DNA from: Paenibacillus sp. FSL M7-0420
GTDB lineage: Bacteria > Bacillota > Bacilli > Paenibacillales > Paenibacillaceae
Direction: 5' to 3'
Length of the DNA stretch: 64,000 bases
NCBI RefSeq assembly: GCF_038002345.1
Contig: NZ_JBBOCJ010000001.1
Coordinates: 4,216,001 to 4,280,000, forward strand
Under the pieces are notes generated by a model. It was not told where the DNA came from. It did not search any database and was given only the letters and a program-made list of their open reading frames with translations. Position numbers and translations under genes: made by a program. This document shows positions 1-64,000 of this stretch, piece by piece (the first letter of the stretch is position 1; each line of letters opens with the position of its first letter).

Positions 1-468
1 GTTATTCCCGAACACCCCTTCGTCAAAATAACTGGTCCAGATGGTGCCTTTCTCCGTCACTTGAACATTCTGAATCCCGTCTCCCAGCAGGAACTCACGA
101 ATGGTACGTCCTGTATAATCACATACTTTGGCGTTCAGATCATATTTGCCTGCACCATAATACGTGCTGCGTGCTCCAACCAGCAGCAGATGTCTGCGAA
201 GCGGCTGAACATAATGATAATTGAAATGCTGATCCGGGAATGTAATTTCATCGATATAATCTTTACTTTCTACCATCAGAACCTTGTAAGTATGCGGTTG
301 CTTCAAAGCCGGTTGGACGAACATTCCTCGTTTCCGTTCCGGGATCTGGTTAATCAGCAGGACATATACGCAGCCATCTCCACCTAATTGAGCCGAGACG
401 ATCTTGAACCCTTTAGTATACATCGAAATATCTGCAAAAGGCTGCAGCGTCACCATTTTATGAAACAT
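1..468 (-). CDS. Hypothetical protein, C-terminus cut by window edge
   Basis: An open frame of 156 codons runs from ATG at 466-468 off the left edge without a stop. The start is well supported by a GGAGGAATT ribosome site 4-5 bases upstream. The translated part begins MFHKMVTLQPFADISMYTKG and is rich in Tyr, Val and Gly with a run of predicted beta strands, but I see no signal peptide, membrane segment or catalytic motif. I do not recognise the family. It is transcribed in the same direction as the methyltransferase ending at 572, about 100 bases away, so a shared transcript is possible. Confidence 0.7.
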   Translation of the reverse strand, partial: MFHKMVTLQPFADISMYTKGFKIVSAQLGGDGCVYVLLINQIPERKRGMFVQPALKQPHTYKVLMVESKDYIDEITFPDQHFNYHYVQPLRRHLLLVGARSTYYGAGKYDLNAKVCDYTGRTIREFLLGDGIQNVQVTEKGTIWTSYFDEGVFGNN

Positions 469-571
469 GCCAATTCCTCCTTAGGGCTGGTGTAAAACCA
501 TCCTCTGTTCTATTACCGTATTATGGCAGAGTAGATGGAACCAGAACATGGCGGAAGTATGGCGAAGCTAT

Positions 572-1264
572 CTAAAGAGTGATCTTCAACAAGCTGTTTG
601 CTCCCTTTTGAAACTCGTATCCGGCCGTTATTTCTTCAGTTGAACAGCCCTGTTGATGTAACAAGGTGAGCAGCTCATCCAATTGGCGATATCTCTCTCC
701 TGAAAGGCTGACTAAAGGAAAAATCCGAATCTCCTGTTTGGTTACACGAAGTAACTCTTGAATTGCTTGCCTATGAAAATCAAAGTCCAGCCGGTCTGAA
801 TACATAAACAAAAAGTGTGCAGACAGTGTCAGATCAAATTGCTTATCCTTAAATGGGAGCGAAGGCAGTGCCGATGCGATATAACGCCCGGGATGGTTTT
901 TCATATCCTCTGCACAATCAGTTAATGCATGGGATCTATGTTGTTTTAGTTCATCAACGGATTGGAAATAATCCCATACGTAGTTCGTTTGGGCATCTTC
1001 CATTTTGGTCATGGCGTGTTTCAAGTCGTTCATGCCTTTTGTGTAAAGATCCTCATAGTCATGAAAATAAGCGATATCCGTTGCTGTTACGTCGGCACCT
1101 AGTTTATTCGCATAGGCCGTGAACGAACATGCTCCAGCGGGGCAATCCAGAATAGACCGTCCCTTCAATTCCGTCTGTGTTAAATTAAACATGGACATAT
1201 ATTCTTCAAATGTACGTCCAATAAACACGATACGGCTTAAATCCAATTTAACCTCTTTGCTCAT
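572..1264 (-). CDS. Class I SAM-dependent methyltransferase
   Basis: A 230-residue soluble protein with a Rossmann methyltransferase core. Motif I is visible at about residues 38-48 (ILDCPAGACSF, a D/E-x-GxG-like SAM loop), an acidic residue follows the next strand (VTATD), and the motif IV/post-IV segment reads FDLTLSAHFLFMY. The start ATG at 1264 is preceded by AAAGGTGAGC. The substrate cannot be told from sequence. The family is typically annotated only as class I methyltransferase. It stands alone, about 230 bases from the divergent lipoprotein gene at 1494. Confidence 0.82.
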   Translation of the reverse strand: MSKEVKLDLSRIVFIGRTFEEYMSMFNLTQTELKGRSILDCPAGACSFTAYANKLGADVTATDIAYFHDYEDLYTKGMNDLKHAMTKMEDAQTNYVWDYFQSVDELKQHRSHALTDCAEDMKNHPGRYIASALPSLPFKDKQFDLTLSAHFLFMYSDRLDFDFHRQAIQELLRVTKQEIRIFPLVSLSGERYRQLDELLTLLHQQGCSTEEITAGYEFQKGANSLLKITL

Positions 1265-1420
1265 CTCAGCTCACCTTTCCTCTTCTCATCTAGTCTCAAC
1301 TCAATCTTAAGCATAGCTACAAATTGCTTTTAGTAAAGCTGTTATATCTAACTATTGCGGATGGAGAAGCCTTATTGCAGTGGTGTTCATAAGAATCGAA
1401 CAAGGCAAATAAAATAAGCT

Positions 1421-1426
1421 TATAAT
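1421..1426 (+). promoter_or_regulatory. Possible -10 box ahead of lipoprotein gene
   Basis: A perfect TATAAT lies 68 bases before the lipoprotein start. No convincing -35 hexamer is seen 16-18 bases upstream (only CGAACA-like), so this is a weak call. The rest of the 230-base gap between 1265 and 1493 shows nothing else I can support. Confidence 0.3.
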
Positions 1427-1493
1427 TTTTAGCCGAGAAGGAACTATTTGATATGCTTCTTCGTCCTTTTATGATAAAAGGAGTGAAATAAAG

Positions 1494-2018
1494 ATGAACA
1501 GAACCAGAACTACAAAATTACTATTATTATTTTTGTTTGCACTATTGATTAGTTCGTGTCAATCCTCGACTGAACCGAGTACTGAGAATAATAGCAACAC
1601 TGGGGATTGGCCTTCCTACACCTTTGAAGAATTGGTCTCGAATTCAGACTTGGTTGTTTATGGCCAAATAACTGACACTAAAAATCTTGACGGTGACCCT
1701 CCTTCACAAGAATCAAATCTGAATGTTTTGAAAGTGTTGAAAGGTGACGAAACGAATAAAACAATATCTATAAAACTAACAGACCCTTCATATTATGTTA
1801 GTTCTGATTCTAAGTATGTTATGTTCTTAGATAATACCGGCTCTTATTATACACAAAAAACGTATAACTCCCTTTTAATCGAAAAAAATGGAATTATCTC
1901 ATCTAGTCTTCAAGGATTAAGCGGCGATTTTACAATAGATGAAATTCAAAATCAGATTTCTAGTCTCACCCTGTCCTCATATAGCAGCACCTGCTCATCT
2001 GGCAGCTCCGCATTATGA
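1494..2018 (+). CDS. Putative lipoprotein, 3' end probably truncated
   Basis: A 174-residue exported protein. Residues 1-22 form a type II signal peptide: basic start, leucine-rich core and a lipobox LISSC, predicting lipidation at Cys22 and anchoring on the outer face of the membrane. The mature part begins with a Ser/Thr/Asn-rich linker, then a small globular domain containing SDLVVYGQITD, a pattern seen in OB-like domains of Firmicute lipoproteins of unknown role. The ribosome site AAAGGAGTG is good. The last 20 or so residues are Ser-rich and read antisense through the end of the convergent phosphoesterase gene (overlap 1952-2018), which suggests the original 3' end was lost by deletion. 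Confidence 0.65.
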   Translation: MNRTRTTKLLLLFLFALLISSCQSSTEPSTENNSNTGDWPSYTFEELVSNSDLVVYGQITDTKNLDGDPPSQESNLNVLKVLKGDETNKTISIKLTDPSYYVSSDSKYVMFLDNTGSYYTQKTYNSLLIEKNGIISSSLQGLSGDFTIDEIQNQISSLTLSSYSSTCSSGSSAL

Positions 2019-2647
2019 TGAAAATGCCCAAAGAACCATTTTCCATATTCCAGTCTGGACTTAATTTCGTTGAAATACGTATGCATGGGATCAACTTCCA
2101 CATTCGTATTATAGCGCTCTTTGATCCACTGAAACGCATCATAGGAGCAGGTGTGGGTTAATACATAGTCAACCTTCCACTGGTTCATCTCCAGATTGCG
2201 GATGCCTTCCTGGTACTCTTCAGGGCTTGGCATTTCGCGTTCCCACCAGGAGACGCCAGCCTTCCTGTACTCCTTGTCATGAGAAGCCGCTCCGCCAAAG
2301 GTGAAAAAGCTCTTCCCTTCGATCTCAAAAACTTGCCCGCGCATTAGATGAATGATACTGGGAGTAATGTGATGTACCTGACCCCCATTCCATTCGGAGA
2401 CCGGATAAGACTCCAGCAAATCAAAGTTCTCATGGTTCCCGTCAATGAACAGGGTGGTCCATGGTTTCTCTGTAAGCCATTTTAGCCAAAAACGATCCTC
2501 TTTGTCATCTGCCCACAGCAAGCCGAAATCGCCAACGATAATGACGTAATCCTGCTTCGTCAGCGTCCTGCCTTCAGGAAAGTTCCTGGAGTTAAAGCGG
2601 CTGGCCACGCTGATGGAACCGTGAATGTCGCCTGTTATGTAGATCAT
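1952..2647 (-). CDS. Calcineurin-like metallophosphoesterase
   Basis: A 231-residue cytoplasmic phosphoesterase of the calcineurin-like fold. The di-metal ligands are all present in order: GDIHG at residues 6-10, GDFG near 39, GNHEN near 71, and GHFHHN near the C-terminus. The natural substrate is unknown. The start ATG at 2647 has AAAGGAG eight bases upstream. It follows the lipoprotein gene ending at 2662 by 14 bases and so is likely the last gene of a three-gene transcript with that lipoprotein and the serine hydrolase. The C-terminus looks natural even though it overlaps the convergent lipoprotein. Confidence 0.88.
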   Translation of the reverse strand: MIYITGDIHGSISVASRFNSRNFPEGRTLTKQDYVIIVGDFGLLWADDKEDRFWLKWLTEKPWTTLFIDGNHENFDLLESYPVSEWNGGQVHHITPSIIHLMRGQVFEIEGKSFFTFGGAASHDKEYRKAGVSWWEREMPSPEEYQEGIRNLEMNQWKVDYVLTHTCSYDAFQWIKERYNTNVEVDPMHTYFNEIKSRLEYGKWFFGHFHHNAELPDEQVLLYEDRVRLEI

Positions 2648-2661
2648 GGGATGAGCTCCTT

Positions 2662-3195
2662 TCAGAGAGGGTTTGATTGGATTGCAAAAGCATATTTCTT
2701 CTCCTGCTTCTCCCAGGTTGCATTTATGATAAACCCTCTAAATTCCTTTTTATCTTGTTCATAGTGAGAGCTTAAGTAAGAAGCGATGTGCGTATCTAAA
2801 TTGAAGCTATACACACCTTTCTTTGTAACATAGGGAACATCGGTGATTTCTTTGGATGTATATAAATAATCTCCATTATCATCAAGTAATCCATCGCTTA
2901 TAGAAAGTGTGTCTGGCGGATTCGCTCCAAAATCAATTGAAATCTCCTCGCCATTTTTCAAATATGGAATGTCTGAAGGATTCTCTTTCTCGAATGCAAA
3001 GGAAAACGGTGAAGCTGTCTGACCGGATAAAGATGCCTTTTGATCACTGTTTAGAGTCGCATATTTAATATTTTCTTTTCCGCCAAGAATGGTAACGCTA
3101 CTCTTAGGATTACCATCACAGCCGGTAAATGCTACAAGTAATGAGCCTAAAAGCATACTCAATAATATTTTTTTACAGCGATTAATAAGGATCAT
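2662..3195 (-). CDS. Putative lipoprotein of unknown function
   Basis: A 177-residue exported protein. I place the start at ATG 3195 (MILINRCKKILLS) rather than the longer in-frame start at 3303, because the longer form would overlap the upstream gene and put a Cys/Trp-rich stretch before the signal peptide. A GGCGGTGA Shine-Dalgarno-like element lies about 13 bases upstream. The signal peptide ends in a lipobox-like AFTGC. The mature domain is hydrophilic with no motif I recognise. It begins 13 bases after the serine hydrolase stop, so the two are probably cotranscribed. Confidence 0.7.
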   Translation of the reverse strand: MILINRCKKILLSMLLGSLLVAFTGCDGNPKSSVTILGGKENIKYATLNSDQKASLSGQTASPFSFAFEKENPSDIPYLKNGEEISIDFGANPPDTLSISDGLLDDNGDYLYTSKEITDVPYVTKKGVYSFNLDTHIASYLSSHYEQDKKEFRGFIINATWEKQEKKYAFAIQSNPL

Positions 3196-3208
3196 CCCCC
3201 TGTTATAG

Positions 3209-4687
3209 TCACCGCCAGCGTCGACCTTCCAAAACCATGGACAACACGCAGCTAAGCGAAGCCAGCCCCATCCACAGCAAGACCGAATAAGACATCCATA
3301 CACTAATCATAGTATAATTGTAATTTACCAATAAAGGCCAGCCCAGCACAAATAGCAGCAACAGTGCTCTGATAATCAGCGTAACACGCGCTTTGATCTT
3401 TTGACGGCGAACCTCCTTCTCCGTGGCAAAATCGCTGCTCCCTCCCGCCAGCCGGATGAGCTTAAACGCAATACCAATTACAGTGAAAACAACTAACAAC
3501 GAAGCTACTCCGTCCATTAGGATATAAGTGTCGTCATACGTGAAGGTCTTCATCGGCACCCCTCGCATCTGATCATAGATATTCTGGGCAATGAGCGTGG
3601 GTGCGGTAGAGTTCAGGTTAGCCAGAACGAACACCCCCTCCTTCCGCTGCGGATCGATGATTACTTTGGAGGAATAATTCGGGTTGCTGCCGCTGTGACG
3701 GATTACATGCGTCTCCGAGTTTTGGCTCCAGCCGAAGGCATAGCGCAGGTTTTCACTTTCATGTCCCGCTGTACGGAGGTCAAGCTCATGAGATTGCTGA
3801 ATGGCTTTTTTCAGCTCATCTGGAATGTCGCTGCTTCCCATCTGGGCATTAACCCAGTGCTGCAAATCCTTCAGATTGGTCACCAAATACCCTGCGGCTA
3901 TATTTCCGTAGTATCTTGGAGCATCATATGCCATGCTTTTGCCAAAAAACACCCGGTACCCCTGCGCAAGCTGCTCCGGCTTCCGTTCCTGCCCTGTCGA
4001 GAAATAGCTGTCGTTCATCCCCAGCGGCTTCAGGATGTGCTGCGTTACATAATCCTGATAGCTCATCCCTGTAACCTGTTCAATGATTGCGGCCAGAATA
4101 TCATAGTTCACCGTTGCGTACTGATAGGCGCTCCCCGGATCGGTATCTAACTTAAGGCTGGACATCTTATGTATGGTTGCTGCAAGCTGCTCCTTATCTG
4201 AACCTTCAGGGATCTGGCGGATGCTCCAGGACGGTATTCCGCTGGTATGTGCGAGTAGCTGGTTAATTGAGATATTGGCCTTCTCCCCTTTATAGGTTGG
4301 AGCAAACTCTGGCAGATATTGCGAGACATCATCGGTAAAAGCCAATTCCCCTTGATCCTGTAGCATAATCACAGCCAGCGCTGTAAAGGCCTTGGTCGTT
4401 GAGCCTAGTTCAAAAAGCGACTCCGCTGTAACTGGCCTTCGTTTCTCCTTATCGGCATAGCCGTAGGTTTGGAAATCGGTCTTACCACCTCTGGCGGACA
4501 AGATCGCTACACCTGGCGTCGCTGTCTTGTCCATGATGCTCTGCACCATGCCGGACTCACTGTCAATCTTCCCTGCGGCCAAAAGAGTTCCAATCTCATG
4601 CCAGCATGCAGCCGTAGCAATGACTACAATCAGCAGCATCGCAATGCCTTTTAGCAGTATTTCTGTTCTACGCGTTGATCTCTTCAT
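3209..4687 (-). CDS. Membrane-anchored serine hydrolase, beta-lactamase/PBP4* family
   Basis: A 492-residue protein of the class C beta-lactamase/D-alanyl-D-alanine carboxypeptidase-like family (Pfam Beta-lactamase). An N-terminal membrane anchor at about residues 11-28 is followed by the catalytic domain with the nucleophile motif S96-T-T-K99 and a C-terminal HSG triad motif. The YxN motif position reads Y190-A-T with the following N194-Y195 conserved, a variant of the usual YSN. Two to three transmembrane helices close the protein (about residues 385-405, 435-455, 465-482). Such proteins act on D-Ala peptides or esters at the cell envelope. ATG 4687 is preceded by AAGGAG. Confidence 0.85.
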   Translation of the reverse strand: MKRSTRRTEILLKGIAMLLIVVIATAACWHEIGTLLAAGKIDSESGMVQSIMDKTATPGVAILSARGGKTDFQTYGYADKEKRRPVTAESLFELGSTTKAFTALAVIMLQDQGELAFTDDVSQYLPEFAPTYKGEKANISINQLLAHTSGIPSWSIRQIPEGSDKEQLAATIHKMSSLKLDTDPGSAYQYATVNYDILAAIIEQVTGMSYQDYVTQHILKPLGMNDSYFSTGQERKPEQLAQGYRVFFGKSMAYDAPRYYGNIAAGYLVTNLKDLQHWVNAQMGSSDIPDELKKAIQQSHELDLRTAGHESENLRYAFGWSQNSETHVIRHSGSNPNYSSKVIIDPQRKEGVFVLANLNSTAPTLIAQNIYDQMRGVPMKTFTYDDTYILMDGVASLLVVFTVIGIAFKLIRLAGGSSDFATEKEVRRQKIKARVTLIIRALLLLFVLGWPLLVNYNYTMISVWMSYSVLLWMGLASLSCVLSMVLEGRRWR

Positions 4688-4931
4688 GGTTATGCTCCTT
4701 CAAGTCGGGTCATCTGGATCAATTTACACTTATCTAGTATGACGGCTTGCAGCAGCCTTTCCCTGCACTATACGTGATTAGTACTTTACCCCGACAAAAA
4801 CAAGTCCATTTACGGAGTATAAAGAAAATATTTATTAGTTTGACCTTGCAGTATAGTTCAACCCTTATAGTGAAATATAGTTAAGGATGCTTTTAAACTA
4901 AATTTATAAAAGATTGTGAGAGAGGTATATT

Positions 4932-6782
4932 ATGAGAAGTAAATGTAATGGAGAATTGTCGGGGATTGTATTCCTGCTTCTGGCACTTGGTGCCTCTGTA
5001 TTTATCGGGAAAGAAATGTTGTTCGCTGTACTAGCAATAATCGTTCTATTGGCACAATTAGGGATATATACTTTCCAACGCAATAAAAGAGGTAATAGGT
5101 TCTGGGTCTATGCAGTTGCCCTAGTAACCGAGATTATATTCTTGGTCACTAATGAACCTTGGATGTTCATACTCGCTATTTTACTGCTTATCGTCGCAGG
5201 GGTATGGAATGTGTTTTTTGCGGGTGAAGTGCGTAAGAGCGGGACGGTTTTGCTAGTAGTTCGGAGAGTGTTGTACGGTATTGTGGCTGTGATTGCCAGT
5301 GTTTTTTGGATCGTTAATATCTATGCTCAGCCGATTACCCGGTCCGTTACTCTGCCAGCTGATTTAAATGTTGAAGTCAACAATGACAAGCTTGATTCTC
5401 CAACCACCATGTTGAAAAATATAGAAATTATGAATTCCTTCGGCAGCCGTACAACGGGCTCAGAAGGTCACAATCGGTTCATTGCCTGGTTACAACAGCA
5501 GGTGACGGATATGGAGCTTACGGTATACCGTGACGAGTACACTTTTGACCGCTGGGAAGAGAAGACAAGCTCTGTGATCGTAGATAACCAGGAAATCCAT
5601 GTATCCTCTGCGTTTCCATACTCCGGGGAGACCGATAGCAATGGAGTAACCGGAGAACTTGTCTACACCAAACCTGGTGAGTATGAGGATGCCAAGGGTA
5701 AAATAGCCGTCGTTGAAATCAAGAACCTTGAGAGTTTCCCTATAGCACTGGTGATGAATATCCGTGGAAAATTTGGGGAGCCGGGCGGTATCCCTTCAGA
5801 TGAAGGCGATCTAGTCCTTACCACAGGTTTGAAGCACGCTAAGTTGGATGAAGCAAAGGAACAGGGCGTGAAAGCAGTCATCATCGTCTGGGATGGTGTA
5901 TCTGATGAAAAGGCTGAAAAGCAATACCTCCCATTCACCGAGCATTATTTCGGAATTCCGGCAGTTTGGGTCAATAAAACAGAAGGGCAGAAAGTGATCA
6001 ACGCAGCTAAGGAGCATAAAGTGGGCACAGTAATTTTAGAGGCAGAAACACAGAAAAATGCGCCGACTGAATCTTTTTATGTGAAAATTGAAGGAAAGAA
6101 CAAAAAGGAATCGATCATCGTTAATACGCATACCGACGGTGTGAATGTGGTAGAAGAAGACGGTGCGATTGGAATGCTCTCCATGATTCGTTACCTCCAG
6201 CAACAGGAGCAGCCAGAACGGACTATGATCTTCGCCTTTGTAACAGGACATTTCAGATTGCCTGAATTCAAAGGTACCTCGCAGGCAACCTCAACCTGGA
6301 TGCAGGCACATCCTGAGCTGTGGGATGGTACAGATGGACACCTGAAAGCCGTGGCAGGACTCACTGTAGAACATCTAGGCAGCTTGGAATGGAAGGACAA
6401 TGCTTCCGGACAATATGGACCCACTGGAGAAATAAGCACTGAATTTGCCTATGCAGGAAATGAAATCATGGAAGCCATTTGGATGAAAGCTGTTGAAGAT
6501 AGAAGTAACACCAGGACCGTTATCCTGCGCGGACATAATAAGTTTCAATTCGGTGAGAGTCAGCCCCTGTTCAATGCCGGGATTCCAATGATTGGACTGA
6601 TCCCCATGCCGGATTATCTCCTGGTAGATAGCGCAAATAGAGAAATGGATAAGTTCGATGTGAATCTGATGCGCGAACAAGTCGGGTCTCTATTGAAGGC
6701 ATTACAGCTTATTGATCGTACAGAGACTACTGAGTTGGGGGCGGCAGATCGGTATTCGTTTTTCTTTGGGCGGACGAAGTAG
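4932..6782 (+). CDS. Membrane protein with M28-like peptidase domain
   Basis: A 616-residue protein. About five transmembrane helices fill residues 10-135, then an exported-face domain resembling family M28 aminopeptidases: an entry strand with GSRTTGSEGH near residue 175, a PA-like insertion (around residues 235-375, ending QGVKAVIIVWDGV and PFTEHYFGIPAVWV), then the zinc-site segment IIVNTHTDGVNVVEEDGA. The first His-x-Asp ligand pair is kept, but the usual Glu-Glu pair is replaced by GHFRLPEFKG, so the site may be altered or inactive. The family normally needs five ligands. A 244-base gap upstream (4688-4931) separates it from the divergent serine hydrolase. Confidence 0.65.
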   Translation: MRSKCNGELSGIVFLLLALGASVFIGKEMLFAVLAIIVLLAQLGIYTFQRNKRGNRFWVYAVALVTEIIFLVTNEPWMFILAILLLIVAGVWNVFFAGEVRKSGTVLLVVRRVLYGIVAVIASVFWIVNIYAQPITRSVTLPADLNVEVNNDKLDSPTTMLKNIEIMNSFGSRTTGSEGHNRFIAWLQQQVTDMELTVYRDEYTFDRWEEKTSSVIVDNQEIHVSSAFPYSGETDSNGVTGELVYTKPGEYEDAKGKIAVVEIKNLESFPIALVMNIRGKFGEPGGIPSDEGDLVLTTGLKHAKLDEAKEQGVKAVIIVWDGVSDEKAEKQYLPFTEHYFGIPAVWVNKTEGQKVINAAKEHKVGTVILEAETQKNAPTESFYVKIEGKNKKESIIVNTHTDGVNVVEEDGAIGMLSMIRYLQQQEQPERTMIFAFVTGHFRLPEFKGTSQATSTWMQAHPELWDGTDGHLKAVAGLTVEHLGSLEWKDNASGQYGPTGEISTEFAYAGNEIMEAIWMKAVEDRSNTRTVILRGHNKFQFGESQPLFNAGIPMIGLIPMPDYLLVDSANREMDKFDVNLMREQVGSLLKALQLIDRTETTELGAADRYSFFFGRTK

Positions 6783-6888
6783 TTGAATGGTAACAGCTAA
6801 CACTGATGCCACAGGATAATGAGTGTAATTATGGTATTATTATATTCGAGTTTTTGAGTCTATCAATCTTCTTATACCGGAGGGAAAC

Positions 6889-7209
6889 ATGGATATCACT
6901 GAATTTCAACAATGGGTTAGGGAATATTACAAAAATCGTAACTGGTCGGACTTAGATATATTTGTTCGTATTGGATTTCTTGCTGAAGAAACTGGGGAAG
7001 TCGCCCGCGCAATTCGTGCGTTAGAGATTGGCAGGGATCGTCCAGATGGGGTTGCAGGCACATTTCAAGAGAATAAAGCTGAATTAACAGAAGAACTTGG
7101 AGATGTTCTAGGAAATCTCATTGTCATCGCCAATAAATATGATATATCGCTTGAAGATATCTTGATATCGCATAAACAAAAGCTTCAGGCCCGCTATTCA
7201 GAAAACTAA
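6889..7209 (+). CDS. MazG-like nucleotide pyrophosphohydrolase
   Basis: A 106-residue all-alpha protein of the MazG/dUTPase-like NTP pyrophosphohydrolase fold. The two metal-binding half-motifs are visible: EETGE around residues 33-37 and EELGD around 67-71. Such enzymes hydrolyse NTPs or modified dNTPs to NMP and pyrophosphate in the cytoplasm. The length matches single-domain MazG proteins. Start ATG has CCGGAGGG upstream. It stands alone, followed by the broken VOC gene. Confidence 0.85.
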   Translation: MDITEFQQWVREYYKNRNWSDLDIFVRIGFLAEETGEVARAIRALEIGRDRPDGVAGTFQENKAELTEELGDVLGNLIVIANKYDISLEDILISHKQKLQARYSEN

Positions 7210-7241
7210 AATAAATGCAAAAATAGGAAGAAGGTATACAT

Positions 7242-7591
7242 ATGAAGCTTTGTGGAGTCTGTATCCTCACTGACAATGCGCCGCGTCTCGCTGCTTTTTA
7301 TGAAATCGTGCTCAAGGAATCTCCGGTTGTTGAAGGGCAGCATTACGGATTCGACAATGCTCAGCTTGCGGTCCACAATCCGGGCCAAGTGAACGTGGTC
7401 AATGACAAGAATATGTCACTAATGTTCTATGTTCATGATGTCTTGGCTGAATATGACCGTCTGAAGCAAGCCATCCCCGGTATCGGGATTACCTCTCCAC
7501 CTGAGCGCAGACCGTGGGGCGCTACTCCTTCTGGTTCCTTGACCCCGACGGCAATACGGTGAGCTTCATTGAGAAGAAGGATCTACCGTGA
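7242..7591 (+). pseudogene. VOC/glyoxalase-family gene with a frameshift near its end
   Basis: The gene starts at ATG 7242 with AGGAAGAAGG upstream and reads as a typical single VOC domain (beta-alpha-beta-beta-beta module): LCGVCILTDN, AAFYEIVLKE, LMFYVHDV. In the starting frame translation ends at 7562 after ERRPWGATPSGS. In the shifted frame the expected VOC ending appears: YSFWFLDPDGNTVSFIEKKD up to a stop at 7589-7591. The shift lies at about 7523-7530. A one-base change restores a full ~116-residue protein, so this is either a recent pseudogene or a sequencing error. Confidence 0.75.
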
Positions 7592-7745
7592 TATACCAGT
7601 ACACGCCGTACTTATCGACGACTTCAGCACAGCAGGAGCTCCAGGGAAGGGCGCCTAACGGAAATAACACCGTGCCGCCCTTCGCTAGCATTTCGTATGC
7701 CTTGTTCACTTCTTCTTCACGCTCAAAGTTAATCCCATAACTCAT
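7566..7745 (-). pseudogene. C-terminal remnant of a PhnB-like VOC gene
   Basis: Reading down from about 7745 the minus strand encodes SYGINFEREEEVNKAYEMLA followed by LPWSSCCAEVVDKYGVYWYI, a clear C-terminal half of the PhnB/3-demethylubiquinone methyltransferase-like VOC family. The N-terminal half is missing: upstream of about 7745 the frame runs into the 3' end of the large ATPase gene. The fragment therefore marks a recombination junction with that gene. It also overlaps the convergent frameshifted VOC gene by 26 bases. Confidence 0.65.
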
Positions 7746-10700
7746 CGTTGGGCGTGATCCCTCTAGTGATGATGCGAGCATGAATATCCAAGCATTCATT
7801 CGAAATAATCTTCATATTAGGATTGCTGGGTCCAGAAGTTTCATCATATAATCCAATAATTAGTTTGGATAATTCATCTTGCACACCCCATAAACCTTCA
7901 AGATTATCGGTTTGATTATTTATTAAATGTCGACTCATTGATAAAACAACATCCTTGTATTCAATAACTGACTTTGATTCCTCTTCCAAATACTGAACAA
8001 AAGCATACATGGAACTTCGGTTTAAATTTGAATTAGTTATCTCAATCAAAAACTCCTTATCTCTACTTAAATCTATCAAATTATCATAAAATAACCTTGA
8101 GATAGGGATTTCCAGGTCTAAATCGCTTTTTTTAAATCTACGAATAATATCTTTAGCTAAGTGATTATAGCTTTCCTTATTAAAATAGATAGTAACCATA
8201 TCTAATATATTTTCAGCTTGTACCTTACTCATAATTTCGATATTTGTCATTTCCACTTCAAATTCATTCTTAAGGATAAACATTTCAGCCAAGCAGTGCG
8301 CACCCATCTCTATTAATTCCTCATCATCAGAGGTATAACATTGGTTTATAAGTTCTAATACATCTTGACGATATTTGGGATAAAGTAAAAACAACATATC
8401 TTTTGTACCATGAAAGCCTGCAAAGCGATAATCTTGTTTATACATACTAATAATTCTTTCAGATGCCCATTCCTTATCTACATTAAAAGAAGGCCATAAT
8501 GCAAAGAAGCTTGCAAGCCTTACTGCTGGATTTTGATCCGATACCATTTGATCAAGCGTGACTTTTAATTCTTCAAAAAAACCATAATTCCTCCAAATTA
8601 ATCGAGCAATTGATTGAGCTGCTCTCCCTCTTACACAATTTAATGCGTTACTTTGTAACATGTTGAACGTATGCATTTCCTTATCTTCATTATTAGTCAC
8701 ATCAGGTTTTCCCATTATCGGATTCTTATGATTAATTGCAATATCTTTGATAATATCAAGGATTTCATGGGACCATGCAATATTATCTCTCTTCTCAATA
8801 ATCGTGCATAAGGAGCTTGCCCTACTATAATTGTCATTATCATATAGATACTTCAATATCATTTCTTCTAATAATTCTTGAGGAATATTATTCAAGTAAC
8901 TGCTATGTGCAACACCATTATAAAGTGAGTCAATATATGCGTCAGAAACCTCTTCATGAATAGATAACAATAACTTGATCATCCTTGTAGGGTTTTCAGT
9001 TACAGCATCATTAAAACTACTTGAAAATGTTGAAAGAGAGTTTTCGATAAAACCTCCTGGAATCTCTGTCCAACGTTTTCTCTGTTTGTCATTTAGCTTT
9101 TTATTTGTTAATAAAGTTCTCCATGTTCTATTATTTAAATTCTTACCTTCTATAGGGGAATTTACCGAACCACCATGTCCATTTGAATATTTGTAAATTG
9201 AGGATTCATTAAGGGATTTTCGTTTCAAAATCAAGAGTAATTCCTTGGCTTTATTACTTAAACGATTACTTGGGAGAGCTTCTAAAATATCTCTCTGAAA
9301 ATCCCCCCAAAAACTCCAGTAAGCTTTATAATCTTTATTTCCTTTATTGTATTCAATTCTTCGACGATACATATCTTTTGCTCGTGGAGAAATGTAGCTT
9401 ATTACCTTATTTTCTAGCATCCCAAAAACCTCTTGTTTGCATGTTTCAGAATGTCTGATTAATATCCTTTTGGCTAATAATAACTCATCACCAATACCAC
9501 TTGTTTTTTCAAAAATGTTATTATCAAAATCAATACTTAAATATTCAATAATAAAATCACTATACGTATGTGGGAAATTACACATTCCATCTAATATCAA
9601 TTCATTAAAGATTGCTTTGCCCTTCCCCATGTATTCATCATAGCGATTTAAAAATAAGTCCGGATCATTAGCAATTATTGCTGCATTAGCTTTTTTTATA
9701 ATTCCAATACTTGCTCTCTCTAAATTTCTTCTGTAATTACTTCTAGCAGACCAATCACCATAATTTAGCATCCCATCGTCTGACGTAGGAATATACGGCA
9801 ATAATATGTTGATTACATCCATTCCATTTTTTATAAATATTTCAGAATCTTCTTCTAGGAATTCATCCACATATCTATATATACTTTGACTCTGTCTCTT
9901 GAGTTGATTATTCAATAAAAATGCTAAAACTCTTATTGTTCTCATTTCACATTTTTTCAGCATTGCCTTAATGTCAATATCCGTATCAGCAAGTTGAGGA
10001 TATTTGTTATAAAACTCCATACGAAGTTCAAACATCTCATCTGTATCATAATTTATATTGTGTGAAAAGCATCGAAAAAACTCCATATCATCTTCTTCTG
10101 ATTTAAATAAATGTTCTACTATAAATTCAACATCTTTGACTTCATAATTTGGAGAGAGATTGATTACAAGCTTTAATGCAATATTCTTTTTTTCAGGATC
10201 ACTAAACCATTTATCTAAAAACCCATGATCTCTAAGTAGTCTAATATATTGTGGTTTAGTGTAAACGACATTATTTATTATATGCTTACTGTATAAGTCA
10301 TTTTCACAATTTTCTAATATATAAGTTTGAATATTTTCGTCTATAGTGTCTAACTGATTTAATATTTCAAAAAAGACAAATTTAAGACTATATCTAACCT
10401 GATCAGAAGATAACATTGTTTGACCTGCTTTAAGAAAATCTTCACTACACTGTTCGTTAAGATTCTGCAGTAGCATCTGCACCTGATATCTTTTTCCAGG
10501 GGTCTGCTGTTCTATACCTCCAATAGCCCCTAATATATCTTCAGTTTCATAATACTCAGTTAACATCTTTTCAACCAAGAAATAGTCTAATATGGACTGG
10601 TGAGCAAATGAAATCTTATTGTTTTGTATTACCAAAAAGCCGTTAGAAGATAAATTATCCAAGACTGATATATTATCATTTAGAAGCATTCGAGGAATTG

Positions 10701-12273
10701 AAATTCGTCCGACTTTATTAAAATGACTTACTAACTTTTCTTTTGTTATGTTTACCTCTGTTTCACTAATACCTAGTTGAGTGCAATTTCTTTTTAGTTG
10801 TAGCCACCAAGCAGTTATCAAATGATTCGCTGTTGAAAACTCATTGTAAGTATTCCCTTTGTCTAATTTACTCCAAATAAAAATATTACTTGGAATTTTA
10901 AGTATTTGTTTCAATTTGTTTGTTAACCCACTGTACTCTGAGCCAATAATATTTTGAACTGTTTCCTCATTCAACTCATTAATTATAATCTTTTTCCACT
11001 GAATTTTATTCTTATTATCGCTGTTCGAAAACAATGATTTGATATTATTATCGTTTTCCAAGTCGTATGTTCTGCAAACAAAAACAACAGATATTTTATT
11101 ACTTCTTTCAAGGTTTAATTTCTCTACTTGATTAATTATCTGATCACATACCAACAGAGCATCTCTTGAATGCGCTTGAGTCCAACGTAGTGCATCCAAT
11201 TGGTCTAGAATGACTACTGACCTCTCTGTTTTGGAAACACTATGAATACAATGAGCAATAGAGGCCGGCAATCCTAAATTTTCTCCCCATTTTTCAGCAT
11301 TATTACCTGGAATGCGTTTGTCTAACTTTATAGCCAGATATTGTATTGTATTCTCTAAGCAATAATTAATGATATCTTCAGTGCAACCACTTTTCCCATA
11401 ACCAGCTTTTCCATGTATTAATATTGAATTTCCAAATTCTATTTGTTCTCTACATTTTGCAAATTCTTGTCTATTTATTAACTTTCCTTTAAATGGAGTA
11501 AAAGAAGAACTATACTCCCTATTTAGTTCATTAATTCTAGGAATAATTCGAGTATCCTTTGCAAGTTCTTTTAGTATTATTCCTCTTTCTTCAAAAAATT
11601 TATGTATTACAGATGAATTGATCTCTTTACCATACATAGTCCCTTCAACCATCCAGGACACTAAAGTATCGTATATTTCTTCTTCATTTCCAATGAACAA
11701 CAAACTTATTTTTGATATCATTATTTCCTTTAATTGAGTGTCTGGAATTTGTCGATAATGTATTCTCCGTAAATATGCTATACATTTCTTAAGATCGGAA
11801 TCAAGATTAGGATTTATCCCCATTGCTTTACAGAAATTTTCAAAAAAATTATTAATCTCTTTACTCGCATCAGGAATACGACTGTGATAAAAGTCTTTTG
11901 GTGAACTACTAGTACTCTTTGCCCTAGTTATTAAGTCCTCTAATAAAGTAAAAGCTAATGGAGAGACTAGAGATACCGAAATTGTTGCATCTCTTTCTAA
12001 ATGGTGTTTCCAATTTGAAAAGATCCCTTTGGCATTTGCAGTGCCAAATTCCCAATATTCTTTACTTCCACTTCTTCCTTTACACTGTTGGCCTTCTCTA
12101 CTGCCATTCTTATAACCAACCCATATATCTATGCCTTGCTCATCCTCCCCGAGGGCTTCTAGAATAAAATAATCAATCTTTTCATCTAATACCTGAAGTA
12201 CTTGGTACACCGCATATCTATACTCATATCTGTTACCAAGTTTATCTCCCCTGCCCCCGGTTGGATACGGCAT
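7729..12273 (-). CDS. Putative antiviral STAND ATPase with PD-(D/E)xK nuclease head
   Basis: A very large 1514-residue protein. N-terminal domain (about 1-150): a restriction-like nuclease of Cap4/DUF4297 or Mrr type, with E39, D49 and Q63-C-K65 in the spacing of a PD-(D/E)xK site. Central P-loop domain: Walker A GKAGYGKS at 288-295 and Walker B VVILDQLD at 353-360, as in STAND/NACHT-type ATPases. From about 560 onward the protein is a long helical solenoid, partly HEAT-like (for example NPAVRLASFFALWPS), suited to ligand sensing. This nuclease-STAND-repeat order is that of antiviral sensors (Avs and related families). ATG 12273 has GGGGGT upstream. The gene is visibly AT-rich against its neighbours, has no operon partner and replaces the front of a VOC gene, all signs of transfer. 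Antiviral function is inferred. Confidence 0.72.
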   Translation of the reverse strand: MPYPTGGRGDKLGNRYEYRYAVYQVLQVLDEKIDYFILEALGEDEQGIDIWVGYKNGSREGQQCKGRSGSKEYWEFGTANAKGIFSNWKHHLERDATISVSLVSPLAFTLLEDLITRAKSTSSSPKDFYHSRIPDASKEINNFFENFCKAMGINPNLDSDLKKCIAYLRRIHYRQIPDTQLKEIMISKISLLFIGNEEEIYDTLVSWMVEGTMYGKEINSSVIHKFFEERGIILKELAKDTRIIPRINELNREYSSSFTPFKGKLINRQEFAKCREQIEFGNSILIHGKAGYGKSGCTEDIINYCLENTIQYLAIKLDKRIPGNNAEKWGENLGLPASIAHCIHSVSKTERSVVILDQLDALRWTQAHSRDALLVCDQIINQVEKLNLERSNKISVVFVCRTYDLENDNNIKSLFSNSDNKNKIQWKKIIINELNEETVQNIIGSEYSGLTNKLKQILKIPSNIFIWSKLDKGNTYNEFSTANHLITAWWLQLKRNCTQLGISETEVNITKEKLVSHFNKVGRISIPRMLLNDNISVLDNLSSNGFLVIQNNKISFAHQSILDYFLVEKMLTEYYETEDILGAIGGIEQQTPGKRYQVQMLLQNLNEQCSEDFLKAGQTMLSSDQVRYSLKFVFFEILNQLDTIDENIQTYILENCENDLYSKHIINNVVYTKPQYIRLLRDHGFLDKWFSDPEKKNIALKLVINLSPNYEVKDVEFIVEHLFKSEEDDMEFFRCFSHNINYDTDEMFELRMEFYNKYPQLADTDIDIKAMLKKCEMRTIRVLAFLLNNQLKRQSQSIYRYVDEFLEEDSEIFIKNGMDVINILLPYIPTSDDGMLNYGDWSARSNYRRNLERASIGIIKKANAAIIANDPDLFLNRYDEYMGKGKAIFNELILDGMCNFPHTYSDFIIEYLSIDFDNNIFEKTSGIGDELLLAKRILIRHSETCKQEVFGMLENKVISYISPRAKDMYRRRIEYNKGNKDYKAYWSFWGDFQRDILEALPSNRLSNKAKELLLILKRKSLNESSIYKYSNGHGGSVNSPIEGKNLNNRTWRTLLTNKKLNDKQRKRWTEIPGGFIENSLSTFSSSFNDAVTENPTRMIKLLLSIHEEVSDAYIDSLYNGVAHSSYLNNIPQELLEEMILKYLYDNDNYSRASSLCTIIEKRDNIAWSHEILDIIKDIAINHKNPIMGKPDVTNNEDKEMHTFNMLQSNALNCVRGRAAQSIARLIWRNYGFFEELKVTLDQMVSDQNPAVRLASFFALWPSFNVDKEWASERIISMYKQDYRFAGFHGTKDMLFLLYPKYRQDVLELINQCYTSDDEELIEMGAHCLAEMFILKNEFEVEMTNIEIMSKVQAENILDMVTIYFNKESYNHLAKDIIRRFKKSDLDLEIPISRLFYDNLIDLSRDKEFLIEITNSNLNRSSMYAFVQYLEEESKSVIEYKDVVLSMSRHLINNQTDNLEGLWGVQDELSKLIIGLYDETSGPSNPNMKIISNECLDIHARIITRGITPNDELWD

Positions 12274-12299
12274 ACATTAACCCCCATAAAATAAATTTG

Positions 12300-12322
12300 C
12301 GTTGAATGAAAAAGATTCAACG
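12300..12322 (-). promoter_or_regulatory. Stem-loop in the leader of the STAND ATPase gene
   Basis: An 8-base perfect inverted repeat (CGTTGAAT and ATTCAACG) with a 7-base loop GAAAAAG sits 27 bases before the ATG of the large ATPase gene. It may be an operator or an mRNA hairpin that limits translation. There is no T-run, so it is not a standard terminator. Confidence 0.45.
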
Positions 12323-12469
12323 ATCAAACAATTCAATAAATTCCCATATATTCATTCTATCATTTGATTTACATATTTTAAAGAACGTTTGTTTGTACTT
12401 AAAATTAATATCCACTCCATTCTCCTACATTTTTTTGATTTAAATATTTAATTAATATGCTCATCTAAA

Positions 12470-12491
12470 GTCCCTTCGATGTCCCTTCGAT
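12470..12491. repeat. 11-bp perfect tandem duplication
   Basis: GTCCCTTCGAT occurs twice head to tail. It lies in the AT-rich gap between the large ATPase gene and the DUF6809-like gene, at about the point where base composition returns to normal, and could mark an insertion or slippage scar. Confidence 0.6.
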
Positions 12492-12503
12492 AGTAATTTT
12501 GAA

Positions 12504-12535
12504 CAAAAAAACCGAAGCTCCCCTACGCCCCGGTT
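12504..12535 (-). terminator. Rho-independent terminator of the DUF6809-like gene
   Basis: On the minus strand AACCGGGGC pairs with GCTTCGGTT (9 pairs, two G-U) around an 8-base loop and is followed by seven T residues. It lies 10 bases after the stop at 12545. Confidence 0.8.
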
Positions 12536-12544
12536 CCTTCGCTG

Positions 12545-12835
12545 CTAATTTATGCCTTCGTGATTAGACTCCTTCTCCCCGCCAAACACCTCAATCATCA
12601 TTAACGCACCTATTTTGTAGCCTTGAATAAAAGATAATGCCGAATGCAGCGAGCAGGATTCACTATGTAGCTCCAGCAATTCCTCGACCTGATCAAAATC
12701 CTCTTGGGGTAGCCTCTCTTTAAGCATCAGTAATGAATCAATAATCCGCTGATTAATCCTTCGTGATTCTGGATCGTTTGGCTTCATCCGCTCATTGGGA
12801 CGCAAACTCCCATAATACAAATCCTCCAAAATCAT
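12545..12835 (-). CDS. Small acidic protein, DUF6809-like
   Basis: A 96-residue soluble helical protein starting MILEDLYYGSLRPNER. The start at ATG 12835 is chosen because AAAGGAGG lies 10 bases upstream; a longer frame to 12955 has no ribosome site. The N-terminal LYYG-x-LRP-x-ER pattern and overall length match the Firmicute family I recall as DUF6809, whose function is unknown and which is often found near phage-related genes. It ends with its own terminator. Confidence 0.7.
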   Translation of the reverse strand: MILEDLYYGSLRPNERMKPNDPESRRINQRIIDSLLMLKERLPQEDFDQVEELLELHSESCSLHSALSFIQGYKIGALMMIEVFGGEKESNHEGIN

Positions 12836-13063
12836 GATTATCAGGCCTCCTTTGAATGTGATACGTATACTTGTGGACAATAGCTCCCTACCCATCAAGT
12901 TTAACTGATAAAGTGGGTATATATTGTTTTTTATGCAGTATTCGCATATAATCACAACCTCTACAAAAACAAGCCCATATGCCGATGTTAAAGAAAATAA
13001 AGTACTAGACTAGCGAGAACGCTTCGTTAAGCAAACGGACAGTCTAACGCAACAAAATCAACG

Positions 13064-13092
13064 AAAAACGCGGACATTAGCTGCCCGCGTTT
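13064..13092 (-). terminator. Rho-independent terminator of the deaminase gene
   Basis: On the minus strand AAACGCGG and CCGCGTTT form an 8-pair stem with an 11-base loop followed by TTTTTCG, 15 bases after the stop at 13107. The remaining 230 bases up to 12836 show no gene. Confidence 0.8.
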
Positions 13093-13106
13093 CTAGTAAT
13101 TAGGAA

Positions 13107-14393
13107 TTAAATGCCTTCAACGATACGCTTAGACCGCATTGAAACTTGCTCCAATAACTCGTCTTCATCAATGGTGAGCAGTTGACGGCCTTGCATTAAG
13201 ACTTTTCCGTTAACGATGGTGGTGTCCACGTCCGCACCGTTAGCGCAATATGCGAGCAGTGAATGGAGGTTGTGTACCGGCTGCAAGTGGGGTTTTCTCA
13301 TATCAATCAAGATGATATCTGCCTTCTTCCCGATTTCGAGCGTGCCCACCTCATGGGCGATGCGGAGCAACTGCGCACTTCCAGCCGTCGCCATGCGAAG
13401 AGCATCCATTGCGGGAAGCTTCGTGGGGTCCCCGTAATCCAACTTTTGCAGCCATGTTGCCGCCCGGATCTCTTCGAACATGTCTAACGTGGTGGCACTG
13501 CCCGCCCCATCCGTGCCTAAGCCTATCGTAATCCCTTGGTCAGCCATATCCTTGATCGGCGCTATGCCGCAGCCAAGTTTGAGATTGCTCACTGGATTAT
13601 GGGACACTCCGCCCCGCATACTCTTCAGATAACCGATATCACGGCGATTTAGATGCACGCTATGTGCGAGGAGCACATGCGCCTGTTCAAACAGACCGAG
13701 GTGATACAAATATTCGGTTGGGGTCTGATTATACTTTTCCCGAATCTGAATGACTTCCTCTTTCGTTTCGGCCAAATGAGTATGTAACGGTATGTCCTCC
13801 TGCTCCGCCAAGTCGATAAGCTCTCTAAATGGCTGCGGAGGAACTGTGTAAGGGGAATGCGGACCTAGCATGGTCGTGATTCTGCCATCCGCTGCACCGC
13901 TCCAGTGACGAACGAGATCAAGCGCCTCGGACATTCGCCGCCCTCCGTCATTTTCGAGGAAGGTGAGCCCCCGTGTTAAAGAAGCCCGCATACCGGCCTC
14001 TTCTACCGCTGCCGCGATTTCATTCATGTGAATGTACATGTCGGCGAAGGTTGTCGTACCCGATTTAATCATTTCCGCCATCGCGAGCTTTGCTCCCCAA
14101 TAAATATCCTCTGGAGTCATGCGTGCTTCAGCAGGGAGCATTTTCTGGTTCAACCAATCCATAAGCTTCAAATCGTCGGAAAATCCCCGCAATAAGCTCA
14201 TAGACGAGTGTTGGTGGGCGTTGATCAGCCCGGGCATTGCAGCCATACCCCCGCCATGAATGATCACATCTGCCCCAGTAGATATAATGGACTGAATGTC
14301 CGCTATGCGGTCCCCGTCGATGAGAATATCCCCGATATAGGGTTCCTCGATTCCCATGGTTAAGATGGTCGAACCTTTGATTAACGTCTTCAT
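13107..14393 (-). CDS. mtaD: Amidohydrolase, MTA/SAH deaminase-like
   Basis: A 428-residue cytosolic metal-dependent amidohydrolase of the 5-methylthioadenosine/S-adenosylhomocysteine deaminase group. Motifs seen: PGLINAHQHSSMSLLRG (usual HTH metal pair here HQH), HLAETKEE, a His in AHSVHL, SHNPVSNLKLGCG and GTDGAGS with the catalytic Asp. Length is normal. The enzyme would deaminate MTA, SAH or adenosine to the inosine form. ATG 14393 has AAAAGGAGG upstream. It is expressed from a MerR-type promoter and is divergent from a MerR-methyltransferase fusion, which suggests the pair is functionally linked, for example clearing SAH made by the methyltransferase; that link is inference. Confidence 0.8.
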   Translation of the reverse strand: MKTLIKGSTILTMGIEEPYIGDILIDGDRIADIQSIISTGADVIIHGGGMAAMPGLINAHQHSSMSLLRGFSDDLKLMDWLNQKMLPAEARMTPEDIYWGAKLAMAEMIKSGTTTFADMYIHMNEIAAAVEEAGMRASLTRGLTFLENDGGRRMSEALDLVRHWSGAADGRITTMLGPHSPYTVPPQPFRELIDLAEQEDIPLHTHLAETKEEVIQIREKYNQTPTEYLYHLGLFEQAHVLLAHSVHLNRRDIGYLKSMRGGVSHNPVSNLKLGCGIAPIKDMADQGITIGLGTDGAGSATTLDMFEEIRAATWLQKLDYGDPTKLPAMDALRMATAGSAQLLRIAHEVGTLEIGKKADIILIDMRKPHLQPVHNLHSLLAYCANGADVDTTIVNGKVLMQGRQLLTIDEDELLEQVSMRSKRIVEGI

Positions 14394-14419
14394 CGTGACA
14401 GCCTCCTTTTCTAGGGTTT

Positions 14420-14451
14420 ATACTAAACCTTGACGTTAAGTGAGGGTCAAG
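14420..14451 (-). promoter_or_regulatory. MerR-type promoter and operator for the deaminase gene
   Basis: On the minus strand TTGACC (14445-14450) and TAGTAT (14420-14425) are separated by 19 bases, the overlong spacer typical of MerR-activated promoters. The spacer and -35 contain the dyad CTTGAC-N11-GTCAAG (14429-14451). The adjacent divergent gene encodes a MerR-domain protein, the obvious candidate ligand. Confidence 0.75.
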
Positions 14452-14471
14452 AACATAAAGGGGTCTAGCTC

Positions 14472-15467
14472 ATGAAAATAAAAGAAGTCGCTGATATGCT
14501 GAAAATATCGCAGCGCGCGATTCGGTTTTACGAAGCCAAAGGTCTCATTGCTCCTTCCAAACAAGCTGACAATCAGTACCGGAGGTTTGACGAAGAAGAT
14601 ATTTGGCGCTTGCAGACGATCATTGCACTCAGGGAATCAGGAATGCCGGTTAGTGAGATTCGGACTGCACTATTGGATATTGAAGCCAAAGGAAACAGTC
14701 AATTACGATATTTGTTGGAACTCCAGCGATCCGTCATGTTCACCAAGTGGGTCGAAATGCAGCAGATTATCGAGACAACAGACCAAATGATTGAAACCCT
14801 CAAGAATGACCATACCCTTCCGCTTGACGACATTTACATTCTGGCGGAGGGTTCGAGAAGACTGAGAGAACAACGGACATGGAAGGATAAGTGGGGTTAT
14901 GACCGCTTAGCCGGCGTTCACGATCAGTTGGTTCAAGAGGACACACGGAAATATGGGGACTATGATGAGGCGCTGCGGCTCGTTGTGAAGTGGGTCTCGC
15001 CCATCCTTGGTGATAGGGGTTTGGACATTGGAACGGGTACGGGAAATTTAGCCGGCCGACTGATCCATGAAGGCGCGGTGATGGCTGGGGTGGATCAGTC
15101 CAACGAAATGTTAAAAGAGTGCCAGCGCAAATTTCCCGAGATGGAGACCAAGCTTGGCAATTTCCTGGCACTTCCGTACCTTGACGGGAAATTTGATTTT
15201 ATTGTTTCAAGTTTTGCCCTGCATCATCTGACGAGCGGCCAAATGCTGTTAGCTGTTCAGGAGATGCGCAGGGTATTAAAACCTCACGGAAGGATCTGCA
15301 TCGCGGATTTGATGATTGACGGGGAAGGAAGCACAGCGCATGAAGGTGATGAGGATTCTCTTCTACTCCCCAAGCTCATTGATTTATTAGAGGATAGCGG
15401 ATGCATCACGAAACACCTAAAAGTAAATCGATTGTTGCATGTTGTTCTAGCAGTACCTATCCGGTAA
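14472..15467 (+). CDS. MerR regulator fused to a SAM methyltransferase
   Basis: A 331-residue two-domain protein. Residues 1-70 are a MerR winged helix (MKIKEVADMLKISQRAIRFY, then a YYRRF-like wing NQYRRFDEEDI), residues 71-115 a dimerisation coiled coil. From about 140 a class I methyltransferase follows: motif I GLDIGTGTGNLAGRL at about 183-197, an acidic strand end GVDQS, and motif IV FDFIVSSFALHHL. MerR proteins bend promoters with long spacers; here the fused enzyme domain could act as the SAM/SAH or small-molecule sensor, or the enzyme could be genuinely catalytic. AAAGGGG precedes the ATG. The neighbouring promoter has the matching architecture. Confidence 0.85.
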   Translation: MKIKEVADMLKISQRAIRFYEAKGLIAPSKQADNQYRRFDEEDIWRLQTIIALRESGMPVSEIRTALLDIEAKGNSQLRYLLELQRSVMFTKWVEMQQIIETTDQMIETLKNDHTLPLDDIYILAEGSRRLREQRTWKDKWGYDRLAGVHDQLVQEDTRKYGDYDEALRLVVKWVSPILGDRGLDIGTGTGNLAGRLIHEGAVMAGVDQSNEMLKECQRKFPEMETKLGNFLALPYLDGKFDFIVSSFALHHLTSGQMLLAVQEMRRVLKPHGRICIADLMIDGEGSTAHEGDEDSLLLPKLIDLLEDSGCITKHLKVNRLLHVVLAVPIR

Positions 15468-15493
15468 AAAAACCTTACCCCTGCGTCAAGGTT
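15466..15493 (-). terminator. Weak terminator of the SDR gene, or MerR-site relic
   Basis: On the minus strand AACCTT and AAGGTT form a 6-pair stem with an 11-base loop followed by seven T residues, 37 bases after the SDR stop. The 10-mer AACCTTGACG in it is identical to part of the MerR operator at 14426-14435, so the element may instead be, or derive from, a second MerR site. Confidence 0.45.
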
Positions 15494-15529
15494 CACCGTA
15501 TTGTATGTGATTTACAACAACGCCCCTTT

Positions 15530-16258
15530 TTACCAAGCCACAACTCCATGCTCATCAAAAAAGCCGCCAGTTGGACCATCACTAGCTATTGTGGCAAGCT
15601 CCACTACAACGGAAGCTGCTTGTTCGACTGAACGATAGCCACTATTACCATTTAAATCGGTAGCTGTAAATCCAGGGCAAACGGAGTTGATTTTAATAGG
15701 AGAATCACTTAAATCTTTAGCAAAGGAAACGGTTAAAGCATTTACAGCCGTTTTAGAACTATTGTAGGCGAGTGAATTCGCCTTATAAAATTCCGACGTT
15801 GAGTCTGAATTCAAGGTTAAGGAACCTAATGCGCTGGAAAGATTAACGATTCTTCCGGCAGAAGAATTTCTGAGCAATGGAAGCATTGCTTTAGTGACAG
15901 AAAATACACCGAAAACGTTTGTCTCATAGGTATTCTTGAGAACAGACAATTCCAGTTCAACGGGAGAGGTGTTTTCTTCGAAAAACACGCCTGCATTATT
16001 AATCAAGATATCAAGCAATCCATACTCTTGCTCAATCCATTCTGCTGCGGAGAGAACGGAGCTGGGGTTCGTGACATCAAGAACCACTGTTTTAGCTTTA
16101 ATTTTCTCCTTTTCCAATAACGTTACGGCCTCATGTCCTTTATTTTCGCTTCTTGCTCCTATTAAAATCTCGTACCCCATATTTCCCAATTGTCTTGCTG
16201 TCTCAAAACCGATACCTTTGTTTCCACCTGTAATTAATACGATCTTAGATTTATTCAT
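15530..16258 (-). CDS. Short-chain dehydrogenase/reductase
   Basis: A 242-residue classical SDR. The NAD(P)-binding motif GGNKGIG is at about residues 11-17, NNAG near 88, the catalytic Ser in IVNLSSALG and the YxxxK pair in AYNSSKTAV. A basic residue after the first glycine motif (GARSENK) suggests NADPH. The usual substrate range is small carbonyl compounds or alcohols. ATG 16258 has AGGAGG eight bases upstream. It lies next to an AraC-type regulator on the same strand, separated by 111 bases. Confidence 0.87.
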   Translation of the reverse strand: MNKSKIVLITGGNKGIGFETARQLGNMGYEILIGARSENKGHEAVTLLEKEKIKAKTVVLDVTNPSSVLSAAEWIEQEYGLLDILINNAGVFFEENTSPVELELSVLKNTYETNVFGVFSVTKAMLPLLRNSSAGRIVNLSSALGSLTLNSDSTSEFYKANSLAYNSSKTAVNALTVSFAKDLSDSPIKINSVCPGFTATDLNGNSGYRSVEQAASVVVELATIASDGPTGGFFDEHGVVAW

Positions 16259-16369
16259 AAAATTGCCTCCTACATTCTTGTTTTAATACGGCTGCGTTTA
16301 CCGCATGAGATAAGAATATCAGGGAGACGAATACATTTCTTTGCCTACAAGCTCATTCTATTTGTTTAT

Positions 16370-17293
16370 TTAGCTCATTTTTAAGCCCCTATAGTCATCC
16401 TTCTTCAACCTTAGCTGCCGTCTAAACTCTGACGGTGGAAGTCCGAATCTTTCCTTGAATACTTTGGAAAAGTGAGCGATATTTTCGAATCCGGTCGAAA
16501 AACAGATATCCGTAACAGATAACGCTGTTTCCGCTAACAGTTCCTTGGCTTTAACCAGCCTTCGATTGCGAACCCATTTGAGCGGGGAGGTGTTGTATAT
16601 TGCTTGAAAATCCCTTTTGAACGCCGCCAGGCTTCTGCCGGACAAATAGGCCAGGTCGTTAAGGGAAACGGGATTCATGAAGTTCTCCTCCATGATCTTT
16701 GTGATGCCGCCACTGTCCTTGCTTATGGGTTGGATCATTTGATGCAACAAACGATCATTCGAATCTGCTATGTGAAACAGCAATTCCATCAGTTTCACAC
16801 GAACCAGTCCTTCTTTGACTTCGTTAGGGTGCTCGAAATAGGGTTTTAACGACTCGATATAGCTTCCAATGCGGTCATTGATCGGAAAGACTGTTATCGG
16901 AACAACCTCATTCACGGGACAAACCGGTTTTAAACCGGCGAATTTGAGGAATTCATCTACTATCTTCTCGTTCAGGAAAAACATCATATAGTCGAGGATG
17001 TAATCGGAATCGGGTTCACCCGCTTTCTCGTATTCGACTCCCATTGATTTATGAATAAACATCATTTCGTTGCTCCGCATCGTATATTCTTGATCACCGA
17101 AGCGAACTGTATAGACACCCGACTTGATGATTAGCAGAAGATGATCCTGCAAAAAAAAGGTTCCTTTTATGCCTTGCGTGTAAAAGCAGAGTTCGATAAC
17201 GGACATCCCATCCAGCTTCAAGCTCCCTTTTTTATTCGGAAACTTTACCAGTTCATTAGGCACCTTGACTATTTTGCTTGATCTCATAGTCAT
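16370..17293 (-). CDS. AraC-family transcriptional regulator
   Basis: A 307-residue regulator. The N-terminal ~190 residues form a cupin-like sensing domain, and the last ~100 residues are the double helix-turn-helix of AraC/XylS proteins: LNDLAYLSGRSLAAFKRDFQ for the first helix pair and VTDICFSTGFENIAHFSKVF for the second, ending in the typical KERFGLPPSEFRR. The ligand is unknown. It lies just upstream of the SDR gene on the same strand and may control it. The ribosome site is weak (GGGCGGG), so the start could be the second Met. Confidence 0.85.
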   Translation of the reverse strand: MTMRSSKIVKVPNELVKFPNKKGSLKLDGMSVIELCFYTQGIKGTFFLQDHLLLIIKSGVYTVRFGDQEYTMRSNEMMFIHKSMGVEYEKAGEPDSDYILDYMMFFLNEKIVDEFLKFAGLKPVCPVNEVVPITVFPINDRIGSYIESLKPYFEHPNEVKEGLVRVKLMELLFHIADSNDRLLHQMIQPISKDSGGITKIMEENFMNPVSLNDLAYLSGRSLAAFKRDFQAIYNTSPLKWVRNRRLVKAKELLAETALSVTDICFSTGFENIAHFSKVFKERFGLPPSEFRRQLRLKKDDYRGLKMS

Positions 17294-17472
17294 GGACGTC
17301 CCGCCCTGCTTGTACCTGCGATTGCTCTAGTTTCCATTTCTTGATCATCCTTTCGGTTATGCCAGTCTGCGCTTACGTTTCAACACTTATCCTTTTAGTA
17401 TAACTGGAACCCGGCGCGAATACTTTGCTGAAAAGCTCAAACGACTTGTTCATTTAGCTCCAGACGAGCAAG

Positions 17473-17481
17473 TGCTAAAAT
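17473..17481 (+). promoter_or_regulatory. Possible extended -10 promoter
   Basis: TGCTAAAAT is a TGn-extended -10 box 83 bases before the small acidic protein gene. No good -35 is present, as is usual for extended -10 promoters. The rest of the 270-base gap from 17294 shows no gene. Confidence 0.35.
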
Positions 17482-17563
17482 AGAATGAAAATAAAGGATT
17501 AGACTGTGAAAATGTGGGTATGTATTGTTATCACTAACCAGCACAAAAGGGGAGAAATAAAGC

Positions 17564-17917
17564 ATGGGAGTTTCTGTTTATTACACTTGTACGAGAAATC
17601 ATAACCTTACGGGCAGTGAGGAGCAGGAGATCAGGGCCATCATTGATAAATACAATGCGGGTTTTGAATTGAAGGATATTGGAGAAACATTATATGTTTA
17701 TGACTATGATCAGGATGAACCAACGGTGATCTTTGCAGGTTCGACAAAGCTGCCCCTTTCAAATGATTTTGAAGATACATTGAATGCGCTGTATTATTGG
17801 TTGGCCTGTTTGACGGATATTAGAAGAAGTATTTCTAGTGGGGATTGGCATGTGCATCTAGATGATACGGATGCTATTTGGGATGAGGAGACGGGTTGGC
17901 AAATGCCCGGTGATTAG
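17564..17917 (+). CDS. Small acidic hypothetical protein
   Basis: A 117-residue strongly acidic soluble protein beginning MGVSVYYTCTRNHNLTGSEE and ending in a Trp/Asp-rich tail (DWHVHLDDTDAIWDEETGW). It starts behind AAAGGGGAG. No signal peptide, membrane helix or known catalytic motif is seen. The pattern resembles small immunity-like or DUF proteins of Bacillales, but I do not recognise a named family. The following 250 bases before the protease gene hold no supported gene. Confidence 0.7.
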   Translation: MGVSVYYTCTRNHNLTGSEEQEIRAIIDKYNAGFELKDIGETLYVYDYDQDEPTVIFAGSTKLPLSNDFEDTLNALYYWLACLTDIRRSISSGDWHVHLDDTDAIWDEETGWQMPGD

Positions 17918-18170
17918 TATTCTTAGGTGGAACAATCTTTTATTACCCAATCTTTTCCCCACAGGACTCTATTTAATGATTGTTATCCCATCAATATTTA
18001 TTGCTACGGAAGCTGGAAGAGTATAATTTATCCCCTTTTGTTAAGAGACGAAATTCGATTGGAGTCAAAATCGTGTTTCGTCTTTTTCGTATGCAATCTT
18101 AGATATCCGCATACTGACCGTCACAACATGTCTCACTCCTCAATAGTATAAAACTAAAGGGGGAGTGATT

Positions 18171-19076
18171 ATGACTCGTTGGGTTAGCAGATTCCTCTCA
18201 AGCATACTGGCTGTTGCGGTTCTAACATTGGGCATGCATATAGCTGCTGCTTTTGCCGTCAGCAAGGTGTCCATTACATCCATGACTGTCACCAAATCCG
18301 GCATTACGGTTAGTCCTTATAACAGTAACCCGGCATTATCCAAGGAGCAGCAAGACAAAGCGTATCGTAATTACAAAAATCTGACACGCGTCGTGATGAT
18401 AGAAAAGTATGTACTGTCCAGTCAAGGAACCAAGACAAAGATAGGCATTGGTGCAGGCTTTATGTTACCCGGCGGATACATTGTCACTAATAATCACGTG
18501 GCTCCCGCCAGCTATAATGGAAAGAAATTACGATTCCAAATCACCTTTTATGCGCAAAAATCGGACGGGTATCTGCTTGGCTCACTAGTTGCTACAGATG
18601 TGAAGGAAGACCTCTCCCTGCTGAAGATTGACGCTAACAAAATCCCTAAGCCCTATCAAGACAGCTATTTCAAGAAATTCAACCTTGAGCCAAAAGCCAA
18701 TGAAAAGGTGACAGTCATAGGGCACCCTACTAAGCCAATAGAAAACTCAGACACCGGTAATACCAAGAGGTACACCTGGACACCGCTCTACGGAACATTC
18801 ACCGCCGATGATGTGGCCGTTATCCGGAAATCGAAAAATGCGTCAACACCCGATGTGTACACCCACTCCATGGAATTCAATGTGCAAACCTGGCCTGGAA
18901 ATAGCGGCAGTGCTGTCATAGATTCGAGCGATAAAATAGTGGGGGTAATCTCCTCCACTATCCTGGGTGAACCCCGGTCCTTTGCCACCAGTTCGAAGCT
19001 TATCTTGCAGTTCATAGAAAACAACGATTTGTCTGAAGCCATTTTTGGACACGCCGCTGGCGGAGATTCTTCCTGA
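18171..19076 (+). CDS. Secreted trypsin-like serine protease
   Basis: A 301-residue exported S1-type protease. A Sec signal peptide spans about residues 1-30 (LSSILAVAVLTLGMHIAAAFA). The catalytic triad is visible: His in GYIVTNNHVAP, Asp in KEDLSLLKID, Ser in TWPGNSGSAV. This pattern matches glutamyl-endopeptidase/V8-like bacterial proteases. I take ATG 18171 as start because AAAGGGGG lies seven bases before it; a GTG at 18165 is too close. It is monocistronic with a GC-rich hairpin downstream. Confidence 0.85.
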   Translation: MTRWVSRFLSSILAVAVLTLGMHIAAAFAVSKVSITSMTVTKSGITVSPYNSNPALSKEQQDKAYRNYKNLTRVVMIEKYVLSSQGTKTKIGIGAGFMLPGGYIVTNNHVAPASYNGKKLRFQITFYAQKSDGYLLGSLVATDVKEDLSLLKIDANKIPKPYQDSYFKKFNLEPKANEKVTVIGHPTKPIENSDTGNTKRYTWTPLYGTFTADDVAVIRKSKNASTPDVYTHSMEFNVQTWPGNSGSAVIDSSDKIVGVISSTILGEPRSFATSSKLILQFIENNDLSEAIFGHAAGGDSS

Positions 19077-19100
19077 ATCAACCCTGTGCACTGGATAAAA

Positions 19101-19123
19101 GCGGGACTCTTCATGAGCCCCGC
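19101..19123 (+). terminator. Probable terminator of the protease gene
   Basis: GCGGGACTC and GAGCCCCGC form a 9-position stem with one mismatch and a 5-base loop, 24 bases after the protease stop. The following T content is low (CTTCTGA). Confidence 0.45.
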
Positions 19124-19169
19124 CTTCTGAGTTATACGTATGTTGCTGCGCTTGTGCACGTTATTTGCG

Positions 19170-19460
19170 TTATAAAATGTGAACGGTGGCAACGTCCTTG
19201 CCTGCCCACAGATTGAAGCTGTACCCCGGTTCCCACAAATGCCAAGGTGCTTCGTCCACAATAAAAGCCACATCCGCGTACGTATCCCAAGTACCCTCCA
19301 CTTGACTTGTGATTCTGACCAATACAGTCCAGGTATCCCCCTGCATGACCCTGTCAATGATCTCCCCATAGTCAACAACGATATCACGTATCCATTCATT
19401 TCTGGAGAATTTGCTGGGATCTCGGTGCCAGGTTATTAGAGCTTGCGCGTGTCTTATGTC
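19170..19460 (-). pseudogene. 5'-truncated hypothetical gene
   Basis: The minus strand encodes about 95 residues with a natural-looking sequence (ALITWHRDPSKFSRNEWIRD, then VLVRITSQVEGTWDTYADVA and a C-terminal EPGYSFNLWAGKDVATVHIL). No start codon with a ribosome site exists before the reading frame enters the 3' end of the TetR gene (stop at 19454), so the front of the gene appears to be lost. I do not recognise the family. The alternative is translation by coupling from TetR, but the frame lacks a start near the TetR stop. Confidence 0.5.
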
Positions 19461-20041
19461 GTTGATGGGGTTGCCAGCCCCAGACCGTTCATTACATAAG
19501 GACGAGCAATGTCGACGAGCACATCGGTCCGATTGTTCTCCCCGGCATTTAACCAATAATGCGCAGCGCCATAGATAGCTGAACCTGTCATCGCCGCCAT
19601 GATTTTGATATGATGAATATCCGTCCCATGGCAGGTATCCCCCTTCATAAATATGCTCTCTATGGTTTGCTGCAGCAATTTCTTTATTTTATCATCGACC
19701 AGCTTAGCCATCGGATTGGAATCTATTCTGCAGATCCGATAAAAATCTATGATGTATTGGTGCGTCATGATGATCAACTGGTCACAAATATCTTCCGTAA
19801 ACTCCTCTGCATTCACCACTTGCTCAGGAATCCGCTCATGAAAAGCCTGTTCTGTGACTTCGTCCAGCAAAGCATATTTATCTTCAAAATGGGCATAAAA
19901 GGTGGCGCGGTTAATGGTTGCTTCCTGAGCGATATCTTTGATCGTGATTGCATCAAAGCCTTTTCTCTGCAGCAAATCTCTGAACGCTGTTCTAATTAAC
20001 TGTCGTGTGCGCAACACCCTCGGATCTTCCTGATTTACCAT
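19454..20041 (-). CDS. TetR-family transcriptional repressor
   Basis: A 195-residue regulator. The N-terminal helix-turn-helix is classic: IRTAFRDLLQRKGFDAITIK, DIAQEATINRATFYAHFEDK. The C-terminal helical ligand domain matches the TetR_C_7 type used by small-molecule repressors. AGGAGATATAG precedes the ATG at 20041. It diverges from the oxidoreductase gene at 20211 with a 169-base gap, the usual arrangement of a TetR repressor and its target. Confidence 0.88.
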   Translation of the reverse strand: MVNQEDPRVLRTRQLIRTAFRDLLQRKGFDAITIKDIAQEATINRATFYAHFEDKYALLDEVTEQAFHERIPEQVVNAEEFTEDICDQLIIMTHQYIIDFYRICRIDSNPMAKLVDDKIKKLLQQTIESIFMKGDTCHGTDIHHIKIMAAMTGSAIYGAAHYWLNAGENNRTDVLVDIARPYVMNGLGLATPSTT

Positions 20042-20210
20042 CCCTATATCTCCTTGTTAAACATCAATGTTCTCAATGTGTTGCCTATGCAACTTTCCTC
20101 GAACTCTGCCGGTTGAACTCTCAAGCACGCAATATTATTATCTTATCAAACAGGTGTTGCTTAAACAATCTGTGAATCATACTTATGTTCAATTTATGAG
20201 GAGGATCATT

Positions 20211-21197
20211 ATGAAGGCTATTGCTTTGACAAGCTTTGGAATTCCCGAAGCGCTAGAAGAACTGGAAGTCCCCATTCCCGCAATCACTGACACACAGGTT
20301 CTCGTTGAAATGCGCGCCTCATCCATCAATCCCGCAGATGTTCTATTTCGCAGCGGTGCAATTCTTGAGGGTCCGTTGGCTGATAAATTTCCGGATCAAT
20401 TTCAATTGCCGCTTGTTCTGGGTAATGAAGTAGCCGGCATTGTTAAAGAGGTTGGCGGGAAAGTCCGGCATTTCAAGCCGGGAGATCGTGTCATGGGAAT
20501 GATTCCGAGAGGCTCCTACATGGACTATGTTGCCGTGGAGGAAGATCTCCTGGCCGTTATTCCTGAGAGTCTCTCCTTCGAAGAGGCGGGCGCCGCGCCT
20601 GCCGTTGCCCTGCCAGCCTGGCAAGCGCTGTTTGAGCATGGCCAGCTTCAACCGGGACAACGCATCCTTATTCAAGCTGGCGCTGGAGGAGTGGGACATG
20701 CGGCAGTTCAGTTAGCTAAGCAGCATGGAGCATATGTTATCGCAACTGCGAGGGACTACAACCATGATTTTGTAAAAGGACTTGGTGCTGATGAGGTAAT
20801 CGATTATACGAAAACCGACTTCGCCACCCAGATCACAGAGCCTGTAGATTTCGTGTTGGATGCCGCTATGGACTCATCTACTTTCGGTACCGGGTTACCG
20901 GGAGACATCGGAAGGAAGAACTACTCGGTCATCAAAGATGGCGGGACCTATATTTCAGTGGTGGCATTCGCGCTCAATGAATACCCGAAGGTCCGCGGTA
21001 TTAACGCCTATTTTTTCCAGGCAAGAGCTAACCGTACTGATTTTGAAGCCATTGTCCGCCAGATGCAAGAGAATAAATTGAATATCTATATCCATGAGGC
21101 CTATCCCTTCACTGCCCAAGGCCTGCTTCAGGCTTATCGCAAAAGCGAAGAGTCAACCAAACGCGGGAAAATCATCTTATCGAAAAATCTTGGATAA
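20211..21197 (+). CDS. Zinc-independent quinone oxidoreductase-type MDR protein
   Basis: A 328-residue medium-chain dehydrogenase/reductase. The start at ATG 20211 follows GAGGAGGATC; the longer in-frame start at 20067 has no such site. Features: GroES-like N-terminal domain ending LPLVLGNEVAGIVKEVG, cofactor motif AGAGGVGHAAVQLAK at about residues 150-164, and no structural zinc cysteines. The family reduces quinones, enones or aldehydes with NADPH. It is divergent from the TetR regulator, which probably represses it in the absence of an electrophile or similar inducer. Confidence 0.86.
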   Translation: MKAIALTSFGIPEALEELEVPIPAITDTQVLVEMRASSINPADVLFRSGAILEGPLADKFPDQFQLPLVLGNEVAGIVKEVGGKVRHFKPGDRVMGMIPRGSYMDYVAVEEDLLAVIPESLSFEEAGAAPAVALPAWQALFEHGQLQPGQRILIQAGAGGVGHAAVQLAKQHGAYVIATARDYNHDFVKGLGADEVIDYTKTDFATQITEPVDFVLDAAMDSSTFGTGLPGDIGRKNYSVIKDGGTYISVVAFALNEYPKVRGINAYFFQARANRTDFEAIVRQMQENKLNIYIHEAYPFTAQGLLQAYRKSEESTKRGKIILSKNLG

Positions 21198-21222
21198 ACG
21201 TCATGACTAGGGAGTGCGTGAA

Positions 21223-21254
21223 GAAAGCCCCATCCTCTAAGGATTAGGGCTTTC
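21223..21254. terminator. Hairpin between convergent genes
   Basis: GAAAGCCC and GGGCTTTC form a perfect 8-pair stem with a 16-base loop that contains the stop codon of the minus-strand gene at 21237. T-rich flanks are weak on both sides, so termination efficiency is uncertain. Confidence 0.5.
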
Positions 21255-21713
21255 ATATCTCATCCATCGCTCAATGATCGGCTGGCCGCTCAGGTGGAGC
21301 ATATCATGGTGATCTTCGCAGAGGAGCCACTGAAGCTTTTTGGAGATCAGATAGTATTCATTCAGATGGCATAACTCTGGGATCAATTGGAGAATTGTTG
21401 TTGTCTTGCCCTCATAGAGCCACAGCTTATCATACCGGTCCTCGGCAATGAACCAGATGAATTCATCTTGGATAATGTCTTTTAGTTTGGAATAGTTTTT
21501 GTCTGCGAAGCTGGCGCTATACCGGGGTTCCTGCAGCCGGTTCCAGCCCCAGTGCAGTCCCTGTGTATAATGGGTCTTCATCAGAAACCGTTCCTCGATT
21601 TCACTCAACATGCGTCTCCACTGGTCTTTGCGGACTTCAAATACCCCGCTCCGGTCCAGCTTCAGCGTCTTGATTAATTCTTCGATCTCTATTCGGATAG
21701 ATAGGGAATCCAC
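21237..21713 (-). CDS. Hypothetical protein, possibly DUF6756-like
   Basis: A 158-residue soluble protein with a GTG start behind GAGGTGAACC. It is rich in Trp, Leu and charged residues (THYTQGLHWGWNRLQ, then IIQDEFIWFIAEDRYDKLWL and LISKKLQWLLCEDHHD). The tryptophan pattern resembles a small Bacillales family that I recall as DUF6756, without known function. No membrane or catalytic signature. It is the last gene before the convergent oxidoreductase. Confidence 0.65.
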   Translation of the reverse strand: MDSLSIRIEIEELIKTLKLDRSGVFEVRKDQWRRMLSEIEERFLMKTHYTQGLHWGWNRLQEPRYSASFADKNYSKLKDIIQDEFIWFIAEDRYDKLWLYEGKTTTILQLIPELCHLNEYYLISKKLQWLLCEDHHDMLHLSGQPIIERWMRYESPNP

Positions 21714-21773
21714 AGGTTCACCTCATTTTCAGATTCATAATGGATTTAGACAGCCGTATTGGTCTCCATCCTG

Positions 21774-22391
21774 CTATCCCTTCTCCCCTCTCATCTGAAT
21801 CACCTTATATTTAAACAGCAGCGTAATCCCCAAATTCATGAAAAAATGCACAAGGATCGGGACCAGCAGATTATCGGTCTGCACATACACCCACCCGAAG
21901 ACCAGACTTGGGATGGTGATGTTCAGCAGCATCAGCGGCTTCGTGTAGTACTGGACATGCATTCCCACAAACAGCACCGTGGTGATTCCGATGGCGAGCC
22001 AGGGCTGGGGAAGGTAGAGATTCAATACATTTTGTATAATTCCCCGGAACAGAAGCTCCTCAAATAAAGCTCCTGCCAATGTAAAGGATACAATCGCAGC
22101 GAGCGAATAGTTCTGATAGCTCTTATTCGTCTCGTCAATGTAGCTGGCAGGAGTGAGTAAGGTCAGGATGATTCCGAACAACAGCAGGCTGATTGTGGGA
22201 AAGACAACGTACAGCACCATTTTCAGCGGATGCTCAAAGGATAGCAGGTCCTGCAGGGTCAGGACCCTGTAGATAACAAGGGCAAAGATAACGGCTGCGC
22301 TGATCAGGGCGAAAGCGAAGAAGACCAGCACGGCGTCTTTCGGATTGAATTCTTTTTTGGCTGGTGGCAGGGTCTCCGTTGGACGATTCAT
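21774..22391 (-). CDS. CPBP-family intramembrane glutamic endopeptidase
   Basis: A 205-residue integral membrane protein with about six helices. The CPBP (Abi/Rce1-like) motifs are present: EELLFRG near residue 111, a second-motif His in VGMHVQYY, and HFFMN near the C-terminus. Related proteins act in CAAX-type processing, bacteriocin self-immunity or membrane proteolysis. ATG 22391 has AGGAGAGAAGC upstream. It follows the broken MerR gene by 30 bases and may have been its target. Confidence 0.85.
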   Translation of the reverse strand: MNRPTETLPPAKKEFNPKDAVLVFFAFALISAAVIFALVIYRVLTLQDLLSFEHPLKMVLYVVFPTISLLLFGIILTLLTPASYIDETNKSYQNYSLAAIVSFTLAGALFEELLFRGIIQNVLNLYLPQPWLAIGITTVLFVGMHVQYYTKPLMLLNITIPSLVFGWVYVQTDNLLVPILVHFFMNLGITLLFKYKVIQMRGEKG

Positions 22392-22421
22392 AACTTAGCT
22401 TCTCTCCTTGTCTTCCAGGTT

Positions 22422-23129
22422 CTACTTCTCTAAGGACAATAGGTTCATATACTTCATCACTTCTGCAATTCCCATGCACTGAAGCGTGAGCCGGGTGTTC
22501 AGCTTCTCCAGCGCAACCTGGAAGGAGCGTTCGATCTCCTGATGATCCTGTGTGTCCAAAGTACTTAAAAGACTCCTCATATTGTCTATGTAATAGACAG
22601 TCTTCCGCAAGCTGCTGATCACAAGGATCTTGCGCAGTTCAGCTAGGGAGAACATCCGGAAGCCATTCTCCGGGTTGCGCTCGGAACGGATCAGTCCCTC
22701 GGCCTCTCAGTGGCGGATCGCTGAAGTCTTCACGCCCGATAGGGCAGCAGCTTCTCCTATATTCAACGGCTCTTTCCATTCCGTATTAAGGGTTCTGGGG
22801 ATATCCGAATGTCTGATCATGGCAAGGATGTCTTCGACCCGCTTTTTCTCCAGATGGATTTGGTATTGCTGCTCATTCATCATCCATAACGCCTGTTCGG
22901 CCTGCCCCTGCTTCAAGCTTCTCATCACTTCATAGGCGACAGGAATATCATACCCTTGTAATAGAACCCGGATCGTCGTAAAAGCCTGAGCATGCACCTC
23001 TCCATAGTAACGGTGGTTGCTTGGCGTTCTAGGTACAGTTGGAACCAGGTCCTGTTCCTCATATCTTCTCAGGGTGGTGGTGCTCACCTGGAGCATACCG
23101 GCAATCTGGTTAGGGGTATATCTCTCCAT
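22422..23129 (-). pseudogene. Double-headed MerR regulator interrupted by TGA
   Basis: The frame starts at ATG 23129 (GAAGGAGGGG upstream) with a MerR helix-turn-helix, MERYTPNQIAGMLQVSTTTL. A second MerR-like head begins at about residue 125 (NIGEAAALSGVKTSAIRH) and hits TGA at 22707-22709. The same frame continues past the stop as EAEGLIRSERNPENGFRMFS and a normal helical tail to 22422. TGA stands exactly where MerR proteins carry Trp (RHWE-x-EGL), so a single TGG to TGA change explains it. The full protein would be 235 residues. A truncated one-headed repressor may still be made. Confidence 0.82.
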
Positions 23130-23230
23130 CTGATGAGCCCCTCCTTCAAGTCTAACCTTCAAGTGCTACGATAACATATCTGAGATATAATGCCTATTCC
23201 GTATAGGCCCGAATCTCCCAAGCCGGAAGA

Positions 23231-23259
23231 TTGCATGAATGTTATATGCTTACTATATA
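23231..23259 (+). promoter_or_regulatory. Sigma-A-type promoter of the alpha/beta hydrolase gene
   Basis: TTGCAT (23231-23236) and TATATA (23254-23259) are spaced by 17 bases, 21 bases before the hydrolase start. It lies between this gene and the divergent MerR pseudogene. Confidence 0.55.
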
Positions 23260-23279
23260 ACCAATTAGGGAGTGAAGAT

Positions 23280-24158
23280 ATGGATAAAATGATTACACTA
23301 TCAGACGGATCAGAGATAAAGGCTGGCCTCACAGGGCCTCCCGGCGCTCCAGTTTTCATGCTCCCGGTAGCCAAAGCTTCTGTATACGGACAAGAAGCGG
23401 ATCACCTTCGCCTATGGGGCGTTGATCCTGAGCTGGGAGAACATTTCGCCGATGGATTGCGAGACAAATTTCAGGTGCTGTATTTCGATTACGAGGGCCA
23501 CCGGCTGCACCAGCCCAATCCGCTTGATCTGACCGCTTCAAGTATCGCCCAAGACCTGTTGACTATTGCCGATAAAATGAATGTTAGCAAGTTCAGTTAC
23601 TATGGCTATTCCTGGCTGGCCCTGGCCGGACTGCAATTGGCGATCCGCACGGATCGGCTGGAGAGCTTGGTGATGGGCGGTTTCCCACCCTTGGACGGTC
23701 CCTATACAGAGATGCTGATCGTCACCAACCATACGTTCCAGATGGCACTAAACCAACCGGCTCCAGTTGATCCCGTAGAGCAGGAGGCCACTACTCCCGA
23801 GGCGACCGATTGGGACAATATCCAGATCCAAATGGTCCCGGAGCAAACCAGGCAGTTCGTTACACTGTATGAGAGTCTGTCCGATTTTAGAGATCATGAC
23901 ATTCAGCATCTGCTGGTGATGCCGAGACTGGCTTTTGCCGGGGAGCAGGACAAGATTGTCTACGGGGACAACTTCGGAGGCGTAACGGTGGATATTGCCG
24001 GTAAGCTCTTAGCCCGCCAATCTCTTCTGGAACAGCTCGGATGGGAAGTAGCCATTCTGAAGGGAGACAATATGGACCATACAAAAGCGATGCAGCCCGA
24101 GAACGTTCTGCCCGTTCTGAAGCCTTGGCTGATCCGACATGTGCTACGGGAGAGCTAA
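23280..24158 (+). CDS. Alpha/beta hydrolase
   Basis: A 292-residue soluble protein of the alpha/beta-hydrolase fold. The start at ATG 23280 follows TTAGGGAGTGA; a longer frame to 23190 would cover the promoter. The nucleophile elbow reads YYGYSWLALAG (Ser in GYSW), an acid lies in AFAGEQDKI, and the late His is in DNMDHTKAM. The oxyanion region PPGAPVFMLPV is somewhat unusual. Substrate unknown. Confidence 0.8.
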   Translation: MDKMITLSDGSEIKAGLTGPPGAPVFMLPVAKASVYGQEADHLRLWGVDPELGEHFADGLRDKFQVLYFDYEGHRLHQPNPLDLTASSIAQDLLTIADKMNVSKFSYYGYSWLALAGLQLAIRTDRLESLVMGGFPPLDGPYTEMLIVTNHTFQMALNQPAPVDPVEQEATTPEATDWDNIQIQMVPEQTRQFVTLYESLSDFRDHDIQHLLVMPRLAFAGEQDKIVYGDNFGGVTVDIAGKLLARQSLLEQLGWEVAILKGDNMDHTKAMQPENVLPVLKPWLIRHVLRES

Positions 24159-24231
24159 GCCATCCGCTCGAACATACTTTGGCGGAACAAAATCATCCTA
24201 ACGGATGAATAAGATTACCTTCAAGTGAACA

Positions 24232-24438
24232 CAATGTATGCTGTTTTCGCCATACATTTGGTCCATATGCCTGCTTGCGAGCGCAATGTATGCTGTTTTT
24301 CACATACGTTTGGTTCATATGCCTGCTTGCGAGCGTAATATATGCTGTTTTTCATATACATTCAGGCCGTATGCCTATTGCTACCGCAATGTATGCTGTT
24401 TTTCACATACATTCGCATTTGGTCCTTATGCCGCGCTG
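24232..24438. repeat. Four tandem 52-bp units, each with a hairpin
   Basis: Units start at about 24232, 24284, 24336 and 24387 (period 52, 52, 51). Each opens with AATGTATG, a 10-base loop close to CTGTTTTTCA, and CATACATT, that is an 8-pair hairpin that is perfect in units 1 and 4 and slightly degenerate in units 2 and 3. The second half of each unit is TATGCC-rich. No protein is encoded. The 500-base gap 24159-24662 holds this array and the terminator below. Confidence 0.85.
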
Positions 24439-24581
24439 TAACATCCAATTCTATAGGTTCTAAGCCTAATTTCCGCCACATTCAGCTTAAAAGTCACTCT
24501 ACGAATCATTCCAAGAACTCTTTTCCACATATCTACACACACCTTTTCCACAGCAGCACGAAACTATAGTTTCTATACGTC

Positions 24582-24613
24582 AAAAAAGCTCCCGTGATCA
24601 CCACAGGAGCTTT
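24582..24613 (-). terminator. Rho-independent terminator of the GH5 gene
   Basis: On the minus strand AAAGCTCC and GGAGCTTT form an 8-pair stem with a 13-base loop extended by GTG/CAC pairing, followed by six T residues, 50 bases after the GH5 stop. Confidence 0.85.
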
Positions 24614-24662
24614 CCTTCTTTTTTGCAGACAGAATGTGATTCGCCGCTTCACGCTGAATAGC

Positions 24663-25889
24663 TTATTGCATCCCCTGCATAATGGCATTGATAATGCCTT
24701 GCTGGGTGACGGTGTTGTTATAACGGTTGAATAGGGCGAAGCCGTGCTGTCCGTTATAACCATTGTCCCAATAGACGGGGACGGCCTTGTACTTCTTGGC
24801 GGTTGCGGTTACGGCTTTGGCATAGGCGGCGCGGTATAGATTATTACTTGAATCGTAGGATGATTTGTCAATCGAGCCGAACTCTCCGATCACCACCGGA
24901 TAGCCTTGGGTCGTGAATTTATTGTACATGGATTGGAGCTGCGAGTTCAGGTAATCCTCCTGTCCCCAGGTGGATTTCTTGGCAGGGTTCGTCGCTGACG
25001 CTCCCCACTGCGTGATATTCCCTGATTCCTCACCGGCAAAATCCCAAGGGGAATAGTAGTGGGCGGAGATCATGATTCTTTTCTCGGAAGCTGGTATGGT
25101 GGATGATCTGTAGCTGTCGGTTGGCAGTACGAAGCCGTAATTGCCCGCCGTATAGTCGATGTTCGTATTCCAGCCCGGAATCAGCAGCCATCTGGCACTA
25201 TTGTTGCCGCCTGTCTGTCTGACCGTATCCACGAAGATCTGATTATAGGCGTTCAGGTTGGCATAGTAAGCCAGATTCGGATTGTTGTAGTTGCCGTCAA
25301 ACACCTCGTTCATCGATTCCAAAATCAGCCGCTCCCCATAATTAGCGAACTTATTCGCGATCTGCTGCCACACCTTCTGGTACTTCTGCTTAATGGCCGT
25401 CTGGTTGCCGCTGTTGACCAGAAGCCAGCTGCCCTGAACGGAATTGAAGCCGTCCCCGTGAATATTAATGACGACATACAGGCCTTCATTGTAGGCGTAA
25501 TCCACGACTGCTTTCACACGGTCCAGCCATGCCGAGTTAATCGTATAACTGGGAGCGCTGCCGATATAATTCAGATAAGAGACCGGGATACGGATCGTTT
25601 TGAAGCCTGCTGCCTTGACTTTTTGGATCAACTGCGGCGTAATGGTTGGGTTATTCCAGGCAGTCTCGCTGGGAATCCCGTTCACCGAAGCTTCGAGCGA
25701 GTTGCCCAGATTCCATCCTGCACCCATCTCGCTGACAATCTGCGAAGCCTGCAACGATCTGAAGTCCGAGGTCAGCGCGGCTGACGCCTCTGCAGCAGAT
25801 GCGCGGGAACCCGTGCTGCCGAGCAAGGTGGAAGCTAGTAATACTAATGCTAGGCTGTAGACTCCGTATTTTTTGATTTTGGCTAACAT
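24663..25889 (-). CDS. Secreted GH5 endoglucanase-type glycosidase
   Basis: A 408-residue secreted enzyme. A Sec signal (residues 1-33, ending ASAAEA) is followed by a single GH5 TIM barrel: GWNLGNSLEA at 59-68, the acid/base E195 in SMNEVFDG, the conserved HYYSPWDF, and the nucleophile E336 in VVIGEFGS. There is no binding module. GH5 enzymes hydrolyse beta-1,4 glucans, mannans or xyloglucan; the exact subfamily cannot be fixed by eye. Start ATG 25889 has ACGGAGG upstream. It is in line with the GH26 gene 225 bases upstream, suggesting joint use in plant polysaccharide degradation. Confidence 0.9.
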   Translation of the reverse strand: MLAKIKKYGVYSLALVLLASTLLGSTGSRASAAEASAALTSDFRSLQASQIVSEMGAGWNLGNSLEASVNGIPSETAWNNPTITPQLIQKVKAAGFKTIRIPVSYLNYIGSAPSYTINSAWLDRVKAVVDYAYNEGLYVVINIHGDGFNSVQGSWLLVNSGNQTAIKQKYQKVWQQIANKFANYGERLILESMNEVFDGNYNNPNLAYYANLNAYNQIFVDTVRQTGGNNSARWLLIPGWNTNIDYTAGNYGFVLPTDSYRSSTIPASEKRIMISAHYYSPWDFAGEESGNITQWGASATNPAKKSTWGQEDYLNSQLQSMYNKFTTQGYPVVIGEFGSIDKSSYDSSNNLYRAAYAKAVTATAKKYKAVPVYWDNGYNGQHGFALFNRYNNTVTQQGIINAIMQGMQ

Positions 25890-26113
25890 ATTAGAACCTC
25901 CGTTCCTTAGATTGAATTCTAACGATCAGGCAAGACACAAGCAGCGCTATGGAAATCCCGAAAATCAAAAAGTATCTACGTTTAACGCCAGCAGTATTAT
26001 TGTTGACCTATACCTTCTTTTCAGAATAACACCTCCGTATAATGTACTCCCCGCCAAATAACATAATTTCATTAATTAGCGGAGAATGGGTCAACAACTG
26101 CGTCGGAGGGCGC

Positions 26114-28693
26114 TTAAGGCTCCATCCCCCATACCAGCTGCCCGTTCACATACCCAGTAACCTGCTCGTGATCGGCGAACTGGGTACCGGCGGAGCGGAA
26201 GGAGTAGTCGTTAGCCTGATTGTAATTGGACCAGTCTTGTTTAGAGAAGCGGGTCTGGAGCTCGGCGCTCTGGCCGGGGTTCAGGGTGCCCGCAGCGCTG
26301 GTGAAGCCAATCTCCAGAGCATAATCGGCACTGGCGGCCGGGGTGTCCAGCTTCACGAAGGTCCCGGTAACGTTGGCATTTCCGATGCTGGCCCAGTCGG
26401 TCCAGAAGCTCTGCTGCTGCTCGCCGTCAATCGTGTAGTAATACCGGAGCTTCACATCGCTGAGCTGGACCGGTGCATTCCCGGTGTTGATTACTTTGAA
26501 CTTGGGTGCAATTCCATTGGTCGAAGCACCGGTGCTGCCGTTGTACGACTGGATGGTCAAGTCGCCTGAAGGCAGCGGAACGCTGCTATCCTCTACGTTC
26601 ACAGTAAGCACAACCTCTGTTCCGCCGCTAAAATGAAAAGTGATCGCATGCTGGCCGAGCGGCAGCGTGGAGAGATAAGCTTTGCTCAGAACAACCGCAG
26701 TGTCAGTGGCCGTGTAATCCTGGCCGGATACAAGGGTGTAGTTCCCATTCTTCAGGCTTGTCAGCTGGTGCCCGTGTAAGGTAAGCGCTACAGATATGTC
26801 CTGTGCGAGATTCGCCGCCCGGTCAAACACCGCATGGTCTGGTGAGATGGCAGCGCCTGGTGTAGTATCGATGACTTTTACTTTTAACACGGGATCTTGG
26901 CCCTGATTGAAATCCAGAACGATCGAATGCTCGCCAACAGGCAGCGTTGCCAGGAACGCCTTAGTGAGCAGCAGGGTGTTCCCGCTTACGGTATAGTCCT
27001 CGTTCTCAGTCAAAATGGCGGTACCCGAACGAAGGGCCGTTAACGTGTTGCCGTTCAGATTCATAGTGATGGTCTGGTCGGCCTGATGCGCCGGAGCTTT
27101 GTCAAATTCGATCATGGATGGCGTAATGGATGCACCCGGATGAGGGTTATTCCCCTTCAGATCAGGCAGCTCGTCGAGCGTAATGACATAATCACTCTGG
27201 TACAGGGTGGTCAGTGTAGCCGGATAATTGAAGGCCGTACTCATCAGATGCTCTCCGTACCACGGCAGGAAGTAGAGCCAGCCCGCTTTTTCATCGGTCA
27301 GATTCTGCACGCTGGGAACGGTATCGTTCTCGGTCATGGCTACCATCTTCTTGCCCCCGGTCAGATCCACCAGTTGATAGAACGTCGAGCTAATCGCATC
27401 CTCATTCGGCACGCCGGACAGTCCGTCATAGCGGTTGTAGATGGTGTTGTATTTATCGTAGCCGACAATATCCACCTGATCATCCCCCGGATACCAGGCC
27501 GGAGAAGTGCTGTACACATAACTATTATAGGTCCAGATCAGGTTGTGCAGGCCGTAGGTCTCCGTAAGCTCGGTATAGAGCTGATCCCAGAGCTGCTTGT
27601 ACACCTCTGCGCCTGCCGAAGCCCACCAGAACCACGCGCCTTCCCCGTTCAGCCCGCCGTTGCCTTCTGCCTCATGATAAGGACGGAAGATCACAGGCAC
27701 GTTGTTGTCCTGCAGAATCTGCAACTGCTCTGCCAAGTCCTTGATCGCCAGCTTCAAGTATTTGTACTCCTTGGTTCCGGGAATCACAGCATTGGCGGTG
27801 TTGAAATTGGTCTCGGTTGGCTTGTAGGTGGCTTCCTTCCAATCCACAAATTCCCCAAGCTGGTAGCTCGTGAAGTCGCGCGGAACCGTAAGATGCCAGC
27901 TATTGGTCGCAATCCCGCCCTTGGTATTCACCCAGTCGATCATGCGGGCGGTAGTGCCGTCCTCCCAGCCATACAGCGGATTATAGTTCATGAGGTCAAA
28001 CCCGCGGACTGCCGGATACTTGCCGGTCAGATTATGAATCCAGTCGAACTCCAGCTCAGAATTGCCGTCATTGCCCCCGCCGTAGATCTCCTGTTGGCCT
28101 GAGAGCATATGCTTCCCGTACACCTCAGTCAAATAGTTCATCAGGAGCTGGGTTTCGGGCGTGGCCTGAGCGTCAGAGAGAACGGGCTGCACAATCAGGG
28201 GGTCCAGGTTCGCATGGTCCACCGTGAAGGTGTCGAAGTAAGCGAAGCCCCAGCCTGCTTTTACCTGAATAGTATTGCTGCCTTGCTTCAGCTTGTGATA
28301 GCCGAAGTTGAAATCCTTCCACGTAGTGGTGTAGGGCAGCATATACGAACCCTTGGCAGCACCGTTAACGATTAATGCCTGCTGTCTGCCATCCGGGCTC
28401 AGCTCCTGCATATAACGGGTCGAGATCGTATACATGCCGGTTGCCGGGACAGTTACGGTGTAGGTTAGCGTACCGGAGTTCTGCATCCAGACAAAACCGC
28501 TTCCCGAATAGCCGGGCTTCGGCGTTCCGTAAATCTGGGTCGTCACTTGCAGATCCGGGGTGAGCTGGGCATCCTCGCTTTCGATGGTGATCAGTGCAGG
28601 GTCAGCGCGGGCCGCAGGCGGTGCAGTAAGCCCTCCAAGCAGCAGCGTACAAGCCAGCAGCATTGTTCCTGTTCTTTTGAGCCATTTCTTCAT
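26114..28693 (-). CDS. Modular secreted GH26 enzyme with CBM35, two X2 and CBM3
   Basis: An 859-residue secreted enzyme. Modules in order: signal peptide 1-30 (APPAARA); CBM35/CBM6-like module about 34-160 (ITIESEDAQ start, WGFAYFDTFTV end); GH26 catalytic domain about 170-500 with acid/base E341 in FRPYHEAEG and nucleophile E455 in AMTENDT; two X2/CBM46-like Ig modules about 516-609 and 613-701, both beginning with I-S/T-P-x-x-x-x-F-D and close to each other; CBM3 cellulose-binding module about 710-859. GH26 enzymes are mostly beta-mannanases. CBM3 would tether it to cellulose. The start has GAGGAAGGAAG upstream. Confidence 0.9.
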   Translation of the reverse strand: MKKWLKRTGTMLLACTLLLGGLTAPPAARADPALITIESEDAQLTPDLQVTTQIYGTPKPGYSGSGFVWMQNSGTLTYTVTVPATGMYTISTRYMQELSPDGRQQALIVNGAAKGSYMLPYTTTWKDFNFGYHKLKQGSNTIQVKAGWGFAYFDTFTVDHANLDPLIVQPVLSDAQATPETQLLMNYLTEVYGKHMLSGQQEIYGGGNDGNSELEFDWIHNLTGKYPAVRGFDLMNYNPLYGWEDGTTARMIDWVNTKGGIATNSWHLTVPRDFTSYQLGEFVDWKEATYKPTETNFNTANAVIPGTKEYKYLKLAIKDLAEQLQILQDNNVPVIFRPYHEAEGNGGLNGEGAWFWWASAGAEVYKQLWDQLYTELTETYGLHNLIWTYNSYVYSTSPAWYPGDDQVDIVGYDKYNTIYNRYDGLSGVPNEDAISSTFYQLVDLTGGKKMVAMTENDTVPSVQNLTDEKAGWLYFLPWYGEHLMSTAFNYPATLTTLYQSDYVITLDELPDLKGNNPHPGASITPSMIEFDKAPAHQADQTITMNLNGNTLTALRSGTAILTENEDYTVSGNTLLLTKAFLATLPVGEHSIVLDFNQGQDPVLKVKVIDTTPGAAISPDHAVFDRAANLAQDISVALTLHGHQLTSLKNGNYTLVSGQDYTATDTAVVLSKAYLSTLPLGQHAITFHFSGGTEVVLTVNVEDSSVPLPSGDLTIQSYNGSTGASTNGIAPKFKVINTGNAPVQLSDVKLRYYYTIDGEQQQSFWTDWASIGNANVTGTFVKLDTPAASADYALEIGFTSAAGTLNPGQSAELQTRFSKQDWSNYNQANDYSFRSAGTQFADHEQVTGYVNGQLVWGMEP

Positions 28694-28935
28694 TTTCTTC
28701 CTTCCTCCCCATGAACAAAATGGTAAAACCTTGGTTAACCTATCAGATCATGGTTGCGCTTTCATAGCTAAGATAGCATGTATCCCATAATTTGTAAATA
28801 CAAATTAGTAAGTGTGCTCAACGGTATGAATTGCAGAGAGGAAGGAATGTTCAGTCTATCGCACGCGAAGGGAATGCGGAGGGAATCTAGTGGAAAAAGT
28901 ACAACTATTCGAGCGCCCATGGCGTACTTGGGGGG

Positions 28936-29074
28936 TAGCAGTTGGATAAACTACACTTAATTTGTCCAGATTCAACGGATTTCATAGAATACGTGGAACT
29001 AAGTGCCTTTTTTCCAACTGCTTCTTGAAAAGGGAGCGGTTCGGCCGAAACAAGTGCTCTGTATCCAACTGCTA
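28936..29074. repeat. 13-bp inverted repeat flanking 113 bp
   Basis: TAGCAGTTGGATA (28936-28948) and TATCCAACTGCTA (29062-29074) are exact reverse complements. A third partial copy, TCCAACTGCT, lies between them near 29014. The 490-base gap 28694-29181 contains only this, the triplication below and no gene. Such AGTTGGATA-type intergenic units look like a dispersed, miniature-element-like family. Confidence 0.55.
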
Positions 29075-29102
29075 TGTTCTCTAGTGTGTCGGTTGCAGGG
29101 AG

Positions 29103-29135
29103 GGCAGCTCTCCGGCAGCTCTCCGGCAGCTCTCC
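29103..29135. repeat. Three tandem 11-bp repeats
   Basis: GGCAGCTCTCC occurs three times head to tail without mismatch, in the non-coding gap before the hypothetical gene ending at 29182. Confidence 0.75.
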
Positions 29136-29181
29136 GCGATTCTAACGGAAGCTTGTCCTACCAGAATCCGCCCTCCCCTGC

Positions 29182-29739
29182 TCAAGGAGCAAAAACCTCC
29201 GGGTTGTCGCTCGTCCAAGCACCGATGCAGCCGATCAGGCAGGCTGTGCAGCTTCTCAGCACCCGCCCGCGCAGGCTGTCCTCATACTCTAAGACGATAT
29301 TGATGCCCTGCCCCCGCCAAGCGAGAATCCGGCCGGAGAAGCCGGGCCACTCACATTCCTCATCCATCGCGGGCTGGCCGTATGCCGCCATCGCCTGTAC
29401 CGGAGAGGAGCTCATTGCAAGGCTCCCGGGAAGCAGCCCGGGATAAGGAGTCTTGATCCGGTCATCCGCTCCGGGCGCGAGGAACTGAACCGAACCGATA
29501 ATCCATTCTTGCGGGTCCGGATGCTGGAGTCCGGTCAGATTCTCCAGCTTGGGCCCGCGGTACAGATCAATGCGTAGGGATGATTTCGCAGTCCAGATGA
29601 TATCGTCGTTGAAATAGCTTTTTGGCACGGGCGGCAGTCTCCGGACACCGTAAGGCTTCAGCAGGGCCTGGATACGCTTGGGATCATACGGCTGGCCCAG
29701 CATTTCCACCAGTTGCTCGGAGGGTTCGTTCGTGGTCAT
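29182..29739 (-). CDS. Hypothetical soluble protein
   Basis: A 185-residue protein; start ATG 29739 is chosen because GAAGGGGAGAGG lies seven bases upstream, while the longer frame to 29844 has none. It begins MTTNEPSEQLVEMLGQPYDP and contains PPVPKSYFNDDIIWTAKSSL and a C-terminal Cys pair (SCTACLIGC). No membrane or secretion signal. I do not recognise a family; it could be a SMI1-like or scaffold domain protein but there is no decisive motif. It precedes the BlaR1-like gene on the same strand with 117 bases between. Confidence 0.65.
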   Translation of the reverse strand: MTTNEPSEQLVEMLGQPYDPKRIQALLKPYGVRRLPPVPKSYFNDDIIWTAKSSLRIDLYRGPKLENLTGLQHPDPQEWIIGSVQFLAPGADDRIKTPYPGLLPGSLAMSSSPVQAMAAYGQPAMDEECEWPGFSGRILAWRGQGINIVLEYEDSLRGRVLRSCTACLIGCIGAWTSDNPEVFAP

Positions 29740-29856
29740 ACCTGTCCTCTCCCCTTCACTTGTTCTTCTGTAATCCGCTCTTATTATAGCAAAAGCGCAC
29801 TCCCAGATGAAGCTCAAGGAAGCGCGCTTACTTGCAGGTGCCATCCTAACGAAGGC

Positions 29857-31272
29857 TTAGTTGGCATTGCTGAATTTCAGTCCCTCCTTGCCCAGTTCAA
29901 AGCCATATGCCTGGGCCAAAGCCTGAAGCTCACTGTCATCCAGCAGCTTAATCTCCTTAACGGCATTGTCTTTGTCTCTGATGACCCGGAAATCAGCCGA
30001 GCCGTTCCCGTCATAGTAGAATTTGTTGAACTTGCCTTCATGCTGAAGGTCCGGGTCCATGAACAGGCGGATATGCTTGCCGTTGTAGAGGAAGCGGTCC
30101 TGGGCCTTGTCATACGTTAAGCCGTAGACTACGTAATCCTTCAGTGCATCGTAATTGAAATCGGTGAGAGCTCCGCTTCCATCCGACGAAGCCGCAGCCG
30201 CATCGGGCCCGCTGCTGTCTCCAGTCTCCATTGCGCTCATTTCCGCAGCGCTGTCTGGTTGCACACCGCTCACGGCTCCGCTGGACTGCTCTGCGAACGC
30301 GGACACCGCTCCTGCGATCAGAATGAGTGAAATGGCCGCCGTCAACACGGTCAATTTTTGCAATTTCATAATCGACACGATCCTTTCTTTGGTCGCATTC
30401 TTACTGAAGCCTGTATACAGGGGCGTGAACCCCCTCTGCTCTTCCGCCACCTCCAAGAGACATAACGCATAATCCGCCCTGTGCTCTGCACCCAGCTTAC
30501 GGATGACTCTGGCATCACAGACCATCTCCAGCTCCCGGTTCAGATAGAAGACCATCAGCCAGACCAGCGGATTGAACCAGTGCAGGCATAGAGCCACGGA
30601 CGCTGCCAGCTTCCATACCGTATCGAAATACCGGATATGCATATATTCATGGGTGAGAATATAATCCATGGCCTGTGCGTTCCCGGTATTCAGGGTCGTA
30701 GGCAGAATAATCTTCGGACGCCAGATTCCGCACGTTACCGGCGTATCCATCCGGTCAAATGTCAATATGGCAAGCTTACGCCGCAAGGGATGCCGGGCAC
30801 ACCAGGCCTCAATGACAGGCTCCCGCCTCTGCAGAGGCAGTGCAGTCCGCAGCTCTCTCTTGCTTCTGTAGAAGATTACCGCCAGGGTCATAAACAGTAG
30901 CGCCGCGCCGCCAAGCCATATGGCACCGAGAAGCTCCGGCCTCAGGAACGGCTGCTCAGGCTCCCCGGCTGAGAAGGCCGTGAACGCTATATCCCGGGCG
31001 AACATCCCTGTGTGCAAGGCAGAATGTTCCGGCAACTGAACTACGGCTGCTGTGTGTGTATTCACCTGATCGAGCGCAGCAGCAACCTCTATCTGAGATG
31101 ATAGGTGCGGAAGAACAGGCACAGAACCCGGAATCAGCAGTCTGGCGATGACAATGCCCCACAGGACCAGGAACAGCTGTCTGGGTAATTTGTGCAGGGT
31201 CACAGACCGCAGCGCGATCACAAGAACGATTAGCACGCTTGCTGAAATACTCATCTGTAGAATATCCATCAT
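29857..31272 (-). CDS. M56-family BlaR1/MecR1-like sensor protease
   Basis: A 471-residue membrane protein. Four predicted helices (about residues 4-22, 32-50, 112-132 and 308-328) flank a cytoplasmic zinc protease domain with the HEYMH motif and the downstream Glu in NRELEMVCDARV. The extracytoplasmic C-terminal part is not a penicillin-binding domain: after a Ser/Ala-rich linker it holds a small domain (FNYDALKDYVVYGLTYDKAQ). It begins eight bases after the BlaI repressor stop. By analogy it would cleave BlaI on sensing an envelope signal; ligand unknown. Confidence 0.86.
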   Translation of the reverse strand: MMDILQMSISASVLIVLVIALRSVTLHKLPRQLFLVLWGIVIARLLIPGSVPVLPHLSSQIEVAAALDQVNTHTAAVVQLPEHSALHTGMFARDIAFTAFSAGEPEQPFLRPELLGAIWLGGAALLFMTLAVIFYRSKRELRTALPLQRREPVIEAWCARHPLRRKLAILTFDRMDTPVTCGIWRPKIILPTTLNTGNAQAMDYILTHEYMHIRYFDTVWKLAASVALCLHWFNPLVWLMVFYLNRELEMVCDARVIRKLGAEHRADYALCLLEVAEEQRGFTPLYTGFSKNATKERIVSIMKLQKLTVLTAAISLILIAGAVSAFAEQSSGAVSGVQPDSAAEMSAMETGDSSGPDAAAASSDGSGALTDFNYDALKDYVVYGLTYDKAQDRFLYNGKHIRLFMDPDLQHEGKFNKFYYDGNGSADFRVIRDKDNAVKEIKLLDDSELQALAQAYGFELGKEGLKFSNAN

Positions 31273-31280
31273 CCCTCGCC

Positions 31281-31640
31281 TCAGCGCAAGCTTTCCACGA
31301 TTTGCCTCAGCTTGTCGATATCCGCTTTGCTGAGGTTCTTTTCATTGAGAAATGCCGACAAGAACATCTCCGCTGAACCGCCGTACATTTTGTTGATCAG
31401 CTCCTTGGTCTCATACGTCTGCACTTGCTCCTTGGCAATCAGGGCTGTGCAGACAAACCCGGGATCTGTCCGCTCGATGGCGTCCTTGGCAATCAGCTTC
31501 TTAATTACCGTATAGGTCGTATTCCTGTTCCAGCCTGTCTCCTGGTTCAGAATGGCGGCCAGATCCCCTGCGGGCAGCTTGCCTTCCCTCCATAGAATCT
31601 CCATGACCTTCAGCTCGGAATCATACAGCTTAATCTCCAT
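31281..31640 (-). CDS. BlaI/MecI-family repressor
   Basis: A 119-residue winged-helix repressor starting MEIKLYDSELKVMEILWREG. ATG 31640 follows AAGGGAGG; the longer frame to 31703 would cross the operator. The HTH spans about residues 8-70 (NTTYTVIKKLIAKDAIERTD) and a helical dimer domain follows (FLNEKNLSKADIDKLRQIVE). It is translationally linked to the M56 sensor. The two palindromes upstream indicate autoregulation. Confidence 0.9.
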   Translation of the reverse strand: MEIKLYDSELKVMEILWREGKLPAGDLAAILNQETGWNRNTTYTVIKKLIAKDAIERTDPGFVCTALIAKEQVQTYETKELINKMYGGSAEMFLSAFLNEKNLSKADIDKLRQIVESLR

Positions 31641-31660
31641 GCACCAGCCTCCCTTCGTTT

Positions 31661-31713
31661 GACTACTGCAGTAGTCATACCTCAATACTACTCCAGTAGT
31701 CACCTAATGTCAA
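31661..31713 (-). promoter_or_regulatory. BlaI promoter with two operators
   Basis: On the minus strand TTGACA (31708-31713) and TAGTAT (31685-31690) are 17 bases apart. Operator 1 is the perfect palindrome GACTACTGCAGTAGTC (31661-31676) near the transcription start; operator 2, ACTACTCCAGTAGT (31687-31700), covers the -10 and spacer. Centres are 25 bases apart. The ACTAC/GTAGT half-sites match the known BlaI/MecI type. Confidence 0.85.
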
Positions 31714-31747
31714 TTATATCCTTTTAATCCTTGTTTATTCCATGTCA

Positions 31748-33508
31748 TTAGGCATACAAATCACTCTGAGCTGTGTACATCTCATAATATTTCCCCCGCC
31801 GGTTCATCAGTTCGGTGTGCGAGCCTGCTTCACAGATCTCCCCCTGGTCGAATACATAGATGATATCGCAGAGCCGGGTCACTCCCAGACGGTGTGAGAT
31901 CATGATCGTCGTCTTGTTCTCACACAGCGCCGAGAACTCTTCATAGATCTGCGTCTCCACCTTGGGGTCCAGGCTGGCTGTCGGCTCGTCCATAATCAGA
32001 ATCTCGCTGTCCGCCCGGCTGAGCGCCCTGGCAATCGCCAGCCGCTGCCATTGTCCGCCCGACAGCTCCAGATCATTGTTCTCCAGCTGGCCAAGCTGGG
32101 TGTCCAAGCCTTGGGGCAGATGATCAATGAAGGCATCCATATGGAAGATCCGCAAGGACTGCTTCTGGAACGCTTGTCCGAAATTCCCCGCCCGGATATT
32201 ATCCGCGACCGAGAACTGGTATTTAATGAAATTCTGAAATACACAGACCGTCTTCCTTCTGAACGAATCAATGACATCAGCGAGCGGGTCTCCTCCGATC
32301 AGCACCTCGCCTGAGGAGGGCTTGTACAAGCCTAGCAGCACATGAATGAAGGTGGTTTTACCGCTGCCGTTTTCGCCCACTAAGGCAATTTTCTCTCCTT
32401 TATGAATCGTTAGTTCAATATGTTTCAGTGTAAGGTTCAAGCTGCCAGGGTATTTGAAATCCACCTGCTTGAACTGAATAGTTGATGCATCTGAAAGCGT
32501 CTTATGCCCCCCGCCGGCATCCTCGGGGAGGTCCAGGAAATTCAGCATATCTTCCATATATAGCGTGTAATTGTTCATGGAACTGATTTTATTCACCATA
32601 CTGCTCAGAGCACCCGTTATTTCCTGCATGGCTGTAATCACCAGCATAACATCGCCTATACTCATTCGATTATCTATAACGCCCAGGCAGGTGATGAGCA
32701 GACAGATACCCAGTGCAATGTTCCGCAACAGATCGACGAGCGCTCCACCCAGCGTATAATGCAGCAGCAGCCCGAACTTCTCTCTCCATACCTCGCTTCG
32801 GATCTCTTCCGTGCGGTCATTGAAATAATCAATCAATCCGAACATACGGATCTCCTTGGCATATCTTCTGCTTGTCAGCACATCGTACATATAGTTCAAC
32901 CGGCGCAGCGGCTTGCTCTGTTCAACCGCCTGGAAGTAGCTCCGCTTGCCCTGTGCATTCATCAGCAGCAGATAAGGAATGGTGGCAAGCACCGCAATTA
33001 CGGGGAAATACCATTTAATATTCAACAGCAGCACTATAAAGGAGAACATGGAGAAGACGGGAAGCACGACAGACAAGGAGTTGTTGACGTAAGCCAGAAT
33101 CCCCTTGTTCACATTGGACTGGACCCGCTCCAGCAGATCATAGACGGCCGGGTTCTCCAGCTCTTCCATATCAATAACAGACAGCTTCTTGTTCACCTGT
33201 CTGATGAATTCACGGTTAATGTTATACTTCAGGCGATTATTAACATGCGCAGTAATATGCTCTATCCCTTCCAGGGCAATCTTCAGCACGGTATATCCAG
33301 CGATAAGGATCAGCAGCTTGTGCGTTACGGCAGATGCGGACTGGACGATAGCGAGGCCATCGATCAGGAGCTTATAGAGCCAGGCTCCAAGCGGGGCCAG
33401 CAATGCGCTGAGCGCCATAAGCGCCAGTGACAGGTACAGATCTTTGGTGCAGAACAGCTTAATGATCAGCTTGAGGTTGCGGACATGAACCAGCATTTTC
33501 GTTGTCAT
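31748..33508 (-). CDS. ABC exporter, fused membrane and ATPase domains (second of pair)
   Basis: A 586-residue half-transporter. I use ATG 33508 because it overlaps the upstream stop by ATGA, a coupled start. About six helices fill residues 15-310. The ATPase has Walker A LVGENGSGKTTF, signature LSGGQWQRLAIARAL, Walker B ILIMDEPTASLDP and the switch His in MISHRLG. No C39 leader peptidase is present. With the preceding ABC gene it likely forms a heterodimer that exports the mature peptide made by the linked radical SAM enzyme; the peptide-export role is inferred from context. Confidence 0.88.
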   Translation of the reverse strand: MTTKMLVHVRNLKLIIKLFCTKDLYLSLALMALSALLAPLGAWLYKLLIDGLAIVQSASAVTHKLLILIAGYTVLKIALEGIEHITAHVNNRLKYNINREFIRQVNKKLSVIDMEELENPAVYDLLERVQSNVNKGILAYVNNSLSVVLPVFSMFSFIVLLLNIKWYFPVIAVLATIPYLLLMNAQGKRSYFQAVEQSKPLRRLNYMYDVLTSRRYAKEIRMFGLIDYFNDRTEEIRSEVWREKFGLLLHYTLGGALVDLLRNIALGICLLITCLGVIDNRMSIGDVMLVITAMQEITGALSSMVNKISSMNNYTLYMEDMLNFLDLPEDAGGGHKTLSDASTIQFKQVDFKYPGSLNLTLKHIELTIHKGEKIALVGENGSGKTTFIHVLLGLYKPSSGEVLIGGDPLADVIDSFRRKTVCVFQNFIKYQFSVADNIRAGNFGQAFQKQSLRIFHMDAFIDHLPQGLDTQLGQLENNDLELSGGQWQRLAIARALSRADSEILIMDEPTASLDPKVETQIYEEFSALCENKTTIMISHRLGVTRLCDIIYVFDQGEICEAGSHTELMNRRGKYYEMYTAQSDLYA

Positions 33509-35247
33509 ATGACCTGATCTCCCGTATCGTACCATTTGGCCTGATTCCTGAAGAAGCTGCAATATTCTCCCTTCAGCTGCATCAGCTCAGCATGGGTGCC
33601 TACTTCCACGATCTCTCCCTGCTTCATAAATACGATTCTGTCGGCGAGCTTGGCAATTCCGATCCGGTGGGAGATGAGTACAACACTTTTGCCGCGAAAA
33701 TATTTGCCGATATTGCGGAACTGCTGAATCTCCGACAACGCATCCAGGGAGGCAGACGGTTCATCGAAGATAATAAAATCGGCCTCGCGCATGAACGCCC
33801 GGCTGATCGCCACCTTCTGCCACTGGCCTTCCGACATCTCAATTCCGTCGGCATCGAATTTTTTGCCCAGAATCGTGTCCAGTCCCTTGGGATATTGCTG
33901 AATGACCTGGTGAATCTGGCCTTTCACCGTTGCTTCTGTGACTCTATCGTTGTCGTTGATACTCGCTACATCGCCCAGACCGACATTATCCCGGACCGAG
34001 AATTCGAATTTGGCATAATCCTGAAAAGCTGCGGTCGAGGTCTTACAGTAACTGTGGACGCTGCCTTCCGTCGGCTTCAGCAGACCGGCCATAATTTTGG
34101 CCAGAGTACTCTTGCCGCTGCCGTTCTCACCGACAAGCACAATGCTCTCCCCTCTGCCGATGTGCAGATTAATATGTTGTAACACTGCGGACGAATTACC
34201 GTATGCAAAAGAGACATCATGCAGCTCCATCGCCATCCTGTTTCTGGTTAACACCGAAGAAGGCTGGTGAGGAGTCTCTGCTGCTTGTGTCTCTGGTGTA
34301 ATCAAATCTCTGAATTCCTTGATGTAGATGGTATTCTTGCGGGCTTCGGAGAAGAACTCGGCGAAGGAATTGACTCCCTCGATGATCTGTCCCTGCCCTT
34401 GAGTTAATACGATCAGCTGATCCAGGCTCAGCGTTGTCAGCGCCACAGCATAACACATCACCAGCAGCGTACTGTTCTCCAGGCCCAGCATCAGCCCGGA
34501 CCATATACAGCCAATCACCGTCCATTTCAGGCTGAAGGCCATATTCATGTCTCTGATCTCATCGAATTTGGAGAGCCGCTTCGACTCCAGCCACTCAAAA
34601 ATCTGAAAGCTCCTAATCTCCTTCTGGTTGCTCCGGTCTTGCATGAGACGGCTCAAATAATTCAGCTTGCGGTCCTCATGCTCCTGCCTCTTCGTTACTG
34701 CAATATGTTCCTCCGTGTTGCGCTTCACAAAATAGTTATAGAGCAGCCCAAGCACAATAAAGGCCGCTACATACATAGCCCCCAGCCTGACAATAATCCA
34801 TACAGACATGCAGAAGCCGGCAATGGACCCGAAGAAATGGAATACATCGTTAACGGCATTCGTGAGCTTATACCATAAGGTATCCTTCGCCCGCTCGATT
34901 CGAAGCAGATAATCCGCCTGATCCAGCTTGTCTAAATCTGCCTGGGCAATAGCGGTGAACATCTGTCTTTGCAGCAGTGCGCCGACCTTATTCTCCAGCA
35001 ATTCTATGAACAGCAGCGAAAAGGAATATTGGATATTCTTCAATGAGTATACGAGGATATAGGCAATAATGAGGATGGCAATAGACATCACCCCGGACGG
35101 ATGCCCAAGGCTGACGATGATCCGCCCGATCAGAAGCAGCTCTAAGGGCTGCAGGGCGTACATTAGGATATAGAGCAGGAGGATGGATACCATCGTTACC
35201 GGCTGTTGTCTGAAAAAGATGGACAGAACCCATTTATATTCCTTCAA
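33505..35247 (-). CDS. ABC exporter, fused membrane and ATPase domains (first of pair)
   Basis: A 580-residue half-transporter with TTG start at 35247 behind GGGAGGGGGAGC. The N-terminal ~320 residues hold six predicted helices. The ATPase has Walker A LVGENGSGKSTL, a degenerate signature MSEGQWQKVAIS (Glu for the second Gly), Walker B FIIFDEPSASLD and the switch His in LISHRIG. Its signature differs from that of the partner gene, as is usual in asymmetric heterodimers. It follows the peptide gene across a strong hairpin and overlaps the next ABC gene by four bases. Confidence 0.88.
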   Translation of the reverse strand: MKEYKWVLSIFFRQQPVTMVSILLLYILMYALQPLELLLIGRIIVSLGHPSGVMSIAILIIAYILVYSLKNIQYSFSLLFIELLENKVGALLQRQMFTAIAQADLDKLDQADYLLRIERAKDTLWYKLTNAVNDVFHFFGSIAGFCMSVWIIVRLGAMYVAAFIVLGLLYNYFVKRNTEEHIAVTKRQEHEDRKLNYLSRLMQDRSNQKEIRSFQIFEWLESKRLSKFDEIRDMNMAFSLKWTVIGCIWSGLMLGLENSTLLVMCYAVALTTLSLDQLIVLTQGQGQIIEGVNSFAEFFSEARKNTIYIKEFRDLITPETQAAETPHQPSSVLTRNRMAMELHDVSFAYGNSSAVLQHINLHIGRGESIVLVGENGSGKSTLAKIMAGLLKPTEGSVHSYCKTSTAAFQDYAKFEFSVRDNVGLGDVASINDNDRVTEATVKGQIHQVIQQYPKGLDTILGKKFDADGIEMSEGQWQKVAISRAFMREADFIIFDEPSASLDALSEIQQFRNIGKYFRGKSVVLISHRIGIAKLADRIVFMKQGEIVEVGTHAELMQLKGEYCSFFRNQAKWYDTGDQVI

Positions 35248-35268
35248 GCGCTCCCCCTCCCTTTGTTA

Positions 35269-35307
35269 GACAAGAACATGATTATATGAAATAACCATGT
35301 TCTTGTC
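35269..35307 (-). terminator. 12-pair hairpin between peptide gene and ABC genes
   Basis: GACAAGAACATG (35269-35280) and CATGTTCTTGTC (35296-35307) are perfect complements with a 15-base loop. On the minus strand no T-run follows (TAACAAAG), so it is more likely a partial attenuator or an mRNA end protector, which would keep the upstream peptide message more abundant than the transporter message. Confidence 0.6.
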
Positions 35308-35347
35308 GGGTAGTATTGAACTTGTTAAGTATGCCGAGGATCAGGGT

Positions 35348-35494
35348 TTACCAGTTTCCGCATTTAAAGTTTTTCTTACAGGAGTAGCTTCCGCAGTTAA
35401 AGGTTTTCGGGCAGCTGAAGCCATTAGTACACGCTGCAGGAGTGATCATAGAATCAGTGCTTGCTTTTTCAATCATAGGTCTGATATAGCTCAT
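35348..35494 (-). CDS. Cys-rich RiPP precursor peptide
   Basis: A 48-residue open frame with ATG at 35494 preceded by GGGAGGTGAGAAC, an excellent ribosome site. The first ~20 residues form a Cys-free leader (MSYIRPMIEKASTDSMITPA). The core from about residue 21 has Cys at 22, 28, 34, 39 and 45 and ends G-N-W. Cys28, 34, 39 and 45 are each preceded by an aromatic residue two places earlier (F26, F32, Y37, F43), giving four [FY]-x-C units. It lies 34 bases after the radical SAM/SPASM gene and 100 bases before the ABC exporters, the expected slot for the substrate of the maturase. A thioether (sacti/ranthipeptide) or cyclophane-type product is inferred. Confidence 0.8.
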   Translation of the reverse strand: MSYIRPMIEKASTDSMITPAACTNGFSCPKTFNCGSYSCKKNFKCGNW

Positions 35495-35528
35495 GTTCTC
35501 ACCTCCCTTCAAGTCGCTGTCTGCCGGA

Positions 35529-36623
35529 TTACTGCGGCACTAGCGCTTTTCTGTTCTTCTTCAGCTCAGAGACATAATATTTCGTTCTTACCTTGCAGCA
35601 GCCATCCGTATCCTGAATTGAGCCTCCGTTGGCTACTGCGAGCGCTACACACCCCTTGCCGCAAGTCCCATTCCATATACAGCTCTGGCATTGGTTCATA
35701 TAATTCTGTCCCACTTGAAAGAACTTGACCAGGTTCACGAGTTCCTGAGATTCAAGCATGGAGGACAGGCTCGTCTGATTGACATTGCCGATGGCATACT
35801 GCGCGTCCGTGAACAATTGGCACAGGAACACATTACCGGAAGAATCTATTCTCGGTGTTAACGGAATCCGGTCAGCGTCTGCGGTCACTCCATTTAACAA
35901 CGGGCAGGCTCCTGTAAAATCATCGGGCAGTGTGATCTTCATACCGCTGTCCATCAGCTTCACAATCTCTGGTTCCCGCTCCAGACGCTCCACCAGTGCC
36001 GACTTCTCCAGAATGTCCAGGTATAGGTTGTTCCGGTTATCTTCACTGCGGCCCAGGTTGCTGAGGCTTGCGATCTCAGCCTGGGGAATCTTAAGCTCAG
36101 CGACCATCTTCAGCAGATGAACGATGTCATCCTTATTGAAGCCCGTAAGCACGCTGCGGATCAGGATACGTTCGCTCATGCCGGCATCGAGTAAATGCGT
36201 AAGGCCCCGCATCGTCTGGTTAAAGCTGCCGCGTCCGCATAATTGATCATGAATCTCCGCGCGTGAACCATTCACACTTAGCTGTATGGCCACTTTGCAG
36301 GCCGCGAATTTCTCAGCAACCTCCCGGGTGATATAGGTGCCGTTCGTGATGACCAGCACCATGCCGAACTGCTTCTTCTGCAGTGCCTCCATGAAATTCC
36401 AGAATTCAGGATGCGAGGTTGGTTCTCCCCCGGAGATGGTGATGCTTGTATCGGGATGATCCGGCAGATCATTAATGATGTTCATGAAGGTCGGCATATC
36501 AATCTGATCCTGCAGGACGCCGGATTCGTTATAGCAATGCAGGCAGCGCAGGTTGCAGTTTGAAGTGATCTCCAGGTAGCAACCGCCTAATCGAAAGCTC
36601 TTGGCTGGGGATAACAATTCCAC
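35529..36623 (-). CDS. Radical SAM/SPASM peptide maturase
   Basis: A 364-residue enzyme with GTG start at 36623 (GAGGTG upstream). The radical SAM cluster ligands are C23-x3-C27-x2-C30, SAM-binding GGEP is at 65-68. The C-terminal SPASM domain has C240, C268 (in GNVFLC), C312-x2-C315-x5-C321-x3-C325 and C342-C343, enough for two auxiliary iron-sulfur clusters. Such enzymes install thioether or carbon-carbon bonds in ribosomal peptides. There is no N-terminal RRE in the protein itself; that function is supplied by the PqqD-like gene directly upstream (9-base gap). The Cys-rich peptide gene follows it. Confidence 0.92.
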   Translation of the reverse strand: MELLSPAKSFRLGGCYLEITSNCNLRCLHCYNESGVLQDQIDMPTFMNIINDLPDHPDTSITISGGEPTSHPEFWNFMEALQKKQFGMVLVITNGTYITREVAEKFAACKVAIQLSVNGSRAEIHDQLCGRGSFNQTMRGLTHLLDAGMSERILIRSVLTGFNKDDIVHLLKMVAELKIPQAEIASLSNLGRSEDNRNNLYLDILEKSALVERLEREPEIVKLMDSGMKITLPDDFTGACPLLNGVTADADRIPLTPRIDSSGNVFLCQLFTDAQYAIGNVNQTSLSSMLESQELVNLVKFFQVGQNYMNQCQSCIWNGTCGKGCVALAVANGGSIQDTDGCCKVRTKYYVSELKKNRKALVPQ

Positions 36624-36632
36624 ACAAGCACC

Positions 36633-36911
36633 TCATTTCCTTATTTTCACGAAACCTCTCTGCTCCAGTTCTTCAAATGCGCCAATACAGTCCGTAATAA
36701 TATCGCTTAATTCAAGCTGGTCCTTCTCCAGACACTGGTCATGGAGCATACCGGCAACCTCTGATACCGTTCTTCCATTGCAGTGCTCCCATAAATACTT
36801 GGCGGTCTGATTCAAGAAGAACATCTCATGATTACGGTCCATCACCAGTGATTCCTCACCAAGATCCTCATGGATAACATTGACTTTGGACAATAACGTG
36901 CTTGCGTTCAT
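36633..36911 (-). CDS. PqqD-like RiPP recognition element protein
   Basis: A 92-residue PqqD-fold protein: beta strands with ESLVMDRNHEMFFLNQTAKY followed by LWEHCNGRTVSEVAGML and a helical end (CIGAFEELEQRGFVKI). This is the small winged-helix RiPP recognition element that binds leader peptides and presents them to the radical SAM enzyme. The start ATG 36911 has AAGGATGTGAGTGA upstream. It is first in the operon pqqD-rSAM-peptide-ABC-ABC. Confidence 0.9.
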   Translation of the reverse strand: MNASTLLSKVNVIHEDLGEESLVMDRNHEMFFLNQTAKYLWEHCNGRTVSEVAGMLHDQCLEKDQLELSDIITDCIGAFEELEQRGFVKIRK

Positions 36912-36923
36912 TCACTCACATCC

Positions 36924-37043
36924 TTACGGGAAATAACGGATTGTGTTGCTGGATAGCCACGGCATAACGTGATTTGTTTCACATTTGAATCTATCATTGA
37001 TCTCTTCCATCTCTTCTGAATTCAATATAACGCATCCTTTCAC
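36924..37043 (-). CDS. Candidate short peptide gene ahead of the RiPP operon
   Basis: An open frame of up to 39 codons (GTG 37043, or TTG 37025 with AAAGGA nine bases upstream, or ATG 37010) ends 12 bases before the PqqD-like start. From the TTG it reads about 33 residues, starting with an acidic NSEEMEEINDRF and ending WLSSNTIRYFP. It could be a leader peptide, a second short substrate or chance. Length alone gives little support, so this is tentative. Confidence 0.3.
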   Translation of the reverse strand: MKGCVILNSEEMEEINDRFKCETNHVMPWLSSNTIRYFP

Positions 37044-37047
37044 TTTA

Positions 37048-37076
37048 TGGAACATTATGTATGTTAATGGTATAAT
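37048..37076 (+). promoter_or_regulatory. Extended -10 promoter of the two-component genes
   Basis: TATAAT (37071-37076) is preceded by TGG, giving a TGn extended -10; the -35 position reads TGGAAC (37048-37053, 17-base spacer), a weak match. It lies 79 bases before the response regulator gene. Confidence 0.6.
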
Positions 37077-37154
37077 AAGGCATGCAAACGCATTCCCTGG
37101 TTCATTTTATTGCTAGTCTATGAGGGATAACGACATTTAAAAGGAGAGATCGAA

Positions 37155-37907
37155 TTGTTTCATGTAGGCGTGTGCGATGATGATGCCGAGGTTCTGAGCA
37201 AGGTGAAGCAGTATTTCAAGCTGCTGTCGCTGTCGACCAACTATTCATTTGATGTCCACTGCTTCTCTTCCGGCGAACAGCTGCTGCAGCATTATAAAGC
37301 CATGCAGGGAGAATACACCTATCACCTGTTGATTCTGGATGTGGAAATGTCCGGGATCAGCGGAATTGAAACCGCTCAGGCTATCCGGTCTTTGCCTGAC
37401 CGCGATGTGCAAATTATCTTCCTGAGCAGCTATCCTGAATACATCATGGACAGCTTCGACGTTCAGACCTTCCAATACCTGCTCAAGCCAGTCCCCTATG
37501 AATTATTCCAAGACAAAATACTTAAGCTGTGCAGCTATATTCATTCCAGCCCGAACCGCTTCTTCACCATTAAGGTAGAGGATGATCAGGTGGTGCTGCG
37601 GCGGCCCGATATTATTGCTATTGTCAAAATTAAGCATTCCCTTGCCCAAAATAAGCTGAAGCTCATCACTGCCTCCCGGGAGTACCTCATTAATGGCACC
37701 TTGCAGAGCTATTCGGATAAGCTGGGCAATCCGTTCCTGCTGATTCACCGTTCCATAATTGTCAATCTGGAGCATGTCCGCAGATTCAACGCGAATTCCG
37801 TGGTTATGTCCAGTGATGAAGAATATCCTATTGGACGTTCCCAGTCGAAGGCCTTCAAGGATGTCTATGCCGGGTATGTGCTGGAAGAAATTCAAGGGAG
37901 AGGATAA
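37155..37907 (+). CDS. LytTR-family response regulator
   Basis: A 250-residue AgrA/LytR-type regulator with TTG start behind AAAAGGAGAG. The receiver domain has the acidic pocket D8-D9-D10 and phospho-acceptor D62 in LLILDVEMSG, and the conserved Lys in YLLKPV. The LytTR DNA-binding domain follows from about residue 138 (FFTIKVEDDQVVLRRPDIIA, LIHRSIIVNLEHV, VVMSSDEEYPIGRSQSKAFK). Such regulators bind paired direct repeats. It is divergent from the radical SAM operon and two bases before the kinase gene, so control of the peptide operon is likely. Confidence 0.9.
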   Translation: MFHVGVCDDDAEVLSKVKQYFKLLSLSTNYSFDVHCFSSGEQLLQHYKAMQGEYTYHLLILDVEMSGISGIETAQAIRSLPDRDVQIIFLSSYPEYIMDSFDVQTFQYLLKPVPYELFQDKILKLCSYIHSSPNRFFTIKVEDDQVVLRRPDIIAIVKIKHSLAQNKLKLITASREYLINGTLQSYSDKLGNPFLLIHRSIIVNLEHVRRFNANSVVMSSDEEYPIGRSQSKAFKDVYAGYVLEEIQGRG

Positions 37908-37909
37908 CG

Positions 37910-38608
37910 ATGGTCTTATGGTTCAGGAGGAGGAATGAGGCCGCCCGGCTGGCGGAGTTGAATGGCCGTCTGCACAGACAGCTTGAAGCCCAGGAGCTCA
38001 GCTATCAGGATACCTTACATTCCTTCATGGACATCAAGCGAATCATTCATGATATCAACAAGCAACTGGTATACATACGCGCCTGTATTGAAGCAGGTCA
38101 TGCGGCAGAGGGCGCAGATCATATTAACGGGATTTTGCAACAGATCGAGGCCTCCTGCAACACCATCACTACCGGCAACCTGGCGGTGGATGCCTTGGTC
38201 AGCCATGCGCTTAACCTCGCCTCTGACCTGAACATTGCCATGCAGCATAAGGTACAGCTCTCCGGTGCACCTGTTAACATTGAACACTACGATCTGTGCA
38301 TAGTACTTGGCAACCTTCTGGATAATGCCATAGATGCTGCGAGACAGGTCCGGCCGGCTCAGAACAGATCCATTCAGCTTCATATCCATTCGAACAACAA
38401 TGCCCTCGTTATCTATATTGGCAACTCCATGGCCGCTCCCGCCAGCACAGCAGCGCCATGCCGCCGGGCCCATCCTGAAATGCACGGAATCGGCTTAAGT
38501 ACTATTCAACAGGTTACGGGCAAATACGGCGGGCACCTGAGAACCACCGTCAAGCCAGGGAAGTACGAAACGGTTGTTGTTCTGCCTTATGCGAAGACTG
38601 GAAGCTAA
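37910..38608 (+). CDS. Soluble AgrC-like histidine kinase
   Basis: A 232-residue kinase of the GHKL/AgrC type. The H-box is RIIHDINKQL (H47), the N-box NLLDNAIDAA (N135, N139) and the G-box MHGIGLSTIQQ. Unusually there is no transmembrane or sensor domain: the frame begins with MVLWFRRRNEAARL and goes straight to a coiled coil. ATG 37910 follows the response regulator stop by two bases with AGAGGA upstream. It either senses an intracellular cue, needs a membrane partner, or is a truncated AgrC relative. It would phosphorylate the LytTR regulator. Confidence 0.85.
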   Translation: MVLWFRRRNEAARLAELNGRLHRQLEAQELSYQDTLHSFMDIKRIIHDINKQLVYIRACIEAGHAAEGADHINGILQQIEASCNTITTGNLAVDALVSHALNLASDLNIAMQHKVQLSGAPVNIEHYDLCIVLGNLLDNAIDAARQVRPAQNRSIQLHIHSNNNALVIYIGNSMAAPASTAAPCRRAHPEMHGIGLSTIQQVTGKYGGHLRTTVKPGKYETVVVLPYAKTGS

Positions 38609-38659
38609 ATACAGGTTGCCGCGCCGACTCGTATGGATCAAGAAGCCCGCAGCGTCAGC

Positions 38660-39823
38660 CTATCCGTTCCTTAGAGCGTTGCTCTCGCGTGAGCTTCTGC
38701 CTATCATCAGTTGTACCGCGATCATAAGTACAGTAACCACAGCCATGCCGATCAGCGCGGGCTGGAAGGAACCCGAGGCATCGTAGATACGGCCAACCGC
38801 GAGCGGTCCCAAAGCTCCGAGAAAATACCCGCCCCCCTGATTAAGCGACGACCAGGAGCTGGCCTCTTCCGCCCGCTCCGTCATTAAGAGCGGCAGCATT
38901 AGAGCCAGCGGGAATAATCCGCCGGCGCCAATGCCGAGCAGCACTGCGCTCAGCAGCGGTGAGGCTGAGCCCAGAAGGAGCAGCAGTCCGCTTAGCTCGA
39001 ACAGACTGCACAGCACTAGCCATAACGTGCGCCGCTGGAATCTGGCCACAAGGATAGGCACGAGGATGCTTACCGGAATCTGTATCAAGGTGAACAGTGT
39101 GAGCAGATTGCCCGCTTCATGCTTGCTATACCCCATGGATGCGGCCATCGGCGCCAGCCAGGCAGTCAGCGAATAGAAGATGCTCGCCATAAGGCCGAAG
39201 AATATGGTCAGCAGCCAGGCTCTGCCGTTAGCCAAGGGCAGCCGGGCATGTGCAGTCTGCTCCTTCAGCGGCTTGGACCGCGCGGCAATCCTCCACCAGA
39301 CAGGGAGAGCGGCGAGCGACAAGACTGCCCATACCGCCAGGGACAGCTGCCAGGAATTGTCCAGCCAGGTATAGACCGGAACAGCCAGCCCGGCTGCGAG
39401 TGAAGCACCCATCACCATTGAGGCGGAATACACACTGACCATAGCCGAGCGGCCGGGAAAATGACGCTTAATGAAGCCGGACAGCAGCGGTCCGGCAATT
39501 CCGATCCCTACGCCTGCTGCCAGCGCCGTCAGAATGAGACCGGAGGATGAAGACAGGAACCCGCGTGCGGCTGTCGCCGCCCCGATCAGCACCATAGCCC
39601 CGAAGATCGTGCGCTCCAGACCGAAGCGCCGGCTGATGCTCACGGCAAGGGGGGCGAATATTCCCATACACAGGACTGGCAGTGTTGTCATCAGACTGGC
39701 CTGCAGGCTGTTCATCCCCAGATCACTCTGAATGTTACCCAGCAGCGGTGAGACCGAAGTGATTACCGGACGCATATTTAATGAGGCTGCCAGCAAGGCA
39801 ACGAATAATAGTAAGAAAGGCAT
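38660..39823 (-). CDS. MFS transporter, CynX/NimT-like
   Basis: A 387-residue integral membrane protein with about 12 helices. I start at ATG 39823 because GGAG lies eight bases upstream; in-frame GTG/ATG codons just before it are possible. The N-terminal pattern LNMRPVITSVSPLLGNIQSD is typical of the CynX/NimT subfamily of the major facilitator superfamily (cyanate, nitroimidazole or organic-anion transporters). Its start is divergent from a LysR-type regulator. Confidence 0.85.
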   Translation of the reverse strand: MPFLLLFVALLAASLNMRPVITSVSPLLGNIQSDLGMNSLQASLMTTLPVLCMGIFAPLAVSISRRFGLERTIFGAMVLIGAATAARGFLSSSSGLILTALAAGVGIGIAGPLLSGFIKRHFPGRSAMVSVYSASMVMGASLAAGLAVPVYTWLDNSWQLSLAVWAVLSLAALPVWWRIAARSKPLKEQTAHARLPLANGRAWLLTIFFGLMASIFYSLTAWLAPMAASMGYSKHEAGNLLTLFTLIQIPVSILVPILVARFQRRTLWLVLCSLFELSGLLLLLGSASPLLSAVLLGIGAGGLFPLALMLPLLMTERAEEASSWSSLNQGGGYFLGALGPLAVGRIYDASGSFQPALIGMAVVTVLMIAVQLMIGRSSRESNALRNG

Positions 39824-39881
39824 TTCCATCACTCCATATCAGTATTTTGTATTTAGCCTGAGTATACGGCGATGTCATATA

Positions 39882-39910
39882 TTGATCAATACTATTGTTT
39901 ATATTATTAT
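39882..39910 (+). promoter_or_regulatory. Promoter of the LysR-type gene
   Basis: TTGATC (39882-39887) and TATTAT (39905-39910) are 17 bases apart, 44 bases before the lysR start, in the intergenic region shared with the divergent MFS gene. The region also contains AT-rich dyad-like ATTGATCAAT (39881-39890), a candidate regulator site. Confidence 0.6.
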
Positions 39911-39953
39911 AATAGTAATTGACTATGATCTTATCCTGAAAGGAGTGAATTCC

Positions 39954-40871
39954 ATGGAAACCCGCCACCTGCACTATTTCATGGCCGTCTGCGAAGAACT
40001 GCATTTCACACGCGCCGCTGAGGGACTGGGCATCAGCCAACCGACACTAAGCCAGCAGATTAAAGTACTGGAAGGTGAAATGGGCATGCCCCTGTTCGAC
40101 CGGATCGGCAAAAAGATTGCCCTTACCGAAGCTGGTGCCCTCCTGAAGGACTACGCAGCCCGGATGATTCAGAATGAGCAGAATGCCAAGGCAGCGATTA
40201 ATGAGCTGCGCTCCGACAACCGCGGCATGATCCGGCTTGGGGTGCTGCCCTCTGACCTGGACTACCGCCTAACTCCGATGCTGGTTAAATTCCATTCCGA
40301 TTTTCCGAATATCCGGCTCCAGGTCTTCGCTTCAACGCTTATTCAGCAGGAGGTGCTGGAGAACAAGCTGGACATCGGCATCTGCCTTCCGGGTCCGCGT
40401 GATTCCATGCTGACTCAAGTGGACCTGGGCTGGGAGCCTTATCATCTGATTGTCCGCGAGGATCATCCTTATGCCGCCAAGAGCCACATTGAGCTGTCAT
40501 CACTTCAGCAGATCCAGCTTGTAATGTACCCGCGCACCTATATCGGCAGAGAGCTGGTGGAGAATACCTGCCGGGAGGCAGGCTTCGAGCTGGAACCGAT
40601 CATGGAGACCGGATCAGCCACCTCGCTGCTTCAGCTGGTCAAGGCCGGGATTGGCGGTACCATACAACCGCGCGGACTGCTTGAGGGCATGGAGAACAGC
40701 AGACTGCGCTCCATTCCGATCCTGAATACCGCCCCCTGCCGCAACCTCAGACTGATCTACCGGGCTGACCGCTACATCAGCCATGCCACCCATACCTTCA
40801 TCAGCAGCCTGCGCCGGTTCCTGATCGACAATCTCCGGCTTGAGGACGGGCTTCGAACCCTTGAAAAATGA
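39954..40871 (+). CDS. LysR-family transcriptional regulator
   Basis: A 305-residue LysR regulator. ATG 39954 has AAAGGAGTG upstream; the longer frame to 39732 would overlap the divergent MFS gene. The N-terminal helix-turn-helix reads HLHYFMAVCEELHFTRAAEG then LGISQPTLSQQIKVLE, close to the CynR/AlsR type. The C-terminal periplasmic-binding-like domain senses an effector (VDLGWEPYHLIVREDHPYAA). It likely activates the divergent MFS gene. Confidence 0.9.
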   Translation: METRHLHYFMAVCEELHFTRAAEGLGISQPTLSQQIKVLEGEMGMPLFDRIGKKIALTEAGALLKDYAARMIQNEQNAKAAINELRSDNRGMIRLGVLPSDLDYRLTPMLVKFHSDFPNIRLQVFASTLIQQEVLENKLDIGICLPGPRDSMLTQVDLGWEPYHLIVREDHPYAAKSHIELSSLQQIQLVMYPRTYIGRELVENTCREAGFELEPIMETGSATSLLQLVKAGIGGTIQPRGLLEGMENSRLRSIPILNTAPCRNLRLIYRADRYISHATHTFISSLRRFLIDNLRLEDGLRTLEK

Positions 40872-40901
40872 TATAATAATATTGAATGGAGTTGATGGCC
40901 G

Positions 40902-41741
40902 ATGGAATTACTGGACCCGCGTGTGGATTTTGTATTCAAACGGATATTTGGCAGCGAGAACAACAAGGATGTACTGTTGGCATTTCTTAACCGCATTTTC
41001 ACCGAAGCTGGCGAGCCGCCGTTGACTGAGATTATTTTAATGAATCCATATACGGATAAAGACGATCCACTGGATAAACAGTCCATCTTTGATGTTTATG
41101 CCAGAACGTCAGAAGGTAAACTGATTGATATAGAGATGCAGCTGTTTAATAAGTACGACATAGAGAAAAGAACGCTTTTTTATTGGAGTAAACGATATGC
41201 GAGTCAACTCAGCGAGGGTGAAAAGTATCCAGAATTGAAGAAATGCGTAACGATCAATATTTTGAATTATTCGTTCTTGAAGAATAAGCAATATCATAAC
41301 GTATTTCATTTGCGGGAAGACCGGACAGGGATATCCTTGATTGACGACATCGAGGTTCATTTCTTGGAATTACCGAAGCTTGATGAACTTAGTGTGCCAA
41401 CTGAAGGTGGACTGATCAATTGGCTATTGTTCCTGAAAGGTGCGGATACATCACACTGGGAGGTGCTGAAGATGAATGAGCCGGGATTAGAGAAGGCGAT
41501 GGATACTCTGCAATATCTGAGTCAGGATTCAGAGGCCAGACGATTGTATGAAGCGAGACAGAAGTATTTGCATGATGAGGCCTCCATGCTGGGAAGTGCC
41601 AAATTGGCAGGTATGAAGGAAGGTATCAAGGAAGGTATCAAAGAAGTAGCGAAGAATATGCTGGACTTGAATCTGGACATAATGACCATTGTAAAGGCCA
41701 CTGGATTAACAGAGCAGGAGATCCATTCTTTGAGAAAGTAA
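40902..41741 (+). CDS. Rpn-family PD-(D/E)xK nuclease/putative transposase
   Basis: A 279-residue protein of the Rpn/PF12784 family (recombination-promoting nuclease or PD-(D/E)xK transposase-like). The nuclease core is seen as LDPRVDFVFKRIFGSENNKD near the N-terminus, then SIFDVYARTSEGKLIDIEMQ with the D and E-x-Q catalytic residues. The C-terminal region has the typical short repeat GMKEGIKEGIKEV and a small helical end. These genes are abundant and strain-variable in Firmicutes; roles proposed include DNA exchange and phage defence. It has its own terminator and no operon partner. Confidence 0.88.
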   Translation: MELLDPRVDFVFKRIFGSENNKDVLLAFLNRIFTEAGEPPLTEIILMNPYTDKDDPLDKQSIFDVYARTSEGKLIDIEMQLFNKYDIEKRTLFYWSKRYASQLSEGEKYPELKKCVTINILNYSFLKNKQYHNVFHLREDRTGISLIDDIEVHFLELPKLDELSVPTEGGLINWLLFLKGADTSHWEVLKMNEPGLEKAMDTLQYLSQDSEARRLYEARQKYLHDEASMLGSAKLAGMKEGIKEGIKEVAKNMLDLNLDIMTIVKATGLTEQEIHSLRK

Positions 41742-41778
41742 AGAATGAGCATCCACACGTTGATGCTACTTACCAAAC

Positions 41779-41828
41779 AGGGGCCATCCCAAGCAGCCAT
41801 ATCATGGCTTTTAGGACAGCCCCTTTTA
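41779..41828 (+). terminator. Terminator of the Rpn gene
   Basis: AGGGGC and GCCCCT enclose an inner hairpin AGCCAT/ATGGCT and are followed by TTTTAT, 38 bases after the Rpn stop. It may also serve the convergent murR-like gene. Confidence 0.7.
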
Positions 41829-41843
41829 TAGAGAGGTTCAACA

Positions 41844-42695
41844 TTAGTCATTCAAAACTTCAATCATCTGCCTTGTCTTCGCCAGCTGCTCCACAGTTAA
41901 ATCATGCTGGGCAGAAGCATATACGCTAAAGACAATATCGAGCACAAATAATTGGGCAAACCTTGAGCTGGTTGCCGCACTGCGAAGTGTGGCTTCCGGG
42001 GCACGTGATGTAAATAAAGAAACATCCGCCAGCTGGGAAAGCTTGTTATTTCCAGGACGGGTAAGGCTGATTGTTTTGATCCCGTGCTCCTTGGCCCGTT
42101 TGGTTAATTGAATGACCTCGCCCGTCTCCCCGCTATACGAAATTCCCCAGAAGACAGCGTTCTCTGATTTCGTAGCCATAGCTGCCGCCAATAAATGACG
42201 GTCTGAAATAGCATATACATTTTTGCCGAGCCGCAGCCATTTCTGTGCCGCATCCTCTGCAATAATAAAAGAGGCGCCTATCCCATAAACATAAATAACC
42301 TCTGCCTGCTGTAACAGGCTCACGGCCTGCTCAATCGAATGCGCGTCCAGTTGACTGGCTGTATTCTGAAAGGTCAATATGGTATTGGACAACATTTTAT
42401 CAATGATCGAATGCACCGTCTCGTTGGATTCTACATCAAAGTAGCCGACATAATTCGTATTCTCTACTTCTGCGGATAAACGGATCTTCAGGGCGGGGAA
42501 GCCCTCGATGCCCAATGAACGGCAAAAACGGACAACCGCCGCACTGCTTGCCTCCGCTTTAGCCGCTAACTCATGTATGCTCATATGCATCACTTCTTTA
42601 GCATTGGCAAGAATGTACTCCGCTACTTTTTTTTCGGATTCCGGCAGTTCATTTAATACCAGTTCAATTTGAGAAATCATACTTCCTGCTGCCAA
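41844..42695 (-). CDS. murR: MurR/RpiR-family regulator of the MurNAc operon
   Basis: A 283-residue regulator: N-terminal RpiR helix-turn-helix (VAEYILANAKEVMHMSIHEL, AAKAEASSAAVVRFCRSLGI) and a C-terminal SIS sugar-phosphate domain with VYGIGASFIIAEDA and GISYSGETGEV. TTG 42695 has GAGGAG upstream; an ATG five codons later is an alternative. It is the last gene of the murQ-murP-mupG operon, 61 bases after mupG. The likely effector is MurNAc-6-phosphate. The palindrome before murQ is its probable target. Confidence 0.87.
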   Translation of the reverse strand: MAAGSMISQIELVLNELPESEKKVAEYILANAKEVMHMSIHELAAKAEASSAAVVRFCRSLGIEGFPALKIRLSAEVENTNYVGYFDVESNETVHSIIDKMLSNTILTFQNTASQLDAHSIEQAVSLLQQAEVIYVYGIGASFIIAEDAAQKWLRLGKNVYAISDRHLLAAAMATKSENAVFWGISYSGETGEVIQLTKRAKEHGIKTISLTRPGNNKLSQLADVSLFTSRAPEATLRSAATSSRFAQLFVLDIVFSVYASAQHDLTVEQLAKTRQMIEVLND

Positions 42696-42756
42696 GTTCT
42701 AAACTCCTCTCCTCAGTCTATTCTCCTTATTGTAACAAAATAGAAGGGAGTAATCA

Positions 42757-43818
42757 TTAAGTAGCAGCCGTGAAGCTGAAGCTCCTTCCGCCTTGTCTGA
42801 CGTAGTCCAATAGAGGAAGGTCCTCTTCTATCACATGACCAATCACATTAACAGCCTCATGTGCCGGCAGATCTCTTAATGCGATCTGTAATTCATGTTC
42901 ATAGCGGCCATACAAATAATTATCGACGGTAATTGTTCCTCTGGGCCGCTTGTTCGTATGCATAGGCGCAATCCTTCGGGTCATTCCAAAACGCTCCTGA
43001 TCTGTCCGTGCCGTCTCAGAGCGAATCACATCACGGGCAGAGTCAAGGCGGTTCCGATGGACCTTATCCCATAAGGCATAAGGTAATTCTTGGGTTACCC
43101 GCAAAGGAATAACCCCTTCCTCATACCGCTGAAATTGAATCTGAGATCCTTCTGAGAGGGTTAAATCGCCAACGAAAATTTTGTCCACTGCACAATCTTG
43201 CTCTAATTCCAGGTAGGCTAGAAAAGAAGATTGATTCCGGTGCTTCTCCAGGGTAGGCAAGCTTTGAAATAACGGTTTTCTCTTCAGCCCGTCTCCCGGA
43301 ATAAAGGCCATCGTCGTAATCCCTTCCGCTTGCAGCCACCTGTTCTTCGCTATGAACGGTTCCTTATCCAGACCTGTCTCCGGGCGGGGATAATAATTAT
43401 GCCAGGCTTCAATGTTCTCAAGACACATCGGATGCTCCTTCAATGCGGCTAAGAATTCCGGGGTTAAGGTGCTGGCATTTAAGGCGATTCTCATTTTGTT
43501 GGAGTAGGCGGCAATGTCACGGGCTTCAAAGCCGAAATCCATCCGCAAACCTGTAACACCAGCCTCTAGTAGAAAGGGTAACGAAAAGTTCTCCAATGCC
43601 TGCCCGGAGATATCCGCCATCAGGTCCATTCCTAACCGCCGGGCAACCTTTGCGGTCTCCAGCAATTTCTCCTTCAATGCTCCGAACTCATCCTCCGGCA
43701 TATGAAGAGAGGTGAATATTTCGGTACAGCCTGCAGCCTTCATGTGTTCCATATACTTCACATTGTCTTCTAACGTGCGGTCCGCCACAAAAATTGAAAT
43801 TCCGAGCACTGGAATCAC
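42757..43818 (-). CDS. mupG: 6-phospho-N-acetylmuramidase, MupG/DUF871
   Basis: A 353-residue cytosolic protein of the DUF871 family, shown in Staphylococcus to be the 6-phospho-N-acetylmuramidase MupG. It has the TIM-barrel opening GISIFVADRTLEDNVKYMEH and CTEIFTSLHMPE, and the C-terminal cyclophilin-like part. It would hydrolyse MurNAc-6P-GlcNAc produced by PTS import to MurNAc-6P and GlcNAc. It lies 19 bases after the PTS gene in a cell-wall recycling operon. Confidence 0.88.
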   Translation of the reverse strand: MIPVLGISIFVADRTLEDNVKYMEHMKAAGCTEIFTSLHMPEDEFGALKEKLLETAKVARRLGMDLMADISGQALENFSLPFLLEAGVTGLRMDFGFEARDIAAYSNKMRIALNASTLTPEFLAALKEHPMCLENIEAWHNYYPRPETGLDKEPFIAKNRWLQAEGITTMAFIPGDGLKRKPLFQSLPTLEKHRNQSSFLAYLELEQDCAVDKIFVGDLTLSEGSQIQFQRYEEGVIPLRVTQELPYALWDKVHRNRLDSARDVIRSETARTDQERFGMTRRIAPMHTNKRPRGTITVDNYLYGRYEHELQIALRDLPAHEAVNVIGHVIEEDLPLLDYVRQGGRSFSFTAAT

Positions 43819-43837
43819 CTCAATATCTCAGGGTCGC

Positions 43838-45256
43838 TTAATTCTGTTCTGCCATAGCCTCTTTGGGTGTACCGAAGAGATAAGTGGCGATAAATCCGCC
43901 AGCGTAAGCTGCAATTAAGCCTATTACGTATTTCAGCCATAATCCACCCGCAATCAAGGGAATTAAGGCAACTCCGGAAGGACCAATAGCAATGGCTCCA
44001 ACGTTGCCGAATAAACCAATGACCGCACCACCAATCCCGCCTCCAATACAAGCTGTAACAAACGGCCGGCCTAGCGGTAAAGTAACCCCGTAAATCAATG
44101 GCTCACCGATTCCCAGAATCCCCACCGGAAGAGCACCTTTAATCATGTTCGTCAATGATTTATTCTTCTTGCAGCGAATCCATAAGGCGATGGAAGCCCC
44201 AACCTGGCCTGCACCGGCCATAGCCAGCATCGGCAGCAGCAGCGTCATCCCTGAATCATTGATCATCTCAATGTGAATCGGCGTCAACACCTGATGCAGC
44301 CCTAACATAACAAGCGGCAGGAACGCAGTTCCTAACACAAAGCCTGAGAATGCTCCGCCCACTTCTAACGTCCAGTTAATCGCTCCGATTAAATTGCTTG
44401 AGATGAATCCGGCGAACGGCATGATGAAAAAGATGGTTACCAGCCCTACAGCCAGCAAGGCGATTGTAGGTGTAACGATAATATCAACCGCATCAGGAAT
44501 CACTTTACGCAAATATCTCTCAACGATGGACAGAATCCATACGGCGATGAGAACGCCGATCACCCCGCCTTGACCCGGTGTCAGAGGTGTACCCGTAAAT
44601 ATATTAGTAATGGTCAGGTCTGCTGTAACCCCTGTTAACAGTGTTACCCCGCCGATTACTCCCCCGAGAGCAGGCGTAGCTCCGAATTCTTTGGCAGCGT
44701 TAATACCGACATAAATCACCAGGTAACTGAAAATCGCATTTTTGATGACATTTAATATCGTCACATATTGCTGCCAGGTTGCTGTGTCTAAATTACCCGC
44801 TGTAATATTGTTCGCCAGAATAGAGCCAATACCCGCAATTAATCCGGCTCCAACGAATGCAGGGATAAGCGGGATGAATATATTTCCGATCTTCCGCAAA
44901 AAGTTTTTGAACGGCGTATCATTCTTCTTTTTTAGCTGCGCCTTCATTTGTGCGCCTTTGGCCTGTAATTGTTCAGCCGAAGTTGAAGGATCGCCCCCAG
45001 GACTGCTTGCTTCCAACACTTTACCGAATTCTTCAGCTACCTTGGTCACGACCCCAGGTCCGAGAATGACTTGATAGGTTTCATCATCCACTACTCCCAG
45101 AACCCCGTCGATTTGCTTCAAGTCCGCTTCAGCGATCCGGCTGCGGTCCACAACAGTTACACGAAGACGAGTCATGCAATGGGTGTACTCGGATACATTC
45201 GCACGGCCACCGATGGCCCCTAATATTTTGACCGCTAAATCATGATATTTACTCAT
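43838..45256 (-). CDS. murP: PTS IIBC component for MurNAc or MurNAc-GlcNAc
   Basis: A 472-residue glucose/sucrose-family PTS permease. The IIB domain (1-85) has the phospho-acceptor C27 in THCMTRLRV; a linker of Lys/Gln-rich residues follows; the IIC domain (about 105-465) has about ten helices and the GEPLIYGVTLPLGRP motif. There is no IIA domain, so phosphate must come from another IIA such as that of glucose PTS, as for other MurP proteins. It follows murQ by 26 bases. Confidence 0.88.
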   Translation of the reverse strand: MSKYHDLAVKILGAIGGRANVSEYTHCMTRLRVTVVDRSRIAEADLKQIDGVLGVVDDETYQVILGPGVVTKVAEEFGKVLEASSPGGDPSTSAEQLQAKGAQMKAQLKKKNDTPFKNFLRKIGNIFIPLIPAFVGAGLIAGIGSILANNITAGNLDTATWQQYVTILNVIKNAIFSYLVIYVGINAAKEFGATPALGGVIGGVTLLTGVTADLTITNIFTGTPLTPGQGGVIGVLIAVWILSIVERYLRKVIPDAVDIIVTPTIALLAVGLVTIFFIMPFAGFISSNLIGAINWTLEVGGAFSGFVLGTAFLPLVMLGLHQVLTPIHIEMINDSGMTLLLPMLAMAGAGQVGASIALWIRCKKNKSLTNMIKGALPVGILGIGEPLIYGVTLPLGRPFVTACIGGGIGGAVIGLFGNVGAIAIGPSGVALIPLIAGGLWLKYVIGLIAAYAGGFIATYLFGTPKEAMAEQN

Positions 45257-45282
45257 GTTGTAGCCCCCTTCTTCTTATCGTA

Positions 45283-46170
45283 TTATTGAATCGCCTGACG
45301 GACGAAGCCTTGTGATGCTTCCAGCCGCTGCACAGCTTCTTCCTTAGTTAGCCCCGCAAGAATCATCACAATGGCAATCTTCGGTTTCTGATCTGCCTGC
45401 TTCAGAACACGCTCCGCTGTTTCAGCGTCACACTCTGTCGCATCCATCACAATCCGTTTGGCACGTTCTACAAGCTTTTCATTGGTCAGCTGTACATCCA
45501 CCATTAAATTTCCATATACTTTGCCCGTACGAATCATCGAAGCGGTTGATAGCATATTGCAGATTAATTTCTGCGAACTCCCCGCCTTCAAACGTGTTGA
45601 CCCGGTTAATACCTCCGGTCCATTTACGACTTCAATCGCAATCCCGGCAATTCTGCCAATCGCTGAATCTTTGTTGCAGCTCACAGCTACAGTGGGTGTT
45701 CCAATAGAATTGGCATATTCTAATCCGCCGATCACATAGGGTGTGCGTCCGCTGGCGGCAATGCCGACGACAACATCTTTCGCTGTCAGCTTAATATCCT
45801 GTAGATCCTGCACCCCTAATTGTTCATTGTCCTCTGCGCCTTCGACGGCTTTGATAAACGCCCTCTCTCCCCCGGCAATTAGCCCGATGACCTCCTCAGG
45901 TGCTGTTCCAAAGGTTGGCGGACATTCAACAGCATCCAGCAGGCCGATACGCCCGCTTGTTCCAGCCCCCATGTAAATTAAGCGTCCGCCTTGTTTGATC
46001 GCCATTGTAATCACTTCCACAGCTTGCGCAATTTGCGGAATGACTTGTTTCACAGCTTGTGCGACCTTGTGATCTTCTTCATTCATCACTTCCAGAAGCT
46101 CAAGCGGTGTTAACTCATCCAGGTTCATGGTCTTCTTATTGCGGGTCTCCGTTGTCAAATGCTCTAACAT
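45283..46170 (-). CDS. murQ: N-acetylmuramic acid 6-phosphate etherase
   Basis: A 295-residue SIS-domain lyase. Highly conserved blocks: [70 protein letters not shown] and VYGNLMVDV. It cleaves MurNAc-6P to GlcNAc-6P and D-lactate. I use ATG 46170 ([14 protein letters not shown]), where homologues begin; an ATG four codons earlier at 46182 also fits. It is first in the murQ-murP-mupG-murR operon. Confidence 0.93.
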
Positions 46171-46228
46171 GATTTCCATCATCCTTTTCCGTTTATGAAA
46201 TCGCTCTCTAAATGCAGAATACCATTAC

Positions 46229-46277
46229 TGAAATATTATTTCAACATAATTATTATTTTATTAAAATTAAATATCAA
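46229..46277 (-). promoter_or_regulatory. murQ promoter with palindromic operator
   Basis: On the minus strand TTGATA (46272-46277) and AATAAT (46249-46254) are 17 bases apart. Directly downstream lies the perfect 15-base dyad TGAAATATTATTTCA (46229-46243). The position over the transcription start fits repression by the MurR/RpiR-type protein encoded in the operon. Confidence 0.7.
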
Positions 46278-46295
46278 TAAGGAATTGAACACATA

Positions 46296-46332
46296 CAAAA
46301 ACAAACCCCTGCGATGCACACAGGAGCTTGTT
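46296..46332 (-). terminator. Rho-independent terminator facing murQ
   Basis: On the minus strand AACAAGCTCCTG and CAGGGGTTTGTT form a 12-pair stem (two G-U) around a 9-base loop followed by TTTTTG. It would insulate the murQ promoter from leftward transcription coming from the 47-kb region. Confidence 0.75.
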
Positions 46333-46434
46333 CATGTTTCCTTCTTCTATAATTCCCCTTTACGCCTCCATCAACCCTAACGCAGAATCGCTCCTTTTGT
46401 CATCCACTATTGTTAGTCAGGAACCGGACTTCAA

Positions 46435-46980
46435 ATGGCAAAATGGGATAATATGCTGGCTATGCTATGGATGCTGCAGTCCGGCAAAAAACTCACTGCC
46501 GCACAGATTGCGGACAGTCTGGAGATCAGCGTCCGGACCGTGTAACGGTAATATCGACGCGCTTGGTGCCAGCAGTGTACCGGTGGTTGCGGAATCCGGG
46601 CATGACGGCGGAGTGTATATTCTGGACAGCTTCAGCGAGACCCCTCTGTTCTTCAACGCGTTAGAGCTGAAGGCTACTTCCGCAGCCAAGCGGAAGAGGA
46701 GCAGGAAGAAGCCGGCCCCCTTGCGGTTATCCGCATTGAAGGGGAGCCTGATACGCTGAACAAGCTATGCAGCAATTGGCATCTGCGTCACTACTTGACG
46801 GAACGGAACGACCGGGAGGCGCGGTTCCTGCTCGATGTTCCGTCCATGAACAAGTACCTGCCCAAGTATCTGCTGTCGTTCGGTACAGCGATCCGTATCC
46901 GGGAGCCGCTTGCGCTGAAGCTTCTGATTCAGGACAGAGCCCGCGAGATCAGCAGACATTACATGGACGATGCCGATTGA
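46435..46980 (+). pseudogene. Decayed YafY/WYL-family HTH regulator
   Basis: The remnant starts at ATG 46435 with an HTH_11 segment (MAKWDNMLAMLWMLQSGKKL, then TAAQIADSLEISVRTV) and hits a stop at 46543. After a +1 shift the next homologous block follows (YIDALGASSVPVVAESGHDG, GVYILDSFSETPLFFNALEL). After a large internal gap a third frame carries the C-terminal end (RNDREARFLLDVPSMNKYLP and ALKLLIQDRAREISRHYMDD) to TGA 46978-46980. The middle (the WYL core) is deleted. No function is expected. Confidence 0.85.
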
Positions 46981-47002
46981 ACTTCACTGACAAGCGGTTT
47001 GT

Positions 47003-47362
47003 TTAGACCTTAAACAATATAATGATCTCGGTAAGCAGAACGAGCCCGGCGGCCGATACACCCAGCGAATTAATAATCGTCAGTGCATCCGGGTAGCTCT
47101 CTTTGCGGAACTGGGAGCACAGGGAGACCGTCCATAATACGCTGAAAAATAGTCCGGCAGACCCGCAGCCCTGCTCGTTCAGGACCTGTCTTCTGCGCCG
47201 AAAGAATCTGCCGAGTCCGGCAAAAGTGAATGCCATATAAATAATAAGCTCAGCCGATGAAATGGCGATGACCTCGCCTGCAGAAAACAGATGCATCAAT
47301 GCGTACTGAATGCTAAAACCCATAATTACAAGCATGTTAAAGGAAACCTTGTGAATACTCAA
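47003..47362 (-). CDS. Small membrane protein of unknown function
   Basis: A 119-residue hydrophobic protein with about four predicted helices (residues ~8-26, 31-50, 67-83, 95-116) and a basic loop RRRR near residue 55. ATG 47362 has GGGGGAAGAGG upstream. I do not recognise the family. It is transcribed toward the decayed regulator and ends before the terminator at 46296-46332. Confidence 0.65.
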   Translation of the reverse strand: MSIHKVSFNMLVIMGFSIQYALMHLFSAGEVIAISSAELIIYMAFTFAGLGRFFRRRRQVLNEQGCGSAGLFFSVLWTVSLCSQFRKESYPDALTIINSLGVSAAGLVLLTEIIILFKV

Positions 47363-47515
47363 GCCTCTTCCCCCTCCTGCGTAAAAACGTACACAGCATT
47401 TAGATAACGCTTACATTATAATTGTAATCGTTTTCCTTTTCTGTGATTAATGACGCTTCGGGCCTATAGGAAGATATGCTTTGCGGGTCTTTGCGCCCGG
47501 GTTCTGCGCACTAAG

Positions 47516-47544
47516 AACCGGGCTGCTTCGGCAACAGCCCGGTT
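47516..47544. terminator. Strong hairpin after the secreted-protein gene
   Basis: AACCGGGCTG and CAGCCCGGTT form a perfect 10-pair stem with a 9-base loop containing CTTCGG-like tetraloop sequence, 28 bases beyond the stop at 47572. T-rich sequence is on the plus-strand side (TTTCTTCC); the minus-strand side is poor. Confidence 0.55.
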
Positions 47545-47571
47545 TCTTCCACAAGATGTAAGTGGTCTTGA

Positions 47572-48489
47572 CTACATAGCTTCCAGATAATCCATCACAG
47601 CCTGAGTCTTCTTATCGCCATTCTGCTCCACAAGCAGGAGGAAATCATCCAGCTGAGTCAGCAGCCTGCTGGCCTCAATCTGCTCAGGACCTGCCTCAGA
47701 AAGGGTATTCTCATACGCAATTGCCGCTTTTAGAAGGATGACCTGGGTCTTCTTGTCGAACAGCGGTGTGTTGGGGGCTCCGTTAAACACAATCTGCTTG
47801 GAAGCTTCAAAGGCTTCCTTCATGGCGGCGGCACGGTTAGAGGTCTTATACGTCTGCACAAAGGCTTCATACTGCACCGCCCGTTCCACGACCTGGTACC
47901 AGTCCACCTGTAAAGTTCTGTTGATCATAGTGGGTTGCTCCGACTCTGCGGCCATCAGGTCAATATATACCTGGAGATCTTTGCTGAGGTACGGCTTGAA
48001 TCCTTTGAAGCTCTTGTATTGAATGACCGGAACAAACCCGCCGCCGCCCCTCTCCAGCTTATAGTTCATGGCCGTCAAGTCTTGCAGTACAATCCGTGAC
48101 TCGGACCGCTTCACCTTGGAGCGTGCCAACGCCATGGACATGCCGGGGGTGTATATATTTTTGATATCCAGTTGAACGACAGGCGCATTCATACGTTTGG
48201 TTGCTGTAGGAAGGTAAGCCTTTAGTGCATTCTCCAGATGCAGCACCGCCAGATTCGCTTCGAGCTGCGTCATCTGGCCGATCCGGTTAACCAGCGTAGC
48301 TTGGGCCAGGCCAATGGAAGACGGCTTTTGCAATCTCTGTTCGAATAAAGCGAAGGCTGTTGTAGGCTTCACCGCCGCTGCCTCGATCTTCTGCGGGAAA
48401 GCGCCAAGAACGGTAATTCCGGTGCTAGTCAATAACAGTGCGGAGGCAAGCATGGCTGCCAGGTTTTTGGTTAATCTCTTCGGCCTCAT
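47572..48489 (-). CDS. Secreted hypothetical protein
   Basis: A 305-residue exported protein starting MRPKRLTKNLAAMLASALLL. I prefer ATG 48489, seven bases after AAGGGGTG, over GTG 48495. The signal peptide ends near residue 38 (FPQKIEAAA). The mature protein is mainly helical with a small Gly-run (GGGG) and no catalytic motif I recognise. It could be an envelope-associated structural protein. It stands alone. Confidence 0.7.
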   Translation of the reverse strand: MRPKRLTKNLAAMLASALLLTSTGITVLGAFPQKIEAAAVKPTTAFALFEQRLQKPSSIGLAQATLVNRIGQMTQLEANLAVLHLENALKAYLPTATKRMNAPVVQLDIKNIYTPGMSMALARSKVKRSESRIVLQDLTAMNYKLERGGGGFVPVIQYKSFKGFKPYLSKDLQVYIDLMAAESEQPTMINRTLQVDWYQVVERAVQYEAFVQTYKTSNRAAAMKEAFEASKQIVFNGAPNTPLFDKKTQVILLKAAIAYENTLSEAGPEQIEASRLLTQLDDFLLLVEQNGDKKTQAVMDYLEAM

Positions 48490-48628
48490 AAGCACACCCC
48501 TTCAATAAATAGACGTAGTGCTTATATTTTACCATACATTAACATCTGGTTTCACTGTCATAGACAACCCGATTATATGATCGCATAATAATATTATGAA
48601 ATATTGCCCATGAATAGGAGAATCATCA

Positions 48629-48994
48629 ATGAACTTATCCGAACCTTTTACAACCAGCCGTCTATACTTCCGCTTACTGAATCAATTAGACACCGATGCC
48701 GTCTACAAGCAATTCTCGGACCCGGACATGTGCAGATACTTCAGTGAGCCGCCCTGCGATTATAACGAAGCTGTGGAGATTATTGAGCATTACGCCCAGC
48801 CTGAAGGCAAAGGCCATCATCGCTATGGGATGTTTGACCGGGAGACCGGTTCCTTCATTGGCACCTGCGGCTATCATTACTGGGACGCTGAACGGAAGCA
48901 GGTGGAGATCGGTTATGACATCTGGAAGGACTATTGGGGGCAAGGTTATATGTCGGAGGCCCTGCTCCCTCCCCCATTGAGCTTTTCCAGATAA
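48629..48994 (+). pseudogene. GNAT acetyltransferase gene, 3' end lost
   Basis: The frame begins with a normal RimJ/RimL-type GNAT (TTSRLYFRLLNQLDTDAVYK, FIGTCGYHYWDAERKQVEIG, DYWGQGYMSEAL with the acetyl-CoA loop). Right after GYMSEAL the sequence turns into Pro/Ser-rich LPPPLSFSR, which is the antisense of the end of the convergent PucR gene. About 50 residues of the fold are missing, so the product is very probably inactive. A deletion junction near 48965-48975 is inferred. Confidence 0.75.
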
Positions 48995-50538
48995 TCTGTC
49001 ATTTGATAGGACATATATAGCCTTAGTACCTGATCGATCTGGCGCAAATCAAGCTGAATCAGTTCGTCGATCTGGCGTAAGCGGTACCGCAGGGTGTTGC
49101 GGTGGACGAATAGTTCGTCGGCGGTCTTTTGCAGCTGCTGGTTGTTATTCAAATAGCAATAGAGGGTATGATACAAGTCGGCATGATGCTTCTCATCGAA
49201 TACACGCAGGACCGTAAGCGCCGGATGGGTGACATCCCGGGAATCATGCTGCGCATGCGGGGATAACAGGTCATACAGCTGCACATCAGCATATAGCACA
49301 CGCGGCTCCGCAGGCCAGACGATCCGCCCGATCTCCAGCGCCTTGAGCGCCTGCAGATAATATTTGCGGCAGTCCGTAAGGTCGGTGAATTCCCTGCTGA
49401 TCCCCAGACGGAGCTGATGGCTGACGAGAAATTCCCGCAAGCTTGGATCATACTCTCTTGACCTGGACGATGCAGTATCACCCTCACTGACCCCTACCAT
49501 ATATTCATGGTAAAAAATCAGGCGCTCTTCCCCGAAATGCAGGTGCAGCTGATCCCTTAAATAACCAGTGTGTTTGCCGGAAGCGGAAGCCTCATACCCC
49601 GTAAGCTCCAGCACCAGAATAGACAATCTGCCCTTAGGCAGATGCACTCCGCTCCGCAGGCTCTCCTGAATAAGTACCGGTCCGTTCTCCTCATTCTCCA
49701 GCAATTCATAGATCAGCTCTTCATATTCCGCCTGGCTTGAATTCCTGTAAAAGCTGTTCTTAGCCAGCTCCGCTGCCACCAGCCCGGCCGTAAAACCCGC
49801 CAGCTCATGATCCTTCTGTTCAATCGGGCGTGTGTCGCCCAGCACAATCACATTCCCGACAGGCTTGCTGCCGATCCTAATCTTGGCGACCAGCTTGGTC
49901 ACCCGGCTTCCGCTGCATTCCACTTCGTAAGCCTCCAGCGACTCTATGCCGGTCTGCACACTCTTCAGTTGGTGGACGGCAGCTATGAAATCATAGGAAC
50001 AGTAGCCTTTGTGCAGATTATCGCTCCAGATGGGATCGCTAACCCCGCTACAATCCGAAGAAGCCAGAACCTTATAGCTTACATCGATGATAATTACCGG
50101 ATTGCCCATCAGCTCTGCCGCCGCACAGACGATTGCATCCAGTCCTTTGCCGGCGACACAGGCCTCAAGCATCCGGCCCTTAGCCTGCTCCCGTTCAGCC
50201 TCTTCCAGGAACAGCCCCCGGATCTGATTATAGAGCTCGAATACATCTTCCCCTGCCCCGAATTCCATACGGTTCTGTCTGCTATACATCTGCTGATGCT
50301 GGCCTGAAGCTGGCTCCACAGTATCATTAATCAGCATCAGGCTGGCCTGCTCCAACCCTTCTGCGTGATCCGGTAATCCGGACCGGTAGCCTACATAAAT
50401 AAATTCAGGCGCAAAATGCGTCAGGCTCTTCGTAATCAGCATCGTATCTGAATATGCTGTCGTTATTGCTTTGTTCCACTGGATATGTAGGGCTTGCTTA
50501 CTAAATTGTCTGCTAATCTGTTCAAAGGTTACATTCAT
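48946..50538 (-). CDS. PucR/CdaR-family transcriptional regulator
   Basis: A 530-residue regulator. ATG 50538 follows AAGGGGGGAGAG; the longer frame lacks a site. The N-terminal ~270 residues look like a sensory region (GAF-like: GNPVIIIDVSYKVLASSDCS, PVGNVIVLGDTRP). A GGDEF-like PucR middle segment follows, and the C-terminal PucR HTH_30 reads QQLQKTADELFVHRNTLRYR, LRQIDELIQLDL. The last ~10 residues (NGGGSRASDI) lie in the junction with the truncated GNAT. It is divergent from the acetoacetate decarboxylase gene and probably activates it. Confidence 0.87.
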   Translation of the reverse strand: MNVTFEQISRQFSKQALHIQWNKAITTAYSDTMLITKSLTHFAPEFIYVGYRSGLPDHAEGLEQASLMLINDTVEPASGQHQQMYSRQNRMEFGAGEDVFELYNQIRGLFLEEAEREQAKGRMLEACVAGKGLDAIVCAAAELMGNPVIIIDVSYKVLASSDCSGVSDPIWSDNLHKGYCSYDFIAAVHQLKSVQTGIESLEAYEVECSGSRVTKLVAKIRIGSKPVGNVIVLGDTRPIEQKDHELAGFTAGLVAAELAKNSFYRNSSQAEYEELIYELLENEENGPVLIQESLRSGVHLPKGRLSILVLELTGYEASASGKHTGYLRDQLHLHFGEERLIFYHEYMVGVSEGDTASSRSREYDPSLREFLVSHQLRLGISREFTDLTDCRKYYLQALKALEIGRIVWPAEPRVLYADVQLYDLLSPHAQHDSRDVTHPALTVLRVFDEKHHADLYHTLYCYLNNNQQLQKTADELFVHRNTLRYRLRQIDELIQLDLRQIDQVLRLYMSYQMTDYLEKLNGGGSRASDI

Positions 50539-50670
50539 CGCTCTCCCCCCTTGATTATTATAGTGCGCCGCGCACAATATTCCCATTTATTTTTATATTT
50601 TCCATATATATAATCACTGGAATAGTCATGTTACATTATTCGTGACCCTATATCACAGGAGGAGATTCAG

Positions 50671-51456
50671 ATGAGCAGCTTCGTAAAAGATGTGAATGAG
50701 ATTACCAAAAGAATCAATACACCTACGACCTTCTATAATGCCGAGACACTAACTGTCTATTGGGAGACTTCGCCCGAAGTGATCCGCAGCATTCTGCCTG
50801 CCCCGCTTACGCCGGGTCCAAGACCGCTTGTGCATGCTTTTGTAGCCAACTATCCCCGCACCAGCTTCTGCGAGCCTTACCGTGAAGCTGCGGTCTTCGT
50901 TCTGGCATCGTACAACGGGCAACCGGGCACCTACTGCCTGTCCATGCCGATCAGCGATGATATCGCGATGGGCCTGGGGCGTGAGATTTACGGCTTCCCC
51001 AAGAAGATGGCCGACATCGGTCTCCAGAAGGAGGATCAGCATATAGCAGGCAGCGTCTCACGGCGGGGCACTGAATTCTTCCATGTAGAAGCTGCACTTA
51101 GCGGTAAAATGAATGCCGTAGACGGACAGCGCATCATTTCTGAACATTATGGTGATGGCCTGCCTGTCTTCAATATGAAGTATTCTAAGTCTCCAGATGG
51201 ACGCGGATTTGATCTTGGACCGCTGCTGATCCGGCAGACAGCCTCAATGGATATCAGTGTGCGCACAGCGGCAGAAGTTGAGATTCACCTGCATGACTCT
51301 CCGCATGATCCTTGGGCCGAGCTGGAAGTCGTTCGTATGCTGGGCGGCATCTACACGGTCAGCAATACCGTCCTTGAACGCGGTGAGGTTCTGACTGCTG
51401 TAGATCCTGAACAGTTCCTTCCCTACTCCAACTTGCGCTGGGATTGGTGGAATTAA
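50671..51456 (+). CDS. Acetoacetate decarboxylase-family protein
   Basis: A 261-residue ADC-fold enzyme. The active-site block GREIYGFPKKMADIG carries the Lys pair K111-K112, equivalent to the Schiff-base Lys and its neighbour in acetoacetate decarboxylase. Arg/Glu pocket residues are in PRTSFCEPYREA. The family includes decarboxylases and aldolase-dehydratases, so the substrate is not certain. CAGGAGGAGATT precedes the ATG. The SDR gene follows 13 bases after its stop, suggesting a small keto-acid or 3-oxo pathway under PucR control. Confidence 0.87.
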   Translation: MSSFVKDVNEITKRINTPTTFYNAETLTVYWETSPEVIRSILPAPLTPGPRPLVHAFVANYPRTSFCEPYREAAVFVLASYNGQPGTYCLSMPISDDIAMGLGREIYGFPKKMADIGLQKEDQHIAGSVSRRGTEFFHVEAALSGKMNAVDGQRIISEHYGDGLPVFNMKYSKSPDGRGFDLGPLLIRQTASMDISVRTAAEVEIHLHDSPHDPWAELEVVRMLGGIYTVSNTVLERGEVLTAVDPEQFLPYSNLRWDWWN

Positions 51457-51469
51457 TGGAGGTGTGCCT

Positions 51470-52234
51470 GTGAGAAATCCATTTGATTTGAGCGAAAAAG
51501 TAGCAGTGGTGACAGGCGCAGCCGGGGGAATAGGCGCGGAATTGGCTCAAGCTCTGGCCGGGCAAGGGGCGGATGTTGCCCTGCTGGATGTAAGAGTGGA
51601 CGAGCTGGAAGCGGCGCGGCAACAGATTGAAGCCCAGGGCCGCCGGGCGCTTCCGCTCCAATGCGACGTAACCCGCAGCACGGAGATTGAATCGGTGGTA
51701 GCAAGGATGCTGGAGCATTTCGGACGGTTAGATATCCTGGTGAATAATGCCGGAGTTGCCTCCGCAGGCTCTGTCGAGGAACTGGCGGAAGCGGAATGGG
51801 ACCGGGTGATGGATACCAATGTGAAGAGTATTTATCTCATGTCCAAAGCTGTGATCCCGGCCATGAAGGCACGCAAGGCGGGCCGCATTATCAACCTTGC
51901 TTCCATCTGCGGTGTGAAGGGCAGCAAGCTGGCCGCCCTGCATGCCTATAATGCCTCCAAAGGCGCTGTCGTGAATCTGACCCGCGGCATGGGTGCGACC
52001 CTTGCTCCTTACGGAATCACAGTGAATGCGATCGGACCCAGCCTGTTCCCCAGCCGGATGACCCGCGCACTGTACCAGGACCAATTTCTGGAGCAGTATA
52101 ATACGCTATGCCCCATGGGCCGGCCCGGCAACCCCGATGAATTGAACGGCGCTGTCCTCTACTTCGCCTCGGATGCTTCCAGCTACACGACAGGCCAGAC
52201 GCTGTATGTGGACGGGGGCTGGACAGCCGTCTGA
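51470..52234 (+). CDS. SDR-family oxidoreductase paired with ADC
   Basis: A 254-residue classical SDR. GTG 51470 is chosen, seven bases after GGAGG; GTG 51464 is too close. Motifs: TGAAGGIG at about residues 15-22, an acid at the end of the second strand (LLDVRVDE, suggesting NAD), NNAG, catalytic Ser in NLASICGVKG and YNASK. It ends in the usual TGQTLYVDGGWT. Annotated relatives include 3-hydroxybutyrate or gluconate dehydrogenases. It is cotranscribed with the ADC-like gene. Confidence 0.88.
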   Translation: MRNPFDLSEKVAVVTGAAGGIGAELAQALAGQGADVALLDVRVDELEAARQQIEAQGRRALPLQCDVTRSTEIESVVARMLEHFGRLDILVNNAGVASAGSVEELAEAEWDRVMDTNVKSIYLMSKAVIPAMKARKAGRIINLASICGVKGSKLAALHAYNASKGAVVNLTRGMGATLAPYGITVNAIGPSLFPSRMTRALYQDQFLEQYNTLCPMGRPGNPDELNGAVLYFASDASSYTTGQTLYVDGGWTAV

Positions 52235-52245
52235 TCCTAGCATAA

Positions 52246-52294
52246 AGAGCTGTCTTCCTAGCCTTGGAATGGCTGGAGGGCAGCTCTAGCTTTT
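52246..52294 (+). terminator. Terminator of the ADC-SDR operon
   Basis: AGAGCTG (52246-52252) and CAGCTCT (52281-52287) form the base of a long hairpin with inner GCC/GGC pairing, followed by AGCTTTT, 11 bases after the SDR stop. Confidence 0.75.
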
Positions 52295-52327
52295 ACAGAA
52301 AGGGACGTCCCTTATATGGAGGGCGAA

Positions 52328-52945
52328 TCAGAACAAATCCAACATCCCATCCAGCCGGTCAATCACGTAATCATGACTGCTCACTTCACCGAAGCCGTAT
52401 CTTGCATATACAAAAGGAATCCCCGCGAACCTGGCCGCCTTCCTATCCCCTTCTGTATCGCCTACATAGACAGGACTCATCAGATGATTTCTGTCCATGA
52501 CCAGCTTGATATTCTCTCCCTTGGACAGTCCGGTTCTCCCCGGATTCTCGTAGTCTGTGAAATACTTCTGCAACCCATGATACGCATAACAGGCCTCAAT
52601 GTACCCCGCCTGGCAGTTGCTTACGATGAACAGCTTATATTTAGCCGATAATGCCTGAAGCACCTCTTCCACCTGTTCGTATAATCTTCCGCCTTGTCTC
52701 GCCAGCACATCACATTCCATGTCACAGCAATCATCCAGCATCCTCTGCCGGGTATCCTCATCCGTATCAGGGAACAGCCTTCGACCAACCTCCGGCACCG
52801 GCAGCCCCATAATGCCTTGTAAATCTTCTATACTTACTTCATTTGCAGCTCCATTGTAGCTGTTAATCACATGATTCCATCCTGCCACTACAGTCTCCGT
52901 CGGGTCCCATAACGTACCGTCCAGATCAAAAATAATACTGTCCAT
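52328..52945 (-). CDS. HAD-superfamily phosphatase
   Basis: A 205-residue HAD hydrolase. Motif I FDLDGTLWD is at residues 5-13, motif II FIVSNCQAG near 100, motif III Lys in GLSKGENIK and motif IV VYVGDTEGD near 155. The small helical cap fits phosphoglycolate- or beta-phosphoglucomutase-like members. Substrate unknown. It is the last of a row of minus-strand genes from 55.2 kb. Confidence 0.88.
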   Translation of the reverse strand: MDSIIFDLDGTLWDPTETVVAGWNHVINSYNGAANEVSIEDLQGIMGLPVPEVGRRLFPDTDEDTRQRMLDDCCDMECDVLARQGGRLYEQVEEVLQALSAKYKLFIVSNCQAGYIEACYAYHGLQKYFTDYENPGRTGLSKGENIKLVMDRNHLMSPVYVGDTEGDRKAARFAGIPFVYARYGFGEVSSHDYVIDRLDGMLDLF

Positions 52946-52968
52946 TTCGCATTCCCCTCACCTTCAGA

Positions 52969-53589
52969 TCATAGTTGTTGTTCTAGAGGCCCCGCCCAGA
53001 TCAAATGCACCATATTCAGCGAATAGCTCTCTGCTCTGCGGATCTGCATCCCCGACTCCCGCACCAGTCCAAGAACATCCCGGGTCTGATGGCATCCATA
53101 GATGCGGTACAGGAGCGGATTCAGCGCCCGTTGCAGCGAAGTAACCATTAGGTTAGAACCGAGTCCATGCTCCAGGAGCAGGATGGTGCCGTCCGGCTTA
53201 CACCAGCGGTTCAGCTTCACCAGCAGGTTCAGCGGGTTCTTATAGCTGCATAAGGACAGCGTGGAGACAATCGTATCGAACGAATGCGCGGCAAAGCTCA
53301 TGTCTTCGATATCTGCACATATACAATCGGCATCCAGGCGGTACTGTCCGGCGGCCCGTCTAGCCTTCTCAACCATAGCTCCGCTGAAGTCCACAGCCGT
53401 GATCTTGACGCCTTGAGGATAGAACGGGAAGTTCGCCCCGGCTCCGACGGCAAGCTCCAGCAGCTCACCCTTCGCAGAACCGATTAGCTTCTGGCGCCAG
53501 CGCCGCTGCTTCGGATCTTCTCTTTTACGGTCATAGTCCGTGGCCTGCCTGTCAAAAATCCGTATCAGCCGCTCTGTATCCATCCCCAC
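52969..53589 (-). CDS. Class I SAM methyltransferase
   Basis: A 206-residue methyltransferase of the UbiE/PmtA-like group. Motif I reads LLELAVGAGANFPFY at about residues 42-56, an acidic strand end is TAVDFSG, and the later motifs are ADIEDMSFAAHSFDTIVSTL and TILLLEHG. Relatives methylate phosphatidylethanolamine or quinones, but the acceptor cannot be assigned. The start is 15 bases after the flavin-binding gene stop, suggesting cotranscription. Confidence 0.86.
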   Translation of the reverse strand: MGMDTERLIRIFDRQATDYDRKREDPKQRRWRQKLIGSAKGELLELAVGAGANFPFYPQGVKITAVDFSGAMVEKARRAAGQYRLDADCICADIEDMSFAAHSFDTIVSTLSLCSYKNPLNLLVKLNRWCKPDGTILLLEHGLGSNLMVTSLQRALNPLLYRIYGCHQTRDVLGLVRESGMQIRRAESYSLNMVHLIWAGPLEQQL

Positions 53590-53604
53590 CGTTCACTCTC
53601 CTTC

Positions 53605-54237
53605 TTAATACAGCCGCTTCTGGTAGCTCTCCTCTATCCCGCGCCGCACCACTTCCTCTGTGAACTCCGCTGCATTCACATGAGCGGCGATGATGGCCTG
53701 AGCAGACGGGAGCGTGGCTTCAGCAGGCCAGGTGCCGGGGTCCCAGACCTGCGATCTTTTGAAGGCCTTGGCACAGTGCATATAGCATTCCTCCACCTTC
53801 ACCCCGATCCCCAGCGCAGGCCGCTTGCCTCTGGCTCTCATCCGATCCAGAATAGGCTCATCCTTAATGATATAGGCTTGCCCGTTAACCCGCAGGGTCT
53901 CTTCAAGTCCCGGGATCACAAAAATCAGACCGATATGCGGATTAGCCAGGATATTCAGCAAAGAGTCCAATCTGCGGTTGCCCGGACGTTCAGGAATGAC
54001 CAGATGTCCTTCATCCAGCACCAGCACCGAACCGGGCGCATCCCCGCGCGGAGAGACATCGCATGAGCCGTGTTCATCTGCTGTGGACAGAAATAATAGA
54101 GGGGACATCGCTATATAATCACGGCAGTGATGATCCAGCTGATGGATCGCTTTGCGCTTCACCACTTCACTCGGATAGCCCAGAAGCTCTCTAAGCTCAT
54201 TTTCCGATGTCAGCATGTCATGAAAAGGTTTATTCAT
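53605..54237 (-). CDS. Pyridoxamine-phosphate-oxidase-like FMN protein
   Basis: A 210-residue split-barrel flavoprotein of the PNPOx-like family (MSMEG_1061 type). The barrel is seen in SPLLFLSTADEHGSCDVSPR, then VIPERPGNRRLDSLLNILAN, NPHIGLIFVIPG and TLRVNGQAYI. A conserved C-terminal segment CYMHCAKAFKRSQVW follows. Such proteins bind FMN or F420 and often act as reductases; the substrate is unknown. Confidence 0.85.
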   Translation of the reverse strand: MNKPFHDMLTSENELRELLGYPSEVVKRKAIHQLDHHCRDYIAMSPLLFLSTADEHGSCDVSPRGDAPGSVLVLDEGHLVIPERPGNRRLDSLLNILANPHIGLIFVIPGLEETLRVNGQAYIIKDEPILDRMRARGKRPALGIGVKVEECYMHCAKAFKRSQVWDPGTWPAEATLPSAQAIIAAHVNAAEFTEEVVRRGIEESYQKRLY

Positions 54238-54278
54238 CCCGCACCCCGCTTCTGATTATTATGTTAACCGTACTCCGC

Positions 54279-54671
54279 CTAACGCCAGACCTTCATCCGT
54301 TCATCCAGAGTGGAAGTATGCAGCTCCAGCTGAATCCCATCCGGGTCCAGGAAATTCACCGACCAGCCGGTTCCCCGCTGAACAGGTCCTCTGACGATCT
54401 CAACGTGATGCTTCTGCAGGATGTCTACAGCATCATTGAAATCTTCCTCTGCGATATAAAAAGCTACGTGATCCATCCCGGCGAATTCGTCTAAAGGCTC
54501 CTTGGTAACCGTTCGTTCAAGCAGACAGACCCAGGCGCTGCCCCACTCCAGATAGGCATCTATCCGGCCGCGGTGTCTGACATTCATACCCAGAATGCCC
54601 TGATAGAACTCCAGAGATGCCTTAAGATCGCGTACCTTAAGTGTGATGTGACTGAATCCGGTGACTTTCAT
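54279..54671 (-). CDS. VOC-family protein, glyoxalase/dioxygenase-like
   Basis: A 130-residue single-chain VOC protein with start ATG 54671 after AGGAGGAGATG. It shows paired beta-alpha-beta modules: GFSHITLKVRDLKASLEFYQ, GILGMNV, MDHVAFYIAEEDFNDAVDIL and NFLDPDGIQLELH. The metal ligands would be His near 8, His in MDHVAF and Glu in LELH. Resembles fosfomycin-resistance or catechol-dioxygenase type members, no firm substrate. Confidence 0.84.
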   Translation of the reverse strand: MKVTGFSHITLKVRDLKASLEFYQGILGMNVRHRGRIDAYLEWGSAWVCLLERTVTKEPLDEFAGMDHVAFYIAEEDFNDAVDILQKHHVEIVRGPVQRGTGWSVNFLDPDGIQLELHTSTLDERMKVWR

Positions 54672-54707
54672 TTGATCATCTCCTCCTATCATACGTTCCT
54701 TAGTTCA

Positions 54708-55172
54708 CTACAACCATCTCACAAACTTCTTATGTACTACTTCGATCTGATGCCGATCTGCCCATTCCTTTAGCGCCTTTATCCCTTGATCTTCCTGCTC
54801 CGGGAAGCGAAAACAGTATTTGTAAGGAACCAACAGGTGCGCTTTAGGCTTTACTGCGATCACGGGCATGAGGTGTCCTTTGATGAAAATCCGCTTAATA
54901 GCAGAGGCTTCAATCTCTACATTCTTGATCTGCAGGGCTTCCGGCCTTATCCCTATGTTGAACACTCTGCTGAAGGTCAGCAAACGATAGATCATAATTC
55001 CTGCAACGGCGGTTGCGATTCCGACGACGAGATAGACCCAAAAATACTCCAGCGGAGTAGTTCGGTCAAAGCGAAGAAAATAGCATATCCAGAATACCAT
55101 AAGGGCCACCACGCTTATAGTCGCCGGCAATTCAGCAGGACGTTTACCCTTGAACACGATCCTCTTCTCCAT
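54708..55172 (-). CDS. Two-helix membrane protein with PH-like domain
   Basis: A 154-residue protein starting MEKRIVFKGKRPAELPATIS; ATG 55172 follows AAGGGGGATAG. Two transmembrane helices at about 20-37 and 44-64 are followed by a bacterial PH-like beta domain (FNIGIRPEALQIKNVEIEAS, HLMPVIAVKPKAHLLVPYKY). Function unknown. The YcxB-like protein 0.8 kb away has a similar build. Confidence 0.7.
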   Translation of the reverse strand: MEKRIVFKGKRPAELPATISVVALMVFWICYFLRFDRTTPLEYFWVYLVVGIATAVAGIMIYRLLTFSRVFNIGIRPEALQIKNVEIEASAIKRIFIKGHLMPVIAVKPKAHLLVPYKYCFRFPEQEDQGIKALKEWADRHQIEVVHKKFVRWL

Positions 55173-55305
55173 CCCTATCCCCCTTCTCATTTATCCTGAA
55201 GAACAACAAGCTTCTTCTATCATACAGGGAAATGCTGGAATGAGGAAGGGTAGGAGGGCTGACGACATTTATCAAGCCCATATATGCTTTTTTAGCCACA
55301 CGATC

Positions 55306-55398
55306 AGAGTCTAAGGGTTTAGACTCTCATCGACCACTTTTATTAAGCAGCATTGTTGCATTTCTTGCAGCAATTTTCTAAACAACAATGAATGAGAG
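55306..55398. promoter_or_regulatory. Nested, mutually exclusive inverted repeats
   Basis: Three perfect dyads share one stretch: AGAGTCTAA/TTAGACTCT (55306-55314, 55319-55327), CTCTCAT/ATGAGAG (55324-55330, 55392-55398) and CATTGTTG/CAACAATG (55351-55358, 55383-55390). The first competes with the second for CTCT. The 370-base gap 55173-55540 holds this element and the promoter below and no gene. Confidence 0.5.
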
Positions 55399-55472
55399 CC
55401 ATCTGCCATAGGATGTTCCCTCATTCATACTCTACTCTCGCAAAGTACACTAAAATTTATTCATTAAAATTT

Positions 55473-55501
55473 TTGACTATCCTGCGGCTACAAGATATTA
55501 T
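55473..55501 (+). promoter_or_regulatory. Sigma-A-type promoter
   Basis: TTGACT (55473-55478) and TATTAT (55496-55501) with a 17-base spacer, 40 bases before the DUF1801 gene start. Confidence 0.7.
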
Positions 55502-55540
55502 GGAGGGCATAAGGGCTGACATAGATCAGGAGGACGAACC

Positions 55541-55912
55541 ATGGATGTGTTTGCAGAGTATCTGGCGAAAATCGATAATCCGGTCCATCAGGCAACAGTG
55601 GAGGAAGTACTCGCCTGGGTGTTGCAGGAGTTCCCGCAGCTCGAACCGAGAATTGGCTGGAACCAGCCGATGTTCACCGATCACGGAACATACATTATCG
55701 GCTTCAGTGTAGCCAAAGGGCATATGGCTGTCGCCCCGGAAAAAGCAGGCATGGATCATTTCGATGAGATCCTCAAGCAAGGCGGAGTAGATCACACCAA
55801 GCTGCTGATCCGCATGAAATGGACGAATCCGGTGGATTACGGCCTGCTGAGACAGCTAATCGAGTACAATATTGCCGACAAGGCGGATTGCACAAGCTTT
55901 TGGCGGGTATAG
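55541..55912 (+). CDS. DUF1801/iron-chaperone-like protein
   Basis: A 123-residue protein of the YdhG/DUF1801 family, which includes the Bacillus frataxin homologue that delivers iron for cluster assembly. Typical blocks are DVFAEYLAKIDNPVHQATVE, ITE-like ELEPRIGWNQPMFTDHGTYI, IGFSVAKGHMAVAPEKAGMD and the C-terminal RMKWTNPVDYGLLRQLIEYN. CAGGAGGACG precedes the ATG. It is monocistronic with its own promoter and terminator. Confidence 0.85.
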   Translation: MDVFAEYLAKIDNPVHQATVEEVLAWVLQEFPQLEPRIGWNQPMFTDHGTYIIGFSVAKGHMAVAPEKAGMDHFDEILKQGGVDHTKLLIRMKWTNPVDYGLLRQLIEYNIADKADCTSFWRV

Positions 55913-55944
55913 CTGCAGCTAGTTATCCGCTCCCGGATACAGAA

Positions 55945-55978
55945 AAGGACATGCGCGGGTAGCATGTCCTTCTTTTTT
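55945..55978. terminator. Bidirectional terminator
   Basis: AAGGACATGC and GCATGTCCTT form a perfect 10-pair stem with a 7-base loop; TTCTTTTTT follows on the plus strand and TTTTCTG on the minus strand. It separates the convergent DUF1801 and YcxB-like genes. Confidence 0.88.
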
Positions 55979-55979
55979 G

Positions 55980-56477
55980 TCACCAAATCACGCCACTGAC
56001 AATCTTGCGGTGATCTGACACATACGTTCTGAATTTATGCTCCTGTGCGGCATCCTCGAACGATTGCTTGGCAACGAACCAATATTCTTGTGGCCCATTG
56101 AACAGCAGATAGTAGCTCTGGTTCTCCCATACCCGGGTGAAAGAGCCCCATGTCATGACGGAAGCGTCCTTCTCCGGACTGAAATTGATCCCCTCTGCAT
56201 CGAACAGATATTCAAAGTCCTTATTGTACCTTGTATCTGCCGACAATATCTTCGGTAAAAGCAAGGTTCGCATCACAATTGACATTCCCATGGTCAGAAC
56301 CAGCGTAATCGATATGCCGAGCAGAATAACCGATTGGTTCTGAGTATACAGAATCATGCACACCGCTATAAATACCGCTTGAACGCCAATGGACAGTATG
56401 GATTTCCACGAGTGGAAATATAATGCCCGTGCCACCTTGGAAATATGCCGTCCATAATGAAAGCTGATTGTCTCCAT
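55980..56477 (-). CDS. YcxB-like membrane protein
   Basis: A 165-residue protein with two transmembrane helices at about 28-45 and 48-68 and a C-terminal YcxB-like beta domain: YLFDAEGINFSPEKDASVMT, WGSFTRVWENQSYYLLFNG and YWFVAKQSF. This fold (YcxB, PF14317) is common in Firmicutes and its role is unknown. It ends at the bidirectional terminator. Confidence 0.82.
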   Translation of the reverse strand: METISFHYGRHISKVARALYFHSWKSILSIGVQAVFIAVCMILYTQNQSVILLGISITLVLTMGMSIVMRTLLLPKILSADTRYNKDFEYLFDAEGINFSPEKDASVMTWGSFTRVWENQSYYLLFNGPQEYWFVAKQSFEDAAQEHKFRTYVSDHRKIVSGVIW

Positions 56478-56551
56478 CCTGCCACCCTCTATCTCTTCAC
56501 TTCATCACTTATAGTAGTATAGCATCCAACGCGTAGAAAATCCTGTCCTGT

Positions 56552-57475
56552 TCACACTTCGCGTGTCTCTTCGGGATGATATAGGATTCGCTGGTAATCC
56601 CAATCCTTCGTATCCATATCGCCCAGATACATCCGTTCATGCTCCGGGACAAGCTCATATTTGATTCTAAGCTGCTCCCGGTAGTATTCACTTGGATTCT
56701 CCAGATAAGCATAATATGCCGCCCGGCACGCTTCATGCGCCGTTTGTTCGCCATTAAGCTGCTTGTGGAGGTTGTGCAGCTCTTTGAGCTTCTCTTCCGC
56801 ATCCGCAGAATACAGCGAAGCGCCAAGCGTCACCTCGCCCAATTGCAGAATCTGCACCTTAACAGGTGTATCCATTGTCGTGAAGAAGGTCTTATCTGCA
56901 ACAAGCTCGTCCAGCTCCTCCAACGTATATTCTGCTTCAGCAGGCAGGTTATAGACCGCTACCTTTCCGTCCTTGTATATTACAACATCGACCAGGTATA
57001 CTGCGCCGCTATACTTCATGAACAGATGGATACTTTTGCCCTCCGTCGTCTGGTAGAACATTTCGCTGTTGACATAGAATTCCGTGGCTGTTGGCGAAAG
57101 GGCGATCCGGCGCGCCTCATTGCGCTGCTGCTCACTAAGAGAAATGTCATAGATATTCGTAAGCTCAGGATTCAGACGGGCCACCGTATCCTTCACATGC
57201 TGGTAATAACCCGCTTCATTGTAAATCCACTTCGCCGACTCTACCGTATACGCACCCAGTCCATGAATGGACAGCTGCTTCCCGGAGGGGACTGCCGGCG
57301 TTAACCAGCCTGAATTTATTTTGCCGGATAAGCCCTTAAGATCTGTAAGCTCCCAGCAGTTGACCATGCCGTCTTCGTACACATCTACATTAATATAGAA
57401 GTAACTTCCTCCGTTATGGATGATTCCGGGAATGGAAGTCCCTTCCACCGTCTTGATTCTTCTAATTGCCCTCAT
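56552..57475 (-). CDS. Hypothetical protein with internal duplication
   Basis: A 307-residue soluble protein. Two similar beta-rich halves are visible: YFYINVDVYEDGMVNCWELT near residue 26 and LVDVVIYKDGKVAVYNLPAE near 180, each followed by a short acidic helix. The C-terminal part is charged and helical. No catalytic motif or signal peptide. It begins 16 bases after the PTS IIC stop and so is probably cotranscribed with it. I do not recognise the family. Confidence 0.7.
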   Translation of the reverse strand: MRAIRRIKTVEGTSIPGIIHNGGSYFYINVDVYEDGMVNCWELTDLKGLSGKINSGWLTPAVPSGKQLSIHGLGAYTVESAKWIYNEAGYYQHVKDTVARLNPELTNIYDISLSEQQRNEARRIALSPTATEFYVNSEMFYQTTEGKSIHLFMKYSGAVYLVDVVIYKDGKVAVYNLPAEAEYTLEELDELVADKTFFTTMDTPVKVQILQLGEVTLGASLYSADAEEKLKELHNLHKQLNGEQTAHEACRAAYYAYLENPSEYYREQLRIKYELVPEHERMYLGDMDTKDWDYQRILYHPEETREV

Positions 57476-57491
57476 GTGAAACCCTCCTTAG

Positions 57492-58616
57492 CTAGGACTT
57501 GGCAAGTGGTTCGACGGCTGGCTCCGGTCCAAGCTTCACGCACAACGTTGCAATCAGGGCTATCAGGAACCCGGTGGTACATGCGATCAGGAAGCCGCCG
57601 AACCCTTCCCCCAGATAAGCAGGCAGCGTAGCCAGCCCCGGAAAAGCGAATGAAATTGCAGACGAGCCGAACATCCCGACCATCCCGCCGCCAATCGAGC
57701 CTGCAATGCAGACAATAATCATCGGCTTACGCAGCGGCAGATTGACCCCGAACATTGCAGGCTCGGTGACACCGAACAAGGCCGATATCGATGCTGACAG
57801 GCTTAAGGTGCGGAACTGCTTGTCTTTGGCTTTGATGAATACCGCAAGCGCTGCTCCTGCCTGGGCAAATGCGGCGGGACCCATCAGCGCGAGGATGGTG
57901 TCTGAACCGCCCGTGCTGATATTATTGATCGCCAGCGGCACCAGACTCCAGTGCAGTCCGAAGATGACCATCGGCTGAATGATCGCCCCCAGCACCATTC
58001 CGGCGCCGACTGAGCTGAGATTATACACTGTACGGTACCCGTCTGCCAGGGCGTCCCCGGCCAGCGCCCCCATCGGTCCGAATACCAGCAGCGTCACCGA
58101 CGATACCACGATCACGGAGATCAGCGGAGTGAAGAAGCCGCGGATGACCTCCGGCAATATTTTGACACAGAATCGCTCGACATAGACCAGCAGGCCTACC
58201 GCCAGGATGATGGGAATAGCGCTTGCAGGATAATTCACCGGCTTGATGCTCATGCCCATAAACTCAATGACTTCGTTGTTCGCAAATAGTGTAGTCAGAC
58301 TGGGATATAGCATAACCCCGCCTATAACGACCGCCGTAAAAGGATTCGCCCCGAATTTACGGGCTGCCGTAAACGCCAGCAGCAGCGGAAGGTAATGGAA
58401 CAGGCTGTCCGCCATAGCATTCAGCACCGTATAGGTGCCTTCCGTCTTGCTTAGAAGCTCCAGCGCCACTGCACCAGCCAGAAGCCCTTTCATGATTCCT
58501 GCCGCGCTCAATATATTAACTATGGGAAGAAAAATACCAGAAATGCCGTCAATAATGATATTGACCAGACTGCGTTTGGATGGCTTCACGACTGTCTCCT
58601 CATTCACTACGTTCAT
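57492..58616 (-). CDS. Lone PTS IIC permease, glucose/beta-glucoside superfamily
   Basis: A 374-residue integral membrane protein; ATG 58616 follows AGGGGG by five bases. It has about ten helices and the diagnostic GVTEPAMFGVNLPLRKPMII block and GLHWSLVPLAINNIS, as in beta-glucoside IIC domains. The usual IIB Cys domain and IIA His domain are absent and no IIB gene lies nearby, so it must borrow them or work differently. It is paired with the unknown 307-residue protein. Confidence 0.83.
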   Translation of the reverse strand: MNVVNEETVVKPSKRSLVNIIIDGISGIFLPIVNILSAAGIMKGLLAGAVALELLSKTEGTYTVLNAMADSLFHYLPLLLAFTAARKFGANPFTAVVIGGVMLYPSLTTLFANNEVIEFMGMSIKPVNYPASAIPIILAVGLLVYVERFCVKILPEVIRGFFTPLISVIVVSSVTLLVFGPMGALAGDALADGYRTVYNLSSVGAGMVLGAIIQPMVIFGLHWSLVPLAINNISTGGSDTILALMGPAAFAQAGAALAVFIKAKDKQFRTLSLSASISALFGVTEPAMFGVNLPLRKPMIIVCIAGSIGGGMVGMFGSSAISFAFPGLATLPAYLGEGFGGFLIACTTGFLIALIATLCVKLGPEPAVEPLAKS

Positions 58617-58654
58617 ATGATCCCCCTGCATTCTTACTCCACTGTAATACGAAT

Positions 58655-58697
58655 GACCCGCAAGAGTCACTTTTCGCAAAGTACCCTCCTACGGGTC
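58655..58697 (-). promoter_or_regulatory. Long leader hairpin before the lone IIC gene
   Basis: GACCCG and CGGGTC (outer 6 pairs) enclose further pairing (TAGGAG with CTCTTG, ACTTT with AAAGT) around a GCG loop. It lies 39 bases before the IIC start and just after the ABC-F gene stop. There is no T-run. It could regulate translation or be a processed 3' end. Confidence 0.45.
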
Positions 58698-58732
58698 AAG
58701 CTCAACACCGGCGTTATTGCCGGCTCGGTTCT

Positions 58733-60289
58733 CTAGAAGACTTTGGTCGTCCATGATTCGCAGTTCCAGGTATCGGTCACGATATCACGGTAGAATTCAG
58801 GCTCATGCGAGATCAGCAGAATGCTGCCCTTATACGCTTTGAGCGCACGCTGCAATTCTTCCTTCGCATCGACATCGAGATGGTTGGTAGGCTCATCGAG
58901 TACCAGCAGATTGCTCTCCCGGTTAATCAGCTTGCACAGACGTACCTTGGCCTTCTCGCCGCCGCTCAAGACAGCGATTTTGCTCTCAATATGCTTGGTG
59001 GTCAGGCCGCATTTCGCCAGTGCTGCACGAATCTCGAATTGGGAGTAGGAAGGGAATTCGTTCCAGATCTCCTCAATACAGGTGTTATAATTGGATTCCT
59101 TCATTTCCTGCTCGAAATACCCGATCTCCAGCAGATCGCCAAGCCGGGCTGTGCCCGAGATAGGCTGGATCTGGCCGAGAATACTGCGCAGCAGCGTGGT
59201 TTTACCGATACCGTTCGCACCGACGAGAGCAATCTTCTGACCCCGCTCCATGCTCAGGTCCAGCGGACGCGACAATGGGGAATCATACCCGATTACCAGA
59301 TCCTTGGTCTCAAAAACCATTTTGCCGGAGGTCCGCCCCTGCTTGAAGTTGAATTGCGGCTTCGGCTTCTCCTTGGCAATCTCGATGACCTCCATCTTAT
59401 CCAGCTTCTTCTGGCGGGACATTGCCATGTTGCGGGTCGCTACGCTCGCCTTGTTGCGTGCTACGAAGTCCTTCAGATCGGCAATCTCCTGCTGCTGGCG
59501 CTTGAACGCGGATTCCAGCTGTGACTTCTTCGCTTCATACACCTGCTGGAAATATTCATAATCGCCCACGTAACGCGACAGCGACTGGTTCTCCATATGG
59601 TAGATCAGGTTGATCACGCTATTCAGGAACGGAATGTCATGCGAGATCAGAATGAAGGCATTCTCATAATCCAGCAGATAACGCTTCAGCCAGTTGATAT
59701 GCTGTTCATCCAGATAGTTCGTAGGCTCATCGAGCAGCAGAATGTCCGGCTTCTCCAGCAGCAGCTTCGCCAGCAGCACCTTGGTCCGCTGACCGCCGCT
59801 GAGGTCGTTGACATCCTTGTCCAGACCGATATCGGTCAGACCGAGGCCGCGTGCGGTTTCATCGATTTTGGCATCGATCATATAGAAGTCCTGGCTGGTC
59901 AGCATGTCCTGAATCGTTCCGACATCCTCCAGCAGCTGCTCCAGCTCTTCAGGGGTCACATCCCCCATCTTGCCGTACATGTCGTTCATCTCCTGTTCCA
60001 TATCGAACAGGTATTGGAAGGCCCCGCGCAGCACATCCCGGATGGATTGCCCATGCTGAAGCACCGCATGCTGATCCAGATAACCGGCGCGCATCCGCTT
60101 CGCCCATTCCACCTTGCCTTCGTCCGGTTGCAGCTTACCGGTAATGATATTCATGAAGGTGGATTTACCTTCACCATTGGCACCAATCAGACCAATATGC
60201 TCGCCCTTCAGCAGACGGAAAGAGACATCTGTGAAGATGGCCCGGTCGCCGAAGCCGTGACTTAGCTTTTCTACATTTAATATGCTCAT
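58733..60289 (-). CDS. ABC-F family ATPase
   Basis: A 518-residue soluble protein with two ABC domains and no membrane segment. Domain 1: Walker A LIGANGEGKSTFMN, signature LSGGQRTKVLLAK, Walker B LLLDEPTNYLD. The P-site tRNA-interaction linker (residues ~245-320) is a charged coiled coil. Domain 2: Walker A LVGANGIGKTTLL, signature LSGGEKAKVRLCK, Walker B LVLDEPTNHLD. Size and linker match the YkpA/YbiT-type translation factors rather than antibiotic-resistance members, though that cannot be settled by eye. Confidence 0.88.
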   Translation of the reverse strand: MSILNVEKLSHGFGDRAIFTDVSFRLLKGEHIGLIGANGEGKSTFMNIITGKLQPDEGKVEWAKRMRAGYLDQHAVLQHGQSIRDVLRGAFQYLFDMEQEMNDMYGKMGDVTPEELEQLLEDVGTIQDMLTSQDFYMIDAKIDETARGLGLTDIGLDKDVNDLSGGQRTKVLLAKLLLEKPDILLLDEPTNYLDEQHINWLKRYLLDYENAFILISHDIPFLNSVINLIYHMENQSLSRYVGDYEYFQQVYEAKKSQLESAFKRQQQEIADLKDFVARNKASVATRNMAMSRQKKLDKMEVIEIAKEKPKPQFNFKQGRTSGKMVFETKDLVIGYDSPLSRPLDLSMERGQKIALVGANGIGKTTLLRSILGQIQPISGTARLGDLLEIGYFEQEMKESNYNTCIEEIWNEFPSYSQFEIRAALAKCGLTTKHIESKIAVLSGGEKAKVRLCKLINRESNLLVLDEPTNHLDVDAKEELQRALKAYKGSILLISHEPEFYRDIVTDTWNCESWTTKVF

Positions 60290-60447
60290 GAAGTTACACC
60301 TTTTCCTTTATTCTATATTCTCGTCATATTATAAAGGCTAACGCGCCACAACTCCAGAAGGTTTATGAAAAAAGCGGAAAACAGTTACATAGAGTCCTTT
60401 CCGGTAGAGCTATTTCATAGTCATTAAAAATCGTTCACCATCCTGAT

Positions 60448-60603
60448 TTATCCATATATTTTTTGCACTGCGATTTTATGGAAGTCGAGTTTCTTATAGA
60501 CATGCCGTGCTCTAATATTCTTAAGATTGGTGTCGAGTACAATCTTGGGGATTCCCTGAGTTTTAATAAATAGCGAATCAGTATCCCCAAAAACTGCGCC
60601 ACT
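60448..60603 (-). pseudogene. C-terminal remnant of a GNAT acetyltransferase
   Basis: The minus strand encodes GDTDSLFIKTQGIPKIVLDT, NLKNIRARHVYKKLDF and a short end to TAA at 60448-60450. LDTNLKN-x-RA-x-HVY-x-KL-x-F is the conserved C-terminal part of a GNAT family. Nothing upstream in frame resembles the rest of the domain, so it is a decayed fragment. The other parts of the 700-base gap 60290-61024 show no gene. Confidence 0.7.
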
Positions 60604-60845
60604 TTATTCAGTTAAAGAAACCCATAAATCTTGACACCCATCTCTGCCACATCTTCTGAATTGTGCTGAAGGTTAGTTGGAAGACTATTTTCAACCTATT
60701 AGTTAATAACTCTAACGACTCACTACTCCTGCTTAATAGTAATTGCATAGCTATAACCTGTCCTATTATTTATGCATTAGATGTAAGCATATCTAAATGG
60801 AAAGGAAAAACAAAAATACTTTTATAGATATAAATATATTATTGA

Positions 60846-60875
60846 TTGACATCTATAGTATAATAATGGTATTTT
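60846..60875 (+). promoter_or_regulatory. Possible promoter of the secreted-protein gene
   Basis: TTGACA (60846-60851) is followed after 18 bases by TATTTT (60870-60875). A separate perfect TATAAT at 60859-60864 lies only seven bases after TTGACA and would need another -35. The transcript would have a leader of about 140 bases. Confidence 0.4.
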
Positions 60876-61024
60876 TATTGATGTAAGGTGTTTATATTTT
60901 CTATATTATTATTTATATTACCAATTTTCCCGAAAGTAGGTGGTTTATCAATTTAGTTAGATTCAAATTAAAAGTTAGTCTTGTCCACAAAAAATTGATA
61001 CAAAGAGAAAGGGTGCAGTTGATA

Positions 61025-61663
61025 ATGAATAATTCAATAAAAAGAGGAAATGCTCCAGTTACTAAAAAAATCTTATCGGTACTAATGGCATGTTCTTTAT
61101 GTTTCGGACTAAGTTCTACAGCCCTTGCTTCCTCAGAATATAATGACACTATTACAATTAACGAAGATGGCGCAGTAGAAACATATATCGGTAATTATGC
61201 AACCAAAAGTATTATTACATCTGAGCTAGACGACACTCTTGCAAATGACTTAAGTGTAGATAAGATTTCTCCACAAGCTACATATTCTATCTCTAATATT
61301 AGTCAACCAAGCAGATGGAATTTATTTTCACCTGTCTCAAGTTATGTAGCTTATCCTCTCTCCGTTTCAGCCGCACAGGGAATTACAACAACTGTTAACG
61401 CCTCTGTTACAGGCGGTGGAGGAGTAGATATAAAGTTCTTGAAGGCTAACATTGCAGCAACCATTGGTGCAAGTGTGGCATTTACAACAACCCAAACCAT
61501 TAGTTATCCCAATTCTACTCCAGGTACCAAAGGAAGAATCGTCTTAAGATATTCGCAAAATCAATATACGTATACTATCACTAAGTTAGGCGTAAAATAC
61601 CCAGGTAGCGCTTTCACACAAGCGTACGATGAGTATTACGCTTTACAAACCGTATCACTTTAA
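61025..61663 (+). CDS. Secreted beta-rich protein of unknown function
   Basis: A 212-residue exported protein starting MNNSIKRGNAPVTKKILSVL; ATG 61025 is chosen over an upstream in-frame ATG because AAGGG lies before it and the signal peptide then has normal length (cleavage near STALAS). The mature protein has an acidic pro-like region (about 35-75), then a Ser/Thr/Val-rich beta domain: SYVAYPLSVSAAQGITTTVN, a Gly run GGGG, and ATIGASVAFTTTQTISYPNS. Alternating small polar and hydrophobic residues recall amphipathic hairpins of pore-forming or fibrous proteins, but I know no homologue. Followed by a strong terminator. AT-rich coding differs from the genes before 60 kb. Confidence 0.7.
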   Translation: MNNSIKRGNAPVTKKILSVLMACSLCFGLSSTALASSEYNDTITINEDGAVETYIGNYATKSIITSELDDTLANDLSVDKISPQATYSISNISQPSRWNLFSPVSSYVAYPLSVSAAQGITTTVNASVTGGGGVDIKFLKANIAATIGASVAFTTTQTISYPNSTPGTKGRIVLRYSQNQYTYTITKLGVKYPGSAFTQAYDEYYALQTVSL

Positions 61664-61714
61664 TTAATTTATGATGATTAATTGTTACAAAAAGTAGAAT
61701 TAAGTAATGAATTA

Positions 61715-61755
61715 AAAATGAGAGTGAATACTTACTATTCACTCTCATTTTGTAT
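61715..61755 (+). terminator. Strong rho-independent terminator
   Basis: AAAATGAGAGTGAATA and TATTCACTCTCATTTT form a perfect 16-pair stem with a 5-base loop, followed by TGTATT, 51 bases after the secreted-protein stop. Confidence 0.88.
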
Positions 61756-61781
61756 TACTACTAGAAGGGTTGCGGAAATAT

Positions 61782-62648
61782 ATGAGGAAGTCTGCAATTA
61801 TTATACTTATATTCTTTATCACATTGATATCAGGATGTGAGAATAACAACACAGAGATATTAACGAAAAAGTTAGATTTTAACCAAGCTATCGGAGTATA
61901 TACTATTGATCTAGAGCATTCGAAGGACATGACTCCTTCAATTTTATTGGTTGGGAAAACAAACAAATTGAGAAATGATGAGCTTAACGAATTAAATAAT
62001 CAAAACACTTCAATAACCTTATTAAATGAAAAAAAAGAATCCATAAAATTCAATACAGAAAATATAAAATGGCAAATTTATGATCCTAAATTGTTAGAAG
62101 AAGGATTTTCTGTAAGACTAGTTTCTAACAATATATTAGATTTAAAAGAATCATTACTTAATAAAGTTTTAATTGAACACAGAGATAATAAAAAAATAAA
62201 AAAGAATATCAATCCAATTTATTTACAATTTTATTCTGGCAAGCAAAACGGTCTCTCTATAATGGAATCACCATTTGCACCCAAAAACAAAATAGAAATA
62301 GGAAAGGAATACTCTTACGCATATAAAATTTTAGATTCTAATAAAATTATAACTAATGATATTCGATCAGAAATTATTTATCCTGATGAAGCAAGAGAAT
62401 TTATTGAGATTATTAATGTTAATGTTACTCGTGATGAATATTCAGAGGATCAAATTAAAGAGGAATTTAAAGATAGTGTAGATGAAAAAAAATTAGAAAA
62501 TATTGCAGTCTATGAAGTTCTATGTACATATATTATTAAGAAACGAGGAAATATTGTTTTCCAACCAGAAATCAAGCTCTTTTTTGATCAAAAAGAACAG
62601 AGTTTGGCCCCTTTTGAACCAATTTGTTTTTTTAATTTTAATGAATAA
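61782..62648 (+). CDS. Putative lipoprotein
   Basis: A 288-residue exported protein with lipobox LISGC near residue 19 (signal MRKSAIIILIFFITLISGC). I use ATG 61782; TTG 61770 in the same frame is possible but sits on the GAAGGG site. The mature protein is Lys/Asn-rich and predicted mixed alpha/beta with no motif I recognise. The codon use and AT content match the next lipoprotein, which begins 31 bases after its stop. Both may be envelope components linked to the secreted protein upstream. Confidence 0.72.
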   Translation: MRKSAIIILIFFITLISGCENNNTEILTKKLDFNQAIGVYTIDLEHSKDMTPSILLVGKTNKLRNDELNELNNQNTSITLLNEKKESIKFNTENIKWQIYDPKLLEEGFSVRLVSNNILDLKESLLNKVLIEHRDNKKIKKNINPIYLQFYSGKQNGLSIMESPFAPKNKIEIGKEYSYAYKILDSNKIITNDIRSEIIYPDEAREFIEIINVNVTRDEYSEDQIKEEFKDSVDEKKLENIAVYEVLCTYIIKKRGNIVFQPEIKLFFDQKEQSLAPFEPICFFNFNE

Positions 62649-62679
62649 TCAAAATAAAATAAAATTGGAGAAGATAAAT

Positions 62680-63102
62680 ATGTCATTTATTAAGAAGTTT
62701 TCTATAATTTTAATATCTTTAACATTGTTTTCAGGGTGTGAAGGTAAAAACTCTGATTCACCAAATAATAAAACTTTAAATGATGAAGAGTATAATTTGA
62801 CAATTACTAATAACAGCCCATTATTTTTGAAAAGTGTAGTTGTGACTGTAGATGAAAAAGACGACACACACATTAATTCTCAAATTGATAGTAATATTAA
62901 TGTTGGTGAAGTCGCAAAGTTCAGGATCAAGAATGGGAATCATAATTTCAAGATCACACTCAATCCGAAAAAGAACTACTCCGTAAGTAAAGAAGTCAGT
63001 GATAAATTCGAACAAGGTAAAGTAATCAATTATCAAGTAGAAATCGATAGAAATGAAGTCACAATTAATAAACAAACCGACAATGGGACATCTGGAGAGT
63101 AA
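62680..63102 (+). CDS. Putative small lipoprotein
   Basis: A 140-residue exported protein starting MSFIKKFSIILISLTLFSGC, with lipobox FSGC and Cys20 as acceptor. ATG 62680 follows TTGGAGAAG. The mature domain resembles a small beta sandwich (YNLTITNNSPLFLKSVVVTV, EVAKFRIKNGNHNFKITLNP), a shape seen in many DUF lipoproteins. Function unknown. It is the second of a two-lipoprotein unit. Confidence 0.72.
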   Translation: MSFIKKFSIILISLTLFSGCEGKNSDSPNNKTLNDEEYNLTITNNSPLFLKSVVVTVDEKDDTHINSQIDSNINVGEVAKFRIKNGNHNFKITLNPKKNYSVSKEVSDKFEQGKVINYQVEIDRNEVTINKQTDNGTSGE

Positions 63103-63123
63103 CCCAAGTTAGCGGAGGTAAGA

Positions 63124-63642
63124 ATGTTAGAATTTAAGGAAATAGGAATCAGTGCAGTTAAATACGCACTCCTGAATTTTGTTCTGGTCATAACAAACTT
63201 ATTGTTATATGCTTCAGGACCAAATGGGGGCGGAACCGGGGACCGGGAGGAAGGGCTGATGTTCTATCAGATGTACTTGATCTGCCTGATTGCGGGATTT
63301 GCCATCTAAGGGGTATGGTCCATTACAGCAGGTAGATATGAGAAAAAAACAAGAGGTCTAACTGCTATTCCTGTGTTATTATCCTCAGTTTTTATCACCA
63401 GTGTATTAATTTATGCTAACCGTAGGTACAAGAACCTGTATGATGGCGAGTTTGTGAATGACGCAGGGTCCAAGGTCCTGACACTCTACGCCGACACTTC
63501 CCTGTACCTCGTGTACTTCCTTCTGCTCTTCGCTGTTTGCATCAGCGTGCTTGGAATTGTTAAGCGGAACAAATTATCTATACTGGGGCTGCTGCTGAAT
63601 CTATCGCTGCTAATACTCATAAACCTAATACAATTTGTATAA
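63124..63642 (+). pseudogene. Membrane protein gene interrupted by one in-frame TAA
   Basis: The frame starts at ATG 63124 with AGCGGAGG upstream and encodes a hydrophobic protein. At 63307-63309 it meets TAA after LICLIAGFAI, then continues in the same frame without other stops as GVWSITAGRYEKKTRGLTAI, several more helices (YLVYFLLLFAVCISVLGIVK, LLNLSLLILINL) to 63642. Joined, it is a 172-residue protein with about five helices. One base change would restore it. Downstream translation has no obvious restart. Confidence 0.78.
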
Positions 63643-63722
63643 AACAATACTCTCCATTCTCGCAGAAATCATGGCATGCTACGATGAAGCTATGATGATC
63701 CGGAGTCAAGGAGGTGTACAAA

Positions 63723-64000
63723 ATGTATATGGAACAAGGAAACTTGATCATACGGGAAGCAACTATGGCCGATACAGAGCTGTTATGCAACTGGTGGAAC
63801 GACGGAGAAGTCATGGCGCATGCCGGATTTCCTGAGGGCTTAGGAATCACTGAACAAGAGGTGTTAATCCAATTGCAGACCGGGACAGATTCTGAACGTA
63901 AAGGACGTCTGATTCTGGAAATCGATGGTACTCCTGCAGGAGAAATGAGCTACAGTGCGGTTTCTGGACATGTGGCGGAGATTGGTATCAAAATCTGTGA
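63723..64000 (+). CDS. GNAT acetyltransferase, cut by window edge
   Basis: ATG 63723 has CAAGGAGGTG nine bases upstream. The 92 residues visible begin MYMEQGNLIIREATMADTEL and continue CNWWNDGEVMAHAGFPEGLG and IDGTPAGEMSYSAVSGHVAE, a RimJ/RimL-type GNAT N-terminal half. The acetyl-CoA motif would lie beyond the window edge. Confidence 0.82.
   Translation, partial: MYMEQGNLIIREATMADTELLCNWWNDGEVMAHAGFPEGLGITEQEVLIQLQTGTDSERKGRLILEIDGTPAGEMSYSAVSGHVAEIGIKIC

Follow-up and report, generated by a model that had tools for sequence, protein, structure and literature searches.

A conserved cysteine-rich peptide of Paenibacillus with an aromatic-x-cysteine repeat, a probable substrate of the adjoining radical SAM/SPASM enzyme

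Findings

A gene for a 48-residue, Cys-rich peptide lies on the minus strand of the genomic stretch analyzed here (64,000 nucleotides of Paenibacillus sp. FSL M7-0420, hereafter the window), and this peptide is very probably the substrate for a natural product modified by a radical enzyme. It appears to define an uncharacterized, probably multi-ring peptide family with members in Paenibacillus and in distant gut sequences. We confirmed that the frame is a real gene, and hold with high confidence that it encodes the precursor of the adjoining pair formed by a discrete PqqD-like protein and a radical SAM/SPASM enzyme. The locus presents what is generally found for RiPPs with radical SAM/SPASM maturases, namely a short, conserved precursor of leader/core form beside genes for a RiPP recognition element (RRE) and a maturase, and we infer that the maturase modifies the peptide. 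The minus-strand genes follow the order PqqD-like protein, radical SAM/SPASM enzyme, peptide, hairpin and two ABC exporter halves, with a divergent regulator-kinase pair on the plus strand:

36633..36911, minus strand: discrete PqqD-like protein (RRE), 92 aa (Pfam PqqD, 1.3e-7, over the gathering score)
35529..36623, minus strand: radical SAM/SPASM maturase, 364 aa, GTG start
35500..35507, minus strand: ribosome-binding site GGGAGGTG of the precursor gene, five bases 5' of the ATG
35348..35494, minus strand: gene of the precursor peptide, 48 aa (from the ATG at 35494 to a stop that ends at 35348)
35269..35307, minus strand: predicted hairpin between precursor and exporter genes, also predicted in five other species
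33505..35247, minus strand: ABC exporter half 1, 580 aa from TTG (Pfam; synteny)
31748..33562, minus strand: ABC exporter half 2, 604 aa from TTG (Pfam; synteny)
37155..37907, plus strand: divergent LytTR response regulator, AgrA-type by domain content (Pfam; synteny)
37910..38608, plus strand: GHKL histidine kinase with no predicted membrane part (Pfam)

The precursor gene and its conservation

The translated product of 35348..35494 on the minus strand, MSYIRPMIEKASTDSMITPAACTNGFSCPKTFNCGSYSCKKNFKCGNW (48 aa), consists of a Cys-free leader (residues 1-21) carrying the motif Y3-x-x-P6-x-I8, and a core rich in Cys and aromatic residues (22-48), the border between them being presumptive. The core has Cys at 22, 28, 34, 39 and 45 and five aromatic residues, F26, F32, Y37, F43 and W48, the first four of which stand two residues before Cys28, 34, 39 and 45 (position -2), leaving Cys22 without one. 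A gap of 34 bases separates the gene from the stop codon of the radical SAM gene. The preliminary description had given this frame, its Cys positions and -2 aromatics, its good ribosome site and the gap, and all of these were reproduced, with the strand being minus. Frames with at least three [FYW]xC units are rare in the window (two among 1147 stop-to-stop frames of at least 30 codons), and the precursor frame alone has four; shuffling of the window core alone placed a -2 aromatic at four of the five Cys in 0.08% of cases.

The peptide had no match in NCBIfam up to E 1, nor in Pfam up to E 0.1. A word-based protein search with it recovered a single relative, a P. riograndensis 'hypothetical protein' of 92% identity, so that the earlier label 'unannotated' was too strong. 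A further search with the peptide gave eight matches, four of which (E 0.0025-0.009; internal stops in two) were put down to chance.

The maturase is present in 7 of 100 genomes of the genus, and the same seven were recovered among 394 genomes of the family. Six of these copies are intact, the window's included, and all six adjoin a peptide gene, which supports the earlier proposal that the peptide is the precursor of the neighboring PqqD and SPASM pair. At 6/6 intact loci the gene order is identical, with the peptide accompanied by PqqD, the two ABC genes, the regulator and the kinase, and GGAGGTGA is retained upstream of the start in each of the six Paenibacillus copies. Between the window's precursor and that of genome G053 there are 16 synonymous changes over 26 sites vs 11 nonsynonymous changes over 118 sites, and the five Cys and five core aromatics are unchanged across the six species. 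As synonymous changes are frequent, while protein changes are few and spare the Cys and core aromatics, the precursor gene is under purifying selection in these species; conservation and substitution pattern together rule out a chance frame.

The seventh maturase copy (genome G085, locus L128, 7296-8646) is truncated: about 97 N-terminal residues are followed by the second half of a BlaR-like gene. PqqD is kept at this locus, and the peptide and exporters had no match there. The regulator match of G085 is split in two around residue 161/162.

Distant relatives and leader recognition

Beyond Paenibacillus, a related cluster was found in MT838633 (L129), a 5 kb human-faecal record labeled as phage, whose frames (regulator, transposase, PqqD, maturase, ABC) read as bacterial. 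Its maturase is 37% identical to that of the window, and its PqqD-like protein shows 33% identity across 82 residues. It encodes two tandem precursors, each preceded by a purine-rich ribosome site, and the gene after them reads as an ABC transporter. In each precursor the first Cys has no aromatic at -2, four [FY]-x-C units follow and the last Cys has an aromatic three residues after it (+3). Of 13 proteins recovered when the pair was used for a profile search, one (P0066, read as a protein sequence alone) is intact and distinct from the pair, and has the same precursor pattern with one -2 Phe replaced by Tyr. Among the database copies of the gut precursors, ten (P0062-P0065, P0067-P0072) are frameshifted or cut within the core at different places, reflecting either assembly errors or real inactivation. 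A Clostridia match (L122), with a 28% identical maturase beside a frame that reads as YcaO-like, was assigned to another system and left out of the counts; this distant radical SAM/PqqD cluster also has a small frame led by YxxP, with two Cys and one YxC (7428-7637).

The motif YxxPx[IV] occupies residues 3-8 in the six Paenibacillus precursors, the MT838633 pair and P0066, in the variants YIRPMI, YSEPLV and YSEPVV. A 2026 paper describes, in the portion available, recognition of [Y/W]xxPx[L/V/I/F/A] by the discrete RREs of lasso peptides, and a requirement for YxxP in an LPP precursor-RRE complex (PMC13381572). Both parts of such a system, the leader motif and a separate PqqD-like protein, are present at the window locus, and docking of the leader on the discrete PqqD-like protein is a well-founded reading of the motif and its neighbors. 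The LPP and lasso systems have modifying enzymes that differ from the window's, and the term 'radical SAM' is absent from the main text of that paper. Based on these parallels, we propose that the leader YxxPxI is bound by the discrete PqqD-like RRE, which would present the precursor to the radical SAM/SPASM enzyme.

Pattern of the core and pairing of its residues

For statistics on the core we used four distinct sequences, namely those of the window, of the two MT838633 precursors and of P0066, leaving out the five other Paenibacillus precursors, which are near copies, and 12 of the 13 profile-search proteins, which are near copies of the MT838633 pair or its frameshifted or truncated copies. 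An aromatic residue stands at -2 in 16 of 20 Cys, as against a shuffle mean of 4.0, a count reached in 0/20,000 shuffles of these four cores, which are related to one another (three come from one gut-type group), so that this and the following p-values overstate independence. An aromatic at +4 was seen in 10/20 (4.2 expected, p 0.001), and none of the remaining offsets between -7 and +7 had a p below 0.18. In all four cores the first Cys has no aromatic at -2, and the last has one at +3 (the latter with p 0.0037, or 0.00014 with the Ar-x-C units fixed). The preliminary description had proposed conservation of [FY]-x-C as its own check, and the unit is indeed kept in every distinct core; its account of four aromatic-x-Cys units stands, and what it overlooked is the conserved Cys22 without a -2 aromatic and the +3 aromatic.

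The pattern makes it likely that the core carries crosslinks of some kind between Cys and aromatic residues: the enzyme would join core Cys to aromatics in small unnested rings, with loss of 2 H for each. The fixed Ar-x-C distance suggests that the three-residue unit is itself the ring, and we tentatively prefer, as a reading with a little less than an even chance, that these are specifically [FY]-x-C thioether rings. Cys28, 34, 39 and 45 would then pair with F26, F32, Y37 and F43 in four three-residue rings, the bond being probably S-to-C-alpha (sactionine), in 9-membered rings as in suisactin, with Cys22 free or paired elsewhere. We found no example of an aromatic acceptor in a 9-membered sactionine in the available portions of the literature on such rings.

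The +4 enrichment counts against pairing at -2, which is further weakened because the conserved first Cys and the +3 aromatic of the last Cys would be idle. Both are accounted for in all four cores if each Cys is instead joined to the next aromatic downstream (F26, F32, Y37, F43 and W48 at +4, +4, +3, +4 and +3). This would use all five Cys and all five core aromatics of the window in five unnested rings with one-residue linkers, comparable to those that streptosactin forms from Cys to +3, with aromatics as the acceptors instead. There is precedent in the streptosactin pairs Cys25-Ser28 and Cys31-Gly34 and in the Phe acceptor of subtilosin, as given in the accessible part of PMC8172795, which at one point prints Cys25 as Cys15. 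Such forward pairing would, however, vary in ring size from +2/+3 to +6 across the cores while the gap from acceptor to next Cys stays constant, and the fixed Ar-x-C unit is the stronger signal; we regard it as somewhat unlikely.

The same [FY]-x-C unit could in principle be closed through the aromatic side chain (aryl-S, aryl to C-beta of Cys, or S to the benzylic carbon), which would yield four cyclophane-type rings in a row. We found no radical SAM RiPP precedent for this bond type in the literature as far as it was available, and consider it unlikely. A triceptide-like form, with the Phe/Tyr aryl carbon joined to Cys C-beta and the free thiols perhaps forming disulfides, has the i,i+2 shape of the known triceptides, such as those of MscB (C4 of Phe to C-beta of Ser) and YxdB (C3 of Tyr to C-beta of Asp) described in part of PMC11002830. 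Each of the four distinct cores has four aromatic-x-X units with Cys as the third residue, yet Cys is absent from this position in the examples described in the text available, and its constancy would be left without a reason. No triceptide-maturase profile was recognized among the best 25 NCBIfam matches of the maturase either (rank 25 has 56 bits vs 132 for StsB), and this reading is quite improbable.

The maturase

The best NCBIfam profile for the window's maturase is that of the sactipeptide maturase StsB, with 132.1 bits against a cut-off of 625 and an alignment that begins only at position 95; it is nearly tied with the mycofactocin maturase profile (127.4 bits, cut-off 265), and AlbA (70.6/850 bits) and PapB (81.3/340 bits) score lower, so that the enzyme falls under the curated cut-off of all four families. 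From the profile name we take StsB to be the streptosactin maturase, and which of the best 25 profiles belong to triceptide maturases is likewise our presumption. The mycofactocin maturase is not known to make a thioether. The StsB match speaks for the preferred [FY]-x-C rings and for forward pairing, and the near tie counts against both.

In an alignment that took in 31 of 58 homologs (A1), six SPASM Cys are invariant and one is nearly so. An open Aux I site was proposed for AlbA on the grounds of its seven Cys for two clusters, and CteB has an open Aux I (PMC6231123, in part); the count might lend weak backing to the preferred reading. Seven Cys also make up the SPASM motif in general. In view of the near tie, the scores under cut-off and the generality of the seven Cys, the enzyme tells little about the bond. 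That profile scores point to no single chemistry, and that sequence similarity poorly predicts fold or function in SPASM/Twitch enzymes (PMC6231123, same portion), leaves room for a different change: hairpin or other non-local thioethers, other bonds with Ar-x-C as a docking repeat, or a disulfide or metal-binding peptide. As the repeat is exact at -2 along the whole core, donors and acceptors are not separated, and the operon position favors modification by the maturase, we judge this decidedly unlikely. The invariant C129 of the maturase aligns with an Arg of SkfB, which by residue count would be the AdoMet-positioning Arg223; anSMEcpe likewise has Cys there.

Relationship to known systems

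The preferred [FY]-x-C rings most resemble suisactin (QMP family, QmpB, Streptococcus suis) in acceptor-x-Cys spacing, more than one small ring and a radical SAM maturase. In the parts of the papers available, the two sactionines of suisactin each close a nine-membered ring, for which a Dhb-Phe-Cys tripeptide served as model (PMC12395415), and rings of one intervening residue are attributed to QmpB (PMC13361665). The likeness is one of ring description, and in contrast to the two rings of suisactin the window peptide has four possible ones, with aromatic acceptors, a discrete PqqD-like protein and a setting in Paenibacillus and gut clusters. Streptosactin (GGG family, GggB) shares unnested small rings, and StsB is the profile closest to the window's maturase, which nevertheless lies far under its cut-off; the acceptors of streptosactin are Ser/Gly at +3. 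The freyrasin-type ranthipeptides (PapA/PapB) are alike in single-file Cys, several possible small rings and a Paenibacillus host, and differ in their C-x3-D units and in the low PapB score. The triceptides (XncB, OscB, MscB, YxdB) share the aromatic-x-X three-residue unit, and part from the window peptide in its third residue, Cys; their maturase profiles were not recognized among the best 25 matches.

The preliminary description had set the peptide apart from the classical nested hairpin and from the freyrasin type, and rightly so: Cys spread over 22-45 alternate with aromatics, unlike the N-terminal donors and C-terminal acceptors of nested-hairpin sactipeptides, and the core has no Asp. 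Its suggestion of a new type fits the family of precursors and their aromatic repeat, with less clarity as regards the bond, since both an acceptor-x-Cys ring (suisactin) and unnested sactionines (streptosactin) are known. We found no description of the precursor family in the open literature, most subscription journals lying outside this scope. A 2016 survey of Bacillales names P. riograndensis, in its accessible text, among hosts of putative, unnamed sactipeptide clusters with very limited similarity to known ones (PMC5100339), possibly including the type described here. The clusters of SacP23 and gnavucin D, from recent sactipeptide papers available in part, are different. No enzymes of lanthipeptide, thiopeptide or lasso synthesis were recognized in the window frames of 28000-42000 or in seven scanned proteins.

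These observations delineate a precursor family conserved in Paenibacillus and gut sequences, together with the parts that would recognize it, and offer in aromatic-x-Cys a simple, testable rule for an enzyme group with no assigned chemistry. Tandem three-residue rings on aromatics, if true, would extend radical SAM ring-making and could serve as a unit that can be programmed; with the opposite pairing, these data would instead represent a new streptosactin-like topology.

Export, regulation and adjoining genes

The product would be exported by the ABC pair, and as no C39 peptidase is present among the Pfam matches of either exporter half, its leader may be cut by an unlinked or general protease. 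For exporter half 2, an in-frame ATG at 33508 (MTTKM) is a likelier start than the TTG. The hairpin at 35269..35307, for which Rfam gave nothing at gathering score, is possibly an attenuator or mRNA-stability element. The divergent LytTR/GHKL pair probably controls the system, whose likely role would be that of a bacteriocin or signal.

Hydrophobic segments are absent from the GHKL kinase frame of the window, and from those of G050 and G083. In three sister species (L124, L125, L126, about 10660-12110) the matching frame is longer (~450 codons), with several hydrophobic segments on its N-terminal side, and for this reason the membrane part of the window's sensor may have been lost. A gene pair at 29857-31703 of the window, which we take from its sequence to be BlaI/BlaR-like, follows the exporters in 6/6 intact loci and possibly represents a leader peptidase or immunity sensor.
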